Assembly: GCF_027213785.1 (NCBI RefSeq)
Contig: NZ_JAPWGO010000002.1
Location: 62,001 to 126,000, forward strand
DNA length: 64,000 nt
Reading direction: 5' to 3'
Source of the DNA: Limimaricola sp. G21655-S1
Lineage (GTDB): Bacteria > Pseudomonadota > Alphaproteobacteria > Rhodobacterales > Rhodobacteraceae
The notes under the pieces are model-generated. The model was given only the letters and a program-made list of their open reading frames with translations. It was not told the origin of the DNA and did not search any database. Within the stretch, counting starts at the first letter, position 1. Each line of letters opens with the position of its first letter. Below, one piece after another: positions 1-64,000 of the stretch. Both the position numbers and the translations under genes were made by a program.

Positions 1-120
1 GTCGCGCAGCCATGCCCGGCCTGCGCGGGGAGCGGCTGCGCGTCGTGCAATTTCACCGGTGCCGCGGGGCGGCGGCTGGAGACGCAGCTTCTGGAATTCG
101 GAAACTCACCCCGGCCGTGA
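1..120 (+). CDS. C-terminal end of a Cys-rich (zinc-ribbon-like) protein, partial
   Basis: Frame 1 is open from the first base to a TGA at 118-120, giving the last 39 residues of a protein whose start lies outside the window. The fragment has the spaced cysteines CPACAGSGCASC followed by NFTG, resembling the CxxCxGxG zinc-binding repeats of DnaJ-like proteins. It is followed by a short tail ending in NSPRP. I do not recognise the full protein. The cysteine pattern is what is visible; metal binding is inferred. Confidence 0.45.
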   Translation, partial: VAQPCPACAGSGCASCNFTGAAGRRLETQLLEFGNSPRP

Positions 121-159
121 ATACCCGGTAAATCGTCAAGCCCCGTTAACACTTGTATT

Positions 160-184
160 GGGGCATAAGCCCCTAATTCTGTTT
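160..184 (+). terminator. Weak hairpin after the partial gene
   Basis: GGGG-CATAAG-CCCC is followed by a T-rich stretch (taattctgttt). The stem is only 4 bp, so this is a weak candidate terminator for the upstream partial gene. Confidence 0.25.
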
Positions 185-288
185 AAGACGTTCAGTCGAT
201 AGACAGTTTCCGTCCATTAACCAATCATCGGGAGAGGCAATATTCGCACGGCGCTTCGCAATTTGTGGAGCGCCCACGGGAGGGATTT

Positions 289-2730
289 ATGTATCTCAAG
301 CCTCACGCCTCGCGCCGCCGCAAAAAGGAAGCGCAAAACGCTCGCAACAATCGCGCCGAAATCGTCAAGGCGCTTTCGCAGGGCCAGGTAAGCCGACGCG
401 AGTTGTTCAAGTGGGGCATCTTCACCGGCCTCGGCACCTTGGCGAACGTCAACGGCCTCAGCCCCTTTGCGACGAGTGCCTACGCCGCCGTGCCGACTGG
501 CGTGCCGCGCAGCCCGACCTTTGGCGCCCTGCCCTTCACGCAGCCGATGCCGCGGCTGCGGCTGGAGGAGCCGCACGACCTCGTGCCGCGCGCCAATGGC
601 GGTGAGACCGAGCTCGCCTTTCCGTCCCATCTGGAGGAACCGGCGGCGCGGCGTCTGTCCTACCATACCGACTTTACCGAGTCGGACGGCCGTGAGTGCC
701 GCAATCCGAAATTCTCGGGCGGCCCGATGGAAGGCCGGCCGCCGGGCGAATATTTCGCGCATCAGAGATGGCTGGAATACCTGCCGAAGAAGGGCTTCAT
801 CATGACGCTCGGCCGGCTGGATGACGGGTTCTCGTTCCATCCGAATTTCCCGGAGCAGGACCGCGACAGCGTCTGGACCTTCAATTCCGGCCGCAAGGAG
901 GATTCCGTGCTGCCGCCGCCGCTGATGAAAATGCGCTATGGCGAGCCGGCGATCTTCCGTCACTACAACCAAGTGCCGGATGACCCCAAAAAGAACAACG
1001 GCTTCGGCTCGATCAGCCAGGCCACGCACAACCACAACGCGCACAACGCCTCGGCCAGCGACGGCGCCTCCAACGCCCATTTCTTCACCGGCCAGTTCTA
1101 CGACTACCACTGGTCGACGACGCTGGCGCGGGCCGACATGATCAACACCAACGCCACCGACCCCCGCGCCTCGGGACCTGACGGTTATGGCGGGCTGAAC
1201 CTCGTGAAGGGCGATTTCCGCGAGTTGCAGAGTTCGCTGTGGTTCCACGACCACCGGTTCTTCTTCACCGCCGAAAACGTCTACAAGGGCCATCTGGGTG
1301 CGCTGAACTACTATAGCGGCCCCGATCGCGGCCATGAGGGCCTCAATGATGGCGTCAACCTGCGGCTGCCGAGCGGCACCGAGCTCGACTGGGGCAATAT
1401 CGACTTCGACGTCAATTTGATGATCTCGGACGCGGCGCTGGACGAGGACGGGCAGTACTTCTTCGACATCTTCGAGACCAACGGCTTCCTCGGCGACCTG
1501 ATGCTCGTCAACTTCGCCTACAAGCCGTATTTCGAGGTGCTGCCGCGCAAGTACCGCTTCCGGCTGCTCAACGCCTGCATGTCGCGATTCATCCGGCCCG
1601 GGCTGATCAACCAGAGAAACCGCTGGGTGCCGATGACTGTGATCGCCACCGACGGCAACCTCATGGTCAACCCGGTCACGGTGAACCAGCTCGATCCCAT
1701 GGGTACGGCCGAGCGCTTCGACGTGGTGGTCGATTTCAGCCAGTTCCCGATCGGCAGCAGGATCCGGATGCTCAACGTCGCCGAGCACGAGAGCGGCGAG
1801 AGACCGAAGGAGTACCTGTCGCGGAAGGACGCGATCGATCAGGACACCGACGACCCGGCGGTCGGCACCTTCCTTGAATTCCGCGTCGTCGACAGCGTCA
1901 AGTCGGTCGATAACCCCGGCAAGACGCACTACGCCAATGACACCGACTACAGCCGGGTGCCATCGCAGTTGACCGAGCAGATCCCGATCATCGATCCGGT
2001 CCGGGTGCGCCATATCGAATGGAAGGGCACCGATACGCCCCGCGAGTTGCAAAGGGACGAATGCTTCCCCGATTGCGACGAGCGCAACCGGGAAGGCTTT
2101 GGCTGGACCGTCCGGATCAACGGCGAATCGAACCATTTCCTCAACGCCAACCGGGTCAGCATGCTGGTCCCGCGGCCCGGCGAGACCGAGCACTGGATTC
2201 TCGAGAACAGCAGCGGCGGTTGGGATCACCCGATCCACCTGCATTTCGAGGAAGGTGTTACCATCGACCGCGGCCGCAAGAAGCTGTCTGCGCTCGAGCG
2301 CGGTGCCCGCAAGGATGTCTGGCGCACCGGCGCCGGCGGACAGGTGAAGATCCAGGTTACCTTCGGGGAATATGGCGGCGCCTATGTCACCCATTGCCAC
2401 AACACCGTGCACGAGGACTGGGCGATGCTGGCGCGCTACGACGTGCTGACCGACCCCTATGATTCGAAGCAGTCCAAGTATCACGTCAGCGTGGTTCCAA
2501 CGCCGAACCCGACGAAATACGGCGTGACCTATGTCGACCCCGAGATCCTGCCCGAGGGCAATCCCTTCGATCGCGACTTCGAAGGGGGAGTCGGCAAGGA
2601 CGATGATGACGAAAAGATGGCGGCATCGATAAACCGCGTCGCAGCCAGCGAGCCGTCAACCACGCGCAAGACACGCAAGTCACGCAAAAAGTCCAAGCGC
2701 GCACGGCGCAAGGCGAGGAGGCAGAAGTGA
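289..2730 (+). CDS. Tat-exported multicopper oxidase
   Basis: Predicted periplasmic multicopper oxidase, 813 aa. All four copper motifs are visible: H247-N-H249, W318-F-H-D-H322, the H647-P-I-H-L-H652 segment, and H702-C-H704 with H708-E and M713, the last supplying type 1 ligands including an axial Met. The N-terminus is long and basic and contains SRRELFKWG, a good twin-arginine motif, before a hydrophobic stretch ending in SAYAA. The last 20 or so residues are almost all Lys/Arg. The start is the ATG at 289, with GGGAGGG four bases upstream; an in-frame GTG at 265 has no such site. The stop overlaps the GTG of the SCO-cytochrome c gene, so the two are probably coupled. The substrate (Cu(I), Mn(II), phenolics or other) cannot be read from the sequence. 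Confidence 0.9.
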   Translation: MYLKPHASRRRKKEAQNARNNRAEIVKALSQGQVSRRELFKWGIFTGLGTLANVNGLSPFATSAYAAVPTGVPRSPTFGALPFTQPMPRLRLEEPHDLVPRANGGETELAFPSHLEEPAARRLSYHTDFTESDGRECRNPKFSGGPMEGRPPGEYFAHQRWLEYLPKKGFIMTLGRLDDGFSFHPNFPEQDRDSVWTFNSGRKEDSVLPPPLMKMRYGEPAIFRHYNQVPDDPKKNNGFGSISQATHNHNAHNASASDGASNAHFFTGQFYDYHWSTTLARADMINTNATDPRASGPDGYGGLNLVKGDFRELQSSLWFHDHRFFFTAENVYKGHLGALNYYSGPDRGHEGLNDGVNLRLPSGTELDWGNIDFDVNLMISDAALDEDGQYFFDIFETNGFLGDLMLVNFAYKPYFEVLPRKYRFRLLNACMSRFIRPGLINQRNRWVPMTVIATDGNLMVNPVTVNQLDPMGTAERFDVVVDFSQFPIGSRIRMLNVAEHESGERPKEYLSRKDAIDQDTDDPAVGTFLEFRVVDSVKSVDNPGKTHYANDTDYSRVPSQLTEQIPIIDPVRVRHIEWKGTDTPRELQRDECFPDCDERNREGFGWTVRINGESNHFLNANRVSMLVPRPGETEHWILENSSGGWDHPIHLHFEEGVTIDRGRKKLSALERGARKDVWRTGAGGQVKIQVTFGEYGGAYVTHCHNTVHEDWAMLARYDVLTDPYDSKQSKYHVSVVPTPNPTKYGVTYVDPEILPEGNPFDRDFEGGVGKDDDDEKMAASINRVAASEPSTTRKTRKSRKKSKRARRKARRQK

Positions 2731-3803
2731 AACCGGGGTTCATGCTGCGCGGGCTCGCGGTCGCCGCCATCCTGGCGACCGCACCTGCCGCCCAGGCCAG
2801 GTGGGAGCTCGACTATTTTCCGAACACGCCGCTCCTGACACAGGAGGGCGAGAAGGTCCGCTTCGTGGATGACGTGCTGGACGGGCGGATCGCCGTCATC
2901 AACTTCATCTATCTCGATTGCCCGGACATCTGCGGCCTCGCCACGGCGCGGCTCGCAAAGGTCTATGAATGGCTCGATGAGCGCATGGGCGAGGAGATCG
3001 TCTTCGTCTCGATCTCTCTCACGCCGGAACGAGACACGCCCGAGGAACTCGCGGCCTATGCGGCGGCCTTCGGCACGGGGCCCGGCTGGTATTTCCTGAC
3101 CGGCGATCCCGAGGAAGTGGCGCTGCTGCGCTACAAGCTTGGCGAGCGAAGCAAGCAGCTGAGCGACCATCGCAGCGACATGCTGATCGGCAACCCCCTG
3201 ACGGGCGAATGGCGGCGTTCCTCGCTGATGGGCAACCTCGTGACGGCGACCGCCGAGATTCTGGCGCTCGATCCCGACTGGGAACCGCCCCAGACCGAGG
3301 TCAAGGTGATCGAGGGAGAGACGCTGGAGCGCTTTGCCGCGCGCCACCGGGAAGGCGAAGGTCTCTTCATAAAAGGATGTGCCGCGTGTCATTCGATCGG
3401 TGACGGGGTCCGCGTCGGGCCGGACCTCGAAGGCGTGACGCTGCGCCGGGATCGCGACTGGCTGATGCGCTACATCATGTCGCCAGACCGGATGCTGGCC
3501 GAGGGGGACCCGATCGCGGTCATGCTCGACGCCGCCTATCCGGCGGTCCGCATGCCAGCTTTCGGCTTGGGCGAGAACGACGCGGCGGATCTTGTCCAGT
3601 ACCTGCACACCGAGACCCTACGCCTCGAGGGCGTGGCGGAACCGGCCGCCGCCACGCATGATGGTCACGCTGGTCATGACGGCCACGCTCATGGCGGTCA
3701 CGCTCATGACGGCCATGAGGGTCATGTTGCTCATGAGGGTCACGCCGCTCATGAAGGTCACGCGGCTCATGATCTGGACGATCTGAGCGAGCACCATCAC
3801 TGA
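2727..3803 (+). CDS. SCO1/SenC-type copper chaperone fused to cytochrome c, His-rich tail
   Basis: A 358-aa exported fusion. A signal peptide ends near AQARW. A thioredoxin-fold SCO domain follows, with the copper-binding C65-PDI-C69 and a conserved His at 148. A cytochrome c domain has C218-AA-C221-H222 and a likely axial Met at 276 (RMPAF). The last 50 residues contain 17 His in HDGH/HEGH repeats, a probable metal-binding tail. The GTG start at 2727 overlaps the oxidase stop (GTGA) and has GAGGAGG five bases upstream. SCO proteins deliver copper to CuA sites. Here the partner is probably the multicopper oxidase, and the heme domain could carry electrons to or from it; both are inferences from adjacency. 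Confidence 0.9.
   Translation: MKPGFMLRGLAVAAILATAPAAQARWELDYFPNTPLLTQEGEKVRFVDDVLDGRIAVINFIYLDCPDICGLATARLAKVYEWLDERMGEEIVFVSISLTPERDTPEELAAYAAAFGTGPGWYFLTGDPEEVALLRYKLGERSKQLSDHRSDMLIGNPLTGEWRRSSLMGNLVTATAEILALDPDWEPPQTEVKVIEGETLERFAARHREGEGLFIKGCAACHSIGDGVRVGPDLEGVTLRRDRDWLMRYIMSPDRMLAEGDPIAVMLDAAYPAVRMPAFGLGENDAADLVQYLHTETLRLEGVAEPAAATHDGHAGHDGHAHGGHAHDGHEGHVAHEGHAAHEGHAAHDLDDLSEHHH
3657..3770 (+). repeat. Imperfect CATGANGGTCACG-type tandem repeats coding the His-rich tail
   Basis: Short degenerate units (cat-gay-ggy-cac-gcy and variants) repeat across about 115 bases inside the SCO-cytochrome c gene, producing the HxGH/AHEGH tail. Copy number could vary between strains. Confidence 0.7.
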
Positions 3804-3850
3804 AAGACGACGCCACCCACGCCCGGGAGCTCCGTGGCTTGCAAGGTACC

Positions 3851-3887
3851 GGCCCGCGAGAGATCCAAAAGATCTCGCGGGCCTTTT
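3851..3887 (+). terminator. Intrinsic terminator of the oxidase/SCO operon
   Basis: An 11-bp perfect stem (ggcccgcgaga / tctcgcgggcc) with an 11-base loop is followed by TTTT. It lies about 50 bases after the SCO-cytochrome c stop. Confidence 0.85.
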
Positions 3888-4152
3888 CTCGTGCAGGCGA
3901 ACCCCAATCCAGCGATTCGGTACCGGCGAAAGAAGTCCGGGGCGGAAATGACCCTACATCGAAAGGCTTGCCCTCATGCTCTCGAATCAGCCGCCGGGGT
4001 TGAAGGCTGGAGATCTCTTGCCAGCACTGACTGAGTTCAGTCCACGCGCGAATACCCGATCACGACACGCGCCCCTGCGATTCGGTTGCATTCGCTAGGA
4101 CGCACTCGACATTTCGAACGGACTATGGAGACGCAAAATCCGTCTCGCGCAC

Positions 4153-6114
4153 TCAATACAGCCCCTCGATTTCGAGCGGGAGATGGCGCACCGGCTTTTG
4201 ATTCAGAATGGTGCGGGGCACCGGCCGTACATCGGCGGCCTGCAGCCGGTCATAACGTTGCTCGGCGGCCTGTCGGATATCGGATCGCTCCCGCAGGATG
4301 GTGGGGCGCATGAACACGAAGAGCGTCCGGCTGGTGGTCTGCCCGTTGCGCGCCCGAAACAGGTTTCCGATCACAGGCACGTCGCCGAATCCGGGGACCT
4401 TGCCCTCCTGGCTCGTCCGATCGTCGGTGATCAGCCCGCCCAGCACCACGGTCCCCCGGTTGTCGGCCAGAACCGTCGTGTTGATGGCCCGACGATTGGT
4501 GACGAGATCCGCGGCTCCTTCGACGGTGGTGCCCACGAGGCTCGAGACTTCCTGGTTGATCGATAGCTGGACGACGTCGCTGGCGGTGATCCGCGGCACG
4601 ACATCCATCGTGATGCCGACATCGCGGCGCTCGATCGTCGTGAAGGGGGTTACCGAATTTCCATCGGTAACGAAGCTGCCCGTGCGGAATGGCACGTTCT
4701 GGCCGACCACGATGGTCGCCGGCTCGTTGTCCAGCGTGGTCACGCTAGGCGTCGACAGCAGCCGGGCACGGCTCGACTGGGACAACGCCTGGACCAGAAG
4801 GCCGAAGTCGTTGCCGCTCGCCGACATGGTGAGCCCGGTGGAGAGCGCGACCGAATTCGGCGCCCCCAGTGCCATCAGCACATTGGCCAGCGAATTCCCT
4901 CCATTGCCGAAGGAGGTCGCGGCCAATTGCCCGGGCGGGGTGGCATCGCCAAAGCCCAGCTGCACGCCGAGACGTTCCGCCACCTCGCCGGAGACCTCGA
5001 CGATCGCCGCCTCGATCATCACCTGCGGGCGGCGAACATCGAGCGCATGGACCAGCTGACCGATTTCCGAGATTTGCGCGGCGGTGCCCCGAACCAGGAT
5101 CGAATTCGTATCGACGGAGGCCTGGATCGCAACCGCTTCCGGGGTCACTGTCACGGCTTCCAGCGGTACGAAGCCCTGCTCGCCCTCGTCGGTGGTCTCG
5201 CCCGCGGCAGCGATGACAGCCGTTCCCGTGACTGGCTCTATCGCATCGCCCACCGTGCCGCGGATGATTTCCGCGACCACAGCAGCGTCACCGTATTTCA
5301 ACCGGAACACCCGGGTAGACACGGCGGCCTGCGGGCTGCTGCGCTGGGCCACATCCATCGAGCGCGCCAGTTCCCGGATCTCGCCGATCTCTTCCGGCGT
5401 GCCCCGGACCACGAGCTGGTTGCTGGACGGGTTCACAGAGAACCGCGCGCCCGTCGCGTCGTCACCAAGCACTTCGGCCAGTGCCCGGCCGACCGAAACG
5501 GCATCGGCGTTGGCAAAGCGGATCACCTCGGAGCGGGCCTCGTCGGCTCCGTCGAACGCCCGCGCGATAGATGTGATCCGGTCCACATTCGCCCGCGTGT
5601 CGGTCACCAGTATCGCGTTGGGATCGGAAATGCCCTCGATATAGCCGGATTCGGCGACCAGCGGACTGAGCACCCTGACCGCTTCGGCTGCAGGCAGGCG
5701 ATCAAGCCGCACCATCGTCGTGACGAAGTCCTGCGCGCCGGTCTCGGATCCCGGCTGCGCGCCGCTGATCGTCCGCGCCCGTTCCGCCGGTACCACCTGC
5801 CACGTATTGCCTGCACGCACGGCGAGGAAACCCCGGACCTGCAAGATCGACTGGAACAGCGCCCAGACCCCCTCCTCGTCGAGCCGCTCGCTGGAAACGA
5901 CGCTGACGCTGCCCTGCAGTTGCGGATCGAGAACCAAGGTACGCCCGGTGATCTTCGAGACCTCTTCCGCCAGAACGGAAATGTCCGCTTCGCGAAGATT
6001 GATCACGAACTCGCCCGTACCGGGCTCGGCGGTCTGGGCGGCAACCGGCGCAGCCATCGCGAGACACGCCGCCATCGCCACGGAGCGCGCGAGGCCGAGC
6101 CGCCACGCGCGCAT
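4153..6114 (-). CDS. gspD: Type II secretion-type outer-membrane secretin (GspD family)
   Basis: Forms a multimeric outer-membrane channel in type II secretion and related systems. From the ATG at 6114 it is 653 aa, with a signal peptide ending APVAAQ near residue 27. An N0 domain (about 33-115) is followed by three NolW-type repeats. The secretin core runs from about residue 385 and includes VVGQNVPF, TTVLADNRGTVVLGGL and VPVIGNLF. An in-frame ATG at 6243 would add 43 residues before the signal peptide; neither start has a strong ribosome binding site. No other gsp, pilus or type III gene occurs in the window, so this is an isolated secretin. It is divergent from a lipoprotein gene. Confidence 0.85.
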   Translation of the reverse strand: MRAWRLGLARSVAMAACLAMAAPVAAQTAEPGTGEFVINLREADISVLAEEVSKITGRTLVLDPQLQGSVSVVSSERLDEEGVWALFQSILQVRGFLAVRAGNTWQVVPAERARTISGAQPGSETGAQDFVTTMVRLDRLPAAEAVRVLSPLVAESGYIEGISDPNAILVTDTRANVDRITSIARAFDGADEARSEVIRFANADAVSVGRALAEVLGDDATGARFSVNPSSNQLVVRGTPEEIGEIRELARSMDVAQRSSPQAAVSTRVFRLKYGDAAVVAEIIRGTVGDAIEPVTGTAVIAAAGETTDEGEQGFVPLEAVTVTPEAVAIQASVDTNSILVRGTAAQISEIGQLVHALDVRRPQVMIEAAIVEVSGEVAERLGVQLGFGDATPPGQLAATSFGNGGNSLANVLMALGAPNSVALSTGLTMSASGNDFGLLVQALSQSSRARLLSTPSVTTLDNEPATIVVGQNVPFRTGSFVTDGNSVTPFTTIERRDVGITMDVVPRITASDVVQLSINQEVSSLVGTTVEGAADLVTNRRAINTTVLADNRGTVVLGGLITDDRTSQEGKVPGFGDVPVIGNLFRARNGQTTSRTLFVFMRPTILRERSDIRQAAEQRYDRLQAADVRPVPRTILNQKPVRHLPLEIEGLY

Positions 6115-6464
6115 GGCATCACGGCAGCCCGCGCGTGGCAGCGGAATGCGGCTGGTATTTGATTGCCCGAACCATCCCTTCAGGCCTGCGACCAGGTAAT
6201 CCACCATCAGCCTTGTTGTGTTGTGCTGCTCTTGCTCTTTCATCGGAGGCTAGCGCGAACCCCGGTTCGATTCACTTTGATGCCACTTTCCGAGCCAACG
6301 CAATGCCGGCTGGTGCAGTCGCGCCACAGTGCGCCGCCGGGGCTTCGGCCTCCCCCATCGAACGGATTCCCGAACCCTCGACTTGCCACGAAGGGCTCCT
6401 TAGGCTCGCGGAAGGAGATGCCTCGAAAGCGCTCCGAACCCACGCGCAGCATGAGGTCCCCCAT

Positions 6465-7586
6465 ATGTCATCGCGGTCCATCTTGCCGAAGACACCATTC
6501 GGCGGCCAGGCCACCGAGCCTCGGCTTGGCCGGCGCAGGCTGCTCGGCGGACTGGCGACCATGCCGGCATTGTTCGGACTTTCCGCCTGCAGTCCCAGCG
6601 GAGAGCCTGAGCTTCCCCCTCTCGGCACGACCGGACGCGCAGCCTTGTTGCTCCCGCTGTCGGGGCAGCATGCCAAGCTCGGGCAAGTGATGGCCGAAGC
6701 GGCCCGCCTTGGCGGAGCGGTGGATGGTCCCGGGGCCGAGATTGCCCTGCACGACGCGGGCGCCGATGAAACGAGCGCGGTGGCGGCAGCCAATCGAGCC
6801 GTGGAAGCGGGCGCGAACATGATCCTGGGGCCGCTTTTCTCGAACCAGAGCCAAGCGGTCGCCGCAGCGGTCGGAACGCGCGTGCCTGTCATATCCTTTT
6901 CGAACAACGATGCGATCGCGGGCCGGAACCTCTATGTTTTCGGGATCACCCCATTGCAGTCGGCAAACGCCGTTCTGCGTTTCGCCTCCGCGCGCGGAAT
7001 GCGGCGGATCGCCGTCGTGGCCCCGCCCGGGGCATATGGAGAGCAGGCGGTGGCAGCAGCGCGAAAGGTGGCGCCCGAATTCGGTATCACCCTTTCGGAT
7101 CGGCTCCAGGCGACCGACTCGGAAGGCCTCGTCTCCCGCCTGGCCGCAGCATCGGGCGGGCGCCTTCCGGATGCGGTGTATCTTCCTGCGGCCTCCGCAG
7201 GCCTGGCGCCGATGGTCGACGCGGTGAAGGATGCCGGCCTGCAGGTCCTGGGTTCGGAGCAATGGGCCACGATCCCGCCGCACCAGTTGGGCGCCTTGAA
7301 TCAGGCGTGGTTCGCGGGGCCGGATCCGATCAGCTTCGAAGCCTTTGCCCTTGGCCTCGAAGAAAGGATCGACGGGGAAGCCGGCGTTACTGCGGGGCTT
7401 GCCTTCGACGCGGCGAACATGGCCCGCCTTCTCGGCCGCCTCGGTCAGCAAGACCCGAAGGGACTGCATCGCTCCGCCGGTTTCAACGGGGTGCTCGGCC
7501 CGTTTCGTTTCACGGAGACCGGCCTCGTGGACCGACAATTGTCGATCCTCGAAGTCAGGGAGGGAACGACGATACTCGTCGCGTAG
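6465..7586 (+). CDS. Tat lipoprotein, penicillin-binding protein activator / LivK-fold family
   Basis: A 373-aa lipoprotein. The N-terminus has RRR at 23-25 and the lipobox LSAC with the acylated Cys at 42, so a folded lipoprotein may go through Tat. The rest is a periplasmic-binding-protein fold: LLPLSG near the start, then GPLFSNQSQAV, VPVISFSNND and an FGITP segment. This is the pattern of the LpoA-like activator proteins common in Rhodobacterales, which derive from amino-acid binding proteins. The ATG at 6465 has GAGG eight bases upstream; the longer open frame upstream lacks coding character. It is divergent from gspD across about 350 bases. A role in envelope assembly fits, but the ligand is unknown. 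Confidence 0.75.
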   Translation: MSSRSILPKTPFGGQATEPRLGRRRLLGGLATMPALFGLSACSPSGEPELPPLGTTGRAALLLPLSGQHAKLGQVMAEAARLGGAVDGPGAEIALHDAGADETSAVAAANRAVEAGANMILGPLFSNQSQAVAAAVGTRVPVISFSNNDAIAGRNLYVFGITPLQSANAVLRFASARGMRRIAVVAPPGAYGEQAVAAARKVAPEFGITLSDRLQATDSEGLVSRLAAASGGRLPDAVYLPAASAGLAPMVDAVKDAGLQVLGSEQWATIPPHQLGALNQAWFAGPDPISFEAFALGLEERIDGEAGVTAGLAFDAANMARLLGRLGQQDPKGLHRSAGFNGVLGPFRFTETGLVDRQLSILEVREGTTILVA

Positions 7587-8027
7587 CGGCAGCCGCGCGG
7601 AGTTGGCACCTCCCACCTTATCCTGCCGGCATTCATCGGCAATGCTTCAGAACTTCGGCTTGTCCCGCAACTGCTCCACTGCCCAGGAGCGTTATCCCAT
7701 GGGTACCGCGTCAGCGGCGCCGAGGGCTGAGACGCGATTCACGGGGCGATACGGAAATGGATTACGGCGGCGTGGCGGTCGGGATCTTTTGCTGCGATGC
7801 GCTCCCTGCAAAGCCGCGCAGCTTTCCACTGATTAAACTGGAGATGGCGGCCAAGCCGGATTTTGCATGGCCGATGGGCGCTGTCCGACGCGAGCCGACC
7901 GGTGCGATTTGCTCGAACGCATCATCTTTGCGGTGATCGAGTTCCGCGCCACCGCCTGTCCGCTCCCATAGGTGAATGACGCGCCCGAGGAGCTGAATTC
8001 CAAGTGTTGGCAAGAGGCAAGGCTACG
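7587..8027. other. Intergenic, about 440 bases, no convincing gene
   Basis: Several short open frames run through this stretch on both strands (the longest about 83 codons on the minus strand). None has a ribosome binding site or a recognisable motif. It could be decayed sequence; no terminal inverted repeats were found. Confidence 0.4.
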
Positions 8028-8045
8028 AGGCCTCGAGCGAGGCCT
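8028..8045 (-). terminator. Hairpin at the end of the P-type ATPase gene
   Basis: AGGCCTCG-AG-CGAGGCCT is a perfect inverted repeat that includes part of the ATPase stop codon. It has no T-run, so it may be a weak terminator or 3' stabiliser. Confidence 0.4.
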
Positions 8046-10776
8046 AGTCCGAACGGATTCGGCGCGGATCCGGATCGCCTTGCAGCCGCATCGGAGCACG
8101 CCAGCGGCGGCGCAGAAGCTTCTCGGCCTCAAGCACGAGCAGCAGCGCCACTCCCATGCCGAGCACCACGGCCCCGTCGGCCGGGGCCACGGGCCGACTG
8201 TCGAACACCGCCTGCAGCGGCGGGGCGTAGGTAAAGAGAAGCTGGGCCACGACTGCCAATGCCACGCCGAACCAGACGGCACGGGTGCCCAGAAGCCCGG
8301 TCACGGTAATCGAGGTCATGTGCAGGTAGCGCACCGAAAACAGGTAGAAGATCTCCATCACCACCAGCAGGTCGACCGAGAGCGTCCGGGCATAGGCGAG
8401 GCTCTCGCCCCGCGCCATGACCCAGGCCGAGAGGCCGAACACCGCCAGCCCGAACAGCACCGAGACCAGTGCCACGCGCCAGATCATCTCGCCGTCGAGC
8501 AGCGCCGCGCCGGGGCGGCGCGGCGGGCGCGCCATCACGCCCGGCTCGGGTGGCTCGAAGGCCAGCGTCAGCCCCAGAGCCACGGCGGTCACCATGTTGA
8601 TCCAGAGGATCTGGATCGGCGTGATCGGCAGCGGCAACCCAATCAGGATCGCAAGGATGATCACCAGCGCCTCGCCGCCATTGGTCGGCAGGTTCCAGGC
8701 GATCACCTTGCGGATGTTGTCGTGGATGGTGCGGCCCTCGCGCACGGCGGCGACGATCGAGGCGAAGTTGTCGTCGGTGAGCACCACCCGCGCAGCCTCC
8801 TTGGCGGCCTCGGTGCCCTTGATGCCCATGGCGATCCCGGCATCGGCGCGTTTCAACGCCGGCGCGTCGTTCACCCCGTCGCCGGTCATCGCCACGACGT
8901 GCCCCTCGGCCTGCAGCGCCTCGACCAGCCGCAGCTTGTGCTCGGGGGCGGCGCGCGCGAAGACGTTGGCCTCGCGCGCCATGCGGCGCAGATCGGCATC
9001 CTTCGCCGCTTCGATCTCCCGGCCTGCAAGCGCGCCGCCCCTCGTGTCGAGACCGAGTTCGGCCGCCACCGCCTGCGCGGTCAGGGCGTGGTCGCCGGTG
9101 ATCATCTTCACAGCGATGCCGGCGCGCCGGCAATCCGCCGCCGCCGCGATCGCCTCGGGGCGGGCCGGGTCGATGAACCCGGCAAGTCCGAGCAGCCTCA
9201 GCCCGCCGATGTCGGCATGACCGATCTCGCCCGACGCCGCGACGGGCTTCACGGCGAAGGCGAGTACACGGTGACCACTGGCGGCGAGCGCCTCGATCCG
9301 TGCCGCCCAGGCCTCGCGATCGATGGGCACCGCCTCATCGGGACCGGGCTGGAAATCGCAATGTGGCAGCAGCCGGTCCGGCGCGCCTTTCACGTGAAGC
9401 ATCGCGCCGTCGGTGCCGGCGGTCAGCACGGCCATGTAACTCCATGCGGCGTCGAAGGGGATCTCGTGCAGGCGGGGATGCGCGGCGCGCTCGGCCTCGG
9501 CATCGAGGCCGATCTTGCCCGCGAGCGCCAGCAGCGCGCCCTCCATCGGATCGCCCTCGACCCGCCAACCCGACTTGTCCTGACGCAGATGCGCGTCGTT
9601 GCACAGCAGGCCGGTCCGGGCCAGCGCAGCCACGGCCGCCGGGTCGCCTTCGACCTCGCCGTTGGGCGCATAGCCCTCGCCGCCGATCTCGGAGGCGGGG
9701 GCGCTCGGGTCGGTCACGACCCGTCGCACGACCATTTCGTTCAGCGTCAGCGTGCCGGTCTTGTCGGTGCAGATCACCGTCACGGCGCCCAGCGTCTCCA
9801 CCGCCGGGAGCCGCCGCACGATGGCCCGTCGCGCCGCCATGCGCTGCACGCCCAGCGCCAGTGCGATGGTGATCACCGCCGGCAGCCCCTCGGGTATCGC
9901 GGCCACGGCCATGCCGACCATGGCGAAGAACGCGTCTTCCCGGGAGTATCCGCCAAATCCGACCGCGTAGCCGAAGACGAGTAGGCAGACGCCGAGAATG
10001 ATCGTCGTCAATCGCCGCGCGAAGCGGTCGATCTGGCGCAGCAGCGGCGTCGCCGTGGTCTCGACCCCACCGAGGAGCGCGCCGATCCGGCCGATCTCGC
10101 TGCGCGGCCCGGTGGCAACGACCACCCCGGTTCCGCGCCCGGACGCGACCAGCGTACCCGAAAAGGCCATGGACCTGCGATCGCCGAGCGGGGCGTCCTT
10201 TGGAACGGGGTCGGTATCCTTGTCGACGGCGGCCGACTCGCCGGTCAGCACGGCCTCCTGCGCCCGCATCCCGCGCGCCTCGATCAGCCGGAGATCGGCC
10301 GGCACCCGATCGCCGGGTTCGAGCAGCACGATATCGCCCGGCACCAGTTCGGCGGCCGGTATGGTCTCGCGCCGGCCCGCGCGGCGCACGGAAGCGGTCT
10401 CCGACAGCAACCGACGCACCCCGGCCAGGGCGCTTTCGGCACGGCCCTCCTGCCACAGGCCGATCGCCGCGTTCAGCACCACCACCGCGAGGATCACGCC
10501 CGAATCCATCCAGTGGCCGAGCAGCGCCGTGACGGCGCCCGCCGCGATCAGCACCAGGATGAGAAGGTTCTCGAACTGGCCCCGCAGCCGGGCAAGCAGG
10601 CCGCACCCCGGCGGCTCTGGCAGACGGTTGGGTCCGTGGCGGGACAGCCGGGCGGCAATCTCGGGTGGGGAGAGCCCCTCCGGCCCGCTTCCGAGGCTTC
10701 CCAGGACCTCCTCGGTGTCGGACGCATGCCAGAGGGGCGTGCCGTTCGCCTGGGCCTGCGGGGGCATGGAGGTCAT
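8044..10776 (-). CDS. P2-type cation-transporting ATPase (Ca2+-ATPase-like)
   Basis: A 910-aa integral membrane pump with the full P-type ATPase order. An N-terminal cation-ATPase domain is followed by the actuator TGES (178-181), PEGLP in the fourth membrane segment (295-299), the phosphorylated Asp in DKTGTLT (D338), KGAP in the nucleotide domain, [12 protein letters not shown], and a six-segment C-terminal domain. PEGLP and overall length place it with PMA/SERCA-type P2 pumps rather than CPx copper pumps. The ion could be Ca2+, Na+, Mg2+ or H+. Related pumps in alphaproteobacteria often sit in oxygen-limitation gene clusters, which fits the FNR-like box 77 bases upstream of the start. A divergent PfkB kinase follows. 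Confidence 0.9.
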
Positions 10777-11231
10777 TGCGGCTGGCTTCCTGACACGGCG
10801 CCGGAGCGGTCGGCGGCATGCTCAGGATAGGCGAGCGCGGCGCTCCTGTCGCTTGCGCGAGATCAAGGTGGGTCCCGGAAGCGGATGCTTTCGTTTCCGC
10901 GGTCCGGGGATCGAGGCGTGAAATCGGCAGAATGAGCAGGAGACCCGGGAAGCGGAAAGACGAAGCTGGCCAGGCGCGGTGCGCGGGCCCTCGAACCGGG
11001 TGCGATGGTAAAAACCAATCCTGGGTACGCCTGTATCGACATCGATTGCCAAGACAGGGCGGGACGAGAGGGCCCGGCACCGTGCATGAACGTGCAGCGC
11101 GTTTCGTACGGATACGTGCCCGTCGCGATTCGCAAGGTCGGTGAAACATGCGCCGGATGGCGATAGACTGTGCGCGGTCTCAACTCCTGCCTGAGCCCTT
11201 TCGTGAAAGGAGCCTCAACGATGAGCCGCCG
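10777..11231. other. Divergent intergenic region between the ATPase and pfkB genes
   Basis: About 455 bases that hold the FNR-like site at 10853-10866 and a short reading frame at 11221-11247 next to the pfkB start. No further coding sequence is evident. It probably carries promoters for both flanking genes. Confidence 0.5.
10853..10866. promoter_or_regulatory. FNR/FixK-like operator (TTGCG-N4-ATCAA)
   Basis: TTGCGCGAGATCAA matches the TTGAT-N4-ATCAA consensus at 8 of 10 positions, with one half-site perfect. It lies 77 bases upstream of the P-type ATPase start in the divergent region, a suitable place for oxygen-responsive control by FnrL/FixK. Confidence 0.5.
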
Positions 11232-11247
11232 ATGCGCCAGATCCTGA
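11221..11247 (+). promoter_or_regulatory. Possible 8-codon leader ORF overlapping the pfkB start
   Basis: AAAGGAG at 11206-11212 is well spaced for the ATG at 11221, which reads eight codons (MSRRCARS) and stops at 11247, past the ATG of pfkB at 11232 in another frame. The pfkB ATG lacks its own well-spaced site. Translation may therefore be coupled or reinitiated, or the annotated start is wrong. Confidence 0.3.
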
Positions 11248-12185
11248 CCCTGACCCTGAACCCCGCGCTTGATCTCGCGACGGAAACCGAAGCGCTCGTG
11301 CCGAACCGGAAACTGCGCTGCGCCGCGCCGCGGCTCGATCCGGGCGGGGGCGGCATCAATGTCTCTCGCGCGATCGCCCGGCTCGGTGGCGTCTCGACCG
11401 CCATGGTCGCGCTGGGCGGCGCGACCGGCGAGACGATCGCCGCACTGCTTGCCGATGAGGGCGTCGAGATCGTGACCATCTCCGTGCCCGGGCTGACCCG
11501 GCAATCCTTCGCGGTCACGGCACGCGATAGCGGGGCGCAATATCGCTTCGTCCTGCCGGGGCCCGGCTGGCCGCCTCAAGCCACCGACAGGCTCTTCGAC
11601 GTACTCGCGCGACGGATCGGGCCGGAGCAGATGCTCGTGGTGTCCGGCAGCCTGCCGCCGGGCCTCTCCGGTGCGGTTCTGGTCCGCCTGGCGGAACGGT
11701 GCCAGGCACGCGGGGCGGAGATGCTGCTCGACACCTCCGGCGCGGCCTTGGCGGAGGCGATCTCAAGCATTGAAGAGGTGCCGTTCGGCCTGTTGCGGAT
11801 GGACGGGGCCGAGGCCGATGAATTGGCCGGACGCGGCCTGTCGAATGCGCGCGAGCTTGCGGCGTTCGGGAAAGATCTTGTCCGGAGCGGCAAGGCGCGG
11901 CGCGTGGTCCTGTCCCTCGGCGCCAGCGGAACGCTCGGCGTATCCGCCACGGAGAGCTTCTTTTGCGATGCCCCGCCGGTCGAGCTCGTCAGTGCGGTCG
12001 GGGCGGGAGACAGCTTGCTCGGGGCAACCGCGCTCGCCCTGGCGCAGCGTCAAAGCTTTCGCGCGGCGTTGCGGGCCGGCACCGGGGCCGCGGCGGCGGC
12101 CGTGACCACGCCGGCCACCCAGCTTTGCGACGGGGCCTTGGCCCGCAGGCTCGTGGCCGAGGTGAGGGTTAGGGATCTAGAATGA
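11232..12185 (+). CDS. PfkB-family sugar kinase (1-phosphofructokinase type)
   Basis: A 317-aa cytoplasmic ribokinase-fold kinase. It begins LTLTLNPALDLATET, typical of 6-phosphofructokinase II, 1-phosphofructokinase and tagatose-6-phosphate kinase. The substrate loop DPGGGGINVSRAI lies near residue 35, and the ATP/anion-hole motif SAVGAGDSLLG, with the catalytic Asp, is near the C-terminus. No fructose PTS genes are next to it, so 1-phosphofructokinase is less likely than 6-phosphofructokinase II or a related role. The neighbouring cation ATPase and FNR-like box recall low-oxygen gene clusters of alphaproteobacteria. The start at MRQILTLTL is chosen by homology; the ribosome binding site is offset. 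Confidence 0.8.
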   Translation: MRQILTLTLNPALDLATETEALVPNRKLRCAAPRLDPGGGGINVSRAIARLGGVSTAMVALGGATGETIAALLADEGVEIVTISVPGLTRQSFAVTARDSGAQYRFVLPGPGWPPQATDRLFDVLARRIGPEQMLVVSGSLPPGLSGAVLVRLAERCQARGAEMLLDTSGAALAEAISSIEEVPFGLLRMDGAEADELAGRGLSNARELAAFGKDLVRSGKARRVVLSLGASGTLGVSATESFFCDAPPVELVSAVGAGDSLLGATALALAQRQSFRAALRAGTGAAAAAVTTPATQLCDGALARRLVAEVRVRDLE

Positions 12186-12336
12186 CCCCGCCCCTCGAAG
12201 ATGTTCTGACAGAAAAACAGAGGGCTGAGGCTGGGGGTCGCTTCGCACCACCCTTTCGGGCCCCTGCGGCGTTGACAGAAGCCGGGTCATGGGTCCTGAT
12301 CATGAACAGAGTTTCCTTGTTCCAAGGGAGGCGAAA

Positions 12337-12642
12337 ATGAACCCTGACGCCATGGCCGCACGACGCGCCCTGATCCGGGCCTACCGGGCCTATCTTCAGG
12401 CCGAAGACGATCTGGAGCACGCTCTGGAACACGCGGCAGCCGTCATGCCCGAACTGCGACAGCACGGTTTACGCCCGATCGGATCACCGGGCTCGCGCAT
12501 CCGCCGCTTGACGGATGTACGCAGCCATTCGGTCGAGGTGCTCGATGTCATGCGCGACAAGCACCGGCGGGCCGTCATGCGTGTCTCCTCCAGCAGCCAC
12601 ATGACGACGCAGACGCCCGAGCCACCCAAGGCGCTGCGCTAG
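12337..12642 (+). CDS. Hypothetical small basic protein, 101 aa
   Basis: The ATG at 12337 has GGGAGG about seven bases upstream. The first half is predicted helical (RALIRAYRAYLQAEDDLEHA), the second half is Arg-rich. I do not recognise a family. It follows pfkB by about 150 bases, a gap that contains TTGACA at 12273, so it may have its own promoter. Confidence 0.55.
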   Translation: MNPDAMAARRALIRAYRAYLQAEDDLEHALEHAAAVMPELRQHGLRPIGSPGSRIRRLTDVRSHSVEVLDVMRDKHRRAVMRVSSSSHMTTQTPEPPKALR

Positions 12643-13600
12643 CGACCGTCGCCAAGACACGATGTTCCACCGGGCCGCCGGCCATCGACCGGGAAAGTTC
12701 CGAGGGGCAGCTGCCTGACGGGACCCTGCGGGGCTCGAACCTCGGCAAATGGAAATAGGAGTCCGGTTGCCCGCCATAAGCAGTGGCATGACAACCGATG
12801 CATAGCCTTACCGCCGCCTCTGGCGATGTTGATGAAGCGGCCCGTGGATTGATCAACCCCGGTTCGTGCAAGGCTCGGGCATGTTGTTACTGGGGATTCA
12901 CGATAGCGTTCACGTTTCCGCCACGGGAGTGGCTGCTGCCCTGTCGTGATGAGGGGAGCGAAGTCGTTCTGCACCGTTCCATAATTGGGTGACGCACACC
13001 TGACCGGGCGCCGTGAACGGCCCCTGCACTACCGCATGTGGGATGATTTGGCCGAGGAAGCAGGTGTAAGGAACGTTTCCATGCCTCAGGAGGCGATCAG
13101 CGTTAGCCGCGATCTCGCCGGGCGGGTATTCCCAAGCCATGCAGCCACCCTCGATGGCGCAGGCTAAAACTCTGCCGCAGTGAAGTGCTGTCGTCCTTTC
13201 GCCTGCGTCCCCCTTTCTCGCCGCCGTGGAAGATTACGCATCCATTGCCACCGGGGACTAGAGCCTCTCGCGCTCGGACATGAGGGGCGGCTGCTATAAC
13301 CCGCCCATGTCAAACCTTACGTGCATCATGGCAAGACGGATGGCGAAGCAGTCCGTGACCCAGTGAGGTCGCGTAAGCTGACGAATGATGCCGGGGCGAT
13401 CAGCGAGGCGGCGACGCGGCCGACCGTGGGCTACGCCTCCGTGAAGAGTTGCGAGCCAAGGGGCATGCGGATCCTTCACTCGGGGCAAGACCTGCTGGCA
13501 ACGAGCTGGGCACGCCGGGCAACATCAGGCCCTCGTGCTCCAAGTCATTCGGCGACGGTCGACTTACCGCGCTAAGTGTACGGGAAGATTTGTGAGTTAG
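12643..13600. other. Gene-poor kilobase next to tRNA-Ser
   Basis: About 960 bases without a gene I can support. Short open frames exist on both strands but lack ribosome binding sites and family motifs. One minus-strand frame near 12780-12810 contains an isolated CIGCH, which is not enough to call a cytochrome. The stretch lies on the 3' side of tRNA-Ser and may be eroded sequence. Confidence 0.45.
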
Positions 13601-13690
13601 TGGCGGAGCGAGAGGGATTCGAACCCTCGAGACGGTTTCCCGCCTACACACTTTCCAGGCGTGCGCCTTCGACCACTCGGCCACCGCTCC
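13601..13690 (-). tRNA. tRNA-Ser(GGA)
   Basis: On the minus strand it reads GGAGCGGTGGCCGAGTGG at the 5' end, an anticodon loop CTGGAAA with anticodon GGA, a long variable arm (class II), the T-arm GAGGGTTCGAATCCCTC, and CGCTCCG with encoded CCA. The acceptor stem pairs fully. Confidence 0.97.
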
Positions 13691-13821
13691 GTTGCGGGCT
13701 CAGTAGCCAAGGCTCGGCGCCAATGCAAGGGCCTGACCCCGGCAATTTCCGCCTTTGATTGCCCCCGCCGCAAGGCTCCCGCATAGTGGATGCCGCACAG
13801 ACCGGACGAGACAGCGCCTTG

Positions 13822-14967
13822 ATGACCGAACCACCCCGCACGCCACTGCAATCCCAGCCGAGCCGGATGCGCCTGCCGCGCGATCCGCACCGCGTGCAGG
13901 ACGTGGCCCTGATCATCATCGCTTTCGCGGTGGTGCTGTTTCTCCTAGTGCAGGCGCGGTTCCTGCTGATCTCGCTGGTGACCGCGATCGTCATCTTCTC
14001 GTTGATGAGCGACGCGATCAGCTTCATCGCGCGGGCCCGGATCGGGCCGCTGGCGATCCCGAACTGGCTCGCCTCCGTCGCCGCCGTCGTCGCCATCGCG
14101 GCGACGCTGCTGACGCTGACCTCGATCGTGCTGGCGCAGATCAACACGGTGCTGCTCACCACGCTAAGCTATGCCGACCGCGCGCCGGAGGCGATCGCGG
14201 CGCTGTTCTCCTGGCTTGGCCAGAACACCGAGGCCGCGGTGCTCAACTCGCTGCAGACGGTCGAGCTCGGCGGCTATATCAGGGCGCTGGCGAGCCAGGC
14301 GGGCAACCTGATGCAGGGCACGGTGCTGGTGATCCTTTTCGTCGGCTTTCTCTTCGCCGAGCGGGTCTGGTTCTCGACCAAGCTGGTCAATTTCGTGGGC
14401 GACCCGGTGCGGGCCGACCGGGTGGGACGGATCATCGGCTCGATCATCCGCCGGGTGAACCGCTACCTCGCGGTCAAGACGCTGGTGTCGCTGATGACCG
14501 GGGTCATGGTCTGGGCGCTGGCGGGGCTGTTCGGGCTCGATCTCGCGGTGGCGCTCGGGATCCTCACCTTCATCCTGAACTACATCCCCAATATCGGCTC
14601 GATCGTCGCCACGGCGCTGGTGGCGCTGGTGGCCTATGTGCAGCTCGGCGATCCGGCGACGACGGGGGCGATCTTCGCGATCACCGGGGTGATCCAGTTC
14701 ATCAACGGCAACGTGCTCGACCCGATGATGATGGGTCGGGCGCTCAGGCTGTCCTCGTTCGGGATCATCATCAGCCTCGCCTTCTGGGGCGCGGTCTGGG
14801 GCATTCCGGGGATGTTCCTTTCGGTGCCGATCACCGTGGCGGCGATGATCGTCTGCTCGGAGATCCCGGCGCTCAGGCCGATCGCGATCCTGCTGTCGCG
14901 CGAGGGGTTGCCAGAGCCCGAGACCGAACCGCGCGAGACCCCTTCGCGGCACGAGGCGGCCGAATGA
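13822..14967 (+). CDS. AI-2E/PerM-family membrane transporter
   Basis: About 381 aa with two N-terminal membrane segments, a soluble part, then five or more segments. The family signatures LNYIPNIGSIVAT, GNVLDPMMMGRALRLSSFGIII and WGIPGMFLSVPIT are all visible. Members include TqsA (autoinducer-2 export) and sodium/proton antiporters, so substrate is open. The ATG at 13822 is preferred because the preceding 21 in-frame codons lack hydrophobic or conserved sequence. It converges on the large MscS gene. Confidence 0.85.
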   Translation: MTEPPRTPLQSQPSRMRLPRDPHRVQDVALIIIAFAVVLFLLVQARFLLISLVTAIVIFSLMSDAISFIARARIGPLAIPNWLASVAAVVAIAATLLTLTSIVLAQINTVLLTTLSYADRAPEAIAALFSWLGQNTEAAVLNSLQTVELGGYIRALASQAGNLMQGTVLVILFVGFLFAERVWFSTKLVNFVGDPVRADRVGRIIGSIIRRVNRYLAVKTLVSLMTGVMVWALAGLFGLDLAVALGILTFILNYIPNIGSIVATALVALVAYVQLGDPATTGAIFAITGVIQFINGNVLDPMMMGRALRLSSFGIIISLAFWGAVWGIPGMFLSVPITVAAMIVCSEIPALRPIAILLSREGLPEPETEPRETPSRHEAAE

Positions 14968-14988
14968 TCCGGGCGTGGCGGCGGGGCC

Positions 14989-17628
14989 TCAGCCCGTGCC
15001 GCCCCCCTCTGCCGCGTTTTCAGCCGCGCGCAACGTTTCGGGGTTCCTGAGCCACAGATCCTGCTGCGGGAAGGGGATGGTGATCCCCGCCGCCCTGAAG
15101 CGCCGCGCGATCTCGTGATTCATCTCCGACTGCACCGCGATGATGAAGTTGATGTCGCGCAGGAAGGCCCGGATCTCGAAGTTCAGGCTCGAGGGGCCGA
15201 AGCCGCGGAACAGCACCGCCGCCGCCGGGTTGGCGAGCACGAGGGGATGGGAATCCGCGACCTCCTGCATGATCTCCTGCACCTTCTCGAGATCGCTGCC
15301 ATGCGCCACGCCGACCGGCACGATGACCCGACCGACCGAGTTGCCGCGGGTCCAGTTGGTAACGTGGTTCGAGACCAGATCGGCGTTGGGCACGATCACG
15401 TCGGTCTTGTCGAAGGTCTCGATCCGGGTCGAACGCACCGAGATGTCGCGCACATATCCCGACTGGCCGTTCACCTCGATCCAGTCGCCCTCGCCTATGG
15501 GTCGCTCGATCAGCAGGATGATGCCCGAGACGAAGTTCGAGACGATGTTCTGCAGGCCGAAACCGATGCCCACCGAGAGCGCACCGGCGACGATGGCGAG
15601 ATTCGACAGGTCGAGCCCGGCGGTGGTGATCGCAAGGATCGCCGCCGAGGTGATGCCGACATAGCCAAAGCCCACCGCGACGGCGTTTTGGCCGCCGAGG
15701 TCGAGCTTGGTGCGCGGCAGCACCACCGAGCGCAGCACCCGCTGGACCAGCCGCGTCAACGCGTAGCCGATCACGAAGATCACCAGAAGCCACATCAGGT
15801 CGGTGGGCTGAAGGCGCGTCTCGCCGAAAGAATAGCCTTCGCGGAACCGGGTCCAGACCTCGGCCAGATCCTCGGGCCGGGCGCCCCAGACCAAAGCCAG
15901 CACCGGCAGCGCGGCAAGGATCAGGAACAGCCCGATCAGCACCGGCACCAACGCGTCGCGGGCCAGATCCTCGGAGCCGGTGGCGACGGTCCACAGGTCG
16001 AAGACCAGCCGCTGCAGCAGCACCAGCACGCCGATCAGCATCATGGTCTTGATCGCCGGCACCAGAAGCGCCTCGGACAGCGCGGCATAGCCCAGCACGG
16101 AGAGCACCGGCGAGATCACCGCCACCGCCATCGCGACCTTGCCCAGAAGCGACAGGAGCCCCTGCCGGACGCTGGTGGTGTCGCGGCGCGCGGTCTCGGG
16201 TTGCGGCGTGGCGGGGGCGGTGGCGGGTGCGCCGTCATGCACCACCCCGGCCAGGGTGCGACCAAGCAGGAACAGCGGCACCGCAACGAGAAGCTGCAGC
16301 GGGAACAGGAGCGCCGCCTCGGCGCCCTCCGGCGCGTCGGCGGTGGCGATCAGCGCCTGCGAGACCTGCGTCAGGGCGATGGTCCCGCCCAGCAGCATCG
16401 CCTGCCTTCGGGCCCGGGTCTGCCGGGCCGGGGCGATGCCGGCGATCGGCTGCGCCGCCTCGGGGCCGAAGAACTGCCCGGCCATCCAGCGCGCCAGCAG
16501 CACCGCGAGACCCGCCAGCGGCAGCACCTCCAGCAGCGCGCCCGCCCGCGGCCCGTTCATCCCGGCAAGATCGAGGGCGCGGGCGACCAGCACCAGCCCC
16601 GCGAAGGGCAGCGCCACCTGCGCCAGCGACACGCCGAAGCCCAGCGCCCGCGAGCCGCGTCGGTCGGCTGCGAGAATGCGGCGGCGCAGATGCCGGGCCC
16701 AGAGGCCGGCACGCATCAGGATGCCGCCCAGCAGCCCGAGGAAAAGCACCTCGGCCAGGACCCCCGCCAGCGCCACCCGCCGCGCGGGCGAGGTCCAGCC
16801 GGCCCAGAGCTCGGCCCGCAGCGCCTCGGCGCGCTCGAAGGCGACGACGAGCGCGGAAGGCCAAAGCCCGGGATTGAGCGGTGAGGGCCCACGATCGCCG
16901 AGCGCCCTGCCCCGTCGCTCGCGGATCAGCCGGTCGATCTCGCGGATCAACCCGTCGGCATGGGCATAGGCCTCGTCGGCCAACCGAACCGGCGCGCGCA
17001 GCCGCATCAGCTGCTCGGTCAGCGCGGCGCGGCGCGCCGCGATGGACTCGTCCTCGCCGCCGGCTTCGGGCGCGGCACCCAGCGCCGTGAGCTGCGCCTC
17101 GACGGTGCCGATGCGGCCACTATTGGCGCCGCGCGCCTGCTGGAACCGGTCGCGCCAGACCACCAGATCGCCGCGCAGCCGCTGCAGCGCGAAATCGGAG
17201 CCCTGCCCGCGCTCGGACAGCGCCTCGCTTCGCGCCGCGGTGCGCTCCCAGCTTTCCCAGTTCACGTCGTCCTCGGCCAGCACCTCGGCCAGCGGCCCGG
17301 TTCCCGGCAGCGTCGCATCGGCCGGGCCATAGGCCGTGGCGGGTGTCAGCTCCGGGGTCTCTGCCTCGGCACCCTCGCCATCTGCCTCGCCGGTCACCTC
17401 AGGGCTCAGGGCGTCCTCGACGCTGGCGGCCGGGGCATCGGAGGGTACGGGCTCCGCCTCGCCCGCCTGCGCCTCGGTCGTCGCATCGGCGGGCGCGTCG
17501 AACAGCCCACCCGGTGCCGGGGCGATGCCCTGCGCCATGGCGGAACCGGCCCCGAACAGGAGCCAGGCCGGCAGCATCAGCCGCCGGGCGAGGCGCGCGC
17601 CCTTGCGGGCCGCCGCGTAGGCGCTCAT
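14989..17628 (-). CDS. Large mechanosensitive channel, MscS superfamily with DUF3772-type N-terminus
   Basis: An 879-aa inner-membrane channel. A signal peptide ends GSAMAQG, followed by an acidic low-complexity linker (about 30-115), a coiled-coil periplasmic domain of DUF3772 type (about 120-270), roughly ten membrane segments, and the MscS pore and beta domain. The pore region reads GFGLQNIVSNFVSGIILLIERPI in the usual place. The start at 17628 overlaps the cysK stop (ATGA), so it is probably translated from the trgAB-cysK transcript. MscK/YbdG-like members release solutes during hypo-osmotic shock. Confidence 0.88.
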   Translation of the reverse strand: MSAYAAARKGARLARRLMLPAWLLFGAGSAMAQGIAPAPGGLFDAPADATTEAQAGEAEPVPSDAPAASVEDALSPEVTGEADGEGAEAETPELTPATAYGPADATLPGTGPLAEVLAEDDVNWESWERTAARSEALSERGQGSDFALQRLRGDLVVWRDRFQQARGANSGRIGTVEAQLTALGAAPEAGGEDESIAARRAALTEQLMRLRAPVRLADEAYAHADGLIREIDRLIRERRGRALGDRGPSPLNPGLWPSALVVAFERAEALRAELWAGWTSPARRVALAGVLAEVLFLGLLGGILMRAGLWARHLRRRILAADRRGSRALGFGVSLAQVALPFAGLVLVARALDLAGMNGPRAGALLEVLPLAGLAVLLARWMAGQFFGPEAAQPIAGIAPARQTRARRQAMLLGGTIALTQVSQALIATADAPEGAEAALLFPLQLLVAVPLFLLGRTLAGVVHDGAPATAPATPQPETARRDTTSVRQGLLSLLGKVAMAVAVISPVLSVLGYAALSEALLVPAIKTMMLIGVLVLLQRLVFDLWTVATGSEDLARDALVPVLIGLFLILAALPVLALVWGARPEDLAEVWTRFREGYSFGETRLQPTDLMWLLVIFVIGYALTRLVQRVLRSVVLPRTKLDLGGQNAVAVGFGYVGITSAAILAITTAGLDLSNLAIVAGALSVGIGFGLQNIVSNFVSGIILLIERPIGEGDWIEVNGQSGYVRDISVRSTRIETFDKTDVIVPNADLVSNHVTNWTRGNSVGRVIVPVGVAHGSDLEKVQEIMQEVADSHPLVLANPAAAVLFRGFGPSSLNFEIRAFLRDINFIIAVQSEMNHEIARRFRAAGITIPFPQQDLWLRNPETLRAAENAAEGGGTG

Positions 17629-18659
17629 GCGTCCTCGAAGACGCCCGGAATGGAGGAAGGGCCGCGATCGAGCCAATCCGGCGCCGGCAGACCCTTGGAC
17701 TTCAGGAAGTCAGGGTTGAACAGCTTCGACTGGTAGCGCGTGCCGTAGTCGCACAACACCGTCACGATGGTGTGGCCCGGCCCCAGCTCGCGCGCCAGCC
17801 GGATCGCGCCGGCGACGTTGATGCCCGAAGAGCCGCCGAGGCAGAGGCCTTCATGCTTGAGTAGGTCGAAGACGATCGGCAGCGCCTCGGCATCGGGAAT
17901 CTTGTAGCTGAAATCGGGGGTGAAGCCCTCGAGATTGGCGGTGATCCGTCCCTGGCCAATGCCCTCGGTGATCGAATCGCCCTCGGCCTTCAGCTCGCCG
18001 GTGGTGTAGAAGCTGTGCAGCGCCGCGCCTTCGGGATCAGCGAGGCCGATCTTCACGCCCTTGGGCTGCAGCGCCATGCCGACGCCCGCCAGAGTGCCAC
18101 CGGTGCCGACGGCGCAGATGAAACCATCGACCTTGCCTTGGGTCTGTTCCCAGATCTCGGGGCCGGTGCCGTCGATATGCGCCTGACGGTTCGCGACGTT
18201 GTCGAACTGGTTGGCCCAGAGCACGCCCTCGGGGGTGGTGCGTGCCAGCTCCTCGGCGAGACGGCCCGAATAGCGGACATAGTTGTTGGGATTGCGATAG
18301 GGCGCGGCCGGGACCTGCACCAGTTCGGCGCCAGCGAGCCGCAGCATGTCCTTCTTTTCCTGGCTCTGGGTCTCGGGGATCACGATCACCGTCTTGAAGC
18401 CCATCGAGGCGCCGACAAGCGCCAGACCGATGCCGGTATTGCCGGCGGTGCCCTCGACGATGGTGCCGCCGGGCTTCAGCGTGCCCTTCTCGACCGCGTC
18501 GCGGATCATCCACAAAGCCGCGCGGTCCTTGACCGACTGGCCGGGGTTCAGGAACTCGGCCTTGCCCAGAATCTCGCAGCCCGTCGCCTCGGAGGCGGCG
18601 CGCAGCCGGATCAGGGGGGTCTTGCCGACGGCGGCGGCGAGATCGGATTTGATGTCCAT
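17625..18659 (-). CDS. cysK: Cysteine synthase A (O-acetylserine sulfhydrylase)
   Basis: A PLP enzyme making cysteine from O-acetylserine and sulfide, 344 aa. The PLP lysine lies in NPGQSVKDRAA, the substrate loop is EGTAGNTGIGLA, and GTGGTLAGVG binds the phosphate. The ATG at 18659 starts MDIKSDLAAAVGKTPLIRL; the longer frame upstream runs into trgB. In R. sphaeroides cysK lies beside trgAB and contributes to tellurite resistance. Gene order here is the same. Confidence 0.92.
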   Translation of the reverse strand: MDIKSDLAAAVGKTPLIRLRAASEATGCEILGKAEFLNPGQSVKDRAALWMIRDAVEKGTLKPGGTIVEGTAGNTGIGLALVGASMGFKTVIVIPETQSQEKKDMLRLAGAELVQVPAAPYRNPNNYVRYSGRLAEELARTTPEGVLWANQFDNVANRQAHIDGTGPEIWEQTQGKVDGFICAVGTGGTLAGVGMALQPKGVKIGLADPEGAALHSFYTTGELKAEGDSITEGIGQGRITANLEGFTPDFSYKIPDAEALPIVFDLLKHEGLCLGGSSGINVAGAIRLARELGPGHTIVTVLCDYGTRYQSKLFNPDFLKSKGLPAPDWLDRGPSSIPGVFEDA

Positions 18660-18711
18660 GGGGCAGCCTTTCCTGTGTTGTCCCGAGCAATATGCAGCGC
18701 TGCTCAGGAAC

Positions 18712-19842
18712 TCAAGCCGCGTCGCCCTCCGCTTCGGCGCGCAGCCGCGCACGATGATGCGCGAGCCAGTACATCATGGCGAGCATCGGGATGACGTCGA
18801 TCTCGCCCGTCTGCGTCAGCGACATGGCCCGGTCGAAGGGCACGGCGTGCAGCCGCAGATCCTCGTGTTCCTCGTCGAGCCCGCCGCGCCAGCTTTCCTC
18901 GCGCGGCAGGTCGGCCAGCGCGAGAAAGCAGTGGAAATGGTCGGTGCTCGACCCCGGTGAGGGGTAGCCCCCGAAGATCGGGATCAGCGCGTTGAGCCGC
19001 AGCCCGGCCTCCTCTCGCGCCTCGCGCAACCCGGCCTGCTCGGGCGTCTCGCCGGCATCGACGATGCCCGCCACCGGCTCGAGGCTCCAGGGGTTGGTCG
19101 AACCGCGCCGGGCCGGGCCGCTGCGGAACTGCTCGACCAGCAGCACCCGGTCGCGGCGTGGATCATAGGGCAGCACCAGCGTCGCATCGACACCCACCAG
19201 CACCTCGCGCGGCAGCGCCTCGGCACGTCCCCCGTCGAAGCGTCGATGCGACAGGCGCATCGTGGCAAGCTTGAAGAATTCGCCCGAAAGCGGGGCGTCG
19301 AGACGCAGCGCCACATCGCCCGTCCGCGCTTCGTGGCGCAGCGTCGCCGGGGCCGGCGTGGCCGCCGCGCGCAACCGGGAACTGGCGCGGGCCGCGATCA
19401 TCGCTTTCTGACGGGCGAAGCTGGTCGGGCTCAGAGGTGGCGCATGATCGGCGATCTCGCCCGCCATGAGGGCCCATCGTACCCCCTGCCCGTCCCGCCA
19501 CGCCGCCACGTCCCAGTCCGGGCCGGTCGCCCCGCCCCGCCGCGCGCGGATCTCGGCCATGCGCGGTGCCCCGCCCACGCAGTCCACCTGCGCCTCGAAT
19601 GTCTCATGGCCGAGCGCCACGCCATAGGCATCGAGCCGGGCCCGCGCCGCCTCGGGCAGCGGCGAAACCAACAGCCCCTCGACCGCCGCCCCCTCGCGCG
19701 CGACGAGCGACGGGTCGGCGTCCGGCGCGCCGGTCAGGGTGTATCCCGGCAACCGCGCCGGCACCCCGTCGAGCGACCGAGCGGTGACCGCCTCGAATGT
19801 CGCGGCCTCGGCCAGCGGCCCGAAGACGAACAGATCCGACAT
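18712..19842 (-). CDS. trgB: TrgB: gamma-glutamylcyclotransferase-like domain fused to NUDIX hydrolase
   Basis: A 376-aa two-domain protein. The N-terminus begins MSDLFVFGPLAE like AIG2/gamma-glutamylcyclotransferases. The C-terminal half holds a full Nudix box (GETPEQAGLREAREEAGL) of the ADP-ribose pyrophosphatase type (YRDRVLLVEQFR-like strand before it). TrgB of R. sphaeroides, part of the trgAB tellurite-resistance locus, has this plan. Its start is two bases after the trgA stop, and cysK follows 52 bases on. The actual nucleotide substrate is not known from sequence. Confidence 0.85.
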   Translation of the reverse strand: MSDLFVFGPLAEAATFEAVTARSLDGVPARLPGYTLTGAPDADPSLVAREGAAVEGLLVSPLPEAARARLDAYGVALGHETFEAQVDCVGGAPRMAEIRARRGGATGPDWDVAAWRDGQGVRWALMAGEIADHAPPLSPTSFARQKAMIAARASSRLRAAATPAPATLRHEARTGDVALRLDAPLSGEFFKLATMRLSHRRFDGGRAEALPREVLVGVDATLVLPYDPRRDRVLLVEQFRSGPARRGSTNPWSLEPVAGIVDAGETPEQAGLREAREEAGLRLNALIPIFGGYPSPGSSTDHFHCFLALADLPREESWRGGLDEEHEDLRLHAVPFDRAMSLTQTGEIDVIPMLAMMYWLAHHRARLRAEAEGDAA

Positions 19843-19844
19843 GC

Positions 19845-20285
19845 TCAGCTGGCCCGGGAATGGGTGAATTCGAGCAGCAGGCCGATGCCGATCCCGCCCA
19901 AGCCCAACAGCAGAATTTCCTGCGGTTGGACCAGCCGAAGCGCGCTTTGCAGCATGAAATCCACCATCGCCTCCATCGCATCCGTCGGGTCGCGAAACCG
20001 GCCACGCCACGATGCGCGCAGCGCGAAGATCGCGCCATGCGTCACCAGCACCGTGAGAAGGCCGATGACCGTCGTGGTGACCCCGTTGCTCACGCCGTCG
20101 AGAAGACCGCCCCCGGCGCGCGGCCCGGCGATGAACCAGCCCATGCAGAAGCCGATCACCGCGTTGATCTGCGGCGTATTCGGGTTCACCGTCAGCCCCT
20201 CGAGAAGCGGCAGCGCCAGCACCGATGCGACGAAGCCCAGCGCCGCGAACAGCAGAGCCCCGACCAGCTTGGACGCAGTGGGCAT
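19845..20285 (-). CDS. trgA: TrgA-family membrane protein (tellurite resistance)
   Basis: 146 aa with four hydrophobic segments. It begins MPTASKLVGALLFAALGF, close to R. sphaeroides TrgA, and contains the conserved INAVIGFCMGWFIAG. GAGGAG lies just before the ATG. It is first of trgA-trgB-cysK and begins 27 bases after cfa. The mechanism of TrgA is not established. Confidence 0.85.
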   Translation of the reverse strand: MPTASKLVGALLFAALGFVASVLALPLLEGLTVNPNTPQINAVIGFCMGWFIAGPRAGGGLLDGVSNGVTTTVIGLLTVLVTHGAIFALRASWRGRFRDPTDAMEAMVDFMLQSALRLVQPQEILLLGLGGIGIGLLLEFTHSRAS

Positions 20286-20312
20286 GGCGGCTCTCCTCGA
20301 TATGCGGTGCGT

Positions 20313-21521
20313 TCAGCCCGGACGGGTCACGGTGATCTGGGTAACGTCGCAATTTCCGGAACGGAAGGTGCTGGCGCAGGAACACAGGTAGAAATTCCAC
20401 ATTCGCCTGAATCTTTCGTCAAAGCCAAGCCGTGCGACCTCGTCCCAGCGCGTGTTGAAGCTGTGGTGCCACTGTCGCAGCGTGCGCGAATAGCTTTCGC
20501 CGAAATTGAGCGAACCGGTCACCCGCAGCCCGGCCTGCTCGCTCAGCCGGTGCAGGATGCCCGGGCTGGGCAGCATGCCGCCGGGAAAGATGTATTTCTG
20601 GATGAAATCGACGCCGTCGCGGTATCTCTCGAAGCGCTGATCCTGCAGGGTGATCACCTGCAGCGTCGCGTGGCGCCCCGGGCGCAGCCGGGCGCTCAGC
20701 CGGTCGAAATAGACCGGCCAGTAGCGTTCGCCCACCGCCTCGAACATCTCGATGCTGGCGACGCCGTCATACTGGCCGTCCGCATCGCGGTAATCCTGCA
20801 GCCGCAGCTCGACCCGGTCCGACAGCCCGGCCCGGTCGATGCGGGCGCGGGCGAAGTCGAGCTGCGCCTGGCTGATGGTCAGTCCGGTGACCTTCAGCCC
20901 CCGCTCGGCGGCGGCGTATTCCGCGAAACCGCCCCAGCCGCAGCCGATCTCGAGCACGTGGTCGCCGGGGCGTACCCCCATGCGGTCGATGAGGCTTTCG
21001 TATTTGCGCCGCTGCGCCGCCTCGAGGCTTTGCTGGCTGCCCTCGAACAGCGCTGAGGAATAGGTCATCGAGGGGTCGAGCCAGAGCGCGTAGAACTCGT
21101 TGCCGAGATCGTAATGGTGGCGGATGTTGCGCTTGGCCTGAAACTTCGTGTTGGAGCGCAGCCAGTGGCGCAGACGCTCATAGGCGCGCAGCAGCCGGTG
21201 GCCGGGGAAGCCGTCGAACAGCACATCCACCTCGTCATGCACGAGGTCGAGCAGCGCCAGCAGGTCGGGCGAGGACCAGGCCCCGTCCACATAGGCTTCG
21301 GAAAATCCGAGATCGCCTTCGCGGATCAACCGCGCGAAGCAGTCCGGGTCGTGCACGGCGATCTCGGCGGCGAAGCCCGGCGCCTCCCCCTCGGCGCGAA
21401 ACCGGCGGCCGTCGGGCAGCACGATGTCGAGCCGGCCGCGGCGGATCGATCGCGTCAGTTCGAATACCTGCGCGAAATAGCGTGGCAGCCCGCTCTGCCC
21501 CTCGGTGCCGGTCAGGATCAT
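20313..21521 (-). CDS. cfaA: Cyclopropane-fatty-acyl-phospholipid synthase-type methyltransferase
   Basis: A SAM-dependent enzyme acting on unsaturated phospholipid acyl chains at the membrane, 402 aa. The SAM motif is LEIGCGWGGFAEYAA, followed by GLTISQAQ, SIEMFEAVGERYW and FIQKYIFPGGMLPS, all diagnostic of the CFA family. It lies between phr and trgA. In R. sphaeroides phrA and cfaA belong to the RpoE singlet-oxygen regulon, so shared stress control is plausible here. I could not identify the promoter with confidence. Confidence 0.88.
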   Translation of the reverse strand: MILTGTEGQSGLPRYFAQVFELTRSIRRGRLDIVLPDGRRFRAEGEAPGFAAEIAVHDPDCFARLIREGDLGFSEAYVDGAWSSPDLLALLDLVHDEVDVLFDGFPGHRLLRAYERLRHWLRSNTKFQAKRNIRHHYDLGNEFYALWLDPSMTYSSALFEGSQQSLEAAQRRKYESLIDRMGVRPGDHVLEIGCGWGGFAEYAAAERGLKVTGLTISQAQLDFARARIDRAGLSDRVELRLQDYRDADGQYDGVASIEMFEAVGERYWPVYFDRLSARLRPGRHATLQVITLQDQRFERYRDGVDFIQKYIFPGGMLPSPGILHRLSEQAGLRVTGSLNFGESYSRTLRQWHHSFNTRWDEVARLGFDERFRRMWNFYLCSCASTFRSGNCDVTQITVTRPG

Positions 21522-21611
21522 CGGTCGCGCGCCTCCCCGTTCTCACGATCCAGATTACGGATCGAAGCGGGCTTGTCACCTGGCGCGTGACCGGCAAATG
21601 CATGGCAAGGC

Positions 21612-23027
21612 TCAGCTATCGCGCCCCTTATAGGCCGCGAGCGCGCGGTCGCGCCCCTCCGCCGCACCGACGATCGGGTCGGGATAGGGCATGTCCGCCG
21701 ACAGCCCCCAGCGGCGCGGCGCCGCCTCGAGAAAGTCGCACGCGGTTCGCGGCGGATCGGCCTGGCCCTCGGCGATCCAGGCGCGCTGATAGGCGCCGTC
21801 GGGGTCGAACTTGTCGAGCTGGCTCTCGGGGTTGTAGACGCGGAAATAAGGCGCAGCATCAGGACCGGAGCCCGCGATCCATTGCCAGCCCAGCGCGTTG
21901 TTGGCCGGGTCCCAGTCGACGAGGCAGTCGGCGAACCAGTCATGGCCGATTTTCCAATGCGTCATCAGGTGCTTGGTGAGATAGGAGCCGGTGATCATCC
22001 GGGCGCGGTTGTGCATCCGCCCCGTCGCGTAGAGCTCGCGCATCGCGGCATCGACGAAGCGCATCCCCGTCCGACCCCGCTTCCACGCCGTGGCCTCGGG
22101 GCTGTTGCCATCCTCGGACCACGGGAACCGGTCCCATTCGGCGCGCCAGTTGCGGGTGATCAGCCGGGGCGTGTGGTGCAGCAGGTGATAGGCGAACTCG
22201 CGCCAGAGCAATTCCTTGAGAAAGGTCTCGGCCCCGCCTGCCCCCGCCTCGCGCGCGCCGAGCGCGGCGCGGTAGCAGCTGCGGATCGAGATTTCGCCAT
22301 AGGTGAGGTTCTCGGACAGGCCCGAGGTGCCCTCGATGTCGGGCCGGTCGCGGGCAATGTGGTAATCCTCGACCCGCTCCGCGACGAAGCGGTCGAGCCG
22401 CGCCCGCGCCGCCGTCTCGCCGATGGTGAGGTAGCGCGCCACCACGTCTGCCCCGCGACGCATGTCGCGGCCCATCCGCCAGTCGTCGAGGCGTTCGCTG
22501 TCGGGCCAGCTTTCGGGCGCCGGAAGCCGTGCCGGCGTGGGCAGCGGGTCGCCCGGATCGCGGCTGCGCACCGCCTTCATGTATGGGGTGTAGACCTTGT
22601 AGTAGCCGCCGGTCTTGGTCTCGACGCTTTCGGGCTCGAACAACAGATGGCCCGTGAAATCGCGGGTTTCGATGCCCTCCGCGTCGAGACCTTCCATGGC
22701 TTCGGCGTCGCGTGTTCGCGCCTCGGGGTCGTAGGCGCGACTCCACCAGACCGCCCGGGCCCCGGTCTCCGCGACCAGCGCCCGCAGGCTGTCGAGCGCC
22801 CGGCCACGTCGAAGGATCAGCTTCGAGCCGATGCCCTCCAGATCGCGCGCGAGGCTTTCGACCGAGAGACCGAGCCGGAAACGGGGCGCGGCGCCCTGCC
22901 CCTCGACCACCTCGTCATGCACGAAGACCGGGATCAGCGGCGCGCCGGTCTCGACCGCCTCGGCCAGCATCGGGTGATCGGCCAGCCGCAGGTCGCGGCG
23001 GAACCACAGAAGGATCGGGGCGGGCAT
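21612..23027 (-). CDS. phrB: Deoxyribodipyrimidine photolyase (class I CPD type)
   Basis: A 471-aa flavoprotein that repairs UV-induced pyrimidine dimers with blue light. The N-terminal antenna domain starts ILLWFRRDLRLADHP. The FAD domain contains LWREFAYHLLHHTP, RMHNRARMITGSYL and WQWIAGSGPDAAPYFRVYNP. Length is normal for the family. The next downstream gene is cfa. Confidence 0.93.
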   Translation of the reverse strand: MPAPILLWFRRDLRLADHPMLAEAVETGAPLIPVFVHDEVVEGQGAAPRFRLGLSVESLARDLEGIGSKLILRRGRALDSLRALVAETGARAVWWSRAYDPEARTRDAEAMEGLDAEGIETRDFTGHLLFEPESVETKTGGYYKVYTPYMKAVRSRDPGDPLPTPARLPAPESWPDSERLDDWRMGRDMRRGADVVARYLTIGETAARARLDRFVAERVEDYHIARDRPDIEGTSGLSENLTYGEISIRSCYRAALGAREAGAGGAETFLKELLWREFAYHLLHHTPRLITRNWRAEWDRFPWSEDGNSPEATAWKRGRTGMRFVDAAMRELYATGRMHNRARMITGSYLTKHLMTHWKIGHDWFADCLVDWDPANNALGWQWIAGSGPDAAPYFRVYNPESQLDKFDPDGAYQRAWIAEGQADPPRTACDFLEAAPRRWGLSADMPYPDPIVGAAEGRDRALAAYKGRDS

Positions 23028-23077
23028 GGGGTCACTCCTCGGCGCTTTTGCCCCGAGTTAGCGCCCCGCCCGGCCGA

Positions 23078-24199
23078 TCAAGCCGCGCCGTCGCGTCGCA
23101 ACGGCTCGGCCGGATGCTCCGCCCGAGCGGTCTGCACCGTCAGTTCCTCGCGGGTGCGCGGCAGCGCGTGCGGGATCTCGGCCTGAATCCAGGCCACCAG
23201 CTTTTCGCGGATCTCGCAGCGCAGGTCGAAGGCGCGCCCGGCATTGCGGGCCGAGGCCAGCACCCGCACCTCCATCACCCGTTCGCGGAAATCGGTGACG
23301 GCGAGGTTGAACACGTCGCGGTCCCACAGCGCGCTCGCCTCGGTGATCTCGCGCGCCTTGTCGCGGATCCGGTCGATCGGCGCGGAATGGTCGAGATAGA
23401 GCAGCACCGAGCCGATCAGGGTCGAGTTCTCGCGGGTCCAGTTCTGGAACGGTTGCTCAATGAAGTAGCTCAGCGGCACGATCATCCGCCGCCAGTCCCA
23501 GATCCGGATCACCACGTAGGTCGAGGTAATCTCCTCGACATTGCCCCATTCGCCCTCGACGATCAGCGCGTCGTCGATCCGGATCGGCTGCGTCATGGCA
23601 AGCTGGATCCCGGCGAAGAGGTTCTTGAGCACCGGCTGCAGCGCGAGGCCCGCGACGATGCCAGCGGCCCCCGCCGAGGCCAGCAGCGACACCCCGTATT
23701 GGCGCACCTCCTCGAAGGTCATCAGCGCCGTGGCAATGGCGACGATGGAAATCAGGACAGAGGCGACGCGCAGGAATATCTTGGTCTGGGTGACATGCTT
23801 GCGCGCCAGGAGATTGTCCTCGGCGTCGAGCGTGTAGCGACGCAGATGCAGCTTGGCCCAGACATCGAGCACCACCCGCGCGATCCAGCCGATGAGCAGG
23901 ATCGTCCCCACCAGCACGAGGTGCTGCAGCCCCCGCTCATCCGACGGCGAAAGCGGCGCGACGGCGGCGGCGGGCGCCATGAAGAAGAAGATCAGGCCGA
24001 GCCGGGCGGGTCCGCGCGTCTGCCGCACCAGTTCGCGGCGGAACATCGCGCTGCCTTGGGCCCAGCGACCGAGCGCGCGGTAGATCAGCACATGGACGAG
24101 GCAGGCCAGCGCGATGGCGAGGCCGAAATCGATCAGGATCACGGCCCAGGCCGGCAGCCAGCCAAGGCCGACATCGGAGAAGGTCTGGAATAGCATCAT
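23078..24199 (-). CDS. Small mechanosensitive channel (MscS family)
   Basis: About 373 aa from the ATG at 24199 (a second ATG follows directly). Four to five membrane segments precede the pore segment ASAGAAGIVAGLALQPVLKN and the MscS beta-domain (LAMTQPIRIDDALIVEGEWG). The protein resembles YbiO/YnaI-type small channels. The gene lies 50 bases upstream of phr and downstream of the BCCT carrier, consistent with an osmotic-stress setting. Confidence 0.87.
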   Translation of the reverse strand: MMLFQTFSDVGLGWLPAWAVILIDFGLAIALACLVHVLIYRALGRWAQGSAMFRRELVRQTRGPARLGLIFFFMAPAAAVAPLSPSDERGLQHLVLVGTILLIGWIARVVLDVWAKLHLRRYTLDAEDNLLARKHVTQTKIFLRVASVLISIVAIATALMTFEEVRQYGVSLLASAGAAGIVAGLALQPVLKNLFAGIQLAMTQPIRIDDALIVEGEWGNVEEITSTYVVIRIWDWRRMIVPLSYFIEQPFQNWTRENSTLIGSVLLYLDHSAPIDRIRDKAREITEASALWDRDVFNLAVTDFRERVMEVRVLASARNAGRAFDLRCEIREKLVAWIQAEIPHALPRTREELTVQTARAEHPAEPLRRDGAA

Positions 24200-24281
24200 G
24201 CGGCGGGATGATAGGCGCGCGCTTCGCGCCGAAAACCCCCGCAGGCGCATTTTCGCCGCAATGCGGCGAAGTGCGGCGTGA

Positions 24282-24309
24282 GGAGCGGCCCCGAAGGCGG
24301 GGCCGCTCC
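24282..24309 (-). terminator. GC-rich terminator-like hairpin after the BCCT gene
   Basis: An 11-bp perfect stem GGAGCGGCCCC / GGGGCCGCTCC with a six-base loop lies a few bases after the BCCT stop. There is a T-run only on the plus side, so on the minus strand termination may be weak. A second short palindrome (ttcgccgc-aat-gcggcgaa) lies at 24252-24270. Confidence 0.6.
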
Positions 24310-24317
24310 GTTTTTCA

Positions 24318-26033
24318 TCACGGCGTCGGGTTCTTGCGCTCGTTCTTGAGCGCGATGAAGATCGCCACGCACATCATCAGAAGCAGGAAGGCAAAGGGGA
24401 AGCCGGTGGCCACCGCCATCGCCTGCAGCGCCGCGAGACCGCCGCCCAAGAGCAGCGCGATCGCCACGAGACCCTCGAAGACGCACCAGAACACACGCTG
24501 CGGCAGCGGGCCGTCGACCTTGCCGCCGGAGGTGATGGTGTCGATCACGAGCGATCCCGAATCCGACGAGGTCACGAAGAACACGATCACCAGGATGATG
24601 CCGATCAACGAGGTGATCGTGGCCAGCGGCAGCTGGCTCAGCATCTCGAACAGCTGCACCGGCAGCGCCGCCTCGGCCGCGCCCTGGAAGCCGTCCACCA
24701 CCACCTGGGTGATCGCGGTGCCGCCGAAGACGCTCATCCACAGGATGCAGACCATCGAGGGCACCAGCAGCACGGCGATCATGAATTCGCGCACGGTGCG
24801 GCCGCGGCTGACCCGGGCGATGAACATGCCGACGAAGGGCGACCAGGAGATCCACCAGGCCCAGTAGAAGGCGGTCCAGCCCTGCGAGAAGTTGGCGTCC
24901 TCGCGCCCGAAGGGCTGGCTCAGCGCCGGGAAGTTGGTGACATAGGCCCAGAGCGAGGCGAAGAAGGTGCTGATGATGGTGCCGGTCGGACCGACGAAGA
25001 GCACGAACAGCAACAGCAGGAAGGCCAGCACCATGTTGATCTCGGAGGCGCGCTTCACGCCGCCGTCGAGACCGGCCATGACCGAGACCGTGGCCACGGC
25101 GGTGATGCCGAGGATCAGCAGGATCTTGAGCCCGGCGCCGGTGCGGCCGATCTCGTCGCCCTCGGGGTTCAGCAGCGGGTTGTTGTAGCTCAGGCCGAAC
25201 ACCGAACGGGTGTTCTCGGCGGTGTCACCGGTGCCGAACAGGAAATCCATCCCCGCGACCGCCTGCTCCGCGCCGAAGCCCAGCGAGGTGGCAAGGCCGA
25301 ACAGCGTGGCGAAGACCGCGACGATGTCGATGATGTGGCCGGTCCAGCCCCAGACCCGCTCACCGAAGATCGGGTAGAAGGCCGAGCGGATGGTGAGCGG
25401 CAGGCCCTGATTGTAGCTGAACAGGCCCAGTGCCAGCGCCACCACGGCATACATCGCCCAAGGGTGCAGGCCCCAATGGTAGATGGTCGCCGCCATGCCC
25501 AGCCGCCGCGCCGCCTCGGCGTCGCCCTCGGCGCCGGACAGCGGCGCCCAGCTTTCGGGGCTGCCCGCGCCCTCGGCGAAGGAGGTCGAGAAATGCGACA
25601 GCGGCTCGGAGACGCCGTAGAACATCAGACCGATGCCCATGCCGGCGGCGAAGAGCATCGCGAACCAGCCCGCATAGCCGTAATCGGGCCGCGCCGCCGC
25701 GCCGCCCAGCCGGACCGAGCCCAGCGGCGTCACGATCAGCAACAGGCCGAACAGCACGAAGATGTTGCCGCCGAGGATGAAGAACCACGAGAAGTTCGCG
25801 GTAAGCCAGTCGCGCACGCTCTCGAACAGCGCGGTCGCGGCCTCGGGCACCATCAGCGTACCCAAGACGAAGGCCACGATGCCGAGGCCCGCGATCAGGA
25901 AGACCGGGTTGTGGATGTCGAGCCCGAAAGGCCCGATCTGCGTCTGAATGTTGTCCTGACCGACCTCGTAATCGGTCTCGTCGATAAGCCGCGTCGTTTC
26001 CGCGGCGTCTGGATCGGTGTCCGGCGTCGTCAT
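24318..26033 (-). CDS. BCCT-family betaine/carnitine/choline-type transporter
   Basis: A sodium- or proton-coupled carrier for quaternary ammonium or sulfonium compounds, about 571 aa, with 12 membrane segments. The BCCT signature is present as FYWAWWISWSPFVGMFIARVSRGRT, and GMGIGLMFYGVSEP is in its usual place. The acidic N-terminal tail of 45 residues is cytosolic. The ATG at 26033 is preferred (GGGGGTG upstream), though one at 26045 is possible. The gene upstream on the same strand is acuI, so dimethylsulfoniopropionate (DMSP) is a candidate substrate beside glycine betaine or choline; this is inference. Confidence 0.9.
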   Translation of the reverse strand: MTTPDTDPDAAETTRLIDETDYEVGQDNIQTQIGPFGLDIHNPVFLIAGLGIVAFVLGTLMVPEAATALFESVRDWLTANFSWFFILGGNIFVLFGLLLIVTPLGSVRLGGAAARPDYGYAGWFAMLFAAGMGIGLMFYGVSEPLSHFSTSFAEGAGSPESWAPLSGAEGDAEAARRLGMAATIYHWGLHPWAMYAVVALALGLFSYNQGLPLTIRSAFYPIFGERVWGWTGHIIDIVAVFATLFGLATSLGFGAEQAVAGMDFLFGTGDTAENTRSVFGLSYNNPLLNPEGDEIGRTGAGLKILLILGITAVATVSVMAGLDGGVKRASEINMVLAFLLLLFVLFVGPTGTIISTFFASLWAYVTNFPALSQPFGREDANFSQGWTAFYWAWWISWSPFVGMFIARVSRGRTVREFMIAVLLVPSMVCILWMSVFGGTAITQVVVDGFQGAAEAALPVQLFEMLSQLPLATITSLIGIILVIVFFVTSSDSGSLVIDTITSGGKVDGPLPQRVFWCVFEGLVAIALLLGGGLAALQAMAVATGFPFAFLLLMMCVAIFIALKNERKNPTP

Positions 26034-26125
26034 CGTCACCCCCATGCTTGATGTCACACGAAGACCTAGGCCCGGGGGGCCGAGGTCAAGAAAACGTGTG
26101 TCTGTCACATGATATCACGGAATGC

Positions 26126-26154
26126 GACCCCGTGACGCCACGCGTCACGGGGTC
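26126..26154 (-). terminator. Hairpin between acuI and the BCCT gene
   Basis: GACCCCGTGACG / CGTCACGGGGTC is a perfect 12-bp stem with a five-base loop, 26 bases after the acuI stop. It lacks a T-run on the minus strand and could attenuate read-through into the BCCT gene. Confidence 0.6.
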
Positions 26155-26179
26155 AACCGATGCGTGTCGGCACCGCGTC

Positions 26180-27169
26180 TCAGCCGGCGACGTCGACCAC
26201 GACCCGGCCGCGCACCTGGCCCTTGAGGATCTCCGCGCCCAGCTCGGGCAGATCACCCAGCCGCGCCGGCCGGATCATCGCGCGCAGCTTTTCCATCGGC
26301 AACTCGCGGGCGATCCGCTCCCAGGCGGTGACGCGGTTCTCATAGGGCTGCATGACGCTGTCGATCCCGAGCAGGTTCACGCCGCGCAGCAGGAACGGGA
26401 TCACCTTGGCCGGCAGGTCGGCGCCGCCCGCCAGACCCACCGCCGCCACCGAGGCGCCGTGGTTCATCTGGCCCAGCACCCGCGCCAGCATCGCCCCGCC
26501 GACCGCGTCGATGCAGCCCGCCCAGCGTTCGCTCTCGAGCGGCTTCTTGGTGGTCTCGTTCAACTCGGCGCGCGGCACGATCGAGGCGGCGCCGAGATCG
26601 CGCAGGTAATCCTCGGTTTCCGGTCGGCCCGTCACCGCGGCCACCTCGTGGCCGAGCGAGGCGAGGATCGCGGTGGCGACCGAGCCGACGCCGCCCGCCG
26701 CCCCGGTGACCAGCACCGGCCCCTGCCCGGTCTTCAACCCGTGCGCCTCGAGCGCCATCACCGCGAGCATCGCGGTGAGACCGGCGGTGCCCACCGCCAT
26801 CGCGTCGCGGGTCGACAGACCCTCGGGCAGCGGCACCAGCCAGTCCGCCTTGACCCGGGCGCGGGTGGCGTAGCCGCCCCAATGCGCCTCGCCGACGCGC
26901 CAGCCGGTCAGGATCACCTTGTCGCCGGGCTTGTAACGGGCATCGTCCGAGGCCTCGACCGTGCCGGCGAAATCGACGCCCGGCACATGCGGGTAATTGC
27001 GCACCAGCCCGCCGCCCGGGCCGATGCACAGCCCGTCCTTGTAGTTGAGCGTGGAATATTCGACCGCGACGGTCACGTCGCCCTCCGGCAGGCGGGCGTC
27101 ATCGAGCTCCTGCACCGAGGCATGGGTCGCGCCCGCCTCGTCCTTCTCGACCAAAAGCGCCTTGAACAT
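26180..27169 (-). CDS. acuI: Acrylyl-CoA reductase, AcuI/YhdH family
   Basis: An NADPH-dependent medium-chain reductase without catalytic zinc, 329 aa, that converts acrylyl-CoA to propionyl-CoA. The N-terminus MFKALLVEKDE and the STLNYKDGLCI motif are typical of AcuI/YhdH, and the Rossmann motif is VTGAAGGVGSVA. In marine Rhodobacterales this enzyme detoxifies acrylate from DMSP cleavage and serves propionate metabolism. The start has GGGAGGA six bases upstream. Downstream on the same strand is a BCCT carrier. Confidence 0.88.
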   Translation of the reverse strand: MFKALLVEKDEAGATHASVQELDDARLPEGDVTVAVEYSTLNYKDGLCIGPGGGLVRNYPHVPGVDFAGTVEASDDARYKPGDKVILTGWRVGEAHWGGYATRARVKADWLVPLPEGLSTRDAMAVGTAGLTAMLAVMALEAHGLKTGQGPVLVTGAAGGVGSVATAILASLGHEVAAVTGRPETEDYLRDLGAASIVPRAELNETTKKPLESERWAGCIDAVGGAMLARVLGQMNHGASVAAVGLAGGADLPAKVIPFLLRGVNLLGIDSVMQPYENRVTAWERIARELPMEKLRAMIRPARLGDLPELGAEILKGQVRGRVVVDVAG

Positions 27170-27327
27170 CGGAATCCTCCCTCGGGCCGCGTTGTCGTCG
27201 CGGGCATGAATGCATGTCGCGCGGCACGGTGCAATCGCCGGGGCGCTCATCGCTCTTGATGCGGCGAGGGGCCGCTTCTAGGCTTCGGCAGATGCGCGGT
27301 TGCCGCGCAACCAACTGGAGCGATTGC

Positions 27328-28368
27328 ATGATCCTATCTCGCCTTCTCGGAGCCGCGTCCCTCGCCGCCCTCGCCACCGCCGCCGCCGCGCAGGACGGCA
27401 ATCTCACCATCCTCGACTACCCGGGCTTCGAGGAGCCGTCCTTCCATCCCGCCTATGGCGAAGCGCATGGCGAGCCGACCTACTCCTTCTTCGGCGACGA
27501 GGAGGAGGCGTTCCAGAAACTGCGCGCCGGTTTCCAGGCCGACATCACCCATATCTGCGCGGGCTCGGTCACCAAATGGACCGAGAGCGGGCTGATCGAG
27601 CCTTGGGACACGTCGCGGATCGAGGCCTGGGACACGCTCGACCAGAACCTGACCGGCCAGCAGGTCGGCGGCGAAACCGAAGAGGTCTATTTCATCCCGA
27701 CCGATTTCGGCTCCACCGCCATCGCCTACAACCCCGACGAGGTCGCCGAGGAGGACGTGGCCTCGCTCGAGGTCTTCAAGAACCCGAAATTTGCGGGCCG
27801 CATGGCGCTGCCCGACAATGTCGACGACGCCTATGCGCTGGCCTATCTGGCCACCGGCACCACGGACTGGACCGAGGCCGGCGAGGCCGAGTTCGAGGCC
27901 GCCTCGAACTGGCTGCGCGAGGTGCATCCGAACCTGCGCACCTACTGGACCGACCCGGCCGAGCTGAGCCAGCTGATGGCCACCGGCGAGGTGCTGGTGA
28001 GCTGGGCCTGGAACGAGACCTATCCGACCATGGTCGAGGAAGGCCGCCCGATCGGCTTCCAGCGCGAGACCGCTGAGGGCTCGTCGCTGTGGCTGTGCGG
28101 CTATGTCAACATGAAGGATGCGCCGGGCGAGGAGGATCTCGCCTATGACTACATCAACGCGATGCTGGCCCCCGAGGCGGCGATGCCGCTCCTGGAGGCG
28201 GGCTTCGGTTCGGCCAACGCCGCGGCGCTGGGCGAGATCGACGAGGCGACGCTGACCGCCTCGGGGCTCGAGCAGATCGAGGTGCCGGTGCTGGCGCAGC
28301 TGCCGATCTCGAACGCGCTGCGCGAGCAGCACGCCGAGACCTTCGAGATGATCAAGTCCGGCTTCTGA
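27328..28368 (+). CDS. Periplasmic solute-binding protein, PotD/spermidine-putrescine type
   Basis: 346 aa with a signal peptide ending AAAAQDG. The fold motifs resemble PotD-like type 2 binding proteins: YNPDEV after the FIPTDFGSTAIAY strand, and WAWNETYPTMVEEG. No permease or ATPase is adjacent, so it is an orphan binding protein; the YnjB-type system at 35.7-39.6 kb has its own. TGGAG lies upstream of the ATG at 27328. A strong terminator follows. Confidence 0.8.
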   Translation: MILSRLLGAASLAALATAAAAQDGNLTILDYPGFEEPSFHPAYGEAHGEPTYSFFGDEEEAFQKLRAGFQADITHICAGSVTKWTESGLIEPWDTSRIEAWDTLDQNLTGQQVGGETEEVYFIPTDFGSTAIAYNPDEVAEEDVASLEVFKNPKFAGRMALPDNVDDAYALAYLATGTTDWTEAGEAEFEAASNWLREVHPNLRTYWTDPAELSQLMATGEVLVSWAWNETYPTMVEEGRPIGFQRETAEGSSLWLCGYVNMKDAPGEEDLAYDYINAMLAPEAAMPLLEAGFGSANAAALGEIDEATLTASGLEQIEVPVLAQLPISNALREQHAETFEMIKSGF

Positions 28369-28376
28369 TCCGGGAT

Positions 28377-28408
28377 GGGGGCCGCGCTTTCGCGCGCGGC
28401 CCCCTTTT
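28377..28408 (+). terminator. Intrinsic terminator after the binding-protein gene
   Basis: An 11-bp perfect stem GGGGGCCGCGC / GCGCGGCCCCC with a six-base loop, followed by TTTT. Confidence 0.9.
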
Positions 28409-28433
28409 CAAGCCGCGCCCGCCCCCCTATATT
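28405..28433 (+). promoter_or_regulatory. Sigma-70-like promoter for tmRNA
   Basis: TTTTCA (28405-28410), a 17-base spacer and TATATT (28428-28433) precede the tmRNA acceptor piece. The -35 overlaps the T-run of the upstream terminator. Expected transcription start is near 28440. Confidence 0.55.
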
Positions 28434-28439
28434 CGCCAT

Positions 28440-28757
28440 GTTCCTTCGGGGACTATGGACATAAACGCGCCTGTAATAAGCGGATCGGACCCGGGGGCGG
28501 TACCCGGCGGCTCCACCAAACATCCCTCGTTGGGGGCAGATGGGGCCGAAACAGGATCGACGAACGTGTAAAGAGGTGGCTTTGTCTCGGTGAGGTACCA
28601 CCGATATCGGTCCAAAATTGTACAGTTGCCAACGACAACCGTGCTCCGGCTATGGCTCTGGCTGCTTAAGCAGTCCGGGTTGCCGAAACTTAAGTCCTTG
28701 CGCCTAGCAGCGTAAGGCGGGGTTCGCAGGCACCTGGCAACAGAAGCCTGCACTTTT
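28440..28757 (+). ncRNA. ssrA: Transfer-messenger RNA, circularly permuted two-piece form
   Basis: tmRNA rescues stalled ribosomes by adding a degradation tag. The acceptor piece comes first and ends CGGCTCCACCA at 28518, with a T-arm CCGGG/CCCGG. A 23-base spacer (28519-28541) follows, then the coding piece starting GGGGCCGAAACAGGATCGAC at 28542. GGGGCCG pairs with CGGCTCC (one G-U), closing the acceptor stem. The tag frame at 28628-28669 reads ANDNRAPAMALAA then TAA. The gene ends at the hairpin GCAGGC/GCCTGC and TTTT (28726-28757). The permuted order is characteristic of Alphaproteobacteria. The 5' boundary is inferred from the promoter. Confidence 0.95.
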
Positions 28758-28825
28758 CCCGCTCATTTCATCGGTCTGCCGCGAAGCGACTTGCCCGGCC
28801 CGCATTGCCCGGTGCAGCATGGGTC

Positions 28826-29500
28826 ATGGCCCGGCTTCCGCTTCTTGCTCTCGCCCTCGCCTGCTTGTCCTGGCCTGCCTCGGCGCGAGCCTGCGACACC
28901 GCGCTTCTGCTCGCGATGGACGTGTCCAACTCGGTGGACGAGGCCGAATACCGGCTGCAGGTCGACGGGTTGGCCGACGCGCTCGAGGATCCGGTGGTGA
29001 TCGAGGCGGTGCTCACGGGCCAAGTGGCGCTCGCGGTGCTGCAATGGTCGGACTCGTCGCAGCAGCGCGTCACCAGCGATTGGCGCCAGCCGCCCGACCA
29101 TGCGGCGCTGTCGCGGCTCGCCGCCGAGATCCGCGCCACGCCGCGCGCCTTCGTGATGGGCGGCACCGCCCCGGCCGAGGCGCTGTCGGCGGCGCTGCAT
29201 CTGATGGAGCGCGCCCCCGATTGCCACCGCAAGGTGATCGACGTCTCCGGCGACGGCACGCCCAATGACGGCGGCGATGTCGGCGGGCCGCAGCGCCGGG
29301 CCGAGGCGATGGGGGTGACGATCAACGGGCTCGCCATCGAGAGCCTCGGCCTCGCGATCACCGGGTTCTACCGCAGCCGCGTCGCCACCCGCGACGGCTT
29401 CGTGCTCACCGCGCGCGGGCATCGCGAATATCCCGAGGCGATCCGGATGAAGCTGCGCCGGGAACTGGTGCGGGTGATGGGCCGTGCCGACCCGCCCTGA
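28826..29500 (+). CDS. DUF1194 protein (von Willebrand A-like), secreted
   Basis: 224 aa with a signal peptide ending ASARAC. LLLAMDVSNSVDEAEYRLQ carries a DxSxS MIDAS-like motif, and VIDVSGDGTPNDGG is the second conserved block of DUF1194. The fold is that of von Willebrand factor A domains, which bind metal ions and protein partners. Function is unknown. The ATG at 28826 is chosen to give a proper signal peptide; the ribosome binding site is weak. Confidence 0.8.
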   Translation: MARLPLLALALACLSWPASARACDTALLLAMDVSNSVDEAEYRLQVDGLADALEDPVVIEAVLTGQVALAVLQWSDSSQQRVTSDWRQPPDHAALSRLAAEIRATPRAFVMGGTAPAEALSAALHLMERAPDCHRKVIDVSGDGTPNDGGDVGGPQRRAEAMGVTINGLAIESLGLAITGFYRSRVATRDGFVLTARGHREYPEAIRMKLRRELVRVMGRADPP

Positions 29501-29568
29501 CCCCTTGCCCCCTTTCATCCGGCCTCGAATCCCTTATGCTTGCCCGGACTGCGAAAGGATGACGCGAC

Positions 29569-30060
29569 GTGACCCGGCCTGCCAACCGCTCGATCGACTA
29601 CGGAAACCTCATGCATCGGGCGATGCGCGGGCTGATCCAACAGGTGCTGACGCGGGTGGCCGCGGAAGGCCTGCCCGGAAAGCATCACTTCTTCATCACC
29701 TTCGATACCATGCATCCCGACGTGGAGATCGCGGACTGGCTTTCGGACCGCTACCCGGGCGAGATGACCATCGTGATCCAGCACTGGTTCGACAATCTCA
29801 CCGTCACCGACGAGGGATTCTCGGTCACGCTCAACTTCGGCGACAGCCCCGAGCCGCTCTACATCCCCTTCGACGCGATCCGCACCTTCGTCGACCCCTC
29901 GGTTGAGTTCGGCCTGCGCTTCGAGAACCAGGAGGATGACGAGGAAGACGCCGACGAGGAGGCGCCGATGCAGGAAATGGCCGAGCCAGAGGATGAGGAC
30001 GAGGCGCCGAAGAAGGGCGCCGCCCAAGTCGTCAGCCTCGACAGCTTCCGCAAGTCCTGA
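29569..30060 (+). CDS. sspB: SspB-type ClpXP specificity adaptor
   Basis: A 163-aa cytoplasmic adaptor that delivers ssrA-tagged proteins to ClpXP. The N-terminal domain has the alphaproteobacterial SspB pattern: [38 protein letters not shown] and [17 protein letters not shown]. An acidic linker ([10 protein letters not shown]) follows, and the C-terminal VVSLDSFRK is the ClpX-binding tail. The GTG start has AAAGGA ten bases upstream. The gene is only one gene away from ssrA, whose tag it should recognise. Confidence 0.93.
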
Positions 30061-30145
30061 GCGTCTGGCCGGCGGCGATTTGGCAATTGCCCCGGAGGCG
30101 GCCCACGCGGTAGATGGCATGCGACGGCATACCAGGGAGATCGCG

Positions 30146-31546
30146 ATGAGCCAGACTAGCCCCACCCGCACCGAATCCGACAGCTTCGGCCCGCTCGAGG
30201 TCCGCGCGGACCGCTACTGGGGCGCGCAGACGCAGCGCTCGATCCTGAACTTCCCGATCGGCTGGGAAAAGCAGCCCGTGGCGATCGTCCGCGCGCTGGG
30301 CGTGATCAAGCAGGCCTGCGCCGAGGCCAACAAGGCGCGTGGCAAGCTCGATGCCCGCCTCGCCGATGCGATGATCCAGGCGGCCTCCGAAGTGGTGGCC
30401 GGCAAGCTCGACGATCACTTCCCGCTGGTGGTCTGGCAGACCGGGTCGGGCACCCAATCCAACATGAACGCCAACGAGGTGATCTCGAACCGCGCCATCG
30501 AGATCCTGGGCGGCACCATCGGCTCCAAGGACCCGGTGCACCCCAACGACCATGTCAACATGGGCCAGTCCTCGAACGACACCTTCCCCACCGCGATGCA
30601 CATCGCCGTCGCCACCACCGCGCGCGACGTGACGCTGCCGGGGCTGGAGAAGCTGCACGCCGAACTGGCGGCCAAGGCCGAGGCCTTCAAGGACATCATC
30701 AAGATCGGCCGCACGCATACCATGGATGCGACGCCGCTGACGCTGGGCCAGGAATTCGGCGGCTACGCGCATCAGGTCGCGATGGGCATCCGCCGCCTCA
30801 AGGCGGCGCTGCCGGCGATCTACGAGCTGGCGCAGGGTGGCACCGCCGTGGGCACCGGGCTCAACACGCCGCAGGGCTGGGGCGAGACCGTGGCCGAGAA
30901 CATGGCGAAGATCACCGGACTGCCCTTCGTCACCGCCCCGAACAAGTTCGAGGCGCTGGCCGCGCATGACGCGATGGTCGAGATGTCGGGCGCGCTGCGG
31001 GTGGTCGCGGGCTCCCTGTTCAAGATCGCCAACGACATCCGCCTTCTGGGCTCCGGTCCGCGTTGCGGCCTCGGAGAGCTGATGCTGCCCGAGAACGAGC
31101 CCGGCTCCTCGATCATGCCCGGCAAGGTCAACCCGACCCAATGCGAGGCGCTGACGCAGGTCTGCGCGCATGTGATGGGCAACGACGCCGCCGTTGGCTT
31201 CGCCGGGTCGCAGGGCCATTTCGAGCTCAACGTCTACAAGCCGATGATCGCCTACAACGTGCTGCAGTCGATGCAGCTTCTGGGTGATGCCGCGGTGGCC
31301 TTCACCGACAATTGCGTCGCCGGCATCGAGGCCAACGAGGAGCGGATCGGCAAGCTGATGCGCGAAAGCCTGATGCTGGTGACCGCGCTGGCGCCCACCA
31401 TCGGCTACGACAACGCCACCACGGTCGCCAAGACCGCGCACAAGAACGGCACGACGCTCAAGGAAGAGGCGATCAACCTCGGCTTCGTCGATGCCGAGAC
31501 CTTCGACCGGGTGGTGCGTCCCGAGGAGATGATCGGCCCGAAATGA
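30146..31546 (+). CDS. fumC: Fumarate hydratase class II
   Basis: An iron-independent fumarase of the TCA cycle, 466 aa, converting fumarate to malate. Family motifs: [14 protein letters not shown], the active-site [30 protein letters not shown] and the signature [11 protein letters not shown] with catalytic Ser at 321-322. GGGAGA lies before the ATG. It heads a run of overlapping small genes. Confidence 0.96.
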
Positions 31547-31719
31547 AGCCGGTGAACCTGAACCAGTTCAGGAAGAACAAGGTGCGGGCCGAGAAGAAAG
31601 CCCGCGCCGACGCCAATGCCGCGAAGTTCGGCCGCAGCAAGGCCGAAAAGGACCGCGACGCGGCCGAGGCCAAGGCGGCGGCGCAGCGGCTCGACGGACA
31701 TCGCCGCGACGATGAGTGA
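31543..31719 (+). CDS. DUF4169 family small protein
   Basis: 58 aa, starting with an ATG that overlaps the fumC stop (ATGA). It begins [19 protein letters not shown] and is strongly Lys/Arg/Ala-rich, predicted as a single helix. DUF4169 proteins follow fumC in many Rhodobacterales. No function is known. Confidence 0.75.
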
Positions 31720-31930
31720 CGGCCGCCCCGTGAAACGCTCGCTGACGCTCAGGGGACACCGTACCAGCGTGTCGCTGGAGGACGCCTTCTGGCGGGTCTT
31801 TCGCGACATCGCCGCCCGCGAGCGGCGCACGATCAACGGCCTCGCGGCCGAAATCGACGAAGCGCGCGGTGATGTCGGCCTCGCTTCGGCAATCCGGGTC
31901 TTCGTGCTGCAACGGGTCATGGATCGTTAG
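31712..31930 (+). CDS. Ribbon-helix-helix domain protein
   Basis: 72 aa; the ATG lies eight bases inside the DUF4169 gene. KRSLTLRGHRTSVSLEDAFW forms the predicted DNA-contacting strand and RERRTINGLAAEID the following helices, as in the RHH_4 family. It may be a small transcription regulator. Its position after DUF4169 suggests co-translation. Confidence 0.75.
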   Translation: MSDGRPVKRSLTLRGHRTSVSLEDAFWRVFRDIAARERRTINGLAAEIDEARGDVGLASAIRVFVLQRVMDR

Positions 31931-31947
31931 GCATTTCGTGCCGAGAT

Positions 31948-31970
31948 GCAGGAATGCATAGCATTCCTGC
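31948..31970. repeat. Perfect inverted repeat at the start of the next gene
   Basis: GCAGGAATGC-ATA-GCATTCCTGC, a 10-bp perfect repeat with a 3-base centre. The ATG at 31954 falls inside it, so in RNA it could hide the start, or in DNA it could be an operator. Confidence 0.7.
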
Positions 31971-32184
31971 CCCTCTGTCGCCCGAAGCCTGGCTCACACA
32001 CATGTTCAGCGCCAGAAGCGCCGTGCAAGGTGGCGTGCTGCGTCGCAAGACCCGGGACGTGGAGCGCTATGTCGGGCGCGAAGCGTTCCTCGCGGAGATG
32101 CGCCGGCGCGGCTTTTCGGTGGTGGAGAATGCGGGTCAATTCGTGATCTTCTGCAATCGCGAGCCGATCCGGCGGATCCTGTGA
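31954..32184 (+). CDS. Conserved small protein, 76 aa
   Basis: Contains SPEAWLTHMFSARSA and RRGFSVVENAGQFVIFCNREPIR, a pattern seen in short Rhodobacterales proteins that are sometimes labelled phosphoribosylanthranilate isomerase without supporting motifs. I would not assign a function. The ATG at 31954 lies within a perfect inverted repeat; an internal ATG at 32002 would lose the SPEAW segment. Confidence 0.6.
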   Translation: MHSIPAPLSPEAWLTHMFSARSAVQGGVLRRKTRDVERYVGREAFLAEMRRRGFSVVENAGQFVIFCNREPIRRIL

Positions 32185-32185
32185 T

Positions 32186-32230
32186 CCGAATTCTTCGCAG
32201 AATTCGGTCCGGAACCTTCAAAGGTTCCGG
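32186..32230. terminator. Two tandem hairpins between convergent genes
   Basis: CCGAATTC-TTCGCA-GAATTCGG (32186-32207) is followed by CCGGAACCTT/AAGGTTCCGG (32209-32230). They fill the gap between the stops of the small plus-strand gene and the P450 gene and can act in both directions. Confidence 0.65.
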
Positions 32231-33589
32231 CTAGCCGCGTTCCGTCACCCGCAACCGGATACCGCCCCTGGCGCGCACCGTCAGATGCGCCACCGGCACG
32301 GGCGCATCGCCCTCGACCGCCTCGAAGCGGAAGCGCGACAGCAGCGCCGCCAACAGCATGGCCGCCTCGGCCATCGCGAAGCCTGCACCGGGACAGACCC
32401 GCGGCCCCGCACTGAAGGGCATGTAGGCACAGCGCATGCTTTCCTTTGTCTCGACCCGGCCCCAACGATCCGGGTCGAAATGATCCGGGTTTTCCCAGAA
32501 CCGCTCGTGCCGATGCAGGTGCCAAGGCGACAACACTACTTGCGTGCCTCGCCGCAGGGATCGTTCCCGGAAGCGCTCGGGCTTGAGCATCTCGCGCACC
32601 ATCATCGGCACCGGCGGGTAAAGGCGCAGCGCCTCACGCGCGCAGTCTCGGATGAGCTGCAAGCCGGACAGCCCAGAGAACGCACCGGAAAAACCTCGTG
32701 CCTCGGCGGCAGCGCGGTCCTGGATCCCAGGATGCGTGGCGAGCAGGTAGAGCGTCCAGGCAAGGCTGGCCGCGCTGGTTTCGTGCCCTGCCAGAAAGAA
32801 GATCGCCACCTGGTCGACCATCTCTTCGCGCGAGAAACGCGCGCCGGTTTCAGGATCCGGCGTAGTCATGATCTTGGTGGCGAGATCGCGCGGTGCCGTG
32901 CCTGCCGCGATCTCCGCCGCCCGCGTCTCGACCAGCCCGGCGATCAGCGCCCTGATCCGCCGCGCGGTGGCGCGGGTTTCGCGCGAATGCAGCCGCGGCA
33001 TCCAGACAGGCCCCTTCACGAACGCGGCCAGGTTCAGCAAGGGCTGGCTGCGTTGATGGGCGTGGAAGGACTGGTAGGTGGCCCGGGCCGTTTCATGCTC
33101 GATCGGCAACGAGAACAGCGTGCGAAAGATCACGTCGGCAGCGGCATGGCTCGCCTGTTCCTCGATCTCGACCGCGCGCCCGTCGGCCAAGGGCGCCAGC
33201 CGCGTCACCGCCGCAGCACCTGCGGCCCGCATGGCGGCAAAGCTCTCCTTCAGCCGACCGCCCTCGAAGGCCGGATCGATGATCCGCCGCTGTCGTTCCC
33301 ATGTCGCGCCATTGGTGAGAAACACCGAAGCGCCAAGCAGCGGCCGCAGACCCGCGCCGATCCGTTCGGATTTCGGAAAATCGTGCGGCCGCTCCTTCAG
33401 CACCAGCCGCAGCAACGCCGGATCATTGATCAGTACCGATCGGAAGAACGGGGTGCGAAACTCCGCCATCCAGGCGCGGTAGAGCCGAGCCGGCTGGGCC
33501 GAGAGGATATCGGCGCGAAACAGCTTCAGGTGCCGCCAGAGCGATACGCGCGGCGCGCGGGGCACGGGCTTGGGCGGCAGCGGGTTCAT
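32231..33589 (-). CDS. Cytochrome P450
   Basis: A 452-aa heme monooxygenase. I-helix AGHETSA, K-helix EALRLYPP (ExxR) and the heme loop FSAGPRVCPGAGFA with the thiolate Cys at 399. The sequence resembles bacterial P450s of the CYP102/CYP4-like fatty-acid group more than class I camphor types, but substrate is unknown. No ferredoxin or reductase gene is adjacent. Its ATG at 33589 overlaps the stop of the upstream hydrolase (ATGA), so the two are co-translated. Confidence 0.92.
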   Translation of the reverse strand: MNPLPPKPVPRAPRVSLWRHLKLFRADILSAQPARLYRAWMAEFRTPFFRSVLINDPALLRLVLKERPHDFPKSERIGAGLRPLLGASVFLTNGATWERQRRIIDPAFEGGRLKESFAAMRAAGAAAVTRLAPLADGRAVEIEEQASHAAADVIFRTLFSLPIEHETARATYQSFHAHQRSQPLLNLAAFVKGPVWMPRLHSRETRATARRIRALIAGLVETRAAEIAAGTAPRDLATKIMTTPDPETGARFSREEMVDQVAIFFLAGHETSAASLAWTLYLLATHPGIQDRAAAEARGFSGAFSGLSGLQLIRDCAREALRLYPPVPMMVREMLKPERFRERSLRRGTQVVLSPWHLHRHERFWENPDHFDPDRWGRVETKESMRCAYMPFSAGPRVCPGAGFAMAEAAMLLAALLSRFRFEAVEGDAPVPVAHLTVRARGGIRLRVTERG

Positions 33590-34815
33590 GCGGCGGTGGT
33601 CACATGGGGCGAGAGCGGCCTGCGGATCGCCTGGCGCGACGGCGAACGCTCGGCGAAGCGCGCCGCCAGCGTCAGCGGCCCGGCGGTGACGCGGAAATAG
33701 TCGTAATCGCCGGGGCGATCGAAGGCGCAGAGATATTGGAAATGCAGCCGGAAGAAGCGCCAGCGCAACTCGCGCCAGCGGGCCGGGCTCAGTGTCCGGG
33801 TGAAGGCCGCGGAGACCACCAGTGGCCAGCGCTGTCCCTCGGGGGCCACCCCCGACACCGCCACCGGGTCGCACAGCGCGAAGGCGCAGCCATCGCCCGG
33901 GGCGGTCACGTCGAGCCATGTCAGCTCATCCCGGGTCGAGAGATAGGCGAGATCGGCGCGCAGGCGACGCGCCTCGGGCAAAAAGGACATCATCGGCACC
34001 ACCTGCCCCAGCGACACGAACCCCAGCGCCGGGCCGCCTGCGGGCACCCGGCTCGCGCGGATCAGGTCCGACAGCACCGAGACGGCGAGATGCGCGCCCG
34101 AGGAATGCCCGACCACGAGAACCTCGTCGACATCCTCGTGCAGCGCCGCCGCGATCCGATCGGCGAACTGTGCCAGACGCCTCTCGAGCGCGTCCGGATT
34201 GGCGCCGCGCCAGCGGGCGGCGAAGGCGTAATCATGCATCAGGTAATAGGCGAAGAACCTACGGTCGTTCCGACGAAACCAGTGCAGCGCGCCCCAAGCC
34301 GTCAGGGCCAGCACGGGCCAGAAGACGAGGGCCGACGGCGCCCCCGAGGCGGCCATGAGCCGCTCAGCGAGACGCCCCCCCAACGCCCCGAACCCGAGCG
34401 CGAGGCCAAGCTGCAGAAGCAGCATGACCACCGGATAGAGCGCGGCGATCACAGGCCCCTTTCGAAGCCGCATCAGGCGCGGCAGCGCGCCGCTCGCGAT
34501 GTAGGTCCACGCTGTCCTGAGAAGCTGTGCATAGGTCGCGGCGACGCCGCCTCGCATCTGCTCGCGCACGATGTCCGACCAGACCAGCACCTCGAACTCG
34601 GCGCGCTGCTCGGAGCCTTCGATCCGGGCCTCGACATTCCAGCCGAAGCGGCGGCCGGTCGCCGGAGACAGGGTCAGGTCGAATCCCGAGACAACCGCCT
34701 GCGCGGCGGCTTCGCGGCGATAGAGTTCGCGGTAGCGGCGCGGGTGGATCGGGTCGAAGCCGGGGATGTAGAAGACCCGCCGCCTGCGCACCCGTCCCGG
34801 TCTCGATCCGTCCAT
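33586..34815 (-). CDS. Membrane-anchored alpha/beta hydrolase (lipase-like)
   Basis: 409 aa. The nucleophile elbow VVGHSSGAHLAV is clear, preceded by the N-terminal RVFYIPGFDP strand-loop. Two hydrophobic segments lie in the middle (around VVMLLLQLGLALGFGALGG and ALVFWPVLALTAW). The ATG at 34815 is chosen because GGGAGGGG precedes it by a few bases. The partner gene downstream is a P450, suggesting that the hydrolase and P450 act on a common lipid or ester substrate; this is inference. Confidence 0.75.
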   Translation of the reverse strand: MDGSRPGRVRRRRVFYIPGFDPIHPRRYRELYRREAAAQAVVSGFDLTLSPATGRRFGWNVEARIEGSEQRAEFEVLVWSDIVREQMRGGVAATYAQLLRTAWTYIASGALPRLMRLRKGPVIAALYPVVMLLLQLGLALGFGALGGRLAERLMAASGAPSALVFWPVLALTAWGALHWFRRNDRRFFAYYLMHDYAFAARWRGANPDALERRLAQFADRIAAALHEDVDEVLVVGHSSGAHLAVSVLSDLIRASRVPAGGPALGFVSLGQVVPMMSFLPEARRLRADLAYLSTRDELTWLDVTAPGDGCAFALCDPVAVSGVAPEGQRWPLVVSAAFTRTLSPARWRELRWRFFRLHFQYLCAFDRPGDYDYFRVTAGPLTLAARFAERSPSRQAIRRPLSPHVTTAA

Positions 34816-34880
34816 GGCCCCTCCCGTCATGGCGCCAGACTAGACGAGGAAACCGGCGACCATAAGGCCGAAACCGGGCT

Positions 34881-35636
34881 TCAGCCGAGCGCCGCGAGCA
34901 CCGGAAAGGTCTCGAGCAGCCAGAAGCTGAAATCGGAAAATTGGCCGGTGAGCATCATCAGGCCGACGGTCCATAGCAGCAGCCCCGATGTCCGCTCGAT
35001 CCGCCCCATGTGCCGCTTCATCCACGACATCGCGCCGGTCAGCTTGGGAAAGAATGCCGCGACCAAGAGGAACGGGATGCCCAGCCCGGCGGCATAGACC
35101 GCGAGCAGCGCCGCGCCGCGCGTCACCTCGGCCTCGGTCGCGGCCAGCCCGAGGATGGTGCCGAGGATCGGGCCGAGACAGGGCGTCCAGCCGAAGGCGA
35201 AGGCCAGACCCAGCACGTAGGCGCCGAAGGCCGAGCCGCCCCTGTCGCCGCCCGAGATCCGTGCCTCGCGGTCGAGGAAGGGAATGCGGATGACGCCGGT
35301 GAAATGCGCGCCGAAGACCATGATGGTGATGCCAGCGATGATGTTGAACCAGTCCTGGAACTGCAGGAACATCCGCCCCAACGCCGAGAAGGCGACCCCC
35401 AGCAGCAAGAAGACCGTCGACAGCCCCAACACGAAGAACAGCGCCGCCGTCATCACCCGGCGCCGCTCGCGCGCGGGTGCGGCGAGATCGGTCACCGACA
35501 CCCCGCCCATATAGGCCAGATAGGGCGGCACGATCGGCAGCACGCAGGGGCTGAGGAAGGACAGGAGCCCCGCCGTCAGCGCGATCATCATCGCGGGGAG
35601 AAGCGTCGCGTCGAGGATCATCTCGGCTGAGAACAT
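34881..35636 (-). CDS. ccdA: CcdA-type thiol/disulfide electron transporter
   Basis: A 251-aa inner-membrane protein with six segments that passes electrons from cytoplasmic thioredoxin to the periplasm for cytochrome c maturation. The conserved Cys pair appears as LSFLSPCVLPIVPPYLAYMGG in the first segment and GWTPCLGPILG in the fourth. Its presence fits the nearby c-type cytochromes at 39.7-45.5 kb. Confidence 0.9.
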   Translation of the reverse strand: MFSAEMILDATLLPAMMIALTAGLLSFLSPCVLPIVPPYLAYMGGVSVTDLAAPARERRRVMTAALFFVLGLSTVFLLLGVAFSALGRMFLQFQDWFNIIAGITIMVFGAHFTGVIRIPFLDREARISGGDRGGSAFGAYVLGLAFAFGWTPCLGPILGTILGLAATEAEVTRGAALLAVYAAGLGIPFLLVAAFFPKLTGAMSWMKRHMGRIERTSGLLLWTVGLMMLTGQFSDFSFWLLETFPVLAALG

Positions 35637-35742
35637 GGAAAAACTCCTTTGGTCCGGCGAGGCTATCAGCCGCCGCCCGGGGCGTCACCAGCCCGGCTCT
35701 CACTTGGTCGTGCGGCAATGTGTCAGTCCCGCGCGGGAAGGC

Positions 35743-36780
35743 TCAGACGCCCGGCAGCACCCACAGCGCCTCGCGCGGGAGCCGCCAGCGGATGTCCTGC
35801 CCGGGCATGGCACCGCGCGCGGCGCCCGCCCGCATCAGCGCCTCCAGCCGAAGCCCGGCGACCTCGGCGGTGATCCGGGTGAGCAGCCCCTCGAAGCGGG
35901 TCTCGATCACCCGCAGCGTCACCGCGTTCTCGCCCTCGCCGGTCTCGATCGCCTCGGGGCGCAGCGTCAGGCAGCCTTCCCCCGCAGGCGCGGCATGGGG
36001 CAGCGCCAGCCGCCCCAGCGCGCAGTCGAACGCGCCGCCCGAGGAACGGCCGGGGATGAAGTTGCAGCCGCCGAAGAACCGCGCCACCTCGAGATCGGCG
36101 GGCCGGTTCCACAGCGTCGCCCCCGCGCCGATCTGGTGGATGCGGCCGCCCAGCATCAAGGCGACCCGGTCGCCCAGCACCGCCGCCTCTTCTTGGTCAT
36201 GGGTGACGACCAGCGTGGTGATACCGGTCTCGCGCTGAAGCCGCCGGATCAGCGCCCGCATCTCAGTGCGCAGATGCGCGTCGAGCGACGACAGCGGCTC
36301 GTCGAGCAGCAGCAGGCCGGGCTTCAGGACCAGCGCGCGGGCCAGCGCCACGCGCTGCCGCTGGCCGCCCGACAACTCGTGCGGGCAACGGTGCCCCAGG
36401 CCTTCGAGTTGCACCTGTTCCAGCGCCTCGGCCACGCGCATCGCGATCTCGCGCTTCGGGCGTCGCTGCATGCGCAGGCCAAAGCCGACATTGGCGGTCA
36501 CGTCCATATGCGCGAAGAGCTGACCCGACTGGAACACTAGCACCGCCTCGCGCCGCTCGGGCGGCAGGTGCAGCACCGACAGCCCGTCGAAGCGGACCTC
36601 GCCCGCATCGGGCGCGATCAGACCGGCGATGACGCGCAGCGCAGTGGTCTTGCCGCAGCCCGAGGGGCCGAGCAGGGCCAGCATCTCGCCGTTCCCCACC
36701 TCGAGCGAGAGCGCGTCGAGCGCCGGGCGCTCCGCGCCCGGATGGCGCAGATGCAGGTCGTTGAGCGTCAGCCGCGTCAC
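35743..36780 (-). CDS. ABC transporter ATP-binding protein (YnjD/PotA-like)
   Basis: 345 aa. Walker A GPSGCGKTT, Q-loop VFQSGQLF, signature LSGGQRQRVALARAL, Walker B LLLLDEPLSSLD, H-loop THDQEEA, then a C-terminal TOBE-type regulatory domain. The GTG start at 36780 overlaps the permease stop (GTGA) with GGAGGG upstream. It energises the transporter whose other parts lie directly upstream. Confidence 0.92.
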   Translation of the reverse strand: MTRLTLNDLHLRHPGAERPALDALSLEVGNGEMLALLGPSGCGKTTALRVIAGLIAPDAGEVRFDGLSVLHLPPERREAVLVFQSGQLFAHMDVTANVGFGLRMQRRPKREIAMRVAEALEQVQLEGLGHRCPHELSGGQRQRVALARALVLKPGLLLLDEPLSSLDAHLRTEMRALIRRLQRETGITTLVVTHDQEEAAVLGDRVALMLGGRIHQIGAGATLWNRPADLEVARFFGGCNFIPGRSSGGAFDCALGRLALPHAAPAGEGCLTLRPEAIETGEGENAVTLRVIETRFEGLLTRITAEVAGLRLEALMRAGAARGAMPGQDIRWRLPREALWVLPGV

Positions 36781-37574
36781 CGCGTCCCTCCGATGGCCAT
36801 GCCGCGCCCCGTCAGCTGCCGCGCCACGAGGGCGAGGATCACGAGGCCCGGGCCGAGGCTCAGCATCGCCAGAACGCCGGCCTGGTCGTTGCGCCCCGCG
36901 CCCGCCTGCGCATAGAGCAGCAAGGGCAGCGTCACCACCCGACCGCCGCCGATGGTCAGCGTTAGGATGTATTGCGACCACGACACCAGAAAGGCGAAGA
37001 GCCCGGCCACGACGATGCCCGGCGCGATGGCGGGCAGCATCACGTGCCACAGCACCTGCAAAGGCTTTGCCCCGAGACTGCGGGCCTGCGCCTCGGCCTC
37101 GGCGTCGTAATTGGCGAAGACGCCCGACATCACGAAGATCACGTAAGGCAGCGTCGGCACCAGATGCACCAGCACCACGCCCGGCACCGAGTTGGTGAGG
37201 CCCAGCCGCAGGAACACGCCGTGGATGCCCAGCCCCACCGCGATGCCCGGCACGATCACCGGCGCCAGCAGCGCCAGCTCGACCAGAGCCTTGCCGCGAA
37301 ACCGGTAGAGCCCGAGCGCCCGGCCCGCCGGAATGCCCAAGCCCAGCGCCAGCGCCGCGGCGGCAAGGGCGATCAGCGTCGTGGTGGCGAGTGCGCCGGG
37401 GATCTCCGAGCGCGGCGCGAAGGCCTGCATCCAAGGCTCGATGGTCCAGTTAGCGGGCAGGATCTGCGGAAAGAACCAGCCGCGCGCCACCGACCACAGC
37501 GCCAGCGGCAAGAGCGGCGCGACGAGAGCCACGATCAGCGCCAGCCCCAGCAGCATGCGCAGCCGCGGGCTCAA
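36777..37574 (-). CDS. ABC transporter permease, second subunit
   Basis: About 265 aa with six membrane segments and a degenerate EAA loop at EAQARSLGAKPLQVLWHVMLP. The start is uncertain: a TTG at 37574 overlapping the preceding stop (TTGA) or an ATG at 37556. In E. coli the equivalent YnjC is one long protein; here the two halves are separate genes. Confidence 0.85.
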   Translation of the reverse strand: MSPRLRMLLGLALIVALVAPLLPLALWSVARGWFFPQILPANWTIEPWMQAFAPRSEIPGALATTTLIALAAAALALGLGIPAGRALGLYRFRGKALVELALLAPVIVPGIAVGLGIHGVFLRLGLTNSVPGVVLVHLVPTLPYVIFVMSGVFANYDAEAEAQARSLGAKPLQVLWHVMLPAIAPGIVVAGLFAFLVSWSQYILTLTIGGGRVVTLPLLLYAQAGAGRNDQAGVLAMLSLGPGLVILALVARQLTGRGMAIGGTR

Positions 37575-38404
37575 CGGTTCCGCCCCGCGAAGGCGGCGCG
37601 GATCAGCACCGCCGATACCAGCGCGATCAGCATCGCCAGCGCCATCGCCTCGGGTCTTGCCGCGAGATCGGGGTCGGTGAAGCGCTGCCACGCCAGCACC
37701 GGCAACGCCGTGGGCGCGCTCTGCCCCAGAAGCACCGGCACCTCCCAGGCGCCGAAGGAGAAGGCGAAGACGATGGCGCCGGCGCGGATCAGCGCCGGCA
37801 TCAGCAGCGGCAGCAGCACCAGCCGCATCGCCGCGAAGGGCGTGGCCCCGAGCGAGCGCGCGGCGCTTTCGGGGTCGTCGCCCAGGCTCTGCATGTTGGC
37901 GAGGAGGATCAGCCCGATGAAGGGCACCTCCTTCCAGACGTAATGGGCGATGATGCCGATGGCGAAACGGTCCTGCGTCAGCGCGGGAAAGCCCGCGGGT
38001 CCGTCGATCAGCCCGGCGCCCGCCGAGAGCCGCGCGACGAAGCCCGATTGCGACAGCAGCCACAGGATGCCCAGCGCGCCCACCGCGTGCGGGATGGTGA
38101 GGTTGATCTGGAACAGCAGCCGCGCCAGCCCCTGCCCCGGAAAGCTGCGCCGCAGCAGCAGCGCCGCGCCGAGGCCGATCAGGCAGGAGAGCGCGGTCGA
38201 GGCGAAGGCGATCCAGAGCGACAGGCCGAGCGAACGCCAGACCCGGCCCTCGGACAGCACCGCGATCCAAGCGTCACCGCTGGCGCCGCCGCGTCCCATG
38301 CCGAAGGAGCCTGCGAGCCCCAGCGCGAGGCCGCCGCCGAACAGCACCGCGATCACGCCAAGCGCGGGCGCGAGCGACAGCCATGGATGCCCGCGCCCGA
38401 TCAT
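37571..38404 (-). CDS. ABC transporter permease, first subunit
   Basis: 277 aa, six membrane segments, with the EAA-type loop ESAARSLGATPFAAMRLVLLP. The ATG at 38404 begins one base after the binding-protein stop. It pairs with the second permease. Confidence 0.85.
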   Translation of the reverse strand: MIGRGHPWLSLAPALGVIAVLFGGGLALGLAGSFGMGRGGASGDAWIAVLSEGRVWRSLGLSLWIAFASTALSCLIGLGAALLLRRSFPGQGLARLLFQINLTIPHAVGALGILWLLSQSGFVARLSAGAGLIDGPAGFPALTQDRFAIGIIAHYVWKEVPFIGLILLANMQSLGDDPESAARSLGATPFAAMRLVLLPLLMPALIRAGAIVFAFSFGAWEVPVLLGQSAPTALPVLAWQRFTDPDLAARPEAMALAMLIALVSAVLIRAAFAGRNR

Positions 38405-38405
38405 C

Positions 38406-39623
38406 TCAGTTGCCGACGTTGCGAATCCAGCCATCCTCGATCGCCGAGGTCCAGTCGGCCTGCAGCTCCGGCAACGCCGCCTGCCCCAGCTCCTCGATCG
38501 AGACCACCGAGGGGTGCCGTTCCAGCGCCGCGAAGCCCGCCTGCACCTCGTCCGGGGCGCGGTCGGGCTCGATCACCGTGGCCGCGCCCCAGACCTCAGG
38601 CTGCGCCTTTTCGAGCTGCGCCTCGGCCGACAGCAGCAGGTTCTGGGTCACCAAGGCGGCCGCCTTGTTCGCGGCGTTGACCGGGATCACCATGTAGTTG
38701 GTGTTGGCCAGCGTGCCGTCGCTCAACCCGTAGGAGCGCGCGGTCTCGGGGAAGATCCCGTTCACTACCGCCGTGCCGACCTCGGCCGGGTCGTAGGTGA
38801 AGAACAGGTCCACCTCCTGATTGGCGAACATCTGCTGCAGCTGGGTGATCGATGTCGGGTAGGTCACGCCCTCGCGCCACAGATGCGGCTCGATCCCGTT
38901 CAGGATCTCCCAGGTTTCCTTGGCCACCTCGTCGAACTTGGCTCGGTCGAACGGCCCGATCAGCGCATCCGGCCCGCCCGCGACATGGGTGAAGACGTGG
39001 CGCACGAAGGCGGCACCGGTGAAATCGGGCGGCGCGGGATAGGTGAAGCGGCCCGGATTGGCCTCGACCCATGCCAGAAGCTCGGGGATCGAGCGCGGCG
39101 GCTCGGACGTGCGGGCGGTGTCGTGGGCGAAGGCGAACTGCACCCGGCTCCATGGCACCTCGCAGCCCTCGACCGGCGTGCCGAAATCATTGGCGATGGC
39201 GGGGTTGTCGAAATTCACCAGCGCCGCGTTGGGCAGCTTGTCGACATAGCCGCACCAGGCGAGGTCGCCCTGCTTCATGGTGCGGAAATTCTCGCCGTTG
39301 ATCCAGATCATGTCGACCGCGCCCGTCGTCGCGCCCGCCTCGACCTCGCCCAGCACGATGTTCACCGCCTCGGCGGTGTCGGTGAGCGGCACGCGGTTGA
39401 GCGTGATGTCGTACTCCTCCTCGAGACGGCCGCCGATGTAGTCGGAGACATAGGCGTTGATGTTGTCGGCCCCACCCCACATGAAGACGTTGACCTCACC
39501 GCCGCGCGCCGTCTCGACGATCTCCTCCCAGCTCATCTCGAGCAGCGCATCGCCCTCCTGCGCCCGGGCCGCGCCGCCCGCGAGGATCAGCGCCCCAATG
39601 ATCCCTGTCATCATCCGCTTCAT
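38406..39623 (-). CDS. ABC transporter substrate-binding protein, YnjB family
   Basis: 405 aa, signal peptide ending GGAARAQ. The mature part has VNVFMWGGADNINAYV, ITLNRVPLTDTAEAVN and DMIWINGENFRTMKQGDLAW, which match E. coli YnjB closely. The YnjBCD substrate has not been firmly established, but thiamine- or polyamine-like compounds have been suggested for relatives. GGGAGGAG precedes the ATG. First gene of a four-gene operon. Confidence 0.85.
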   Translation of the reverse strand: MKRMMTGIIGALILAGGAARAQEGDALLEMSWEEIVETARGGEVNVFMWGGADNINAYVSDYIGGRLEEEYDITLNRVPLTDTAEAVNIVLGEVEAGATTGAVDMIWINGENFRTMKQGDLAWCGYVDKLPNAALVNFDNPAIANDFGTPVEGCEVPWSRVQFAFAHDTARTSEPPRSIPELLAWVEANPGRFTYPAPPDFTGAAFVRHVFTHVAGGPDALIGPFDRAKFDEVAKETWEILNGIEPHLWREGVTYPTSITQLQQMFANQEVDLFFTYDPAEVGTAVVNGIFPETARSYGLSDGTLANTNYMVIPVNAANKAAALVTQNLLLSAEAQLEKAQPEVWGAATVIEPDRAPDEVQAGFAALERHPSVVSIEELGQAALPELQADWTSAIEDGWIRNVGN

Positions 39624-39745
39624 GTTGCTCCTCCCGTCGATGCCGCCGGATCGCATCGCCCGGCTTCGATCACAGGGTAGTGCCTGTGCGGCGATATCGG
39701 CGCAACACACCAAAATGTCAGGCGCTTGCAACATGAAAGCGATGA

Positions 39746-40918
39746 TCAGTGATCGGCGGGCCGGCGCAGCGGGTTCGGTCCCGGCCCGTCATGACCGCCG
39801 GGCGCGGATGCGTCGTCCGGCGCCTCGACCGTGCCGCGCCCCGGATCGAGCGAGGCATACCAGGCGGCAAGCGCCTCGATATCCGCCTCTTCCAGATCCT
39901 GCGCCGCGACCCGCATCAGGTTGTAGACCTCGGTGCCGCCGCGCACCCCGTCGCGCCACAGCCGGAGCTGGGTGACCAGATAGGCCTCGTCCTGCCCGGC
40001 GAGCGGCGGGAAATCCCCCTGCAGCGCCTCGCCGCCCAGCCCTTCGAGGTCGCGCGGCCCCGGCCCGTGGCAGGCGGTGCAGGTGGGCACGTCGTCGGAG
40101 CCCGCCCGCGCCAGCCGCTCGCCCAGCGCCAGCGTTTCGGGGTCATGCGCCCGGACCCCGCCCGTTTCGTCCCGGGGCGCCTCCGCGAACCATTCGGCAA
40201 GCGCGCGCAGCTGGTCGGGGGCCAGTTCCGAGGCCGCATGCTGCATGATCCCGCTCTCGCGCCGCCCCTCGCGATAGGCCAAGAGCGCGGCCTCGATGTA
40301 ATCGGCTTCGAAGATGTCGAGCCGTGGCACGTGGCGTGTGACGCCGCCATGGCAGCCCGCGCACCACGCCGCGCCTTCGGGGCCGCCGCTCTCGGCCAGC
40401 GCGGTCAGCTCGGCCTGCCGCTCGGGCGTCACCTCGCCCTTCTGGATCGCGCGCAGATAGGCGACCCCGGCCCAGACGTCGTCGCCGCGCTGCGAGGGCC
40501 ATTGCGGCATGCCCGACATCTTCACGCCTTCGTAGAGGATCCAGTGCAGCTCTTCGGGGCTCCAGCTACCCACCGCCTCGGTGATGTGCGGCGGCACCGG
40601 GTTCATGCCGAGGATGGTGGCGGTGCGGTCGCGCCCGGGCACGGCGTGACACATGGCGCAGGCGGTCTCGAAATGCCGCGCGCCAAGCTCGATCAGCGCC
40701 GGATCGTCGAGATCGGGGGCCGGCGTCTCGGGGTGGCCGGAATAGAGATCGACGGCGTTGCGATAGGTGGTGTGCAGCGCCCAGTAGGTCGGCGGCAGGT
40801 GGCCCGCGCGCGCCGACACGTTGTAGAGCCCGAAGGCAATGGTGGCACCGCCCGCCGCCGCGCCCAGCCCCGCCAGCACGGCGAGCGTGACGAGAACTGT
40901 CCTGGTCCGCTGCTTCAT
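39746..40918 (-). CDS. Triheme c-type cytochrome, membrane-anchored
   Basis: 390 aa with one N-terminal membrane segment and three heme sites: C87-AM-C90-H91, C186-AG-C189-H190 and C280-TA-C283-H284. The C-terminal third resembles c4/c553-type domains (PLAGQDEAYLVTQL). The start overlaps the CtaG stop (ATGA), so it belongs to the oxidase operon. It is likely to carry electrons from the bc1 complex to the CuA/cytochrome c domain of CtaC. Confidence 0.9.
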   Translation of the reverse strand: MKQRTRTVLVTLAVLAGLGAAAGGATIAFGLYNVSARAGHLPPTYWALHTTYRNAVDLYSGHPETPAPDLDDPALIELGARHFETACAMCHAVPGRDRTATILGMNPVPPHITEAVGSWSPEELHWILYEGVKMSGMPQWPSQRGDDVWAGVAYLRAIQKGEVTPERQAELTALAESGGPEGAAWCAGCHGGVTRHVPRLDIFEADYIEAALLAYREGRRESGIMQHAASELAPDQLRALAEWFAEAPRDETGGVRAHDPETLALGERLARAGSDDVPTCTACHGPGPRDLEGLGGEALQGDFPPLAGQDEAYLVTQLRLWRDGVRGGTEVYNLMRVAAQDLEEADIEALAAWYASLDPGRGTVEAPDDASAPGGHDGPGPNPLRRPADH

Positions 40919-41508
40919 GCCGCGGCCTCCCTTTCCTTCACGGCGCGGGCGGTGAGCGCCAGCCCCGCCACGAGATAGACCGGCGTGCCGATCCCGAGCA
41001 TCAGCATGCCGCCAAGCTGCTGGCCGCCCAGATCGGGCATCAGCCCGCACCAGGCGGAATAGAGATCGCGCGGCGCGAGGATCAACAGCGCCCCCAGAAG
41101 CGTCATGTGCATCGATGTGAGCAGCAGCCCCCCGGCCCCGGCCAGCGGATGCCCGGCCCGCAGGCAGCCGGCCCAGACCAGCAGCCCCGCCAGCAGAAAG
41201 CTGGCCTGCTCGGCGGCGAAACCCGCCTCGGAGCGATAGGCCAGCGCATGGGCGCGCGGCAGGTGCCAGGCCCAGACCACCGCGAATTCGAGCGCTGCGG
41301 CGATCAGCGGGCCCAGCGCCAAGGCCCGGCCCAGCGCGGGCCAGCCCAGCACCAGAAGCGGCGCGGCGAGCGCCACGATGGTCATGTGCCGCAGCATGTG
41401 CCCCGCGAAGGAGGCGCCGAGCCACATCTCGAGCGGCGCGACCCAGACGGCGGCCAGAAGCCCCAGCCCGAGGATCATCGGCACCGGCCTGATCGCGCCG
41501 GGCCTCAC
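40915..41508 (-). CDS. ctaG: Cytochrome c oxidase assembly factor, caa3-type CtaG
   Basis: A 197-aa membrane protein with five or six segments. The family pattern includes GHMLRHMTIVALAAPLLVLG and SMHMTLLGALLILAPRDLY. It belongs to the caa3_CtaG family (distinct from the copper chaperone Cox11, also called CtaG). The GTG start overlaps the upstream stop (GTGA). Confidence 0.85.
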   Translation of the reverse strand: MRPGAIRPVPMILGLGLLAAVWVAPLEMWLGASFAGHMLRHMTIVALAAPLLVLGWPALGRALALGPLIAAALEFAVVWAWHLPRAHALAYRSEAGFAAEQASFLLAGLLVWAGCLRAGHPLAGAGGLLLTSMHMTLLGALLILAPRDLYSAWCGLMPDLGGQQLGGMLMLGIGTPVYLVAGLALTARAVKEREAAA

Positions 41509-41927
41509 CGGCAGGTTCCGAGGATGATCAGGGGCAGCGTGTCATAGACCACGCCGATGAACGACACCAGCGCCAGCAGGAACCCCGCATGGCCGAGAAA
41601 CTGGTGCCGGTCCTCGGCGCTGCCCTCGGGGTTCGAGAATTCGCCGGTGTCGCGCACGTCCCAGCGCAGGAAGGCGCGCCAGCCGATCCAGGCGATCGCG
41701 GCGAGCATCGCGACGGTCATCGCGATCAGGGCGATGCGCAACGCGCCCATCGAGAACATGCGCTCGAACTTGAAGCAGTAGACCGAGACCGCCGCGTAGC
41801 TGATCAAGAAGTGGAAGGCCCAGATCGTCGGCCCGAGCGTGATCCGCCACAGGCTCTCGCGCTCTTCCGAGAATTCGTGCTCGTCCTCGCGCGGATGCGA
41901 GGGCCGGTCATGATCGCTGCGCTCCAT
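41505..41927 (-). CDS. Small membrane protein of the oxidase operon
   Basis: 140 aa with three membrane segments and a charged N-terminus. GPTIWAFHFLISYAAVSVYC and the C-terminal GVVYDTLPLIILGTC are the distinctive parts. GGGAGGG sits just before the ATG at 41927 and next to the ctaD stop. Proteins like this occur next to caa3 oxidases; it may be an extra subunit or assembly factor. Confidence 0.7.
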   Translation of the reverse strand: MERSDHDRPSHPREDEHEFSEERESLWRITLGPTIWAFHFLISYAAVSVYCFKFERMFSMGALRIALIAMTVAMLAAIAWIGWRAFLRWDVRDTGEFSNPEGSAEDRHQFLGHAGFLLALVSFIGVVYDTLPLIILGTCR

Positions 41928-41938
41928 GCGGCCCTCCC

Positions 41939-44509
41939 TCACATCAGCCGGGGCACGATACCCATCATCGCGCCGGTCACCAGCGCCGTCAGCCCCAGGA
42001 AGTGCCAAAACAACGTGACGTTCCACAGATCCGCGTCATAGCGCGGGGTCAGCTTGCCGAAAAGGCTGCCGGCGAGGCAATAGAGCTGCATGATGGTGCC
42101 GACGATGCCATGCGCCACCACCCAGACCATCAGCGCCCACATCATCGCCGGATAGACATGGCTGGCGGGGTCGAGATCCATGACCGACAGGATGAAGCCA
42201 CCCATCCCGGCCAGCGTCAGGAGCGGCGCCACCGCCAGCGCCCCGCGCGCCGACCCCACCCGGCCGGCCCGGTTCAACCCGCGTGCGCCGCGCGTCAGCG
42301 CCCAGGCGGCCGCGAAGGCGGCGGTGGAGAGCGCGACGAGATAGCCGTTGGCATGCTCGGCCCCCGGCGGCGGGAAGGCGGTGTTCGAGGTCCAGTAGAA
42401 GAACACCCCGAAGACCAGCGACGCGAAGGCGGTGGCATCGCCCAGCATGGTGATCCAGACCGCCCACCAGCCCACCGCCTGCGGCCCGGCGGCATAGGTC
42501 GGCAGGCTGAGGCCGAGGCCCACATCCTTCATGTCCTTTTCCGGCGGCCGCGCGGTCGAGGTCCAGAGCCAGTAGAGGATGCAGACCACCGCGAAGGCCG
42601 CCGAGACGATGGCCGGGCCATAGATGTGGAAGGTCGGCAGGATGAAGGCACCGCCGGTGAAGGCCGCCGCCCAGATCGTGATATAGGCCGGGCCGGTCAC
42701 CCGCTGCACCTGGATCGGCCGCGCGTCGATCACGCTGGTCACAATGGTCTCGCGCAGCCCCTCCTCGGCGTCGGGCAGGTAGTAGCGCCCCTGATCCATG
42801 CGCTCGACCAGCTTGGGCTGATCCCAGAGCGGATAGCGCGAAGTGATGTGCGGGATCGAGCGCACGCCCCATTTGGTCTCGGGGATCTCGTGGCTCCATT
42901 CCAGCGTGCCGGCCCCCCACGGGTTGCGCTCGATCTGCGGCTGGTCCTTCTTCGGGCGCACGATGTCCCAGGCGAAAACCGCGAAACCGGCGGCGACGAT
43001 GAACGAGCCCACGGTCGAGATCTGGTTGAGCCAGTCGATGCCAAGCCCCTCGGGATAGGTGTAGACCCGGCGCGGCATGCCGAGGAGGCCGGTGAGATGC
43101 ATCGGCAGGAAGGTGATGTTGAAGCCGGTGAAGATCAGCCAGAAGGACCAGCGGCCCAGCCGCTCGGAGAGCATCTTCTTCCGGAAGAACGGGAAGAAGT
43201 AATAGACCCCCGCGATCACCGGAAAGACCATGCCGCCGAACAGCGTGTAATGCAGGTGCGCCACGATGAAATAGGTGTCGTGCACCTGCCAGTCGAAGGG
43301 CGCGATCGCGACCATGACGCCGGTCAGGCCACCCGCCGTGAAGATCGCCAGAGCGCCCGCGATCCACAGCATCGGCAGCGTCATGACCACCTTGCCGGCG
43401 ATCAGCGTCGCGACGAAGGCGAAGAGCTGGATGCCGGTCGGGATCACCACCGCCTCGGAGGCCGCCGAGAAGAACCCCAGCGACATGTTGGGCAGGCCGG
43501 TGGTGAACATGTGGTGCACCCAGAGCCCGAAGCTCAAGAACCCGGTCCCCACCGCCGAGAGCACGATCCATGAATAGCCGAGGATCGGCCGGCGCGCGAC
43601 CGTGGGCACGATCATCGCGGCGATGGCGATCGAGGGCAGGAAGATGATGTAGACCTCCGGGTGGCCGAAGATCCAGAACAGGTGCTGCCACAGCATCGGG
43701 TCGCCGCCGCGCGTGTGATCGAAAAACGGCCAGTCGAACGAGCGCTCCAGCTCGAACAGGAAATCCCCCGCGATCAGCGGCGGGAAGGCGAACAGGATCA
43801 TGCCGCCGACCACCAGCACGTACCACGCGTAGAGCGGCATGACGTTGACGCGCATGCCGGGCGGGCGGCACTTCAGCGCGCCGACGATCAGCTCGACCGC
43901 CGCCGCGATCGAGGCCACCTCGATGAAGCTGAGGCCCAGCAGCCAGATGTCCGAGCCGATGCCAAGCTCGATGGTGGCGAGCGGCGGATACATGAACCAG
44001 CCCGCCTTGGGCGCCGCCGAGAACAGGATCGAGCCGATCACGAAGATGCCGCCGATCAGGAAGGCCCAGTAGCCATAGGCCGAGAGCCGCGGGAACGGCA
44101 TGTCGCGCGCGCCCAGAAAGGCGGGCAGGATCAGGATCGAGATCGCCTCGAACATCGGCACGGCGAAGAGGAACATCATCGCCGAGCCGTGCATGGTGAA
44201 GAGCTGGTTGAACATGTCGGCCGAGATCAGGTCGTTCTCCGGCACCCAGAGCTGCAACCGCATCAGCAGCGCCATGACACCCGCGATCAGCATGAAGACG
44301 AAGGCGGTCATGGTGTACCAGACGCCGACCTCGGAGTTGTTCACGGCGGTCCAGTAGCGCCAGCCCTCGGGCGTCTTCCAGGCACGGCGCAGGTTCTCTT
44401 CCTGCCTCTCGCGGACCTCGCGCGGCACCGGTTCGTTCAGCATCTCCTCGGTCGGGGGATAGATGCCCCGTGGCGCGAGGTCGCCCGCGGGGATGCTTCG
44501 GTCGGTCAT
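41939..44509 (-). CDS. ctaD: Cytochrome c oxidase subunit I fused to a subunit III-like domain
   Basis: 856 aa. Heme a ligands H107 (MHGSAMM) and H420; CuB ligands H283 cross-linked with Y287 (FGHPEVY), H332 and H333; heme a3 ligand H418 (VAHLHYTLFGG). E285 marks an A1-type oxidase. After residue 600 a second set of membrane segments follows, with SHVYPAMMWALMVW and a final WHFLGLTALVTG, corresponding to subunit III. The start overlaps the ctaC stop (ATGA). It forms the proton-pumping core of the caa3 oxidase. Confidence 0.95.
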   Translation of the reverse strand: MTDRSIPAGDLAPRGIYPPTEEMLNEPVPREVRERQEENLRRAWKTPEGWRYWTAVNNSEVGVWYTMTAFVFMLIAGVMALLMRLQLWVPENDLISADMFNQLFTMHGSAMMFLFAVPMFEAISILILPAFLGARDMPFPRLSAYGYWAFLIGGIFVIGSILFSAAPKAGWFMYPPLATIELGIGSDIWLLGLSFIEVASIAAAVELIVGALKCRPPGMRVNVMPLYAWYVLVVGGMILFAFPPLIAGDFLFELERSFDWPFFDHTRGGDPMLWQHLFWIFGHPEVYIIFLPSIAIAAMIVPTVARRPILGYSWIVLSAVGTGFLSFGLWVHHMFTTGLPNMSLGFFSAASEAVVIPTGIQLFAFVATLIAGKVVMTLPMLWIAGALAIFTAGGLTGVMVAIAPFDWQVHDTYFIVAHLHYTLFGGMVFPVIAGVYYFFPFFRKKMLSERLGRWSFWLIFTGFNITFLPMHLTGLLGMPRRVYTYPEGLGIDWLNQISTVGSFIVAAGFAVFAWDIVRPKKDQPQIERNPWGAGTLEWSHEIPETKWGVRSIPHITSRYPLWDQPKLVERMDQGRYYLPDAEEGLRETIVTSVIDARPIQVQRVTGPAYITIWAAAFTGGAFILPTFHIYGPAIVSAAFAVVCILYWLWTSTARPPEKDMKDVGLGLSLPTYAAGPQAVGWWAVWITMLGDATAFASLVFGVFFYWTSNTAFPPPGAEHANGYLVALSTAAFAAAWALTRGARGLNRAGRVGSARGALAVAPLLTLAGMGGFILSVMDLDPASHVYPAMMWALMVWVVAHGIVGTIMQLYCLAGSLFGKLTPRYDADLWNVTLFWHFLGLTALVTGAMMGIVPRLM

Positions 44510-45516
44510 TCGAGGCCCTCGAGATAGGCGGCGATCGCGTCGATCTGTTCGCCCGTAAGGTGGTCATAGGCGGGCATTTCGGCGCCGGGCTTCCAGGCGC
44601 CCGGGTTGGCGACCCACTTGGCGAAATCCTCGGGGCTCGTGCCGAGCCGCCCGGCGGCGAGCGAATGGCGCGAGCCGACATGGGTGAGATCCGGCCCCAC
44701 CCGCCCCACGGCGGGCGTGCCGCGCACCGCGTGGCAGGCGCCGCAGCCCTGCGACAAAAACAGCGCCGCCCCCCGGGCCGCCTCCGCGCTCGCGGGCGTC
44801 ACTGCCGGGGCGGCCTCGGCCGCGAGCCATGCCTCGAAAGCCTCGGGTTCCATCACCTCGGCCTCGAAGGCCATCCAGGCGTGGCTTTCGCCGCAGAACT
44901 CGGCGCATTGGCCGCGATAGATGCCGGGGCGTTCGGGGCCGAGCGTCATCTCGTTCACCCGGCCGGGAAACATGTCCATCTTGCCGCCCAAGGACGGCAC
45001 CCAGAAGGAATGGATTACCTCCTTGCTGTCGAGCAGGAAGGTCGAGCGGACGCCCGCGGGCAGCCGGATCTCGTTGGCGGTGATGACGGTGCTGCCGTCC
45101 TCTCGCTGATATTCGACGCGCCACCACCACTGCTCCCCGGTCACCCGGATCACCGGCCCGTTGCCGGTGGCGCGCAGGTCGGGCATGATGCTCAACCCAT
45201 AGACCAGCAGCGCGCTCAGCGTCACCGTCGGGAAAGCGATGCCGCCCAGGATCACCAGCCAGTTGGCGATCCGCTGCGAATGCGCCGCCGGGCTGCGCCG
45301 CGTGGCCCAGTAGAACAGCCCGTTCATCCCGAACCACAGCACCACCGCGCCCGCGAGCATGACCCAGAACAGGTCGCCCAGGATGCGCGCGTCCTCGCCG
45401 CCCGGCACCAGCGCCGATTGCCGCCCCTCGCAGGCGGCGAACAGCAGGAACGACAGGAGCGCGAGCCGCGACGGGCCGGGGAGAAAGATGGATCGGGCGC
45501 GGGTCTCGCGGGGCAT
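44506..45516 (-). CDS. ctaC: Cytochrome c oxidase subunit II with C-terminal cytochrome c (caa3 type)
   Basis: 336 aa lipoprotein: lipobox FAAC with Cys at 29, two membrane segments, then the CuA domain with H169, C204, C208, H212 and M215 (QCAEFCGESHAWM). A cytochrome c domain follows with C258-GA-C261-H262. The fused cytochrome is the mark of caa3 oxidases, which take electrons from membrane-bound or small c cytochromes. First gene of the operon. Confidence 0.95.
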   Translation of the reverse strand: MPRETRARSIFLPGPSRLALLSFLLFAACEGRQSALVPGGEDARILGDLFWVMLAGAVVLWFGMNGLFYWATRRSPAAHSQRIANWLVILGGIAFPTVTLSALLVYGLSIMPDLRATGNGPVIRVTGEQWWWRVEYQREDGSTVITANEIRLPAGVRSTFLLDSKEVIHSFWVPSLGGKMDMFPGRVNEMTLGPERPGIYRGQCAEFCGESHAWMAFEAEVMEPEAFEAWLAAEAAPAVTPASAEAARGAALFLSQGCGACHAVRGTPAVGRVGPDLTHVGSRHSLAAGRLGTSPEDFAKWVANPGAWKPGAEMPAYDHLTGEQIDAIAAYLEGLE

Positions 45517-45622
45517 GCAGGGTCCGGGGTCAGCGGCGCTCGCGCCAAGGTCACGACAATGAGAGCGCGCCCCGCGCTGCGGTCAACGTCGCAAGTCGAA
45601 GAAATCGCACCGAGACCTGTGC

Positions 45623-45642
45623 ATTGCGCGACGTCGCGCAAT
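45623..45642. promoter_or_regulatory. 20-bp perfect palindrome between ctaC and the divergent gene
   Basis: ATTGCGCGACGTCGCGCAAT is perfectly symmetrical and ends just before TATGTA (45645-45650), a possible -10 box for the gene starting at 45660. It is a good operator candidate; the regulator is unknown. Confidence 0.5.
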
Positions 45643-45659
45643 CGCTATGTAACGGCGTC

Positions 45660-46349
45660 ATGACATTCGCACATTCCAGCTCCCTCGCCGGGCGTCTTCC
45701 GGTTTCCGGCATCTTCGCAGGCGTCGCGATGCTGCTGTTCGTCGCGGTGGCGCTGGGGCTGTGGCGCGACCAGTTGGACTGGCAGTTCCGCGAGAGCGGG
45801 ATCGTCACCTATGGCTCGGTGCTGCTTCTGGGCCTGATCTCGTGGACGAGCTTCGCGATCGGCAAGGTCCGGCGCGACTGCGCCCGTCCGCTCCTGCGCG
45901 ATCCGCGCGCCGTCTGGCTCGCCATCGGTGCGGGCTTCGCCTTTCTCGCGCTCGACGATCTGGCGCAGATCCACGAGAATCTCGACAAGCTGATCCACAC
46001 CCTCGCGGGGGCCAAGTCGACGGCGCTGACCGACCGGCTCGACGACCTGATCATCGCGGTCTACGGGCTGGTCGGGCTCGCGGTGCTGTGGCTGTGCCGC
46101 TCGGAGCTGCGCCGGTTTCGCGGGCTGCTCCCGTGGCTTGGCTTCGGCTTCGCGCTCCTGGTGCTGCAAGTCGGTCTCGACGCGATCTCGAACCGTGACG
46201 AATGGCTCGACTGGCTCGCCGTCGCCGAGGCGCAAAGACCGCTCTATGCCGACGTGATGACGGTGTTCGAGGAAGGCGCGAAGCTCTTTGCCGAGGCCGC
46301 CTTCCTGTCGGGCTTCGTACTCGCACGGCGCGGATTGCACGACGCCTGA
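45660..46349 (+). CDS. Conserved membrane protein of unknown function
   Basis: 229 aa with five or six membrane segments. Conserved-looking acidic motifs: LALDDLAQIHENLDKL and VFEEGAKLFAEA. I do not recognise the family. It is divergent from ctaC across a 143-base region with a perfect palindrome, and converges on queE. An alternative TTG start at 45624 would lie in the palindrome. Confidence 0.65.
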   Translation: MTFAHSSSLAGRLPVSGIFAGVAMLLFVAVALGLWRDQLDWQFRESGIVTYGSVLLLGLISWTSFAIGKVRRDCARPLLRDPRAVWLAIGAGFAFLALDDLAQIHENLDKLIHTLAGAKSTALTDRLDDLIIAVYGLVGLAVLWLCRSELRRFRGLLPWLGFGFALLVLQVGLDAISNRDEWLDWLAVAEAQRPLYADVMTVFEEGAKLFAEAAFLSGFVLARRGLHDA

Positions 46350-46352
46350 GTT

Positions 46353-47072
46353 TCAGACGCCGCGCTTGTTGCCCCAGATCAGCACGTGCAGCTGCGGCAG
46401 CACGCGCGCCTCGAACCAGCCATCGGCCAGCGCCCGGCTCACCAGCCAATCCATGCGGTCGGTGATGCCGTCCATGTCGATCTCGGCATCCTCGGCCTCG
46501 GGCGGCGGCGGCGTATGGTTGCCGGGCTGGAGGTAGACCGGCAGCTGCGGGTAGCGACCGGCCACCTCGCGGGCCCAGAGATAATCGGTCTCGTCGAACA
46601 CCACGATCTTCAGGATCGCTTCCGCGTCCCCCGCCGCGGCGAGGCACTCGTCGAAGCGCGCCCAGTCCGGCCTCTCGCCCGAGGACGGCGGCTTGGGTGA
46701 CAGGACCAGCGGTTCCAGCCGGGAAAACCAGTCGCGCGCCACCGAGCCTTGGGTCTCCAGCGCGAAGCGGTAGCCCAGCGCGCGCCCGCGCTCGATCAGC
46801 GGGCCGCAATCCTGGATCGCCGGGTTGCCGCCCGAGATGGTGACCGTCAGGGGCCGCCCGCCGGACAGCTCGACGATGCGGTCCCAGACCGCCTTGGTTT
46901 CCATCGCCGCCCATGTGTGGCGGTATTCGCTCTCGACCGCGTGCAGGCTGTCGCACCACGAGCAGCGGTAGTCGCAGCCGCCCAGCCGCACGAAGACCGT
47001 GGCCTGGCCGATCAGCGCGCCCTCGCCCTGGATCGTCGGCCCGAAGATCTCGGAGACGCGCAGCGTGGTCAT
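46353..47072 (-). CDS. queE: 7-carboxy-7-deazaguanine synthase (radical SAM)
   Basis: 239 aa. The radical SAM cluster motif is C-DYR-C-SW-C, with the substrate-recognition N-terminus [15 protein letters not shown] and [11 protein letters not shown]. It converts 6-carboxytetrahydropterin to 7-carboxy-7-deazaguanine, the third step of the queuosine path. The start overlaps the queD stop (ATGA). Confidence 0.94.
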
Positions 47073-47446
47073 GCCGCGCGCCGCCCAGGCTGGGGCCGGT
47101 ACTCGGCCCAGGTCTTCGGCGTCTCCGACACCCGCACCGCGCTGACCTGGTCCCAGCGCGCGGCGGCCCAGTCGTAGATCGCCCGGGCCAGCACCTCTGA
47201 GGTCACGCCGTCATGGCCGAACACCTCGTTGAGATGGCGATGGTCGAGATGATCGTCGATCCAGCGCTTGAGCGGGTCGAGCGCCCGGTAGTCGAGCACG
47301 AAGCCGTTCTCGTCGAGCTCCTCGGACTGCAGCTCCACCTCGGCGATGTAGTTGTGCCCATGCAGCCGGGCGCAGGGGTGGTCGCCCGGCAGGCCGCAGA
47401 GCTGGTGGCTGGCGGAGAAGTGGAATTCCTTGGTGATCGTGTACAT
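47069..47446 (-). CDS. queD: 6-carboxy-tetrahydropterin synthase
   Basis: 125 aa, a pterin-synthase-fold enzyme making 6-carboxytetrahydropterin from dihydroneopterin triphosphate. Zinc ligands are H13 (HFSASHQL region) and the HGHNY pair; the catalytic Cys is in [16 protein letters not shown]. The start overlaps the queC stop by one base (TGATG). Confidence 0.94.
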
Positions 47447-48144
47447 CACTTCGCCCCCCGCGCGACGGCCTCGACCCAGAAATCCGGATCGGCATATTCG
47501 GTGGGGTCCGCGACGCCCGCGAGATGGAACGCCTCGCGCCGCTCGACGCAGGTGCCGCAGCGGCCGCAATGCTTCTCGCCGCCCTTGTAGCAGGACCAGG
47601 TCTCGGCGAAGGGCGTGCCGTGCTTCGCACCCTCGGTCACGATCGCCGATTTCGGTTCGTGCACGAAGGGGGTGTAGAGCCGGACATCGGCGTAGCCATC
47701 GAGCGCTTGGCGCTGCATCGCGTCGAAGGCTTCGGTGAAGGCCGGGCGGCAGTCGGGGTAGATGAAGTGGTCGCCGCCATGCACCGCCGTGGCCACCGCA
47801 TCGGCCTTCTGCGCCGCAGCTAAGCCGAAGGCCACGGTCAGCATGATCGCGTTGCGGTTCGGCACCACGGTCGTCTTCATGGTGTCCTCGGCATAATGCC
47901 CGTCGGGCACCTCGACATCGTCGGTGAGCGCCGAGCCCGACAGATGCGCGCCGATCGAGCGCATGTCGATCAGGTGGAACGGCACGCCGAGCCGCTCGGC
48001 GGCGGCGCGGGCGAAGTCCAGCTCTTTCGAGTGGCGCTGGCCGTAGTCGAAGGAGATGAGGCCGGCCAGCTCGTTCTCGGCGGCGACCTTGTGGGCGAGC
48101 GACACGCTGTCGAGCCCGCCAGAGCAGATTACATAGGTTTTCAT
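47446..48144 (-). CDS. queC: 7-cyano-7-deazaguanine synthase (preQ0 synthase)
   Basis: 232 aa. The ATP pyrophosphatase loop is SGGLDSVS and the zinc site uses the C-terminal cysteines CYKGGEKHCGRCGTC. It turns 7-carboxy-7-deazaguanine into preQ0. The ATG at 48144 has an AAGGA ribosome binding site eight bases upstream that forms part of the preQ1 riboswitch pseudoknot. First of queC-queD-queE. Confidence 0.95.
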   Translation of the reverse strand: MKTYVICSGGLDSVSLAHKVAAENELAGLISFDYGQRHSKELDFARAAAERLGVPFHLIDMRSIGAHLSGSALTDDVEVPDGHYAEDTMKTTVVPNRNAIMLTVAFGLAAAQKADAVATAVHGGDHFIYPDCRPAFTEAFDAMQRQALDGYADVRLYTPFVHEPKSAIVTEGAKHGTPFAETWSCYKGGEKHCGRCGTCVERREAFHLAGVADPTEYADPDFWVEAVARGAK

Positions 48145-48152
48145 CAGATCCG

Positions 48153-48184
48153 TCCTTGTTTTGACCGGGTAGGCTGCGACCGGT
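48153..48184 (-). promoter_or_regulatory. preQ1-I riboswitch in front of queC
   Basis: On the minus strand: stem ACCGG, loop UCGCAG, a short segment, C then CCGGU, an A-rich linker CAAAACAA and GGA. This follows the Thermoanaerobacter preQ1-I aptamer closely: the same L1 loop UCGCAG and the same AAAACAAGG tail, whose G residues pair with loop C residues to make the pseudoknot. The final AAGGA is the queC ribosome binding site, so ligand binding should block translation of the preQ1 pathway genes. Confidence 0.8.
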
Positions 48185-48238
48185 GCCCGGACCATTCCGG
48201 GCGACCCTCACTAGCGCATCCGGGCGGGCCGGGAAAGA

Positions 48239-50293
48239 TCAGCCTTCGGGCACGTTTTCGCGAAGCTCCTCGAGCCAAACCGCCGCGCTCGCATCCGACG
48301 GCGCGCGCCAGTCGCCGCGTGGGCTGAGCGAGCCACCGGCCGAGACCTTGGGCCCGTTCGGCATGGCCGAGCGCTTGAACTGCGCGAAGCCGAAGAAACG
48401 GGAGACGAAGACCTCCAGCCACTTGCGGATCTCCGCGAGGTCGTAGGCGCGGCGCTTTTCCTGCGGGAAGCCGATCGGCCAGAGCCCCTTCTCGGCATCG
48501 TGCCAGGCGTGCCATGCGAGGAAGGCCACCTTCGAAGGTGGCAGCCCGTAGCGCATGGTGTGGAACAGGAAGAAGTCGTGCAGCGCGTAGGGCCCGATCC
48601 GGTCCTCGGTCGATTGCAGCTCCTCTTCCTCGGATTGCGGCACCAACTCGGGCGAGATCTCCGTATCCAGGATCGCCTGCAGCACGTCGGTGGTGGCGGC
48701 CTCGTCGAACTGCCCGGACTGGATCGACCAGCGGATCAGGTACTGGATCAGCGTCTTGGGCACGCCGGAATTGACGTTGTAATGGCTCATCTGGTCGCCG
48801 ACGCCATAGGTGCACCAGCCCAGCGCCAGCTCGCTCAGATCCCCGGTGCCGACGACGATACCGCCATTCTGATTGGCCAGCCGGAACAGGTAATCGGTCC
48901 GGAGCCCCGCCTGCACGTTCTCGAAGGTGATGTCATAGACCGGATCGCCGCCGGAGAACGGGTGTTCCATGTCCTTCAGCATCTGCCGCGCGGCGGGCCG
49001 GATGTCGATCTCGGCCGCCTCGATACCCATTGCGCGCATCAGCTTCCAGGCGTTCGTCTTGGTGGCATCCCCGGTGGCGAAGCCGGGCATGGTGTAGCCG
49101 AGGATCGTGTCGCGCGGCAGGCCCATGCGGTCGCAGGCCTTGGCCGCAACGATCAGCGCGTGGGTGCTGTCGAGCCCACCGGAAATGCCGATCACCAGCT
49201 TGGGGTTGCCGATCGATTCCATCCGGCGGCGCAGCCCTTCGACTTGGATGTTGAAGGCCTCGTAGCAGTCGAGATCGAGATGGCTTTCGCGGTTCGGCAC
49301 GTAAGGGTAGCGGCGGATCGGCCGGATCAGCCCGGCATCCTCGAAATGCGGCCGATGCGCGAAGCGGATGCGCCGGAAGGCCGGGGCCCGCCCCTTGCCC
49401 GCGTCGTTGAAGGTGCCGGTGCGGATCCGCTCGTTCACGAGCCGCTGCGTGTCGACATCGGCCATGCACAGCTCGGGCTCCACGTCGAAGCGGCCCGACT
49501 GCGCCAGCAGGTCGCCCATCTCGTAGACCGCGCCCTGCCCGTCCCAACTCAGATCGGTGGTGCTCTCGCCGGGGCCCGCGGCGGAATAGGCATAGGCCGC
49601 GAAGCTGCGCATGCCGTGGCTTCGGCACAGCACGTGGCGGTCGTCGGATTTGCCGATCACGATGTTCGAGGCCGAGAGGTTGGTGAGGATCAGCGCGCCT
49701 TCGGTGGCCGCCTGACTCGACGGCGGCACGGGGGCCCAGAAATCCTCGCAGATCTCCGTGTGGAAGATCAGGCCGGGCAGATCCTCTGCCTCGAAGATCA
49801 GGTCGGTGCCGAAGGGCACCTCCTCTCCCCCGAGCCGCATGGCGCGACCCGTGACGCCGCGCCCTTCGGCGAACCAGCGCTTTTCGTAGAATTCGCGGTA
49901 ATTCGGCAGGAAGCTCTTGGGCACCACGCCGAGAATGCGCCCGCGCGAGATCACCACGGCGCAGTTGTAAAGCCGCCCCTCATGGCGCAGCGGCGCGCCG
50001 ATCAGCAACACCGGCGCGAGCTTGGCGCTGGCCTCGGTGATACGCATCACTGCCGCCTCGACCGCGTCGAGAAGCGCGGTCTGCATGTGCAGGTCGTCGA
50101 TCGCGTAGGAGGAGACGCAGAGCTCGGGGAACACCACGAGATCGGCCTTGGCATCATGCGCGCGTCGCGCCTCGGCGATCACCGCGTCGCGGTTGAACGA
50201 CACGTCGGCAGGCCGCACGCGCGGCGTTGCCGTGGCGACACGGACGAAACCGTGCCGGTGCAGGGAATGAAAGGCGTCTGGCCCCTTGCGCAT
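48239..50293 (-). CDS. nadE: Glutamine-dependent NAD+ synthase
   Basis: 684 aa. The N-terminal nitrilase-type glutaminase has [15 protein letters not shown] (Glu), [14 protein letters not shown] (Lys) and HTEICEDFW (Cys). The C-terminal synthetase has the P-loop [11 protein letters not shown] and [27 protein letters not shown]. It makes NAD+ from deamido-NAD+ at the end of NAD synthesis. The ATG at 50293 has GAGGTG upstream. Confidence 0.95.
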
Positions 50294-50376
50294 GTTCGTC
50301 ACCTCGTCTTCTCCGGCGGTTCGGGCGCGCCGACCATGCCGCGTCGCCCACGGATAGGCCAGCCCTCCCCCGGGTT

Positions 50377-50967
50377 TCAGCCGCCTCCGATCATTCCGAA
50401 GCTCACGCCGACCGCCACGATGCTCAGCAGGAAACCCAGCCCCATCAGCAGCCCGTCGCGCAGCGTCATGGCGAGGCCGAAGGCCGCGATCGCCGCCATC
50501 GGCGCGCTGGACGCGAAGGGCACGAGTTCCAGGGGCGGCACGGTCAAGCACAGGAGCAGCACCGCGATACCCGCGATACGCGACGCCTTGGGCCCGGTCA
50601 GCGCTTCAAAGCGCCCGTGAAACCACCGATCGAGCCAACGGCCGATGCCGCGCAGCTTGTCGGCCGCCTTGGCGAGCTTGTCGCCCGAGACCGAGCGGCG
50701 TTCGAGGAACCCCGGCAGCCACATCTCGTCGCGCTGCATCACGATCTGCACCGCGAAGATCGTGATGATCAACGCCAGGAGCGTCGGCACGCCGGGCACG
50801 CCGCCGATCGGCGAAATCTCGATCAGCGCCGGCACGAAGAGAAACGGGCCGAAGCCGCGATCCCCGAGCGCCGAGGTCACGTCACCCACGGTGGCGCGGT
50901 CGTCATCGCGCCCCTCCTGCTCAAGCCGGTCGAGCACATCCTCGACCGCGCGCGATCTCTCGCCCAT
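50377..50967 (-). CDS. exoD: ExoD-family membrane protein
   Basis: 196 aa with four membrane segments. The ExoD pattern is visible as [27 protein letters not shown] and [18 protein letters not shown]. ExoD affects exopolysaccharide production and alkali sensitivity in rhizobia; the biochemical role is unknown. It precedes nadE on the same strand. Confidence 0.8.
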
Positions 50968-51038
50968 GCGCCTCTCCCAGCTCGGCTGCTTCTGAGCAGC
51001 AACACGGAGAGCGCGAAGACGTTCCGGAGCGGAACGGC

Positions 51039-52967
51039 TCAGCCGCGCCTGGTCTGCGCCCGGTCGTGCCCGGCCGGCGGCGTGGCGACGCCCAGCCTGC
51101 CGCGATCCTGCGGCAGCGGGTCGGCCAGCAGCCGTTCGCGCAGCGCCCGCGCATGACGTCGCGCCTCGGGGCGCGAGCGGCGCGCCGCCTCAAGCAGCTC
51201 GATCACCTCGGATGGCGCGCTGCCGGGGCGGATGCCCGGCGGCAGCATCGCGAGGATCTCACGCAGGCGCGGCGCCAGTGGAAGGGCATCCGCGGAGGCC
51301 TCGGTCGCGCCGCCCATGCGCTGCGCCGCCTCGGCATCGCGGGACAGGACCAGCCCGGCGAGCCCCGCCCGCCGCGCCGCGTGGATCGCCGCGCGCGCCG
51401 CATCGGCCCCGGCCGCGTCCGGCAGCGGCAGCCGCGCCACCACCGGGCCGCCGATCACCCGTGCCAGCGCCGCCGCCATGGCGAGCCGTGCGCGCGGACC
51501 GACATCCTGCGGGCCGCCCGCCCCTTCGGGTGCGCAATCGAAGGCAGCGGCGTCGCGGGGCGCGATCCCCGGGGCGCCGCGCAGGGATCCGGTGCCGAAG
51601 ACGTGGCGATTGGCCGCCTCGATCTGCGCCTCGGTGAAACCGAGCTGCTCCAGCAGCCCCATCCCCTGCCCCGGCATCGCCGCGGCGTCGAGGCCGAGCC
51701 GCGATGCGCAGAACGCCGTGCCCAGCCGCCAGGGCGTGACCGCCATGCGCAGGTCGCGCGCCTCGGGGAGCGCCGCCTCGATCCGGGCGATCTGCTGCGC
51801 GTCGAGCCCGCGCGCGCGCAGCGCCGCATGGTCGATGCCCGGCGCGGCGGCGAGACTTCCATGCCCGGCCACGTGACGGATCAATGCCTCGATCCGGTCG
51901 CCGCCGTATCCCTGAGCGGCAAGCCCGGCGCGCAACTCCGGCGCGGCCTCGCGGCAATGTCCCCGCTCGGTCTCCATCTCGATACGCAGCTCGGCCAAGG
52001 GCGCGAGCGGGTCGTCCCCGAGCCCGAGGATCGCCGCCCGAGCGCCAAGTGGCGCGATCGCGATCCGGGGGGTCGCCGGCGCATCGGGGGCGGCCTGCTC
52101 GTCGATCCCGGCCCAGAGCCCGCGCGCACGCTCGATAGCCGCACGGGCAGCGTGCGGCACCGGCTTGGCTTGGAGCCGCGCCAGACCGGCGCGCGCATGC
52201 GCATCGCCCGCCCCCGGCGCAAGCCCGAGCTCCGCTGCCATGGTCGCTCGCGCCGCCTCGGCCAGAGCCCCCATCGCTGCCGCCGCGATGCGCCCTTCGC
52301 GCGTCGCATGTCCCAGGCCGAGCCGCATCAGCGCACCGCCCAAACCCGCCAGTCCAAGGTCGCCCGGCACGGCCTTGCGCCCGGCAGCCGCGGCGAGAGC
52401 CAGTGTCCAGAGCTGGACCGCATGAACCAGCGCCGCCACCGCGACCTCGCCATCCTCGACGAAGCAGCGGAGGTCGAGCACGACGCTCGGCGCGGCGACG
52501 CGCGGATCGGTCTCGAAATCGAAAGCAAGCGGCGCGCCGTCGCGGACCGCTTCGGCGAGGCACCTCACCTGCGCGTCTTCCGCCTGCGCCATCCGCACCC
52601 GCAGCGGCGAGGCCGCAGGCTCGGACGCGCCTATGCGCCCGCTCCAGAGCGCGGGATCGATGACCGCGATACGGTGCATGACCATCTGGCGCATCTCGTC
52701 GGCCCAGATGCCGAGGCAGGTGGGGTCCGTCAGAAGGCCGGAAGCCTTGGCGCCCGAGGAGAGCCGCGGCGTCAGCGCATCGACGGCATCCGCGAGGCCG
52801 GTCTCGCCCCGCGCCCCCGGCACCTGCGCGGCAAAGGCGCGCGCGGCGCGCAGCGTCCAGCCGGCGGGCACCTGCATGGCGGTGCCGTCCTCGAGCCGGA
52901 TGCGGCGGGTCGGCATCCCGGCAAGCGGGGCCTGTCCCGGCATCGTATAGCGCCGTTCGATCTGCAT
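51039..52967 (-). CDS. NrdJ-derived protein lacking the ribonucleotide reductase core
   Basis: 642 aa. The ends and the second half follow alphaproteobacterial class II ribonucleotide reductase NrdJ. It starts MQIERRYTMPGQAP (NrdJ: MKIERRFT...). Residues 185-250 match the NrdJ stretch around LWT, LGxAxxGxLLMxxGL and MAAELG. GHGSLAAAPGI (368-378), LGFTEAQIEAANRHVFG (442-458), GAPGI and FDCA (476-479) are all kept. Missing are the NPCSEY-type catalytic block, the glycine-radical/cobalamin-linked cysteines, the TINMPN loop (now RLPLPD) and the Cys-rich tail. The ATG at 52967 is fixed by homology. It could be a regulator or structural partner of NrdJ, or an evolving remnant. Its frame is intact and strongly GC3-biased, so it is not a simple pseudogene. 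Confidence 0.7.
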   Translation of the reverse strand: MQIERRYTMPGQAPLAGMPTRRIRLEDGTAMQVPAGWTLRAARAFAAQVPGARGETGLADAVDALTPRLSSGAKASGLLTDPTCLGIWADEMRQMVMHRIAVIDPALWSGRIGASEPAASPLRVRMAQAEDAQVRCLAEAVRDGAPLAFDFETDPRVAAPSVVLDLRCFVEDGEVAVAALVHAVQLWTLALAAAAGRKAVPGDLGLAGLGGALMRLGLGHATREGRIAAAAMGALAEAARATMAAELGLAPGAGDAHARAGLARLQAKPVPHAARAAIERARGLWAGIDEQAAPDAPATPRIAIAPLGARAAILGLGDDPLAPLAELRIEMETERGHCREAAPELRAGLAAQGYGGDRIEALIRHVAGHGSLAAAPGIDHAALRARGLDAQQIARIEAALPEARDLRMAVTPWRLGTAFCASRLGLDAAAMPGQGMGLLEQLGFTEAQIEAANRHVFGTGSLRGAPGIAPRDAAAFDCAPEGAGGPQDVGPRARLAMAAALARVIGGPVVARLPLPDAAGADAARAAIHAARRAGLAGLVLSRDAEAAQRMGGATEASADALPLAPRLREILAMLPPGIRPGSAPSEVIELLEAARRSRPEARRHARALRERLLADPLPQDRGRLGVATPPAGHDRAQTRRG

Positions 52968-53471
52968 GCAGGTGTTCCCGTTTCGCCGCGTGAGCCGCGG
53001 GCCGCAGGCCCCCGGTTCGGCGAAACTGAGCAGCGCGGCGGGTACGGTCAACGCGGTGCCGGGGTGGCGCGAACGAATATCGCGACACCGCCTCGGCGCC
53101 CTTGGATTCGCCCACCGCAGTTCACCGCTCTCCCACAGGGTTTTCCACAGCCCCCACCGGCCCATGAAGAACGCCATATGCCCAGTCCGCGTTGGGCTTT
53201 GAGGGCGCCTGACGCAGGGACATATGCACCGCTTGAGCACGGCCTGAAAATTATCCACAGGGGGTGAGAAACGGGCCCTGAACTTGTCCACCGCAAGGCG
53301 TGACATCGGGGCCACAGGGGTCTTCTGGGGTCGTTTTGGGCCGGCGATCTCTTCGATGGCGCGATAGGGGCCGCAACCCGGCGTCACCCGGAGTTAGGGG
53401 GATTCGCCACGAGGCCCGAAACCAGAGGGACTGGCCCCTCCGGGTCACCGAGAATGGAAATGAGAGGAGAT
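52968..53471. other. Intergenic region with DnaA-box-like sites
   Basis: About 500 bases without a gene between the NrdJ-derived gene and tRNA-Pro. TTATCCACA at 53251-53259 is a perfect DnaA box; TTTTCCACA at 53141-53149 and TTGTCCACC at 53284-53292 are near-matches. I see no AT-rich unwinding region or dnaA/dnaN/parA neighbour that would make this an origin. It is probably a regulated promoter region for the minus-strand gene. Confidence 0.5.
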
Positions 53472-53548
53472 TGGTCGGGGCGGCAGGATTCGAACCTGCG
53501 ACCCTCTGTTCCCAAAACAGATGCGCTACCAGGCTGCGCTACGCCCCG
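53472..53548 (-). tRNA. tRNA-Pro(GGG)
   Basis: Minus strand: acceptor CGGGGCG pairs with CGCCCCG, followed by A and encoded CCA. The anticodon arm CTGTT-TTGGGAA-CAG gives anticodon GGG, and the T-arm is CGCAGGTTCGAATCCTGCG. 77 bases. Confidence 0.96.
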
Positions 53549-53599
53549 GACCGCCGCCCTTCTAGGCTGGCGCGCGCCCGGGTGCAAGCGCCGCCGTGA

Positions 53600-54073
53600 T
53601 CATTCGCAGGGATCGGCTGCCGGCGTCTCGTCGCTGCCGATCGAAGGGTGGCGCAGCGTGTCGCCGGGCGCGATGCCGAGCCGTTCCGCCATGCCGCCAT
53701 TGAGCTCCAGAACGTACTGGATGTCGGTGCCACCCGGGATCGGGGTTTCGTCGAGGGGCTGCGCGCGCTCGTGGATGCTGCGCACGGTCCCATCGGGGCC
53801 GGCGAAGATCATGTCGAGCGGAATGAGCGTGTTGCGCATCCAGAAGGACACGGCCTGCGGCTCTTCATAGACGAAGAGCATGCCCGTCATGCGCGGCATC
53901 TCAGGGACGTTCATCAGCCCCTGCGCCCGCTCGGCGGCATCATCGGCCACGGCCACGGTGAAGGCCGCCTGCCCCCAATCGCCCCGTATCGTCACCCGGT
54001 CGGGCGCGCAGGTCGCGGCCTGCAGGGCCAGCGGCGCCGAGACGGCGAAGGCCGCCAGCAGCAGCGCCTTCAT
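53600..54073 (-). CDS. DUF192 family exported protein
   Basis: 157 aa with a signal peptide ending LQAATC. DUF192 features: [33 protein letters not shown] and PLDMIF. Structures of the family show a small beta-barrel; the function is unknown. Its start overlaps the stop of the upstream cold-shock gene (ATGA). Confidence 0.85.
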
Positions 54074-54651
54074 TCCTCGTCCCCGTTCCCATCCTCGGGC
54101 TTCGCGGCCCCCGGCTGGCGCAGCGCCGCGTCCCAAGTGAGGATTTCCGTCGCCATTCGCCCGCGCTTGCCCTGGATCACCCGCAGCGACACCGCCTCGC
54201 CGGGTTCGAGATCCGCGAGGCCGGACGCCCGCAGCACCTCGACATGGAGGAATATGTCGTCGCCGGCGCCGAAGATGTTGGCGAAACCGAAGCCCTTGGC
54301 CTTGTCGAACCACTTGATCCGCGCCGGTTCGAGCGGACGGCTCGCGAGATATTCGGGATCGAACTCCTGGAAATCGGCCAGCGGCACCGCGGCGGCGGTC
54401 GCCGGCGCCTCGAGCGACAGGATGGCGGCGGCCTGGATGCCGCGCTCGGTGCGATGGGCAAGGATGCGTATCCGCGCGCCATCGGCCACCGAGTTCTGGC
54501 CATAGTTGCGCAGTACATTGGCGTGCAGCAGGATGTCGGAGCCGCCGTCATCGGGCACGATGAAGCCGAATCCCTTCGCCGGATCGAACCACTTGACGTG
54601 TCCCGCGATCTCGAGGCGGTCCTCCGTCTGCTTGTCCAGCATGTCGTTCAT
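54070..54651 (-). CDS. Double cold-shock-domain protein
   Basis: 193 aa with two nucleic-acid-binding OB folds. The RNP1 motifs are KGFGFIVPD in the first and KGFGFANIF in the second, each followed by an RNP2-like DILLH or DIFLH. The two-domain form is typical of alphaproteobacteria. GGAGGCGGAG precedes the ATG at 54651. About 100 bases separate it from pdxH upstream on the same strand, which may carry its own promoter. Confidence 0.92.
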   Translation of the reverse strand: MNDMLDKQTEDRLEIAGHVKWFDPAKGFGFIVPDDGGSDILLHANVLRNYGQNSVADGARIRILAHRTERGIQAAAILSLEAPATAAAVPLADFQEFDPEYLASRPLEPARIKWFDKAKGFGFANIFGAGDDIFLHVEVLRASGLADLEPGEAVSLRVIQGKRGRMATEILTWDAALRQPGAAKPEDGNGDEE

Positions 54652-54751
54652 CTCCGCCTCCAGCAGCCTTGTCCCGGCCCGTCCGATTTTTTTCGTCTGT
54701 GCAGCACAGTCCGAGGGTGGCTACAAGCATCGAATTTCATTCCGTGTGAAA

Positions 54752-55360
54752 TCACGGTCCTAAACGTAACACTTCGAACGGATGGTTCAGCGTCGGTCTC
54801 GACCATTTGTACCGGTCGTGAAGCCGATGTGCGCCATCTGCCCAAAATTCGATCTCGAGCGGTCTGAGCCGATATCCACCCCAGAAGGCCGGCCGCGGCG
54901 GATCCTCGCCAAGCTCGGCATCGAGTCGCGCCACCTCCGCCTCGAGCGCCGCGCGCGAGGCGATCGCACGACTTTGAGGCGAAGCCCAGGCCCCCACCCT
55001 GCTCTCACGCGGCCGTGATCTAAAATAGGCGTCGGCGATCGGGCCGTCCTCGCGTTCCACCAACCCGCGCACCCGGATCTGTCGGCGCAGCGACTTCCAG
55101 TGCATGGCGAAAGCGGCGCGGCCATTGCTGTCGATCTGGCGCGCCTTGGCGCTTTCGTAGTTCGTGTAGAACACGAACGCATCGCTCTCGATGCTCTTGA
55201 GCAGTACGATTCTCACATCCGGCAGACCCTCGGAATCAACCGTGGCCAGCGCGATCGCGTTGGGATCCGAAGGCTCGTGGCGCCCGGCTTCCTCAAGCCA
55301 GAGCCTTGCAATATTCAGCGGATCATCTCCGGCGAAGATGCCGACACGCGGGTCCATCAT
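54752..55360 (-). CDS. pdxH: Pyridoxamine 5'-phosphate oxidase
   Basis: A 202-aa FMN enzyme forming pyridoxal phosphate. Conserved segments: [41 protein letters not shown]-like [28 protein letters not shown] and the C-terminal RLHDRYKW. Length is normal. Divergent from fabI across 165 bases. Confidence 0.94.
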
Positions 55361-55525
55361 ACAAACTCACTCACTCGTATTCCGACAGTATACTCCATTC
55401 TCAACCATTTAGTCCCCTCTCCTTCCGCTCTAAGCATGACGTCACGTAGGCCCGTGGCCTTGATGCCATGCTCCCTATCGCCTACACCGGATCGAAACGG
55501 CGCCGGATCGGCAAGAGGGACATTC

Positions 55526-56332
55526 ATGACATCGCAGTTGATGGCGGGAAAACGCGGCCTCATCATGGGGCTCGCCAACGACAAGTCGATCGCCTGGGGC
55601 ATCGCCAAGGCCTGCGCCGGTGCCGGCGCCGAGCTGGCCTTCTCCTATCAGGGCGAGGCGCTGAAGAAGCGGGTCGGCCCGCTCGCGGCGGAGGTCGGCT
55701 CCGACATCGTGCTGCCCTGCGACGTCGGCGACGAGGACAGCATCGACGCGCTGTTCACCGCGCTGCAGGAGAAATGGGGCAAGCTCGACTTCATCGTCCA
55801 CGCCATCGGCTTTTCCGACAAGTCCGAGCTGCGCGGCCGCTATGTCGACACCTCGAAGCAGAACTTCCTGATGTCGATGGACATCTCGGTCTGGTCCTTC
55901 ACCTCGGTGGTGAAGCGCGCGGCGCCGATGATGACCGAGGGCGGCTCCTGCCTGACGCTGACCTATTACGGCGCCGAGAAGGTGATGCCGCACTACAACG
56001 TCATGGGCGTTGCCAAGGCGGCTCTGGAGGCGAGCGTGCAGTACCTCGCGGAGGATCTGGGCCGCGACGCGATCCGGGTCAACGCGATCTCTGCCGGCAC
56101 CATCAAGACGCTGGCCGCCTCCGGCATCGGTGATTTCCGTTACATCATGAAGTGGAACGAGTATAATTCGCCACTGCGCCGCACGGTCACCCAGGAGGAG
56201 GTCGGAAAATCCGCCCTCTACCTCTTGTCGGATCTGGGCAGCGCGGTTACCGGCGAGGTCCATCACGTCGATGCGGGCTACCACGTGATCGGCATGAAGA
56301 ACCCCGACGCGCCCGACATCACGAAAGGCTGA
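55526..56332 (+). CDS. fabI: Enoyl-[acyl-carrier-protein] reductase (NADH)
   Basis: A 268-aa short-chain-dehydrogenase enzyme that completes each fatty-acid elongation round. NAD-binding [15 protein letters not shown], active site [13 protein letters not shown] (Tyr and Lys six apart) and [15 protein letters not shown] are all as in FabI. GAGGGA six bases upstream supports the ATG at 55526. gpt follows after five bases. Confidence 0.95.
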
Positions 56333-56337
56333 GAGCG

Positions 56338-56844
56338 ATGACCGACCGACTGCCGCATGAAAAGGGCTTCCACGTATCCTGGGACCAGCTGCACCGCGAC
56401 AGCCGCGCCTTGGCCTGGCGGCTCGACGGCCGGGGCCCCGACGCCGAGGGCGCCTGGAAGGCGGTGGTCGCGATCACCCGCGGTGGCATGGCGCCGGCGA
56501 TGATCGTCGCCCGCGAGCTCGGCATCCGCACCGTCGACACGATCTCGGTCAAGTCCTACGAGCACCAGAATCAGGCCAGCGCCAAGGTGCTGAAGGCCCC
56601 CGACGCCGAGATGATGGGCGACGGCACCGGCATCCTCGTGGTCGATGACCTCGTCGATACCGGCCGCACGCTGGAGCTGGTGCGCCAGCTCTATCCCAAC
56701 GCCCATTTCGCCACCGTCTATGCCAAGCCGATGGGCAACGGCCAGGTCGACACCTATGTCACCGAGGTGAGCCAGGACACCTGGATCTTCTTCCCGTGGG
56801 ACATGGCCCTGCAATATGTCGAGCCCTATCGCGGCAAGGACTGA
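56338..56844 (+). CDS. gpt: Xanthine-guanine phosphoribosyltransferase
   Basis: 168 aa purine salvage enzyme. The PRPP loop is [15 protein letters not shown] and the N-terminal part has [21 protein letters not shown]. Co-transcribed with fabI by spacing. Confidence 0.93.
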
Positions 56845-56863
56845 GCCGCTCCGGCACCTGCAC

Positions 56864-56890
56864 AACGGCCCCGCCATCGGCGGGGCCGTT
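56864..56890 (+). terminator. Hairpin terminator after gpt
   Basis: AACGGCCCCGCC-ATC-GGCGGGGCCGTT is a perfect 12-bp stem with a three-base loop. The T-run is missing, as is usual in GC-rich Rhodobacterales. Confidence 0.75.
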
Positions 56891-56995
56891 CGCGTTCCGG
56901 CCCGCCCCATCGGGCGTATCGCGCGATGCGGGCCCGGCGATTGCGCCCGCATCGCCGCGGGTCTAGCGTCCCCTGCGACACCCCAGGGAGACGAC

Positions 56996-58174
56996 ATGAG
57001 CAGCAGCCGCACCGCATCGACCTTTCCACCTCCCGTGATGGAGGCCCGCCGCTGGATCGAGGGGGTCAGCTTCCCGCCCGAGCGGCCGCTCCTGAACGTC
57101 AGCCAGGCCGCGCCGGTCGATCCGCCGCCCGAGCCGCTGCGACGCGCCATGGCCGAGATCGTCATGCAGGATGCCAGCGCCCATCTCTATGGCCCGGTCC
57201 TCGGCCTGCCGGACCTGCGCGAGGAAATCGCGCGGCACTGGAGCGAAGCCTATCGCGGCCGCGTCGTGCCCGAGCAGGTGGCGGTCACCTCGGGCTGCAA
57301 CCAGGCCTATTGCGCCGCGATCTCGGCGCTTTGCGGCGAAGGTTCCGAGGTGATCCTGCCCAGCCCGTGGTACTTCAATCACCGCATGTGGAACGACATG
57401 GCCGGGGTGCGGACCCTGCCGCTCGAGACCGGCCCGACGCTGCTGCCCGACCCCGAGGCCGCCGCGGCGCTGATCACGCCCGCGACCCGTGCCATCGTGC
57501 TGGTGAGCCCCAACAACCCCGGCGGCGTCGAATACCCCGCCGAGCTGCTCGCCGCCTTTCGCGACCTGTGCCGCGACCGCGGCCTCGCGCTGATCCTCGA
57601 CGAGACCTATCGCGACTTCGACAGCCGCGAGGGACCGGCGCATGAGCTGTTCTCGGACCCGGACTGGGCCGAGGTGCTGGTGCAGCTCTATTCCTTCTCC
57701 AAGGCCTACCGCCTCACCGGCCACCGGGTCGGCGCCGTCACCGCGAGCACTGCGCGGATCGCGCAGATGGAGCGGTTCCTCGACACGGTGACGATCTGCC
57801 CGACCAGCCTCGGCCAGAAGGCGGCCCTGTGGGGCATGCGCAACTTGGGCGACTGGCTGGCGGGCGAGCGCGCCGAGATCCTCTCGCGCCGCCGCGCCAT
57901 GGAACGGAGCTTCGCGCGGCTCGCGCCGCAGGGCTGGCGGCTGATGGGCTGCGGCGCCTATTTCGGCTGGATCGAGCATCCCCATGCCGAGCCTTCCGAC
58001 GCGCTGGCGCAGCGGCTGGTGCACGAGGCGGGCGTGCTGCTGCTGCCGGGCACGATGTTCACGCCCGAGGGCTCCGAGGCGGGCCGGCGGCAGCTGCGTA
58101 TCGCCTTCGCCAATGTCGACGCCACCGGCATCGCCAAGCTGGAAACCCGGCTCGCGGCGCTGCCCGCGCGCTGA
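56996..58174 (+). CDS. Class I/II PLP-dependent aminotransferase
   Basis: 392 aa. The PLP lysine is in YSFSKAYRLTGHRVG, preceded by ILDETYRDF (Asp) and SPNNPGG. It resembles aspartate/aromatic-type aminotransferases in family I gamma. Substrate is unknown. GGGAG before the ATG at 56996 fixes the start. Confidence 0.88.
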   Translation: MSSSRTASTFPPPVMEARRWIEGVSFPPERPLLNVSQAAPVDPPPEPLRRAMAEIVMQDASAHLYGPVLGLPDLREEIARHWSEAYRGRVVPEQVAVTSGCNQAYCAAISALCGEGSEVILPSPWYFNHRMWNDMAGVRTLPLETGPTLLPDPEAAAALITPATRAIVLVSPNNPGGVEYPAELLAAFRDLCRDRGLALILDETYRDFDSREGPAHELFSDPDWAEVLVQLYSFSKAYRLTGHRVGAVTASTARIAQMERFLDTVTICPTSLGQKAALWGMRNLGDWLAGERAEILSRRRAMERSFARLAPQGWRLMGCGAYFGWIEHPHAEPSDALAQRLVHEAGVLLLPGTMFTPEGSEAGRRQLRIAFANVDATGIAKLETRLAALPAR

Positions 58175-58291
58175 GCACGACCCCGGGCGGGGCCCTCGCC
58201 GCGGACGGGGCCCGGCCCCATCCGCTTGCACGGCCCCGCCCGCTTGCCTATTCAACGGCTCACGCCGAAGGGGCGCGACAGGGAGACCGCA

Positions 58292-60190
58292 ATGGCATCG
58301 AGCAAGGGCAACCGCGTATTCGTCTGGATCATCCTGATCCTGCTCTTCGTGGGCCTGATCGGCTTCGGGGCCACCGGGCTCACGGGCAACGCGACCCGGC
58401 TCGGCACGGTCGGCGACAAGGATCTGGAAATCCAGAGCTACGCCAACGCGCTGCAAAGTCGCATCCGCGCGCTCGAAAGCCAGACCGGCTCGGCGGTGAG
58501 CTTCGCGCAGGCGCAGCAATTCGGCCTCGACCGGGCGGTGCTGGGCCAGCTCGTCACCGAGCGGGTGCTCGATGCCGAGGCCGAGGCGCTGGGCCTTTCG
58601 GTGGGCGACGCCCGTGTGCGCGACCAGGTGCTGGCGATCCCGGCCTTTCAGGGACTGAACGGCAGCTTCGACCGCGACGCCTATCGCGACGCGCTGTCCC
58701 GCAACGGCCTCAGCGTGGCCGAGTTCGAGCAGAGCCTGCGCGAGGGCGAGGCCCGCGCCCTGCTGCAGACGGCGGTGGTCGGCGGCGTCGCCGCGCCCGA
58801 CGCCCATGTCGAGGCGCTGGTCGAGTTCCTGATGTCCCGGCGCGACATCACCTGGGCGCCGGTGACGCTCGGCGCCGCGCCCGCGCCCGCCGCCGATGAC
58901 GGCCGCCCGCGGGTGATCCTGCCCGAGATCCTGCTCGACGCCGAGATCCCCGCCCCCACCGAGGCCGAGATCGAGGCGCGCTACGCCGCCGCGCCCGAGG
59001 CCTATACCGCGCCCGAGATCCGGCAGATCAGCTATGTCTGGCTGCGCCCCGAGGACGTGGCCGAAGAGATCGAGATCGACAACGCGCAGGTGCGCGAACT
59101 CTACGAGCAGCGCCTCTCCGAATACGTGCAGGAGGAGCGCCGGCTGGTCGAGCGGCTGGTCTATCCCAACGCCGAGGCCGCCGAAACGGCGCTGGCCCGG
59201 CTCGAGGCGGGCGAGGCCGGCTTCGAGGATCTGGTCGAGGCGCGCGGGCTGAGCCTCGAGGCGGTGGATCTGGGCGACGTGGCCGAGGCCGATCTGGACG
59301 GCGCCGCCGAGACGGTCTTCGCCGCAGAGGCCGGCGACGTGGTGGGCCCGGTCGAGACCGATCTCGGCCCTGCTCTGTTCCGCGTCAACGCCGTGCTCGC
59401 CGCCGAGGAGGTACCCTTCGAGGCGGTCGAGGACGACCTGCGCGCCGAGCTGGCCCAGGCCCGCGCCCGCCGGGAGATCGAGCGCCGCAGCCAGGAGATC
59501 ACCGACCTGCTCGCGGGCGGCGCCGCGCTCGAGGATCTGGCCGAGCGCGCCGACATGGAGCTGGGCACGATCGAATGGTCCGAGGAGGTCTCCGACGGCA
59601 TCGCCGCCTATGCACCGTTCCGCGAGGCGGCCGCCGCCGCGCAGGAGGGCGGTTTCCCCGAGCTTCTGGGCTTCGAGGATGGCGGCGTCTTCGCGCTGCG
59701 TCTCGACGGCGTGACGCCGCCCCAGCTGCGTCCGCTCGACGAGGTGCGCGCGCAGGTGATCGCCGATGTCGAGGCCGAGACCCGGGCGCGGCTGCGCGGC
59801 GAGCGGGCCGAGGCGCTGGCGGCCGAGATCGCCGGCGGCGCGAGCTTCGCCGAAGCGGGCCTCGCCCCGCAGGAGGCGCAGAACCTCACCCGCCGCGCCT
59901 TCGTCGAGGGCACCTTCCCCGGCTTCATCCGCGAGATCTTCGAGATGAAGGAAGGCGAGACCCGCGCGATCACCGGCGACGGCTTTGCCGCCGTGGTCCG
60001 GCTCGATGCCGTGGCGCCGCCCGCCGAGGAGGATGCCGGCGTCGCGGCCGAGCGTCAGGCGATCGAGGAGCGGCTCGGCACCGGCATCGCGCAGGACATC
60101 TACACCGCCTATGCCAGCGCCGTGCAGGCCCGCACCGAGATCCGCATCGACGACACCGCCGTCCAGGCGGTCCATTCCTCCTTCAGGTAA
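58292..60190 (+). CDS. ppiD: PpiD-like periplasmic peptidyl-prolyl isomerase / chaperone
   Basis: 632 aa. One N-terminal membrane anchor (VFVWIILILLFVGLIGFGATG), a SurA-N-like segment (residues about 35-170), a parvulin-type PPIase domain with diverged active site (around 260-380) and a long helical acidic C-terminus. It helps outer-membrane and periplasmic proteins fold at the Sec translocon. GGGAG precedes the ATG. trpE follows after seven bases. Confidence 0.88.
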   Translation: MASSKGNRVFVWIILILLFVGLIGFGATGLTGNATRLGTVGDKDLEIQSYANALQSRIRALESQTGSAVSFAQAQQFGLDRAVLGQLVTERVLDAEAEALGLSVGDARVRDQVLAIPAFQGLNGSFDRDAYRDALSRNGLSVAEFEQSLREGEARALLQTAVVGGVAAPDAHVEALVEFLMSRRDITWAPVTLGAAPAPAADDGRPRVILPEILLDAEIPAPTEAEIEARYAAAPEAYTAPEIRQISYVWLRPEDVAEEIEIDNAQVRELYEQRLSEYVQEERRLVERLVYPNAEAAETALARLEAGEAGFEDLVEARGLSLEAVDLGDVAEADLDGAAETVFAAEAGDVVGPVETDLGPALFRVNAVLAAEEVPFEAVEDDLRAELAQARARREIERRSQEITDLLAGGAALEDLAERADMELGTIEWSEEVSDGIAAYAPFREAAAAAQEGGFPELLGFEDGGVFALRLDGVTPPQLRPLDEVRAQVIADVEAETRARLRGERAEALAAEIAGGASFAEAGLAPQEAQNLTRRAFVEGTFPGFIREIFEMKEGETRAITGDGFAAVVRLDAVAPPAEEDAGVAAERQAIEERLGTGIAQDIYTAYASAVQARTEIRIDDTAVQAVHSSFR

Positions 60191-60197
60191 GACGCCC

Positions 60198-61706
60198 ATG
60201 CTCAGCCCCGATTTCGAGACGTTCCGCCAAGGCTACGAGACAGGCGCGAACCAGATCGTCTGGACCCGCCTCGCGGCCGATCTCGACACGCCGGTCTCGC
60301 TGATGCTGAAGCTCGCCAATGCCGGCAAGCACGCCTTCATCCTGGAAAGCGTGACGGGGGGCGAGGCGCGCGGCCGCTACTCGATCATCGGCATGAATCC
60401 CGATCTGGTCTGGGATTGCCGCGGCACGCAGAGCCGGGTGAACCGCGCCGCGCGCTACGACGACGACGCCTTCGAGGATCTCGACGGCCACCCGCTCGAC
60501 ACGCTGCGCGCGCTCCTCGCCGAGAGCCGGATCGACCTGCCCGAGGACCTGCCCGCCGCCTCGGCCGGGCTGTTCGGCTATCTGGGCTACGACATGATCC
60601 GTCTGGTGGAGCGTCTGCCCGACGTGAACCCCGACCCGCTCGGCCTGCCCGACGCGGTGATGATGCGCCCCACCGTGGTGGCGGTGCTCGACGGGGTGAA
60701 GGGCGAGGTGATCCTGGTGGCCCCGGCCTGGTGCGGCCAGGGCCAGTCGGCCCGCGCCGCCTTCGCCCAGGCCGCCGAGCGCGTGACCGAGGCGATGCGC
60801 GCGCTCGACCGGCCGGTGCCGCAGGAGGCACGGGCGCTTCAGGCGCCGGCGCCGCTCTCGGAGCCGGTGTCGAACTTCACCCATGAGGGCTATCTCGCCG
60901 CCGTGGAGAAGGCCAAGGAGTACATCCGCGCGGGTGACATCTTCCAGGTGGTGCCGGCGCAGCGCTGGACCCAGGATTTCCCCGAGCCGCCCTTCGCGCT
61001 CTACCGGAGCCTGCGGCGCACCAACCCCTCGCCCTTCATGTTCTACTTCAATTTCGGCGGCTACCAGCTGGTCGGCGCCTCCCCCGAGATCCTCGTGCGG
61101 GTGATGGGCGGCGAGGTGACGATCCGCCCGATCGCGGGCACCCGGCCGCGCGGCGCCACGCCCGAGCAGGACCGGGCGAACGAGGAAAGCCTGCTGGCCG
61201 ATGCCAAGGAGCTGTCCGAGCACCTGATGCTGCTGGATCTGGGGCGCAACGACGTGGGCCGGGTGGCCAAGCCCGGCACCGTGCGCCCGACCGAGCGCTT
61301 CATCATCGAGCGCTATTCCCACGTCATGCACATCGTCTCCAACGTGGTGGGCGAGCTGCGCGACGATCAGGACGCGCTCTCGGCGCTTCTGGCGGGGCTG
61401 CCGGCGGGCACGGTTTCGGGCGCGCCCAAGGTGCGGGCGATGGAGATCATCGACGAGCTCGAACCCGAGAAGCGCGGCGTCTATGGCGGGGGCCTTGGCT
61501 ATTTCAGCGCCGGTGGCGACATGGACATGTGCATCGCGCTCAGGACCGCGGTGGTGCAGGACGGCAAGCTCTACATTCAGGCCGGCGGCGGCGTGGTCCA
61601 TGACAGCGACCCCGAGGCCGAGTACATGGAGACGGTGCACAAGTCGAACGCGCTCAGGCGCGCCGCGGCGGACGCCGCCATGTTCCGCCCGGAGGGCAAT
61701 GGCTGA
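60198..61706 (+). CDS. trpE: Anthranilate synthase component I
   Basis: 502 aa. Chorismate plus glutamine to anthranilate with TrpG, the first step of tryptophan synthesis. The tryptophan-feedback site is seen as FILES (47-51). Chorismate-binding motifs: NPSPFMFYFNF, IAGTRPRG, LMLLDLGRNDVGRV and GTVSGAPKVRAMEIIDELE. The trpG/trpD/trpC genes are not in the window. No leader peptide with Trp codons was found upstream. Confidence 0.95.
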   Translation: MLSPDFETFRQGYETGANQIVWTRLAADLDTPVSLMLKLANAGKHAFILESVTGGEARGRYSIIGMNPDLVWDCRGTQSRVNRAARYDDDAFEDLDGHPLDTLRALLAESRIDLPEDLPAASAGLFGYLGYDMIRLVERLPDVNPDPLGLPDAVMMRPTVVAVLDGVKGEVILVAPAWCGQGQSARAAFAQAAERVTEAMRALDRPVPQEARALQAPAPLSEPVSNFTHEGYLAAVEKAKEYIRAGDIFQVVPAQRWTQDFPEPPFALYRSLRRTNPSPFMFYFNFGGYQLVGASPEILVRVMGGEVTIRPIAGTRPRGATPEQDRANEESLLADAKELSEHLMLLDLGRNDVGRVAKPGTVRPTERFIIERYSHVMHIVSNVVGELRDDQDALSALLAGLPAGTVSGAPKVRAMEIIDELEPEKRGVYGGGLGYFSAGGDMDMCIALRTAVVQDGKLYIQAGGGVVHDSDPEAEYMETVHKSNALRRAAADAAMFRPEGNG

Positions 61707-61726
61707 ACCGAGACTGGAACGAGACT

Positions 61727-61746
61727 GGGCGGGGATCACCCCGCCC
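61727..61746 (+). terminator. Hairpin after trpE
   Basis: GGGCGGGG-ATCA-CCCCGCCC, a perfect 8-bp stem with a four-base loop, 20 bases after the trpE stop. Confidence 0.55.
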
Positions 61747-62077
61747 TTCGCGGTAAATGCCGCACGCGAACCCGGGCTGGCCGGATCGTGCCCGACCATT
61801 CCCGTGAGCGGTACCAGGTGCGAGGTTCATGGTGGGAAGCGACACGAGCTACTTGCGAAGACTTCTTTGCAGGCCCTCCCGGGCATGTTGCCGTTCACGC
61901 GCGCCGGGACCGACACGACCTCCACGGGCCCGAGACCATGACCGGGGCATCGCGAACTCCCGTATCATCCAGATCTCGATCGAGCCTTCGAAAGACGAAG
62001 CCCCTCGCGACGCTACGCGACCTTGCTCGCGGCCAGATGCGCGTGAATGAGGCCTCCGGGCTATAGAGGACCAAGGC
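61747..62077. other. Intergenic, about 330 bases, no gene seen
   Basis: No coding sequence with a plausible ribosome binding site. Short frames on both strands lack family motifs. The last 15 bases carry AGAGGA, the ribosome binding site of the next gene. Confidence 0.5.
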
Positions 62078-62578
62078 TTGGCTGATCGCATCACGGCGCT
62101 GAATATCGCTGCCCATCTGGATCAGGTGGCGGGCTTCTATACTGAGGCGCCCGATTATTGGCTCTTGGCGGAAGAAAGCCATCCGGACCCCTACGAAAAG
62201 GCGGAGGAGTTCTTTACCGCTGGCGCGCCGGGCTGCGACCTCGATCGCTCCCGGTTTCTGGGGCTCTTCTCGGACAGCCGGCTTTCCGGGCTGGCCGAGC
62301 TTCATTACGGCTTTCCCACGGAGAGCGATGCCTATCTCGGTCTGATGATCCTCGGGCCTTGGGCCCAGCGAGCCGGGCGCGGGGCCGCGTTCCTGTCCAG
62401 GATCGAAGACCTCGCGCGCTCGGATGGGGCAACGAAGCTGTATGTGGGCGTCCTCGAGGCGAACCCGCGGGGGCGCGCGTTCTGGGAGCGCGAAGGGTTC
62501 CGGGCGACCGGGGTCAGCAAGGCGGACAACACGCATGGCCTCGACCATGTGCTTCATCGCCTCGTGAAGCCGCTCTGA
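62078..62578 (+). CDS. GNAT-family N-acetyltransferase
   Basis: 166 aa, single acetyl-CoA-binding domain. Motif A lies around LMILGPWAQRAGRGAAFL and motif B around LYVGVLEANPRGRAFWEREGFRATG. The TTG at 62078 is chosen because AGAGGA is seven bases upstream. Substrate unknown. Confidence 0.8.
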   Translation: MADRITALNIAAHLDQVAGFYTEAPDYWLLAEESHPDPYEKAEEFFTAGAPGCDLDRSRFLGLFSDSRLSGLAELHYGFPTESDAYLGLMILGPWAQRAGRGAAFLSRIEDLARSDGATKLYVGVLEANPRGRAFWEREGFRATGVSKADNTHGLDHVLHRLVKPL

Positions 62579-62613
62579 AGCCAGAACCGCAGCTCATGAT
62601 GCCCCTGTAGCAA

Positions 62614-62647
62614 TGCAGCCGCCGAAGTCCCTGCGGCTGCACTTTTT
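62614..62647 (+). terminator. Intrinsic terminator after the GNAT gene
   Basis: TGCAGCCGC / GCGGCTGCA, a 9-bp stem with a ten-base loop, followed by CTTTTT. Confidence 0.85.
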
Positions 62648-62699
62648 CGGCAATGGGCCGGGGGTCGCCCCACCCATCTGGTCTGTCGCCGCGCCGCGT

Positions 62700-63104
62700 T
62701 CAGCGGCGGCGCATCAGCGCGTCGAGGCTCCACGGCCCCGGACCCGCGACGAAGATGTAGAGGAAGACGAAGCAGTAGAGGATCGCCGCATCGCCGCCGT
62801 TGAGCGTCGGGAACAGGTTGCCCGGCGCGTGGAACGCCCAGTAGGCCACCGCCATCATGCCGGAGAGCACGAAGGCCACCGGGCGGGTGAACAGCCCGAC
62901 CAATAGCAGCAGGCCGCCCACCAGTTCGAGCAGACCGCCCACCCCCATCAGCGAGGCCAGCGGCGGCGTCTGTTCGCTCGGCGGAAAGGCGAAGATCTTC
63001 TGGCTGCCATGCAGCGTGAAGATCAGGGCGCTGACGATGCGCAGCACGCTGAGCATTTCGGGCGCACGGGCGGCGAGGCCGGTCTGGGAGGGGGCGGAGG
63101 TCAT
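62700..63104 (-). CDS. DoxX-family membrane protein
   Basis: 134 aa with four membrane segments. RIVSALIFTLHGSQKIFAF, GVGGLLELVGGLLLLVGLFTRPVAF and MMAVAYWAFHAP are typical DoxX motifs. The family includes subunits of quinone-linked oxidoreductases and proteins of oxidative stress response; the role here is unknown. Confidence 0.85.
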   Translation of the reverse strand: MTSAPSQTGLAARAPEMLSVLRIVSALIFTLHGSQKIFAFPPSEQTPPLASLMGVGGLLELVGGLLLLVGLFTRPVAFVLSGMMAVAYWAFHAPGNLFPTLNGGDAAILYCFVFLYIFVAGPGPWSLDALMRRR

Positions 63105-63234
63105 GGGCGATCCATTCGATGATGTGGTGACGCGTCATCAGTGATCGGCACCGGGATGGCGGTCAAATCACCGACCCTGTGCGCCAATACGCAGATCCCG
63201 CCCCGCCGACCTGCCCGGCCCTACTTCGATCATC

Positions 63235-64000
63235 CTACTTGCCCGGACCCACCGATTGCAGCCGCAGCAGCGCGCTGACCGGCGCCGGCGACACGCCCTC
63301 GCGCCCGGCACGGTTGCCCCACAGCGTCAGGGCGGTGATGGTTTCGGGGTTCAACTCGGCCAGAAGCGTCACCTGTCCCTGCTGCCGCGCGCGGAAGGCG
63401 GCCTGGTCGAGAAAGCGCCGGATCACCCGGTCGTCCTGACCGACCTCGCCGAGATCGCGGTAGATCTCGACCGCCGGCACGCCCCGGTCGCGCGCCTGTC
63501 GCAACGGCGTCGCGAGCCCGTGCGGCAGCGCCACCAGCCCGCGCCCCTCCTCCGCCAGATGATCGAGCGCCTGCGCGGTCACGTCGCCATCGGCGTTGAG
63601 CCCGGCCCCGCCCGCATCGAGCAGCGCCACCGCCTCGGGCAGCGCGGCGAAGGCGGCCTCGTAGGTGACCTCGACATCCGAGGGCCGCGCCCCCGCCGGC
63701 AGCCGCACCATCGCCGCGACCTCGTAGCCGGCCTCGCGCCAGCGCGCGGCGCGCGCGGCGGCGTCGGGCGCCTCTGGATCGAGGCCGATGGTGACCGGAA
63801 AGGGAATGCTCGAGACCGCGCTCACCGGATCGTCGAGCAGGCCCATGTCGAGCATCACCACCGAGAGCCGGGGCGCGCCGGCATCGGCGGTATCGGGCGC
63901 GGCGAAACGCAGAACGGCGGGTGCGTCCTCGGCGATCGGCGCCGGCTCGGCCTCCTCCTCCGTGCCGGGACGGCGCACCGGCACCGCGTCGCCGCCATTG
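63235..64000 (-). CDS. Divergent polysaccharide deacetylase family protein, partial
   Basis: The frame runs from the stop at 63235 through the window edge at 64000 without interruption, so the 5' part is missing. LSVVMLDMGLLDDPVSAVSSIPFPVTIGLDP and LVALPHGLATPL fit the YibQ-type divergent polysaccharide deacetylase family (DUF610), which usually has an Ala/Pro/Glu-rich region before it, as seen here (EEEAEPAPIAEDAPAV). It probably acts in the periplasm on cell-envelope material. Confidence 0.8.
   Translation of the reverse strand, partial: NGGDAVPVRRPGTEEEAEPAPIAEDAPAVLRFAAPDTADAGAPRLSVVMLDMGLLDDPVSAVSSIPFPVTIGLDPEAPDAAARAARWREAGYEVAAMVRLPAGARPSDVEVTYEAAFAALPEAVALLDAGGAGLNADGDVTAQALDHLAEEGRGLVALPHGLATPLRQARDRGVPAVEIYRDLGEVGQDDRVIRRFLDQAAFRARQQGQVTLLAELNPETITALTLWGNRAGREGVSPAPVSALLRLQSVGPGK

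Follow-up and report, generated by a model that had tools for sequence, protein, structure and literature searches.

A minus-strand gene of Limimaricola sp. G21655-S1 is the remnant of a long class II ribonucleotide reductase (RNR) gene, nrdJ, and its predicted 642-aa product is a pseudoenzyme: an enzyme homologue with its catalytic residues lost, retained by selection. The gene is under purifying selection and is not a neutral pseudogene. A half-size product without an active site, preserved by selection, suggests a new non-catalytic job. The gene and its parts lie as follows in the window, the whole 64,000-nucleotide stretch analysed.

51039..52967, minus strand: coding sequence of the putative 642-aa NrdJ-derived pseudoenzyme (stop codon 51039–51041)
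52605..52967, minus strand: shortened N-terminal region, residues 1–121 (MQIERRYT...), from the alignment to 12 full NrdJ
52212..52490, minus strand: former-barrel piece, residues 160–252 (LWT, LGLAGLGGALM, MAAELG), aligned to 7b9p 488–597
51534..51962, minus strand: best-kept part, residues 336–478, the helical insertion of long NrdJ, with our alignment-based boundaries
51330..51533, minus strand: former barrel end on the finger-loop side, residues 479–546, from the 7b9p match and the alignment
51042..51329, minus strand: basic, genus-specific C-terminal tail, residues 547–642, standing where long NrdJ has its IscU-like and zinc-finger region

Retained and lost parts of the NrdJ-derived protein

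The minus-strand frame runs from 52967 to 51039 with 642 codons plus a stop, begins with MQIERRYT and has no internal stops. At 76% GC, where the opposite strand of the gene is also open for 733 codons, an open frame alone is little proof; conservation was therefore tested separately, and it held. A phmmer search of the PDB matched residues 160–252 and 305–546 to 7b9p (E 6.8e-42), and a profile of six genus sequences reached 7b9q at E 1e-71. The NCBIfam model NF005736 matched at E 9.2e-39 with 132.8 bits, far below its cut-off of 1737. These scores put the homology to NrdJ far above chance. The PF02867 barrel domain gave no match in the 642-aa protein at E up to 1, the sole Pfam match was a sub-threshold SAM_SMF (20.8 bits versus a cut-off of 27), and no family other than NrdJ was matched in the Pfam, NCBIfam and profile searches.

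We aligned the five complete genus sequences with 12 full-length NrdJ from other genera (L012 was left out, its start not fitting the search word). MQIERRYT, LWT, LGxAxxGxLLM, MAAELG, GHGSLAAAPGI and FDCA, among others, stand in the same order as in the 12 full-length enzymes. Which NrdJ cysteines are catalytic is established knowledge, and of the 16 cysteines invariant in the full enzymes, C788 alone is a cysteine in all five genus sequences. C199 (HACFIQ), C447, C464, C487 and six C-terminal cysteines are absent from all five; the C476 column (NPCSEY) holds a cysteine in one sequence (G154), within a stretch otherwise hardly aligned. Between the N-terminus and the insertion, most of the core has been deleted or can no longer be recognised: in block 220–330, four genus sequences keep none of the 80 invariant columns and the G107 sequence keeps 14. 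Block 1001–1090 keeps none of its 77 invariant columns in any of the five. In long class II enzymes the C-terminus bears an IscU-like domain as well as a zinc finger (PMC9669993; for the zinc finger also PMC5704485); neither is present in the genus protein. The predicted genus protein stands outside class II RNRs in active site, barrel domain and C-terminus. An earlier note, made from the window alone, had claimed an intact 642-aa frame with NrdJ motifs in order, descent from NrdJ, and absence of the active-site cysteines, the NPCSEY-type block and the Cys tail; the alignment and PDB matches agree on every point, and the catalytic cysteine set whose recovery would have spoken against it, C199 and C487 included, did not reappear. 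The composition of the protein has shifted, with Ala now at 23% and Lys at 0.5% (the trpE line of this comparison, sliced out of frame, was set aside).

The best-kept part corresponds to full-enzyme block 704–846, numbered on L026 and with boundaries set by us; its 143 residues align gap-free. Identified as the helical insertion by sequence only, it retains 35–43 of 75 invariant columns per genus sequence; 27 columns survive in every one of the five, and 19 of those lie in the second half. Another 26 of the 75 are changed in all five, ten to an identical new residue (for example N747>D, N779>T, Q780>P, T782>R, C825>F and E831>R), and these ten look as if they had been retuned once and then held. 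By eye, the insertion has two similar helical units, at residues about 346–385 and 435–480. In the short NrdJ the block is largely gapped. Residues about 336–478 are probably the HUG domain, which in the R. sphaeroides NrdJ dimer reportedly embraces the other subunit.

The tail of the genus protein is basic, with a pI above 11, and is not present in full NrdJ. Acquisition of the tail from another gene was considered and rejected, as tail matches beyond the window's own were weak and confined to two of 394 family genomes (G042 and G283). The open frames that hold those two (L119 and L120; E 2e-4 and 7e-4) are short, at 174 and 203 codons.

Distribution, locus and selection in Limimaricola

The earlier note would have been undercut by orthologues confined to this strain. 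The reduced gene was found in all eight Limimaricola genomes, one of which (G152) shows only its two ends. Complete open copies encode 642 (G000, the window's genome), 642 (G153), 614 (G151), 599 (G154) and 668 aa (G107). The G150 copy is in two open pieces, each at the end of a contig; G152 gave no match in a first search, and the start and end of its gene were later located at two contig edges. The G149 copy has one frameshift. In that genome frames or matches are split in three places, at the reduced gene, at nadE and at the short RNR (L053, L062/L063, L071/L072), a pattern that suggests poor assembly quality and not three broken genes. In G150 (L052, 3910–7248), DUF192 and the reduced gene stand about 3.3 kb apart, an N run included; in the window's genome the distance is about 0.6 kb. 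L. soesokkakensis, at 91% identity, is the closest relative from a named collection.

Across the family, the window protein was matched in 143 of 149 genomes (the window's own and one congener included) and in all 132 of good quality. Outside the genus, among the matches listed, open frames are at least 1,182 aa long except in G041 (1,031) and G069 (872, at a contig edge); a weak match in G119 is not among the matches listed. The short 758-aa NrdJ was matched at E 1e-120 or better in 133 of the 149, so that two class II enzymes, one long and one short, seem to be the usual state in the family sample. RNR matches in G145, G032 and G127, at 54–57% identity, run over one stop. A wider spread of the reduced form was sought in 394 family genomes and rejected: only G000, G107, G034 and G125 matched at E 1e-46 or better, the last two with full-length frames, in a search that would miss a reduced copy no closer to the window protein than full NrdJ.

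A gpt-fabI-pdxH-cspA-DUF192 block adjoins the reduced gene, and the same block lies beside full-length nrdJ in six of 12 loci from other genera (L075, L079, L081–L084). The reduced gene is, on this evidence, the former long nrdJ, still at the ancestral nrdJ locus. In a short-RNR tree of seven of the eight genus genomes (G149 left out), G107 is nearest the outgroups with support of 0.76. Its copy (L010) is the most complete of the reduced ones, keeping WAYGIDG and parts of blocks 111–165 and 220–330 that are lost elsewhere; it may represent an intermediate, and the pattern fits stepwise shrinkage.

The earlier note had called for a search for full-length nrdJ elsewhere in the genome; none was found in any of the eight Limimaricola genomes. 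Each holds one PF02867 gene (in two pieces in G149), which encodes the short 758-aa NrdJ; the one in the window's genome scores 603.9 bits against a TIGR02504 (NrdJ_Z) cut-off of 399.95. In that genome the long-NrdJ family picks up only the reduced gene and the short NrdJ, apart from a trace at E 0.0135.

We estimated ω (dN/dS) by maximum likelihood with our own script (GY-type, F3x4). Pairs with dS well above 2 were set aside as saturated, as most pairs other than the two used were. For the reduced gene, the pair G000–G153 gave ω of 0.191 (dS 0.225; 2ΔlnL 77.7 versus ω of 1) and the pair G000–G151 gave 0.145 (dS 1.69; 2ΔlnL 206.4). Substitutions between G000 and G153 number 30, 30 and 75 by codon position, and the coding frame has the lowest ω of the six frames; the next, at 0.25, is the antisense frame sharing wobble positions. 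Sixty neutral simulations returned ω of 0.60–1.62. Seven neighbouring genes lie at 0.00–0.09 in G000–G153 and 0.03–0.145 in G000–G151 (queC in G000–G107 was set aside, since the gene fell outside the fetched stretch and the wrong frame was compared), and the short RNR at 0.007 and 0.023, respectively. The reduced gene is thus well above all seven neighbours in the closer pair and equals the highest, pdxH at 0.145, in the other. By segment, ω in G000–G153 is 0.11 for the N-terminus, 0.13 for the insertion side, 0.28 for the middle, 0.29 for the barrel end (2ΔlnL only 3.5) and 0.28 for the tail (2ΔlnL 5.2), with 0.16 in the tail core. Gaps not divisible by three in the nucleotide alignment mostly look like split pairs summing to multiples of three (2+1 and 4+11, for example), and we take them as alignment ambiguity because both frames are open. 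Neutral evolution and broken frames, the marks of a pseudogene, were not seen at ω of 0.14–0.19 with all five complete copies open, the G149 frameshift being the one break. Retention by selection, as the earlier note had supposed, is borne out genus-wide, and its proposed dN/dS check, run here within the genus on the two least saturated pairs, came out non-neutral.

The promoter of the reduced gene

Upstream of the reduced gene lies a cluster of putative DnaA boxes, read with general NrdR and DnaA consensus sequences that we take to apply here.

53133..53318, minus strand: DnaA-box-like cluster upstream of the reduced gene, with four CTGTGG repeats on one strand
53133–53150: double DnaA-like box within the cluster
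53141–53149, plus strand: DnaA-like box TTTTCCACA
53251–53259, plus strand: DnaA-like box TTATCCACA

The window contains just two TTWTNCACA sites, both in the cluster, against 0.39 expected; a count of two is reached in five of 100 shuffles. The cluster is also the one place with four CTGTGG on the same strand inside 400 bases, both across the window and across 400 kb of G151; in the latter, three other stretches of that size hold three. A double box, CTGTGGAWAA-CTGTGG, stands at the reduced-gene promoter in all eight genomes and elsewhere only before dnaB in G151 (L102, near 10421) and G154 (L133, near 2250). A TTWTCCACA box precedes dnaB in the seven genomes read (loci including L134–L140; the G107 dnaB upstream was set aside), and TGTGGATAA stands upstream of the short RNR in the seven read (G149 left out). 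The cluster has the putative boxes of a DnaA-regulon promoter, and the reduced gene, dnaB and the short RNR form a possible small DnaA-linked set. In Caulobacter, DnaA directly regulates NrdB expression (PMC3193534).

Upstreams of full nrdJ genes look different. Eight of 11 carry a site with at most four mismatches to the NrdR-like palindrome ACACAATATATAGTGT and the other three have five (L074, with a start not fitting the search word, and L018, with 210 bases upstream only, were left out of this count); the NrdR-like box is absent from seven of seven genus promoters (7–8 mismatches). These are mismatches to one 16-mer from one locus, and a single weak box carries little weight: 100 shuffles give a best of 3–4 mismatches for ten of the 11 full genes and of five for the remaining one. 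Same-strand CTGTGG repeats number 3–4 in genus promoters versus 0–1 before full nrdJ genes. The short RNR has a four-mismatch NrdR-like site in five of seven genus genomes.

Two other explanations of the upstream region were rejected: a replication origin at the cluster, as GC skew keeps its sign in the window and over 400 kb around the G151 copy, and a riboswitch, the sole Rfam match in 44000–60000 being a tRNA. That tRNA gene (53475–53548, minus strand) lies just upstream of the cluster.

Candidate functions and known parallels

Protein–protein binding through the retained insertion is the most likely function to be read from the domain content. The reading we favour, tentatively and at rather less than even confidence, is that the former long nrdJ now encodes a selected, dead protein of about 600–670 aa that would bind via its insertion; its most economical partner would be the short NrdJ, whose dimer the pseudoenzyme would stabilise or gate while replication genes under DnaA control are expressed. 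The data above show the reduction of long nrdJ in Limimaricola to a catalytically dead protein kept by selection; that the product would be a binding protein acting through the helical insertion is inferred. The choice of partner, drawn from the retained domain, is the weakest step; the short NrdJ is proposed because no other PF02867-type RNR remains and because it is a homologue of the lost partner without the insertion, with a DnaA-type box before its own gene as well. In a more specific version, which we consider unlikely, a reductase without chemistry would have kept its partner-embracing domain and would act as a clamp in trans that binds and regulates the clamp-less short NrdJ, its control having passed from NrdR-type to DnaA-type so that its appearance coincides with replication. 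Against the favoured reading, all five sequences have changed at 26 of the 75 invariant insertion positions: the surface has been retuned and may no longer embrace a partner. The ω values relative to the neighbours, the altered composition and the G149 frameshift, the last in an assembly with other split genes, also count against it.

Three roles had been suggested in the earlier note. Regulation of NrdJ stands only without a long NrdJ as target, none having been found in the genus, where each genome has one short 758-aa PF02867 enzyme. Oligomer partnering becomes a more specific proposal, since the insertion, the best-kept part, has no counterpart in the short NrdJ. Nucleotide sensing gained no support, the core between N-terminus and insertion being mostly gone.

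Slow decay offers a somewhat unlikely account of the same data: the short NrdJ would suffice, and the long gene would have been eroded by in-frame deletions to a jobless product, with any constraint residual, for instance against toxic misfolding. The stepwise shrinkage from about 1,220 aa in other genera to 668 and then 599–642 aa would suit it, as would an ω above that of the neighbours in the closest pair, the compositional drift and the G149 frameshift. However, ω of 1 is strongly rejected at 0.14–0.19, all five complete copies are open, those of G150 and G152 are broken by contig ends alone, and both the promoter cluster and the tail are conserved and lineage-specific. These last features, the tail being foreign to full NrdJ and the promoter DnaA-like, together with the retuned insertion positions common to all five sequences, would also suit a new homo-oligomer or scaffold role apart from the short NrdJ, for example with another replication or nucleotide-metabolism partner; we think this unlikely, and with no other family matched, no particular partner is indicated. 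Conversion of the tandem helical units into a DNA- or RNA-binding module seems improbable. In four of five genus sequences the insertion is no longer negative in net charge, the tail is basic, and there is a match to the SAM domain of DprA at E 4.7e-4, but that Pfam match is under the cut-off, the G154 insertion is still at net −7, and Arg and Ala enrichment may merely follow high GC.

The reduced protein offers a natural test of the role of the helical insertion when catalysis is gone, and it may tie replication control directly to dNTP synthesis. No bacterial class II RNR pseudoenzyme was found in the open-access literature searched, where Limimaricola came up together with ribonucleotide reductase only in a paper on a sponge phage. 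The Limimaricola protein would be such a pseudoenzyme with a visible series, from the full enzyme of other genera through the 668-aa G107 form to the window form.

With the long dimeric class II NrdJ (7b9p/7b9q; NF005736) the reduced protein shares descent, locus, N-terminal motif, barrel pieces and helical insertion. Long NrdJ, at about 1,220 aa, has catalytic cysteines, an NPCSEY block, an IscU-like domain and a zinc finger, whereas the genus protein has none of the four, is about half as long and falls far below the family cut-off. The short NrdJ_Z-type enzyme of the same genome (758 aa) shares a homologous barrel and an upstream DnaA-type box with the reduced protein but differs in its complete active site, Cys tail, very strong constraint and lack of the helical insertion. 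Herpesviruses have RNR large-subunit homologues without reductase activity, such as M45 of mouse cytomegalovirus. The parallel lies in the role: in both, an RNR homologue would be kept for binding and not for catalysis. The herpesvirus proteins are viral, of class I and have host signalling partners, whereas the Limimaricola protein is bacterial and derived from class II.
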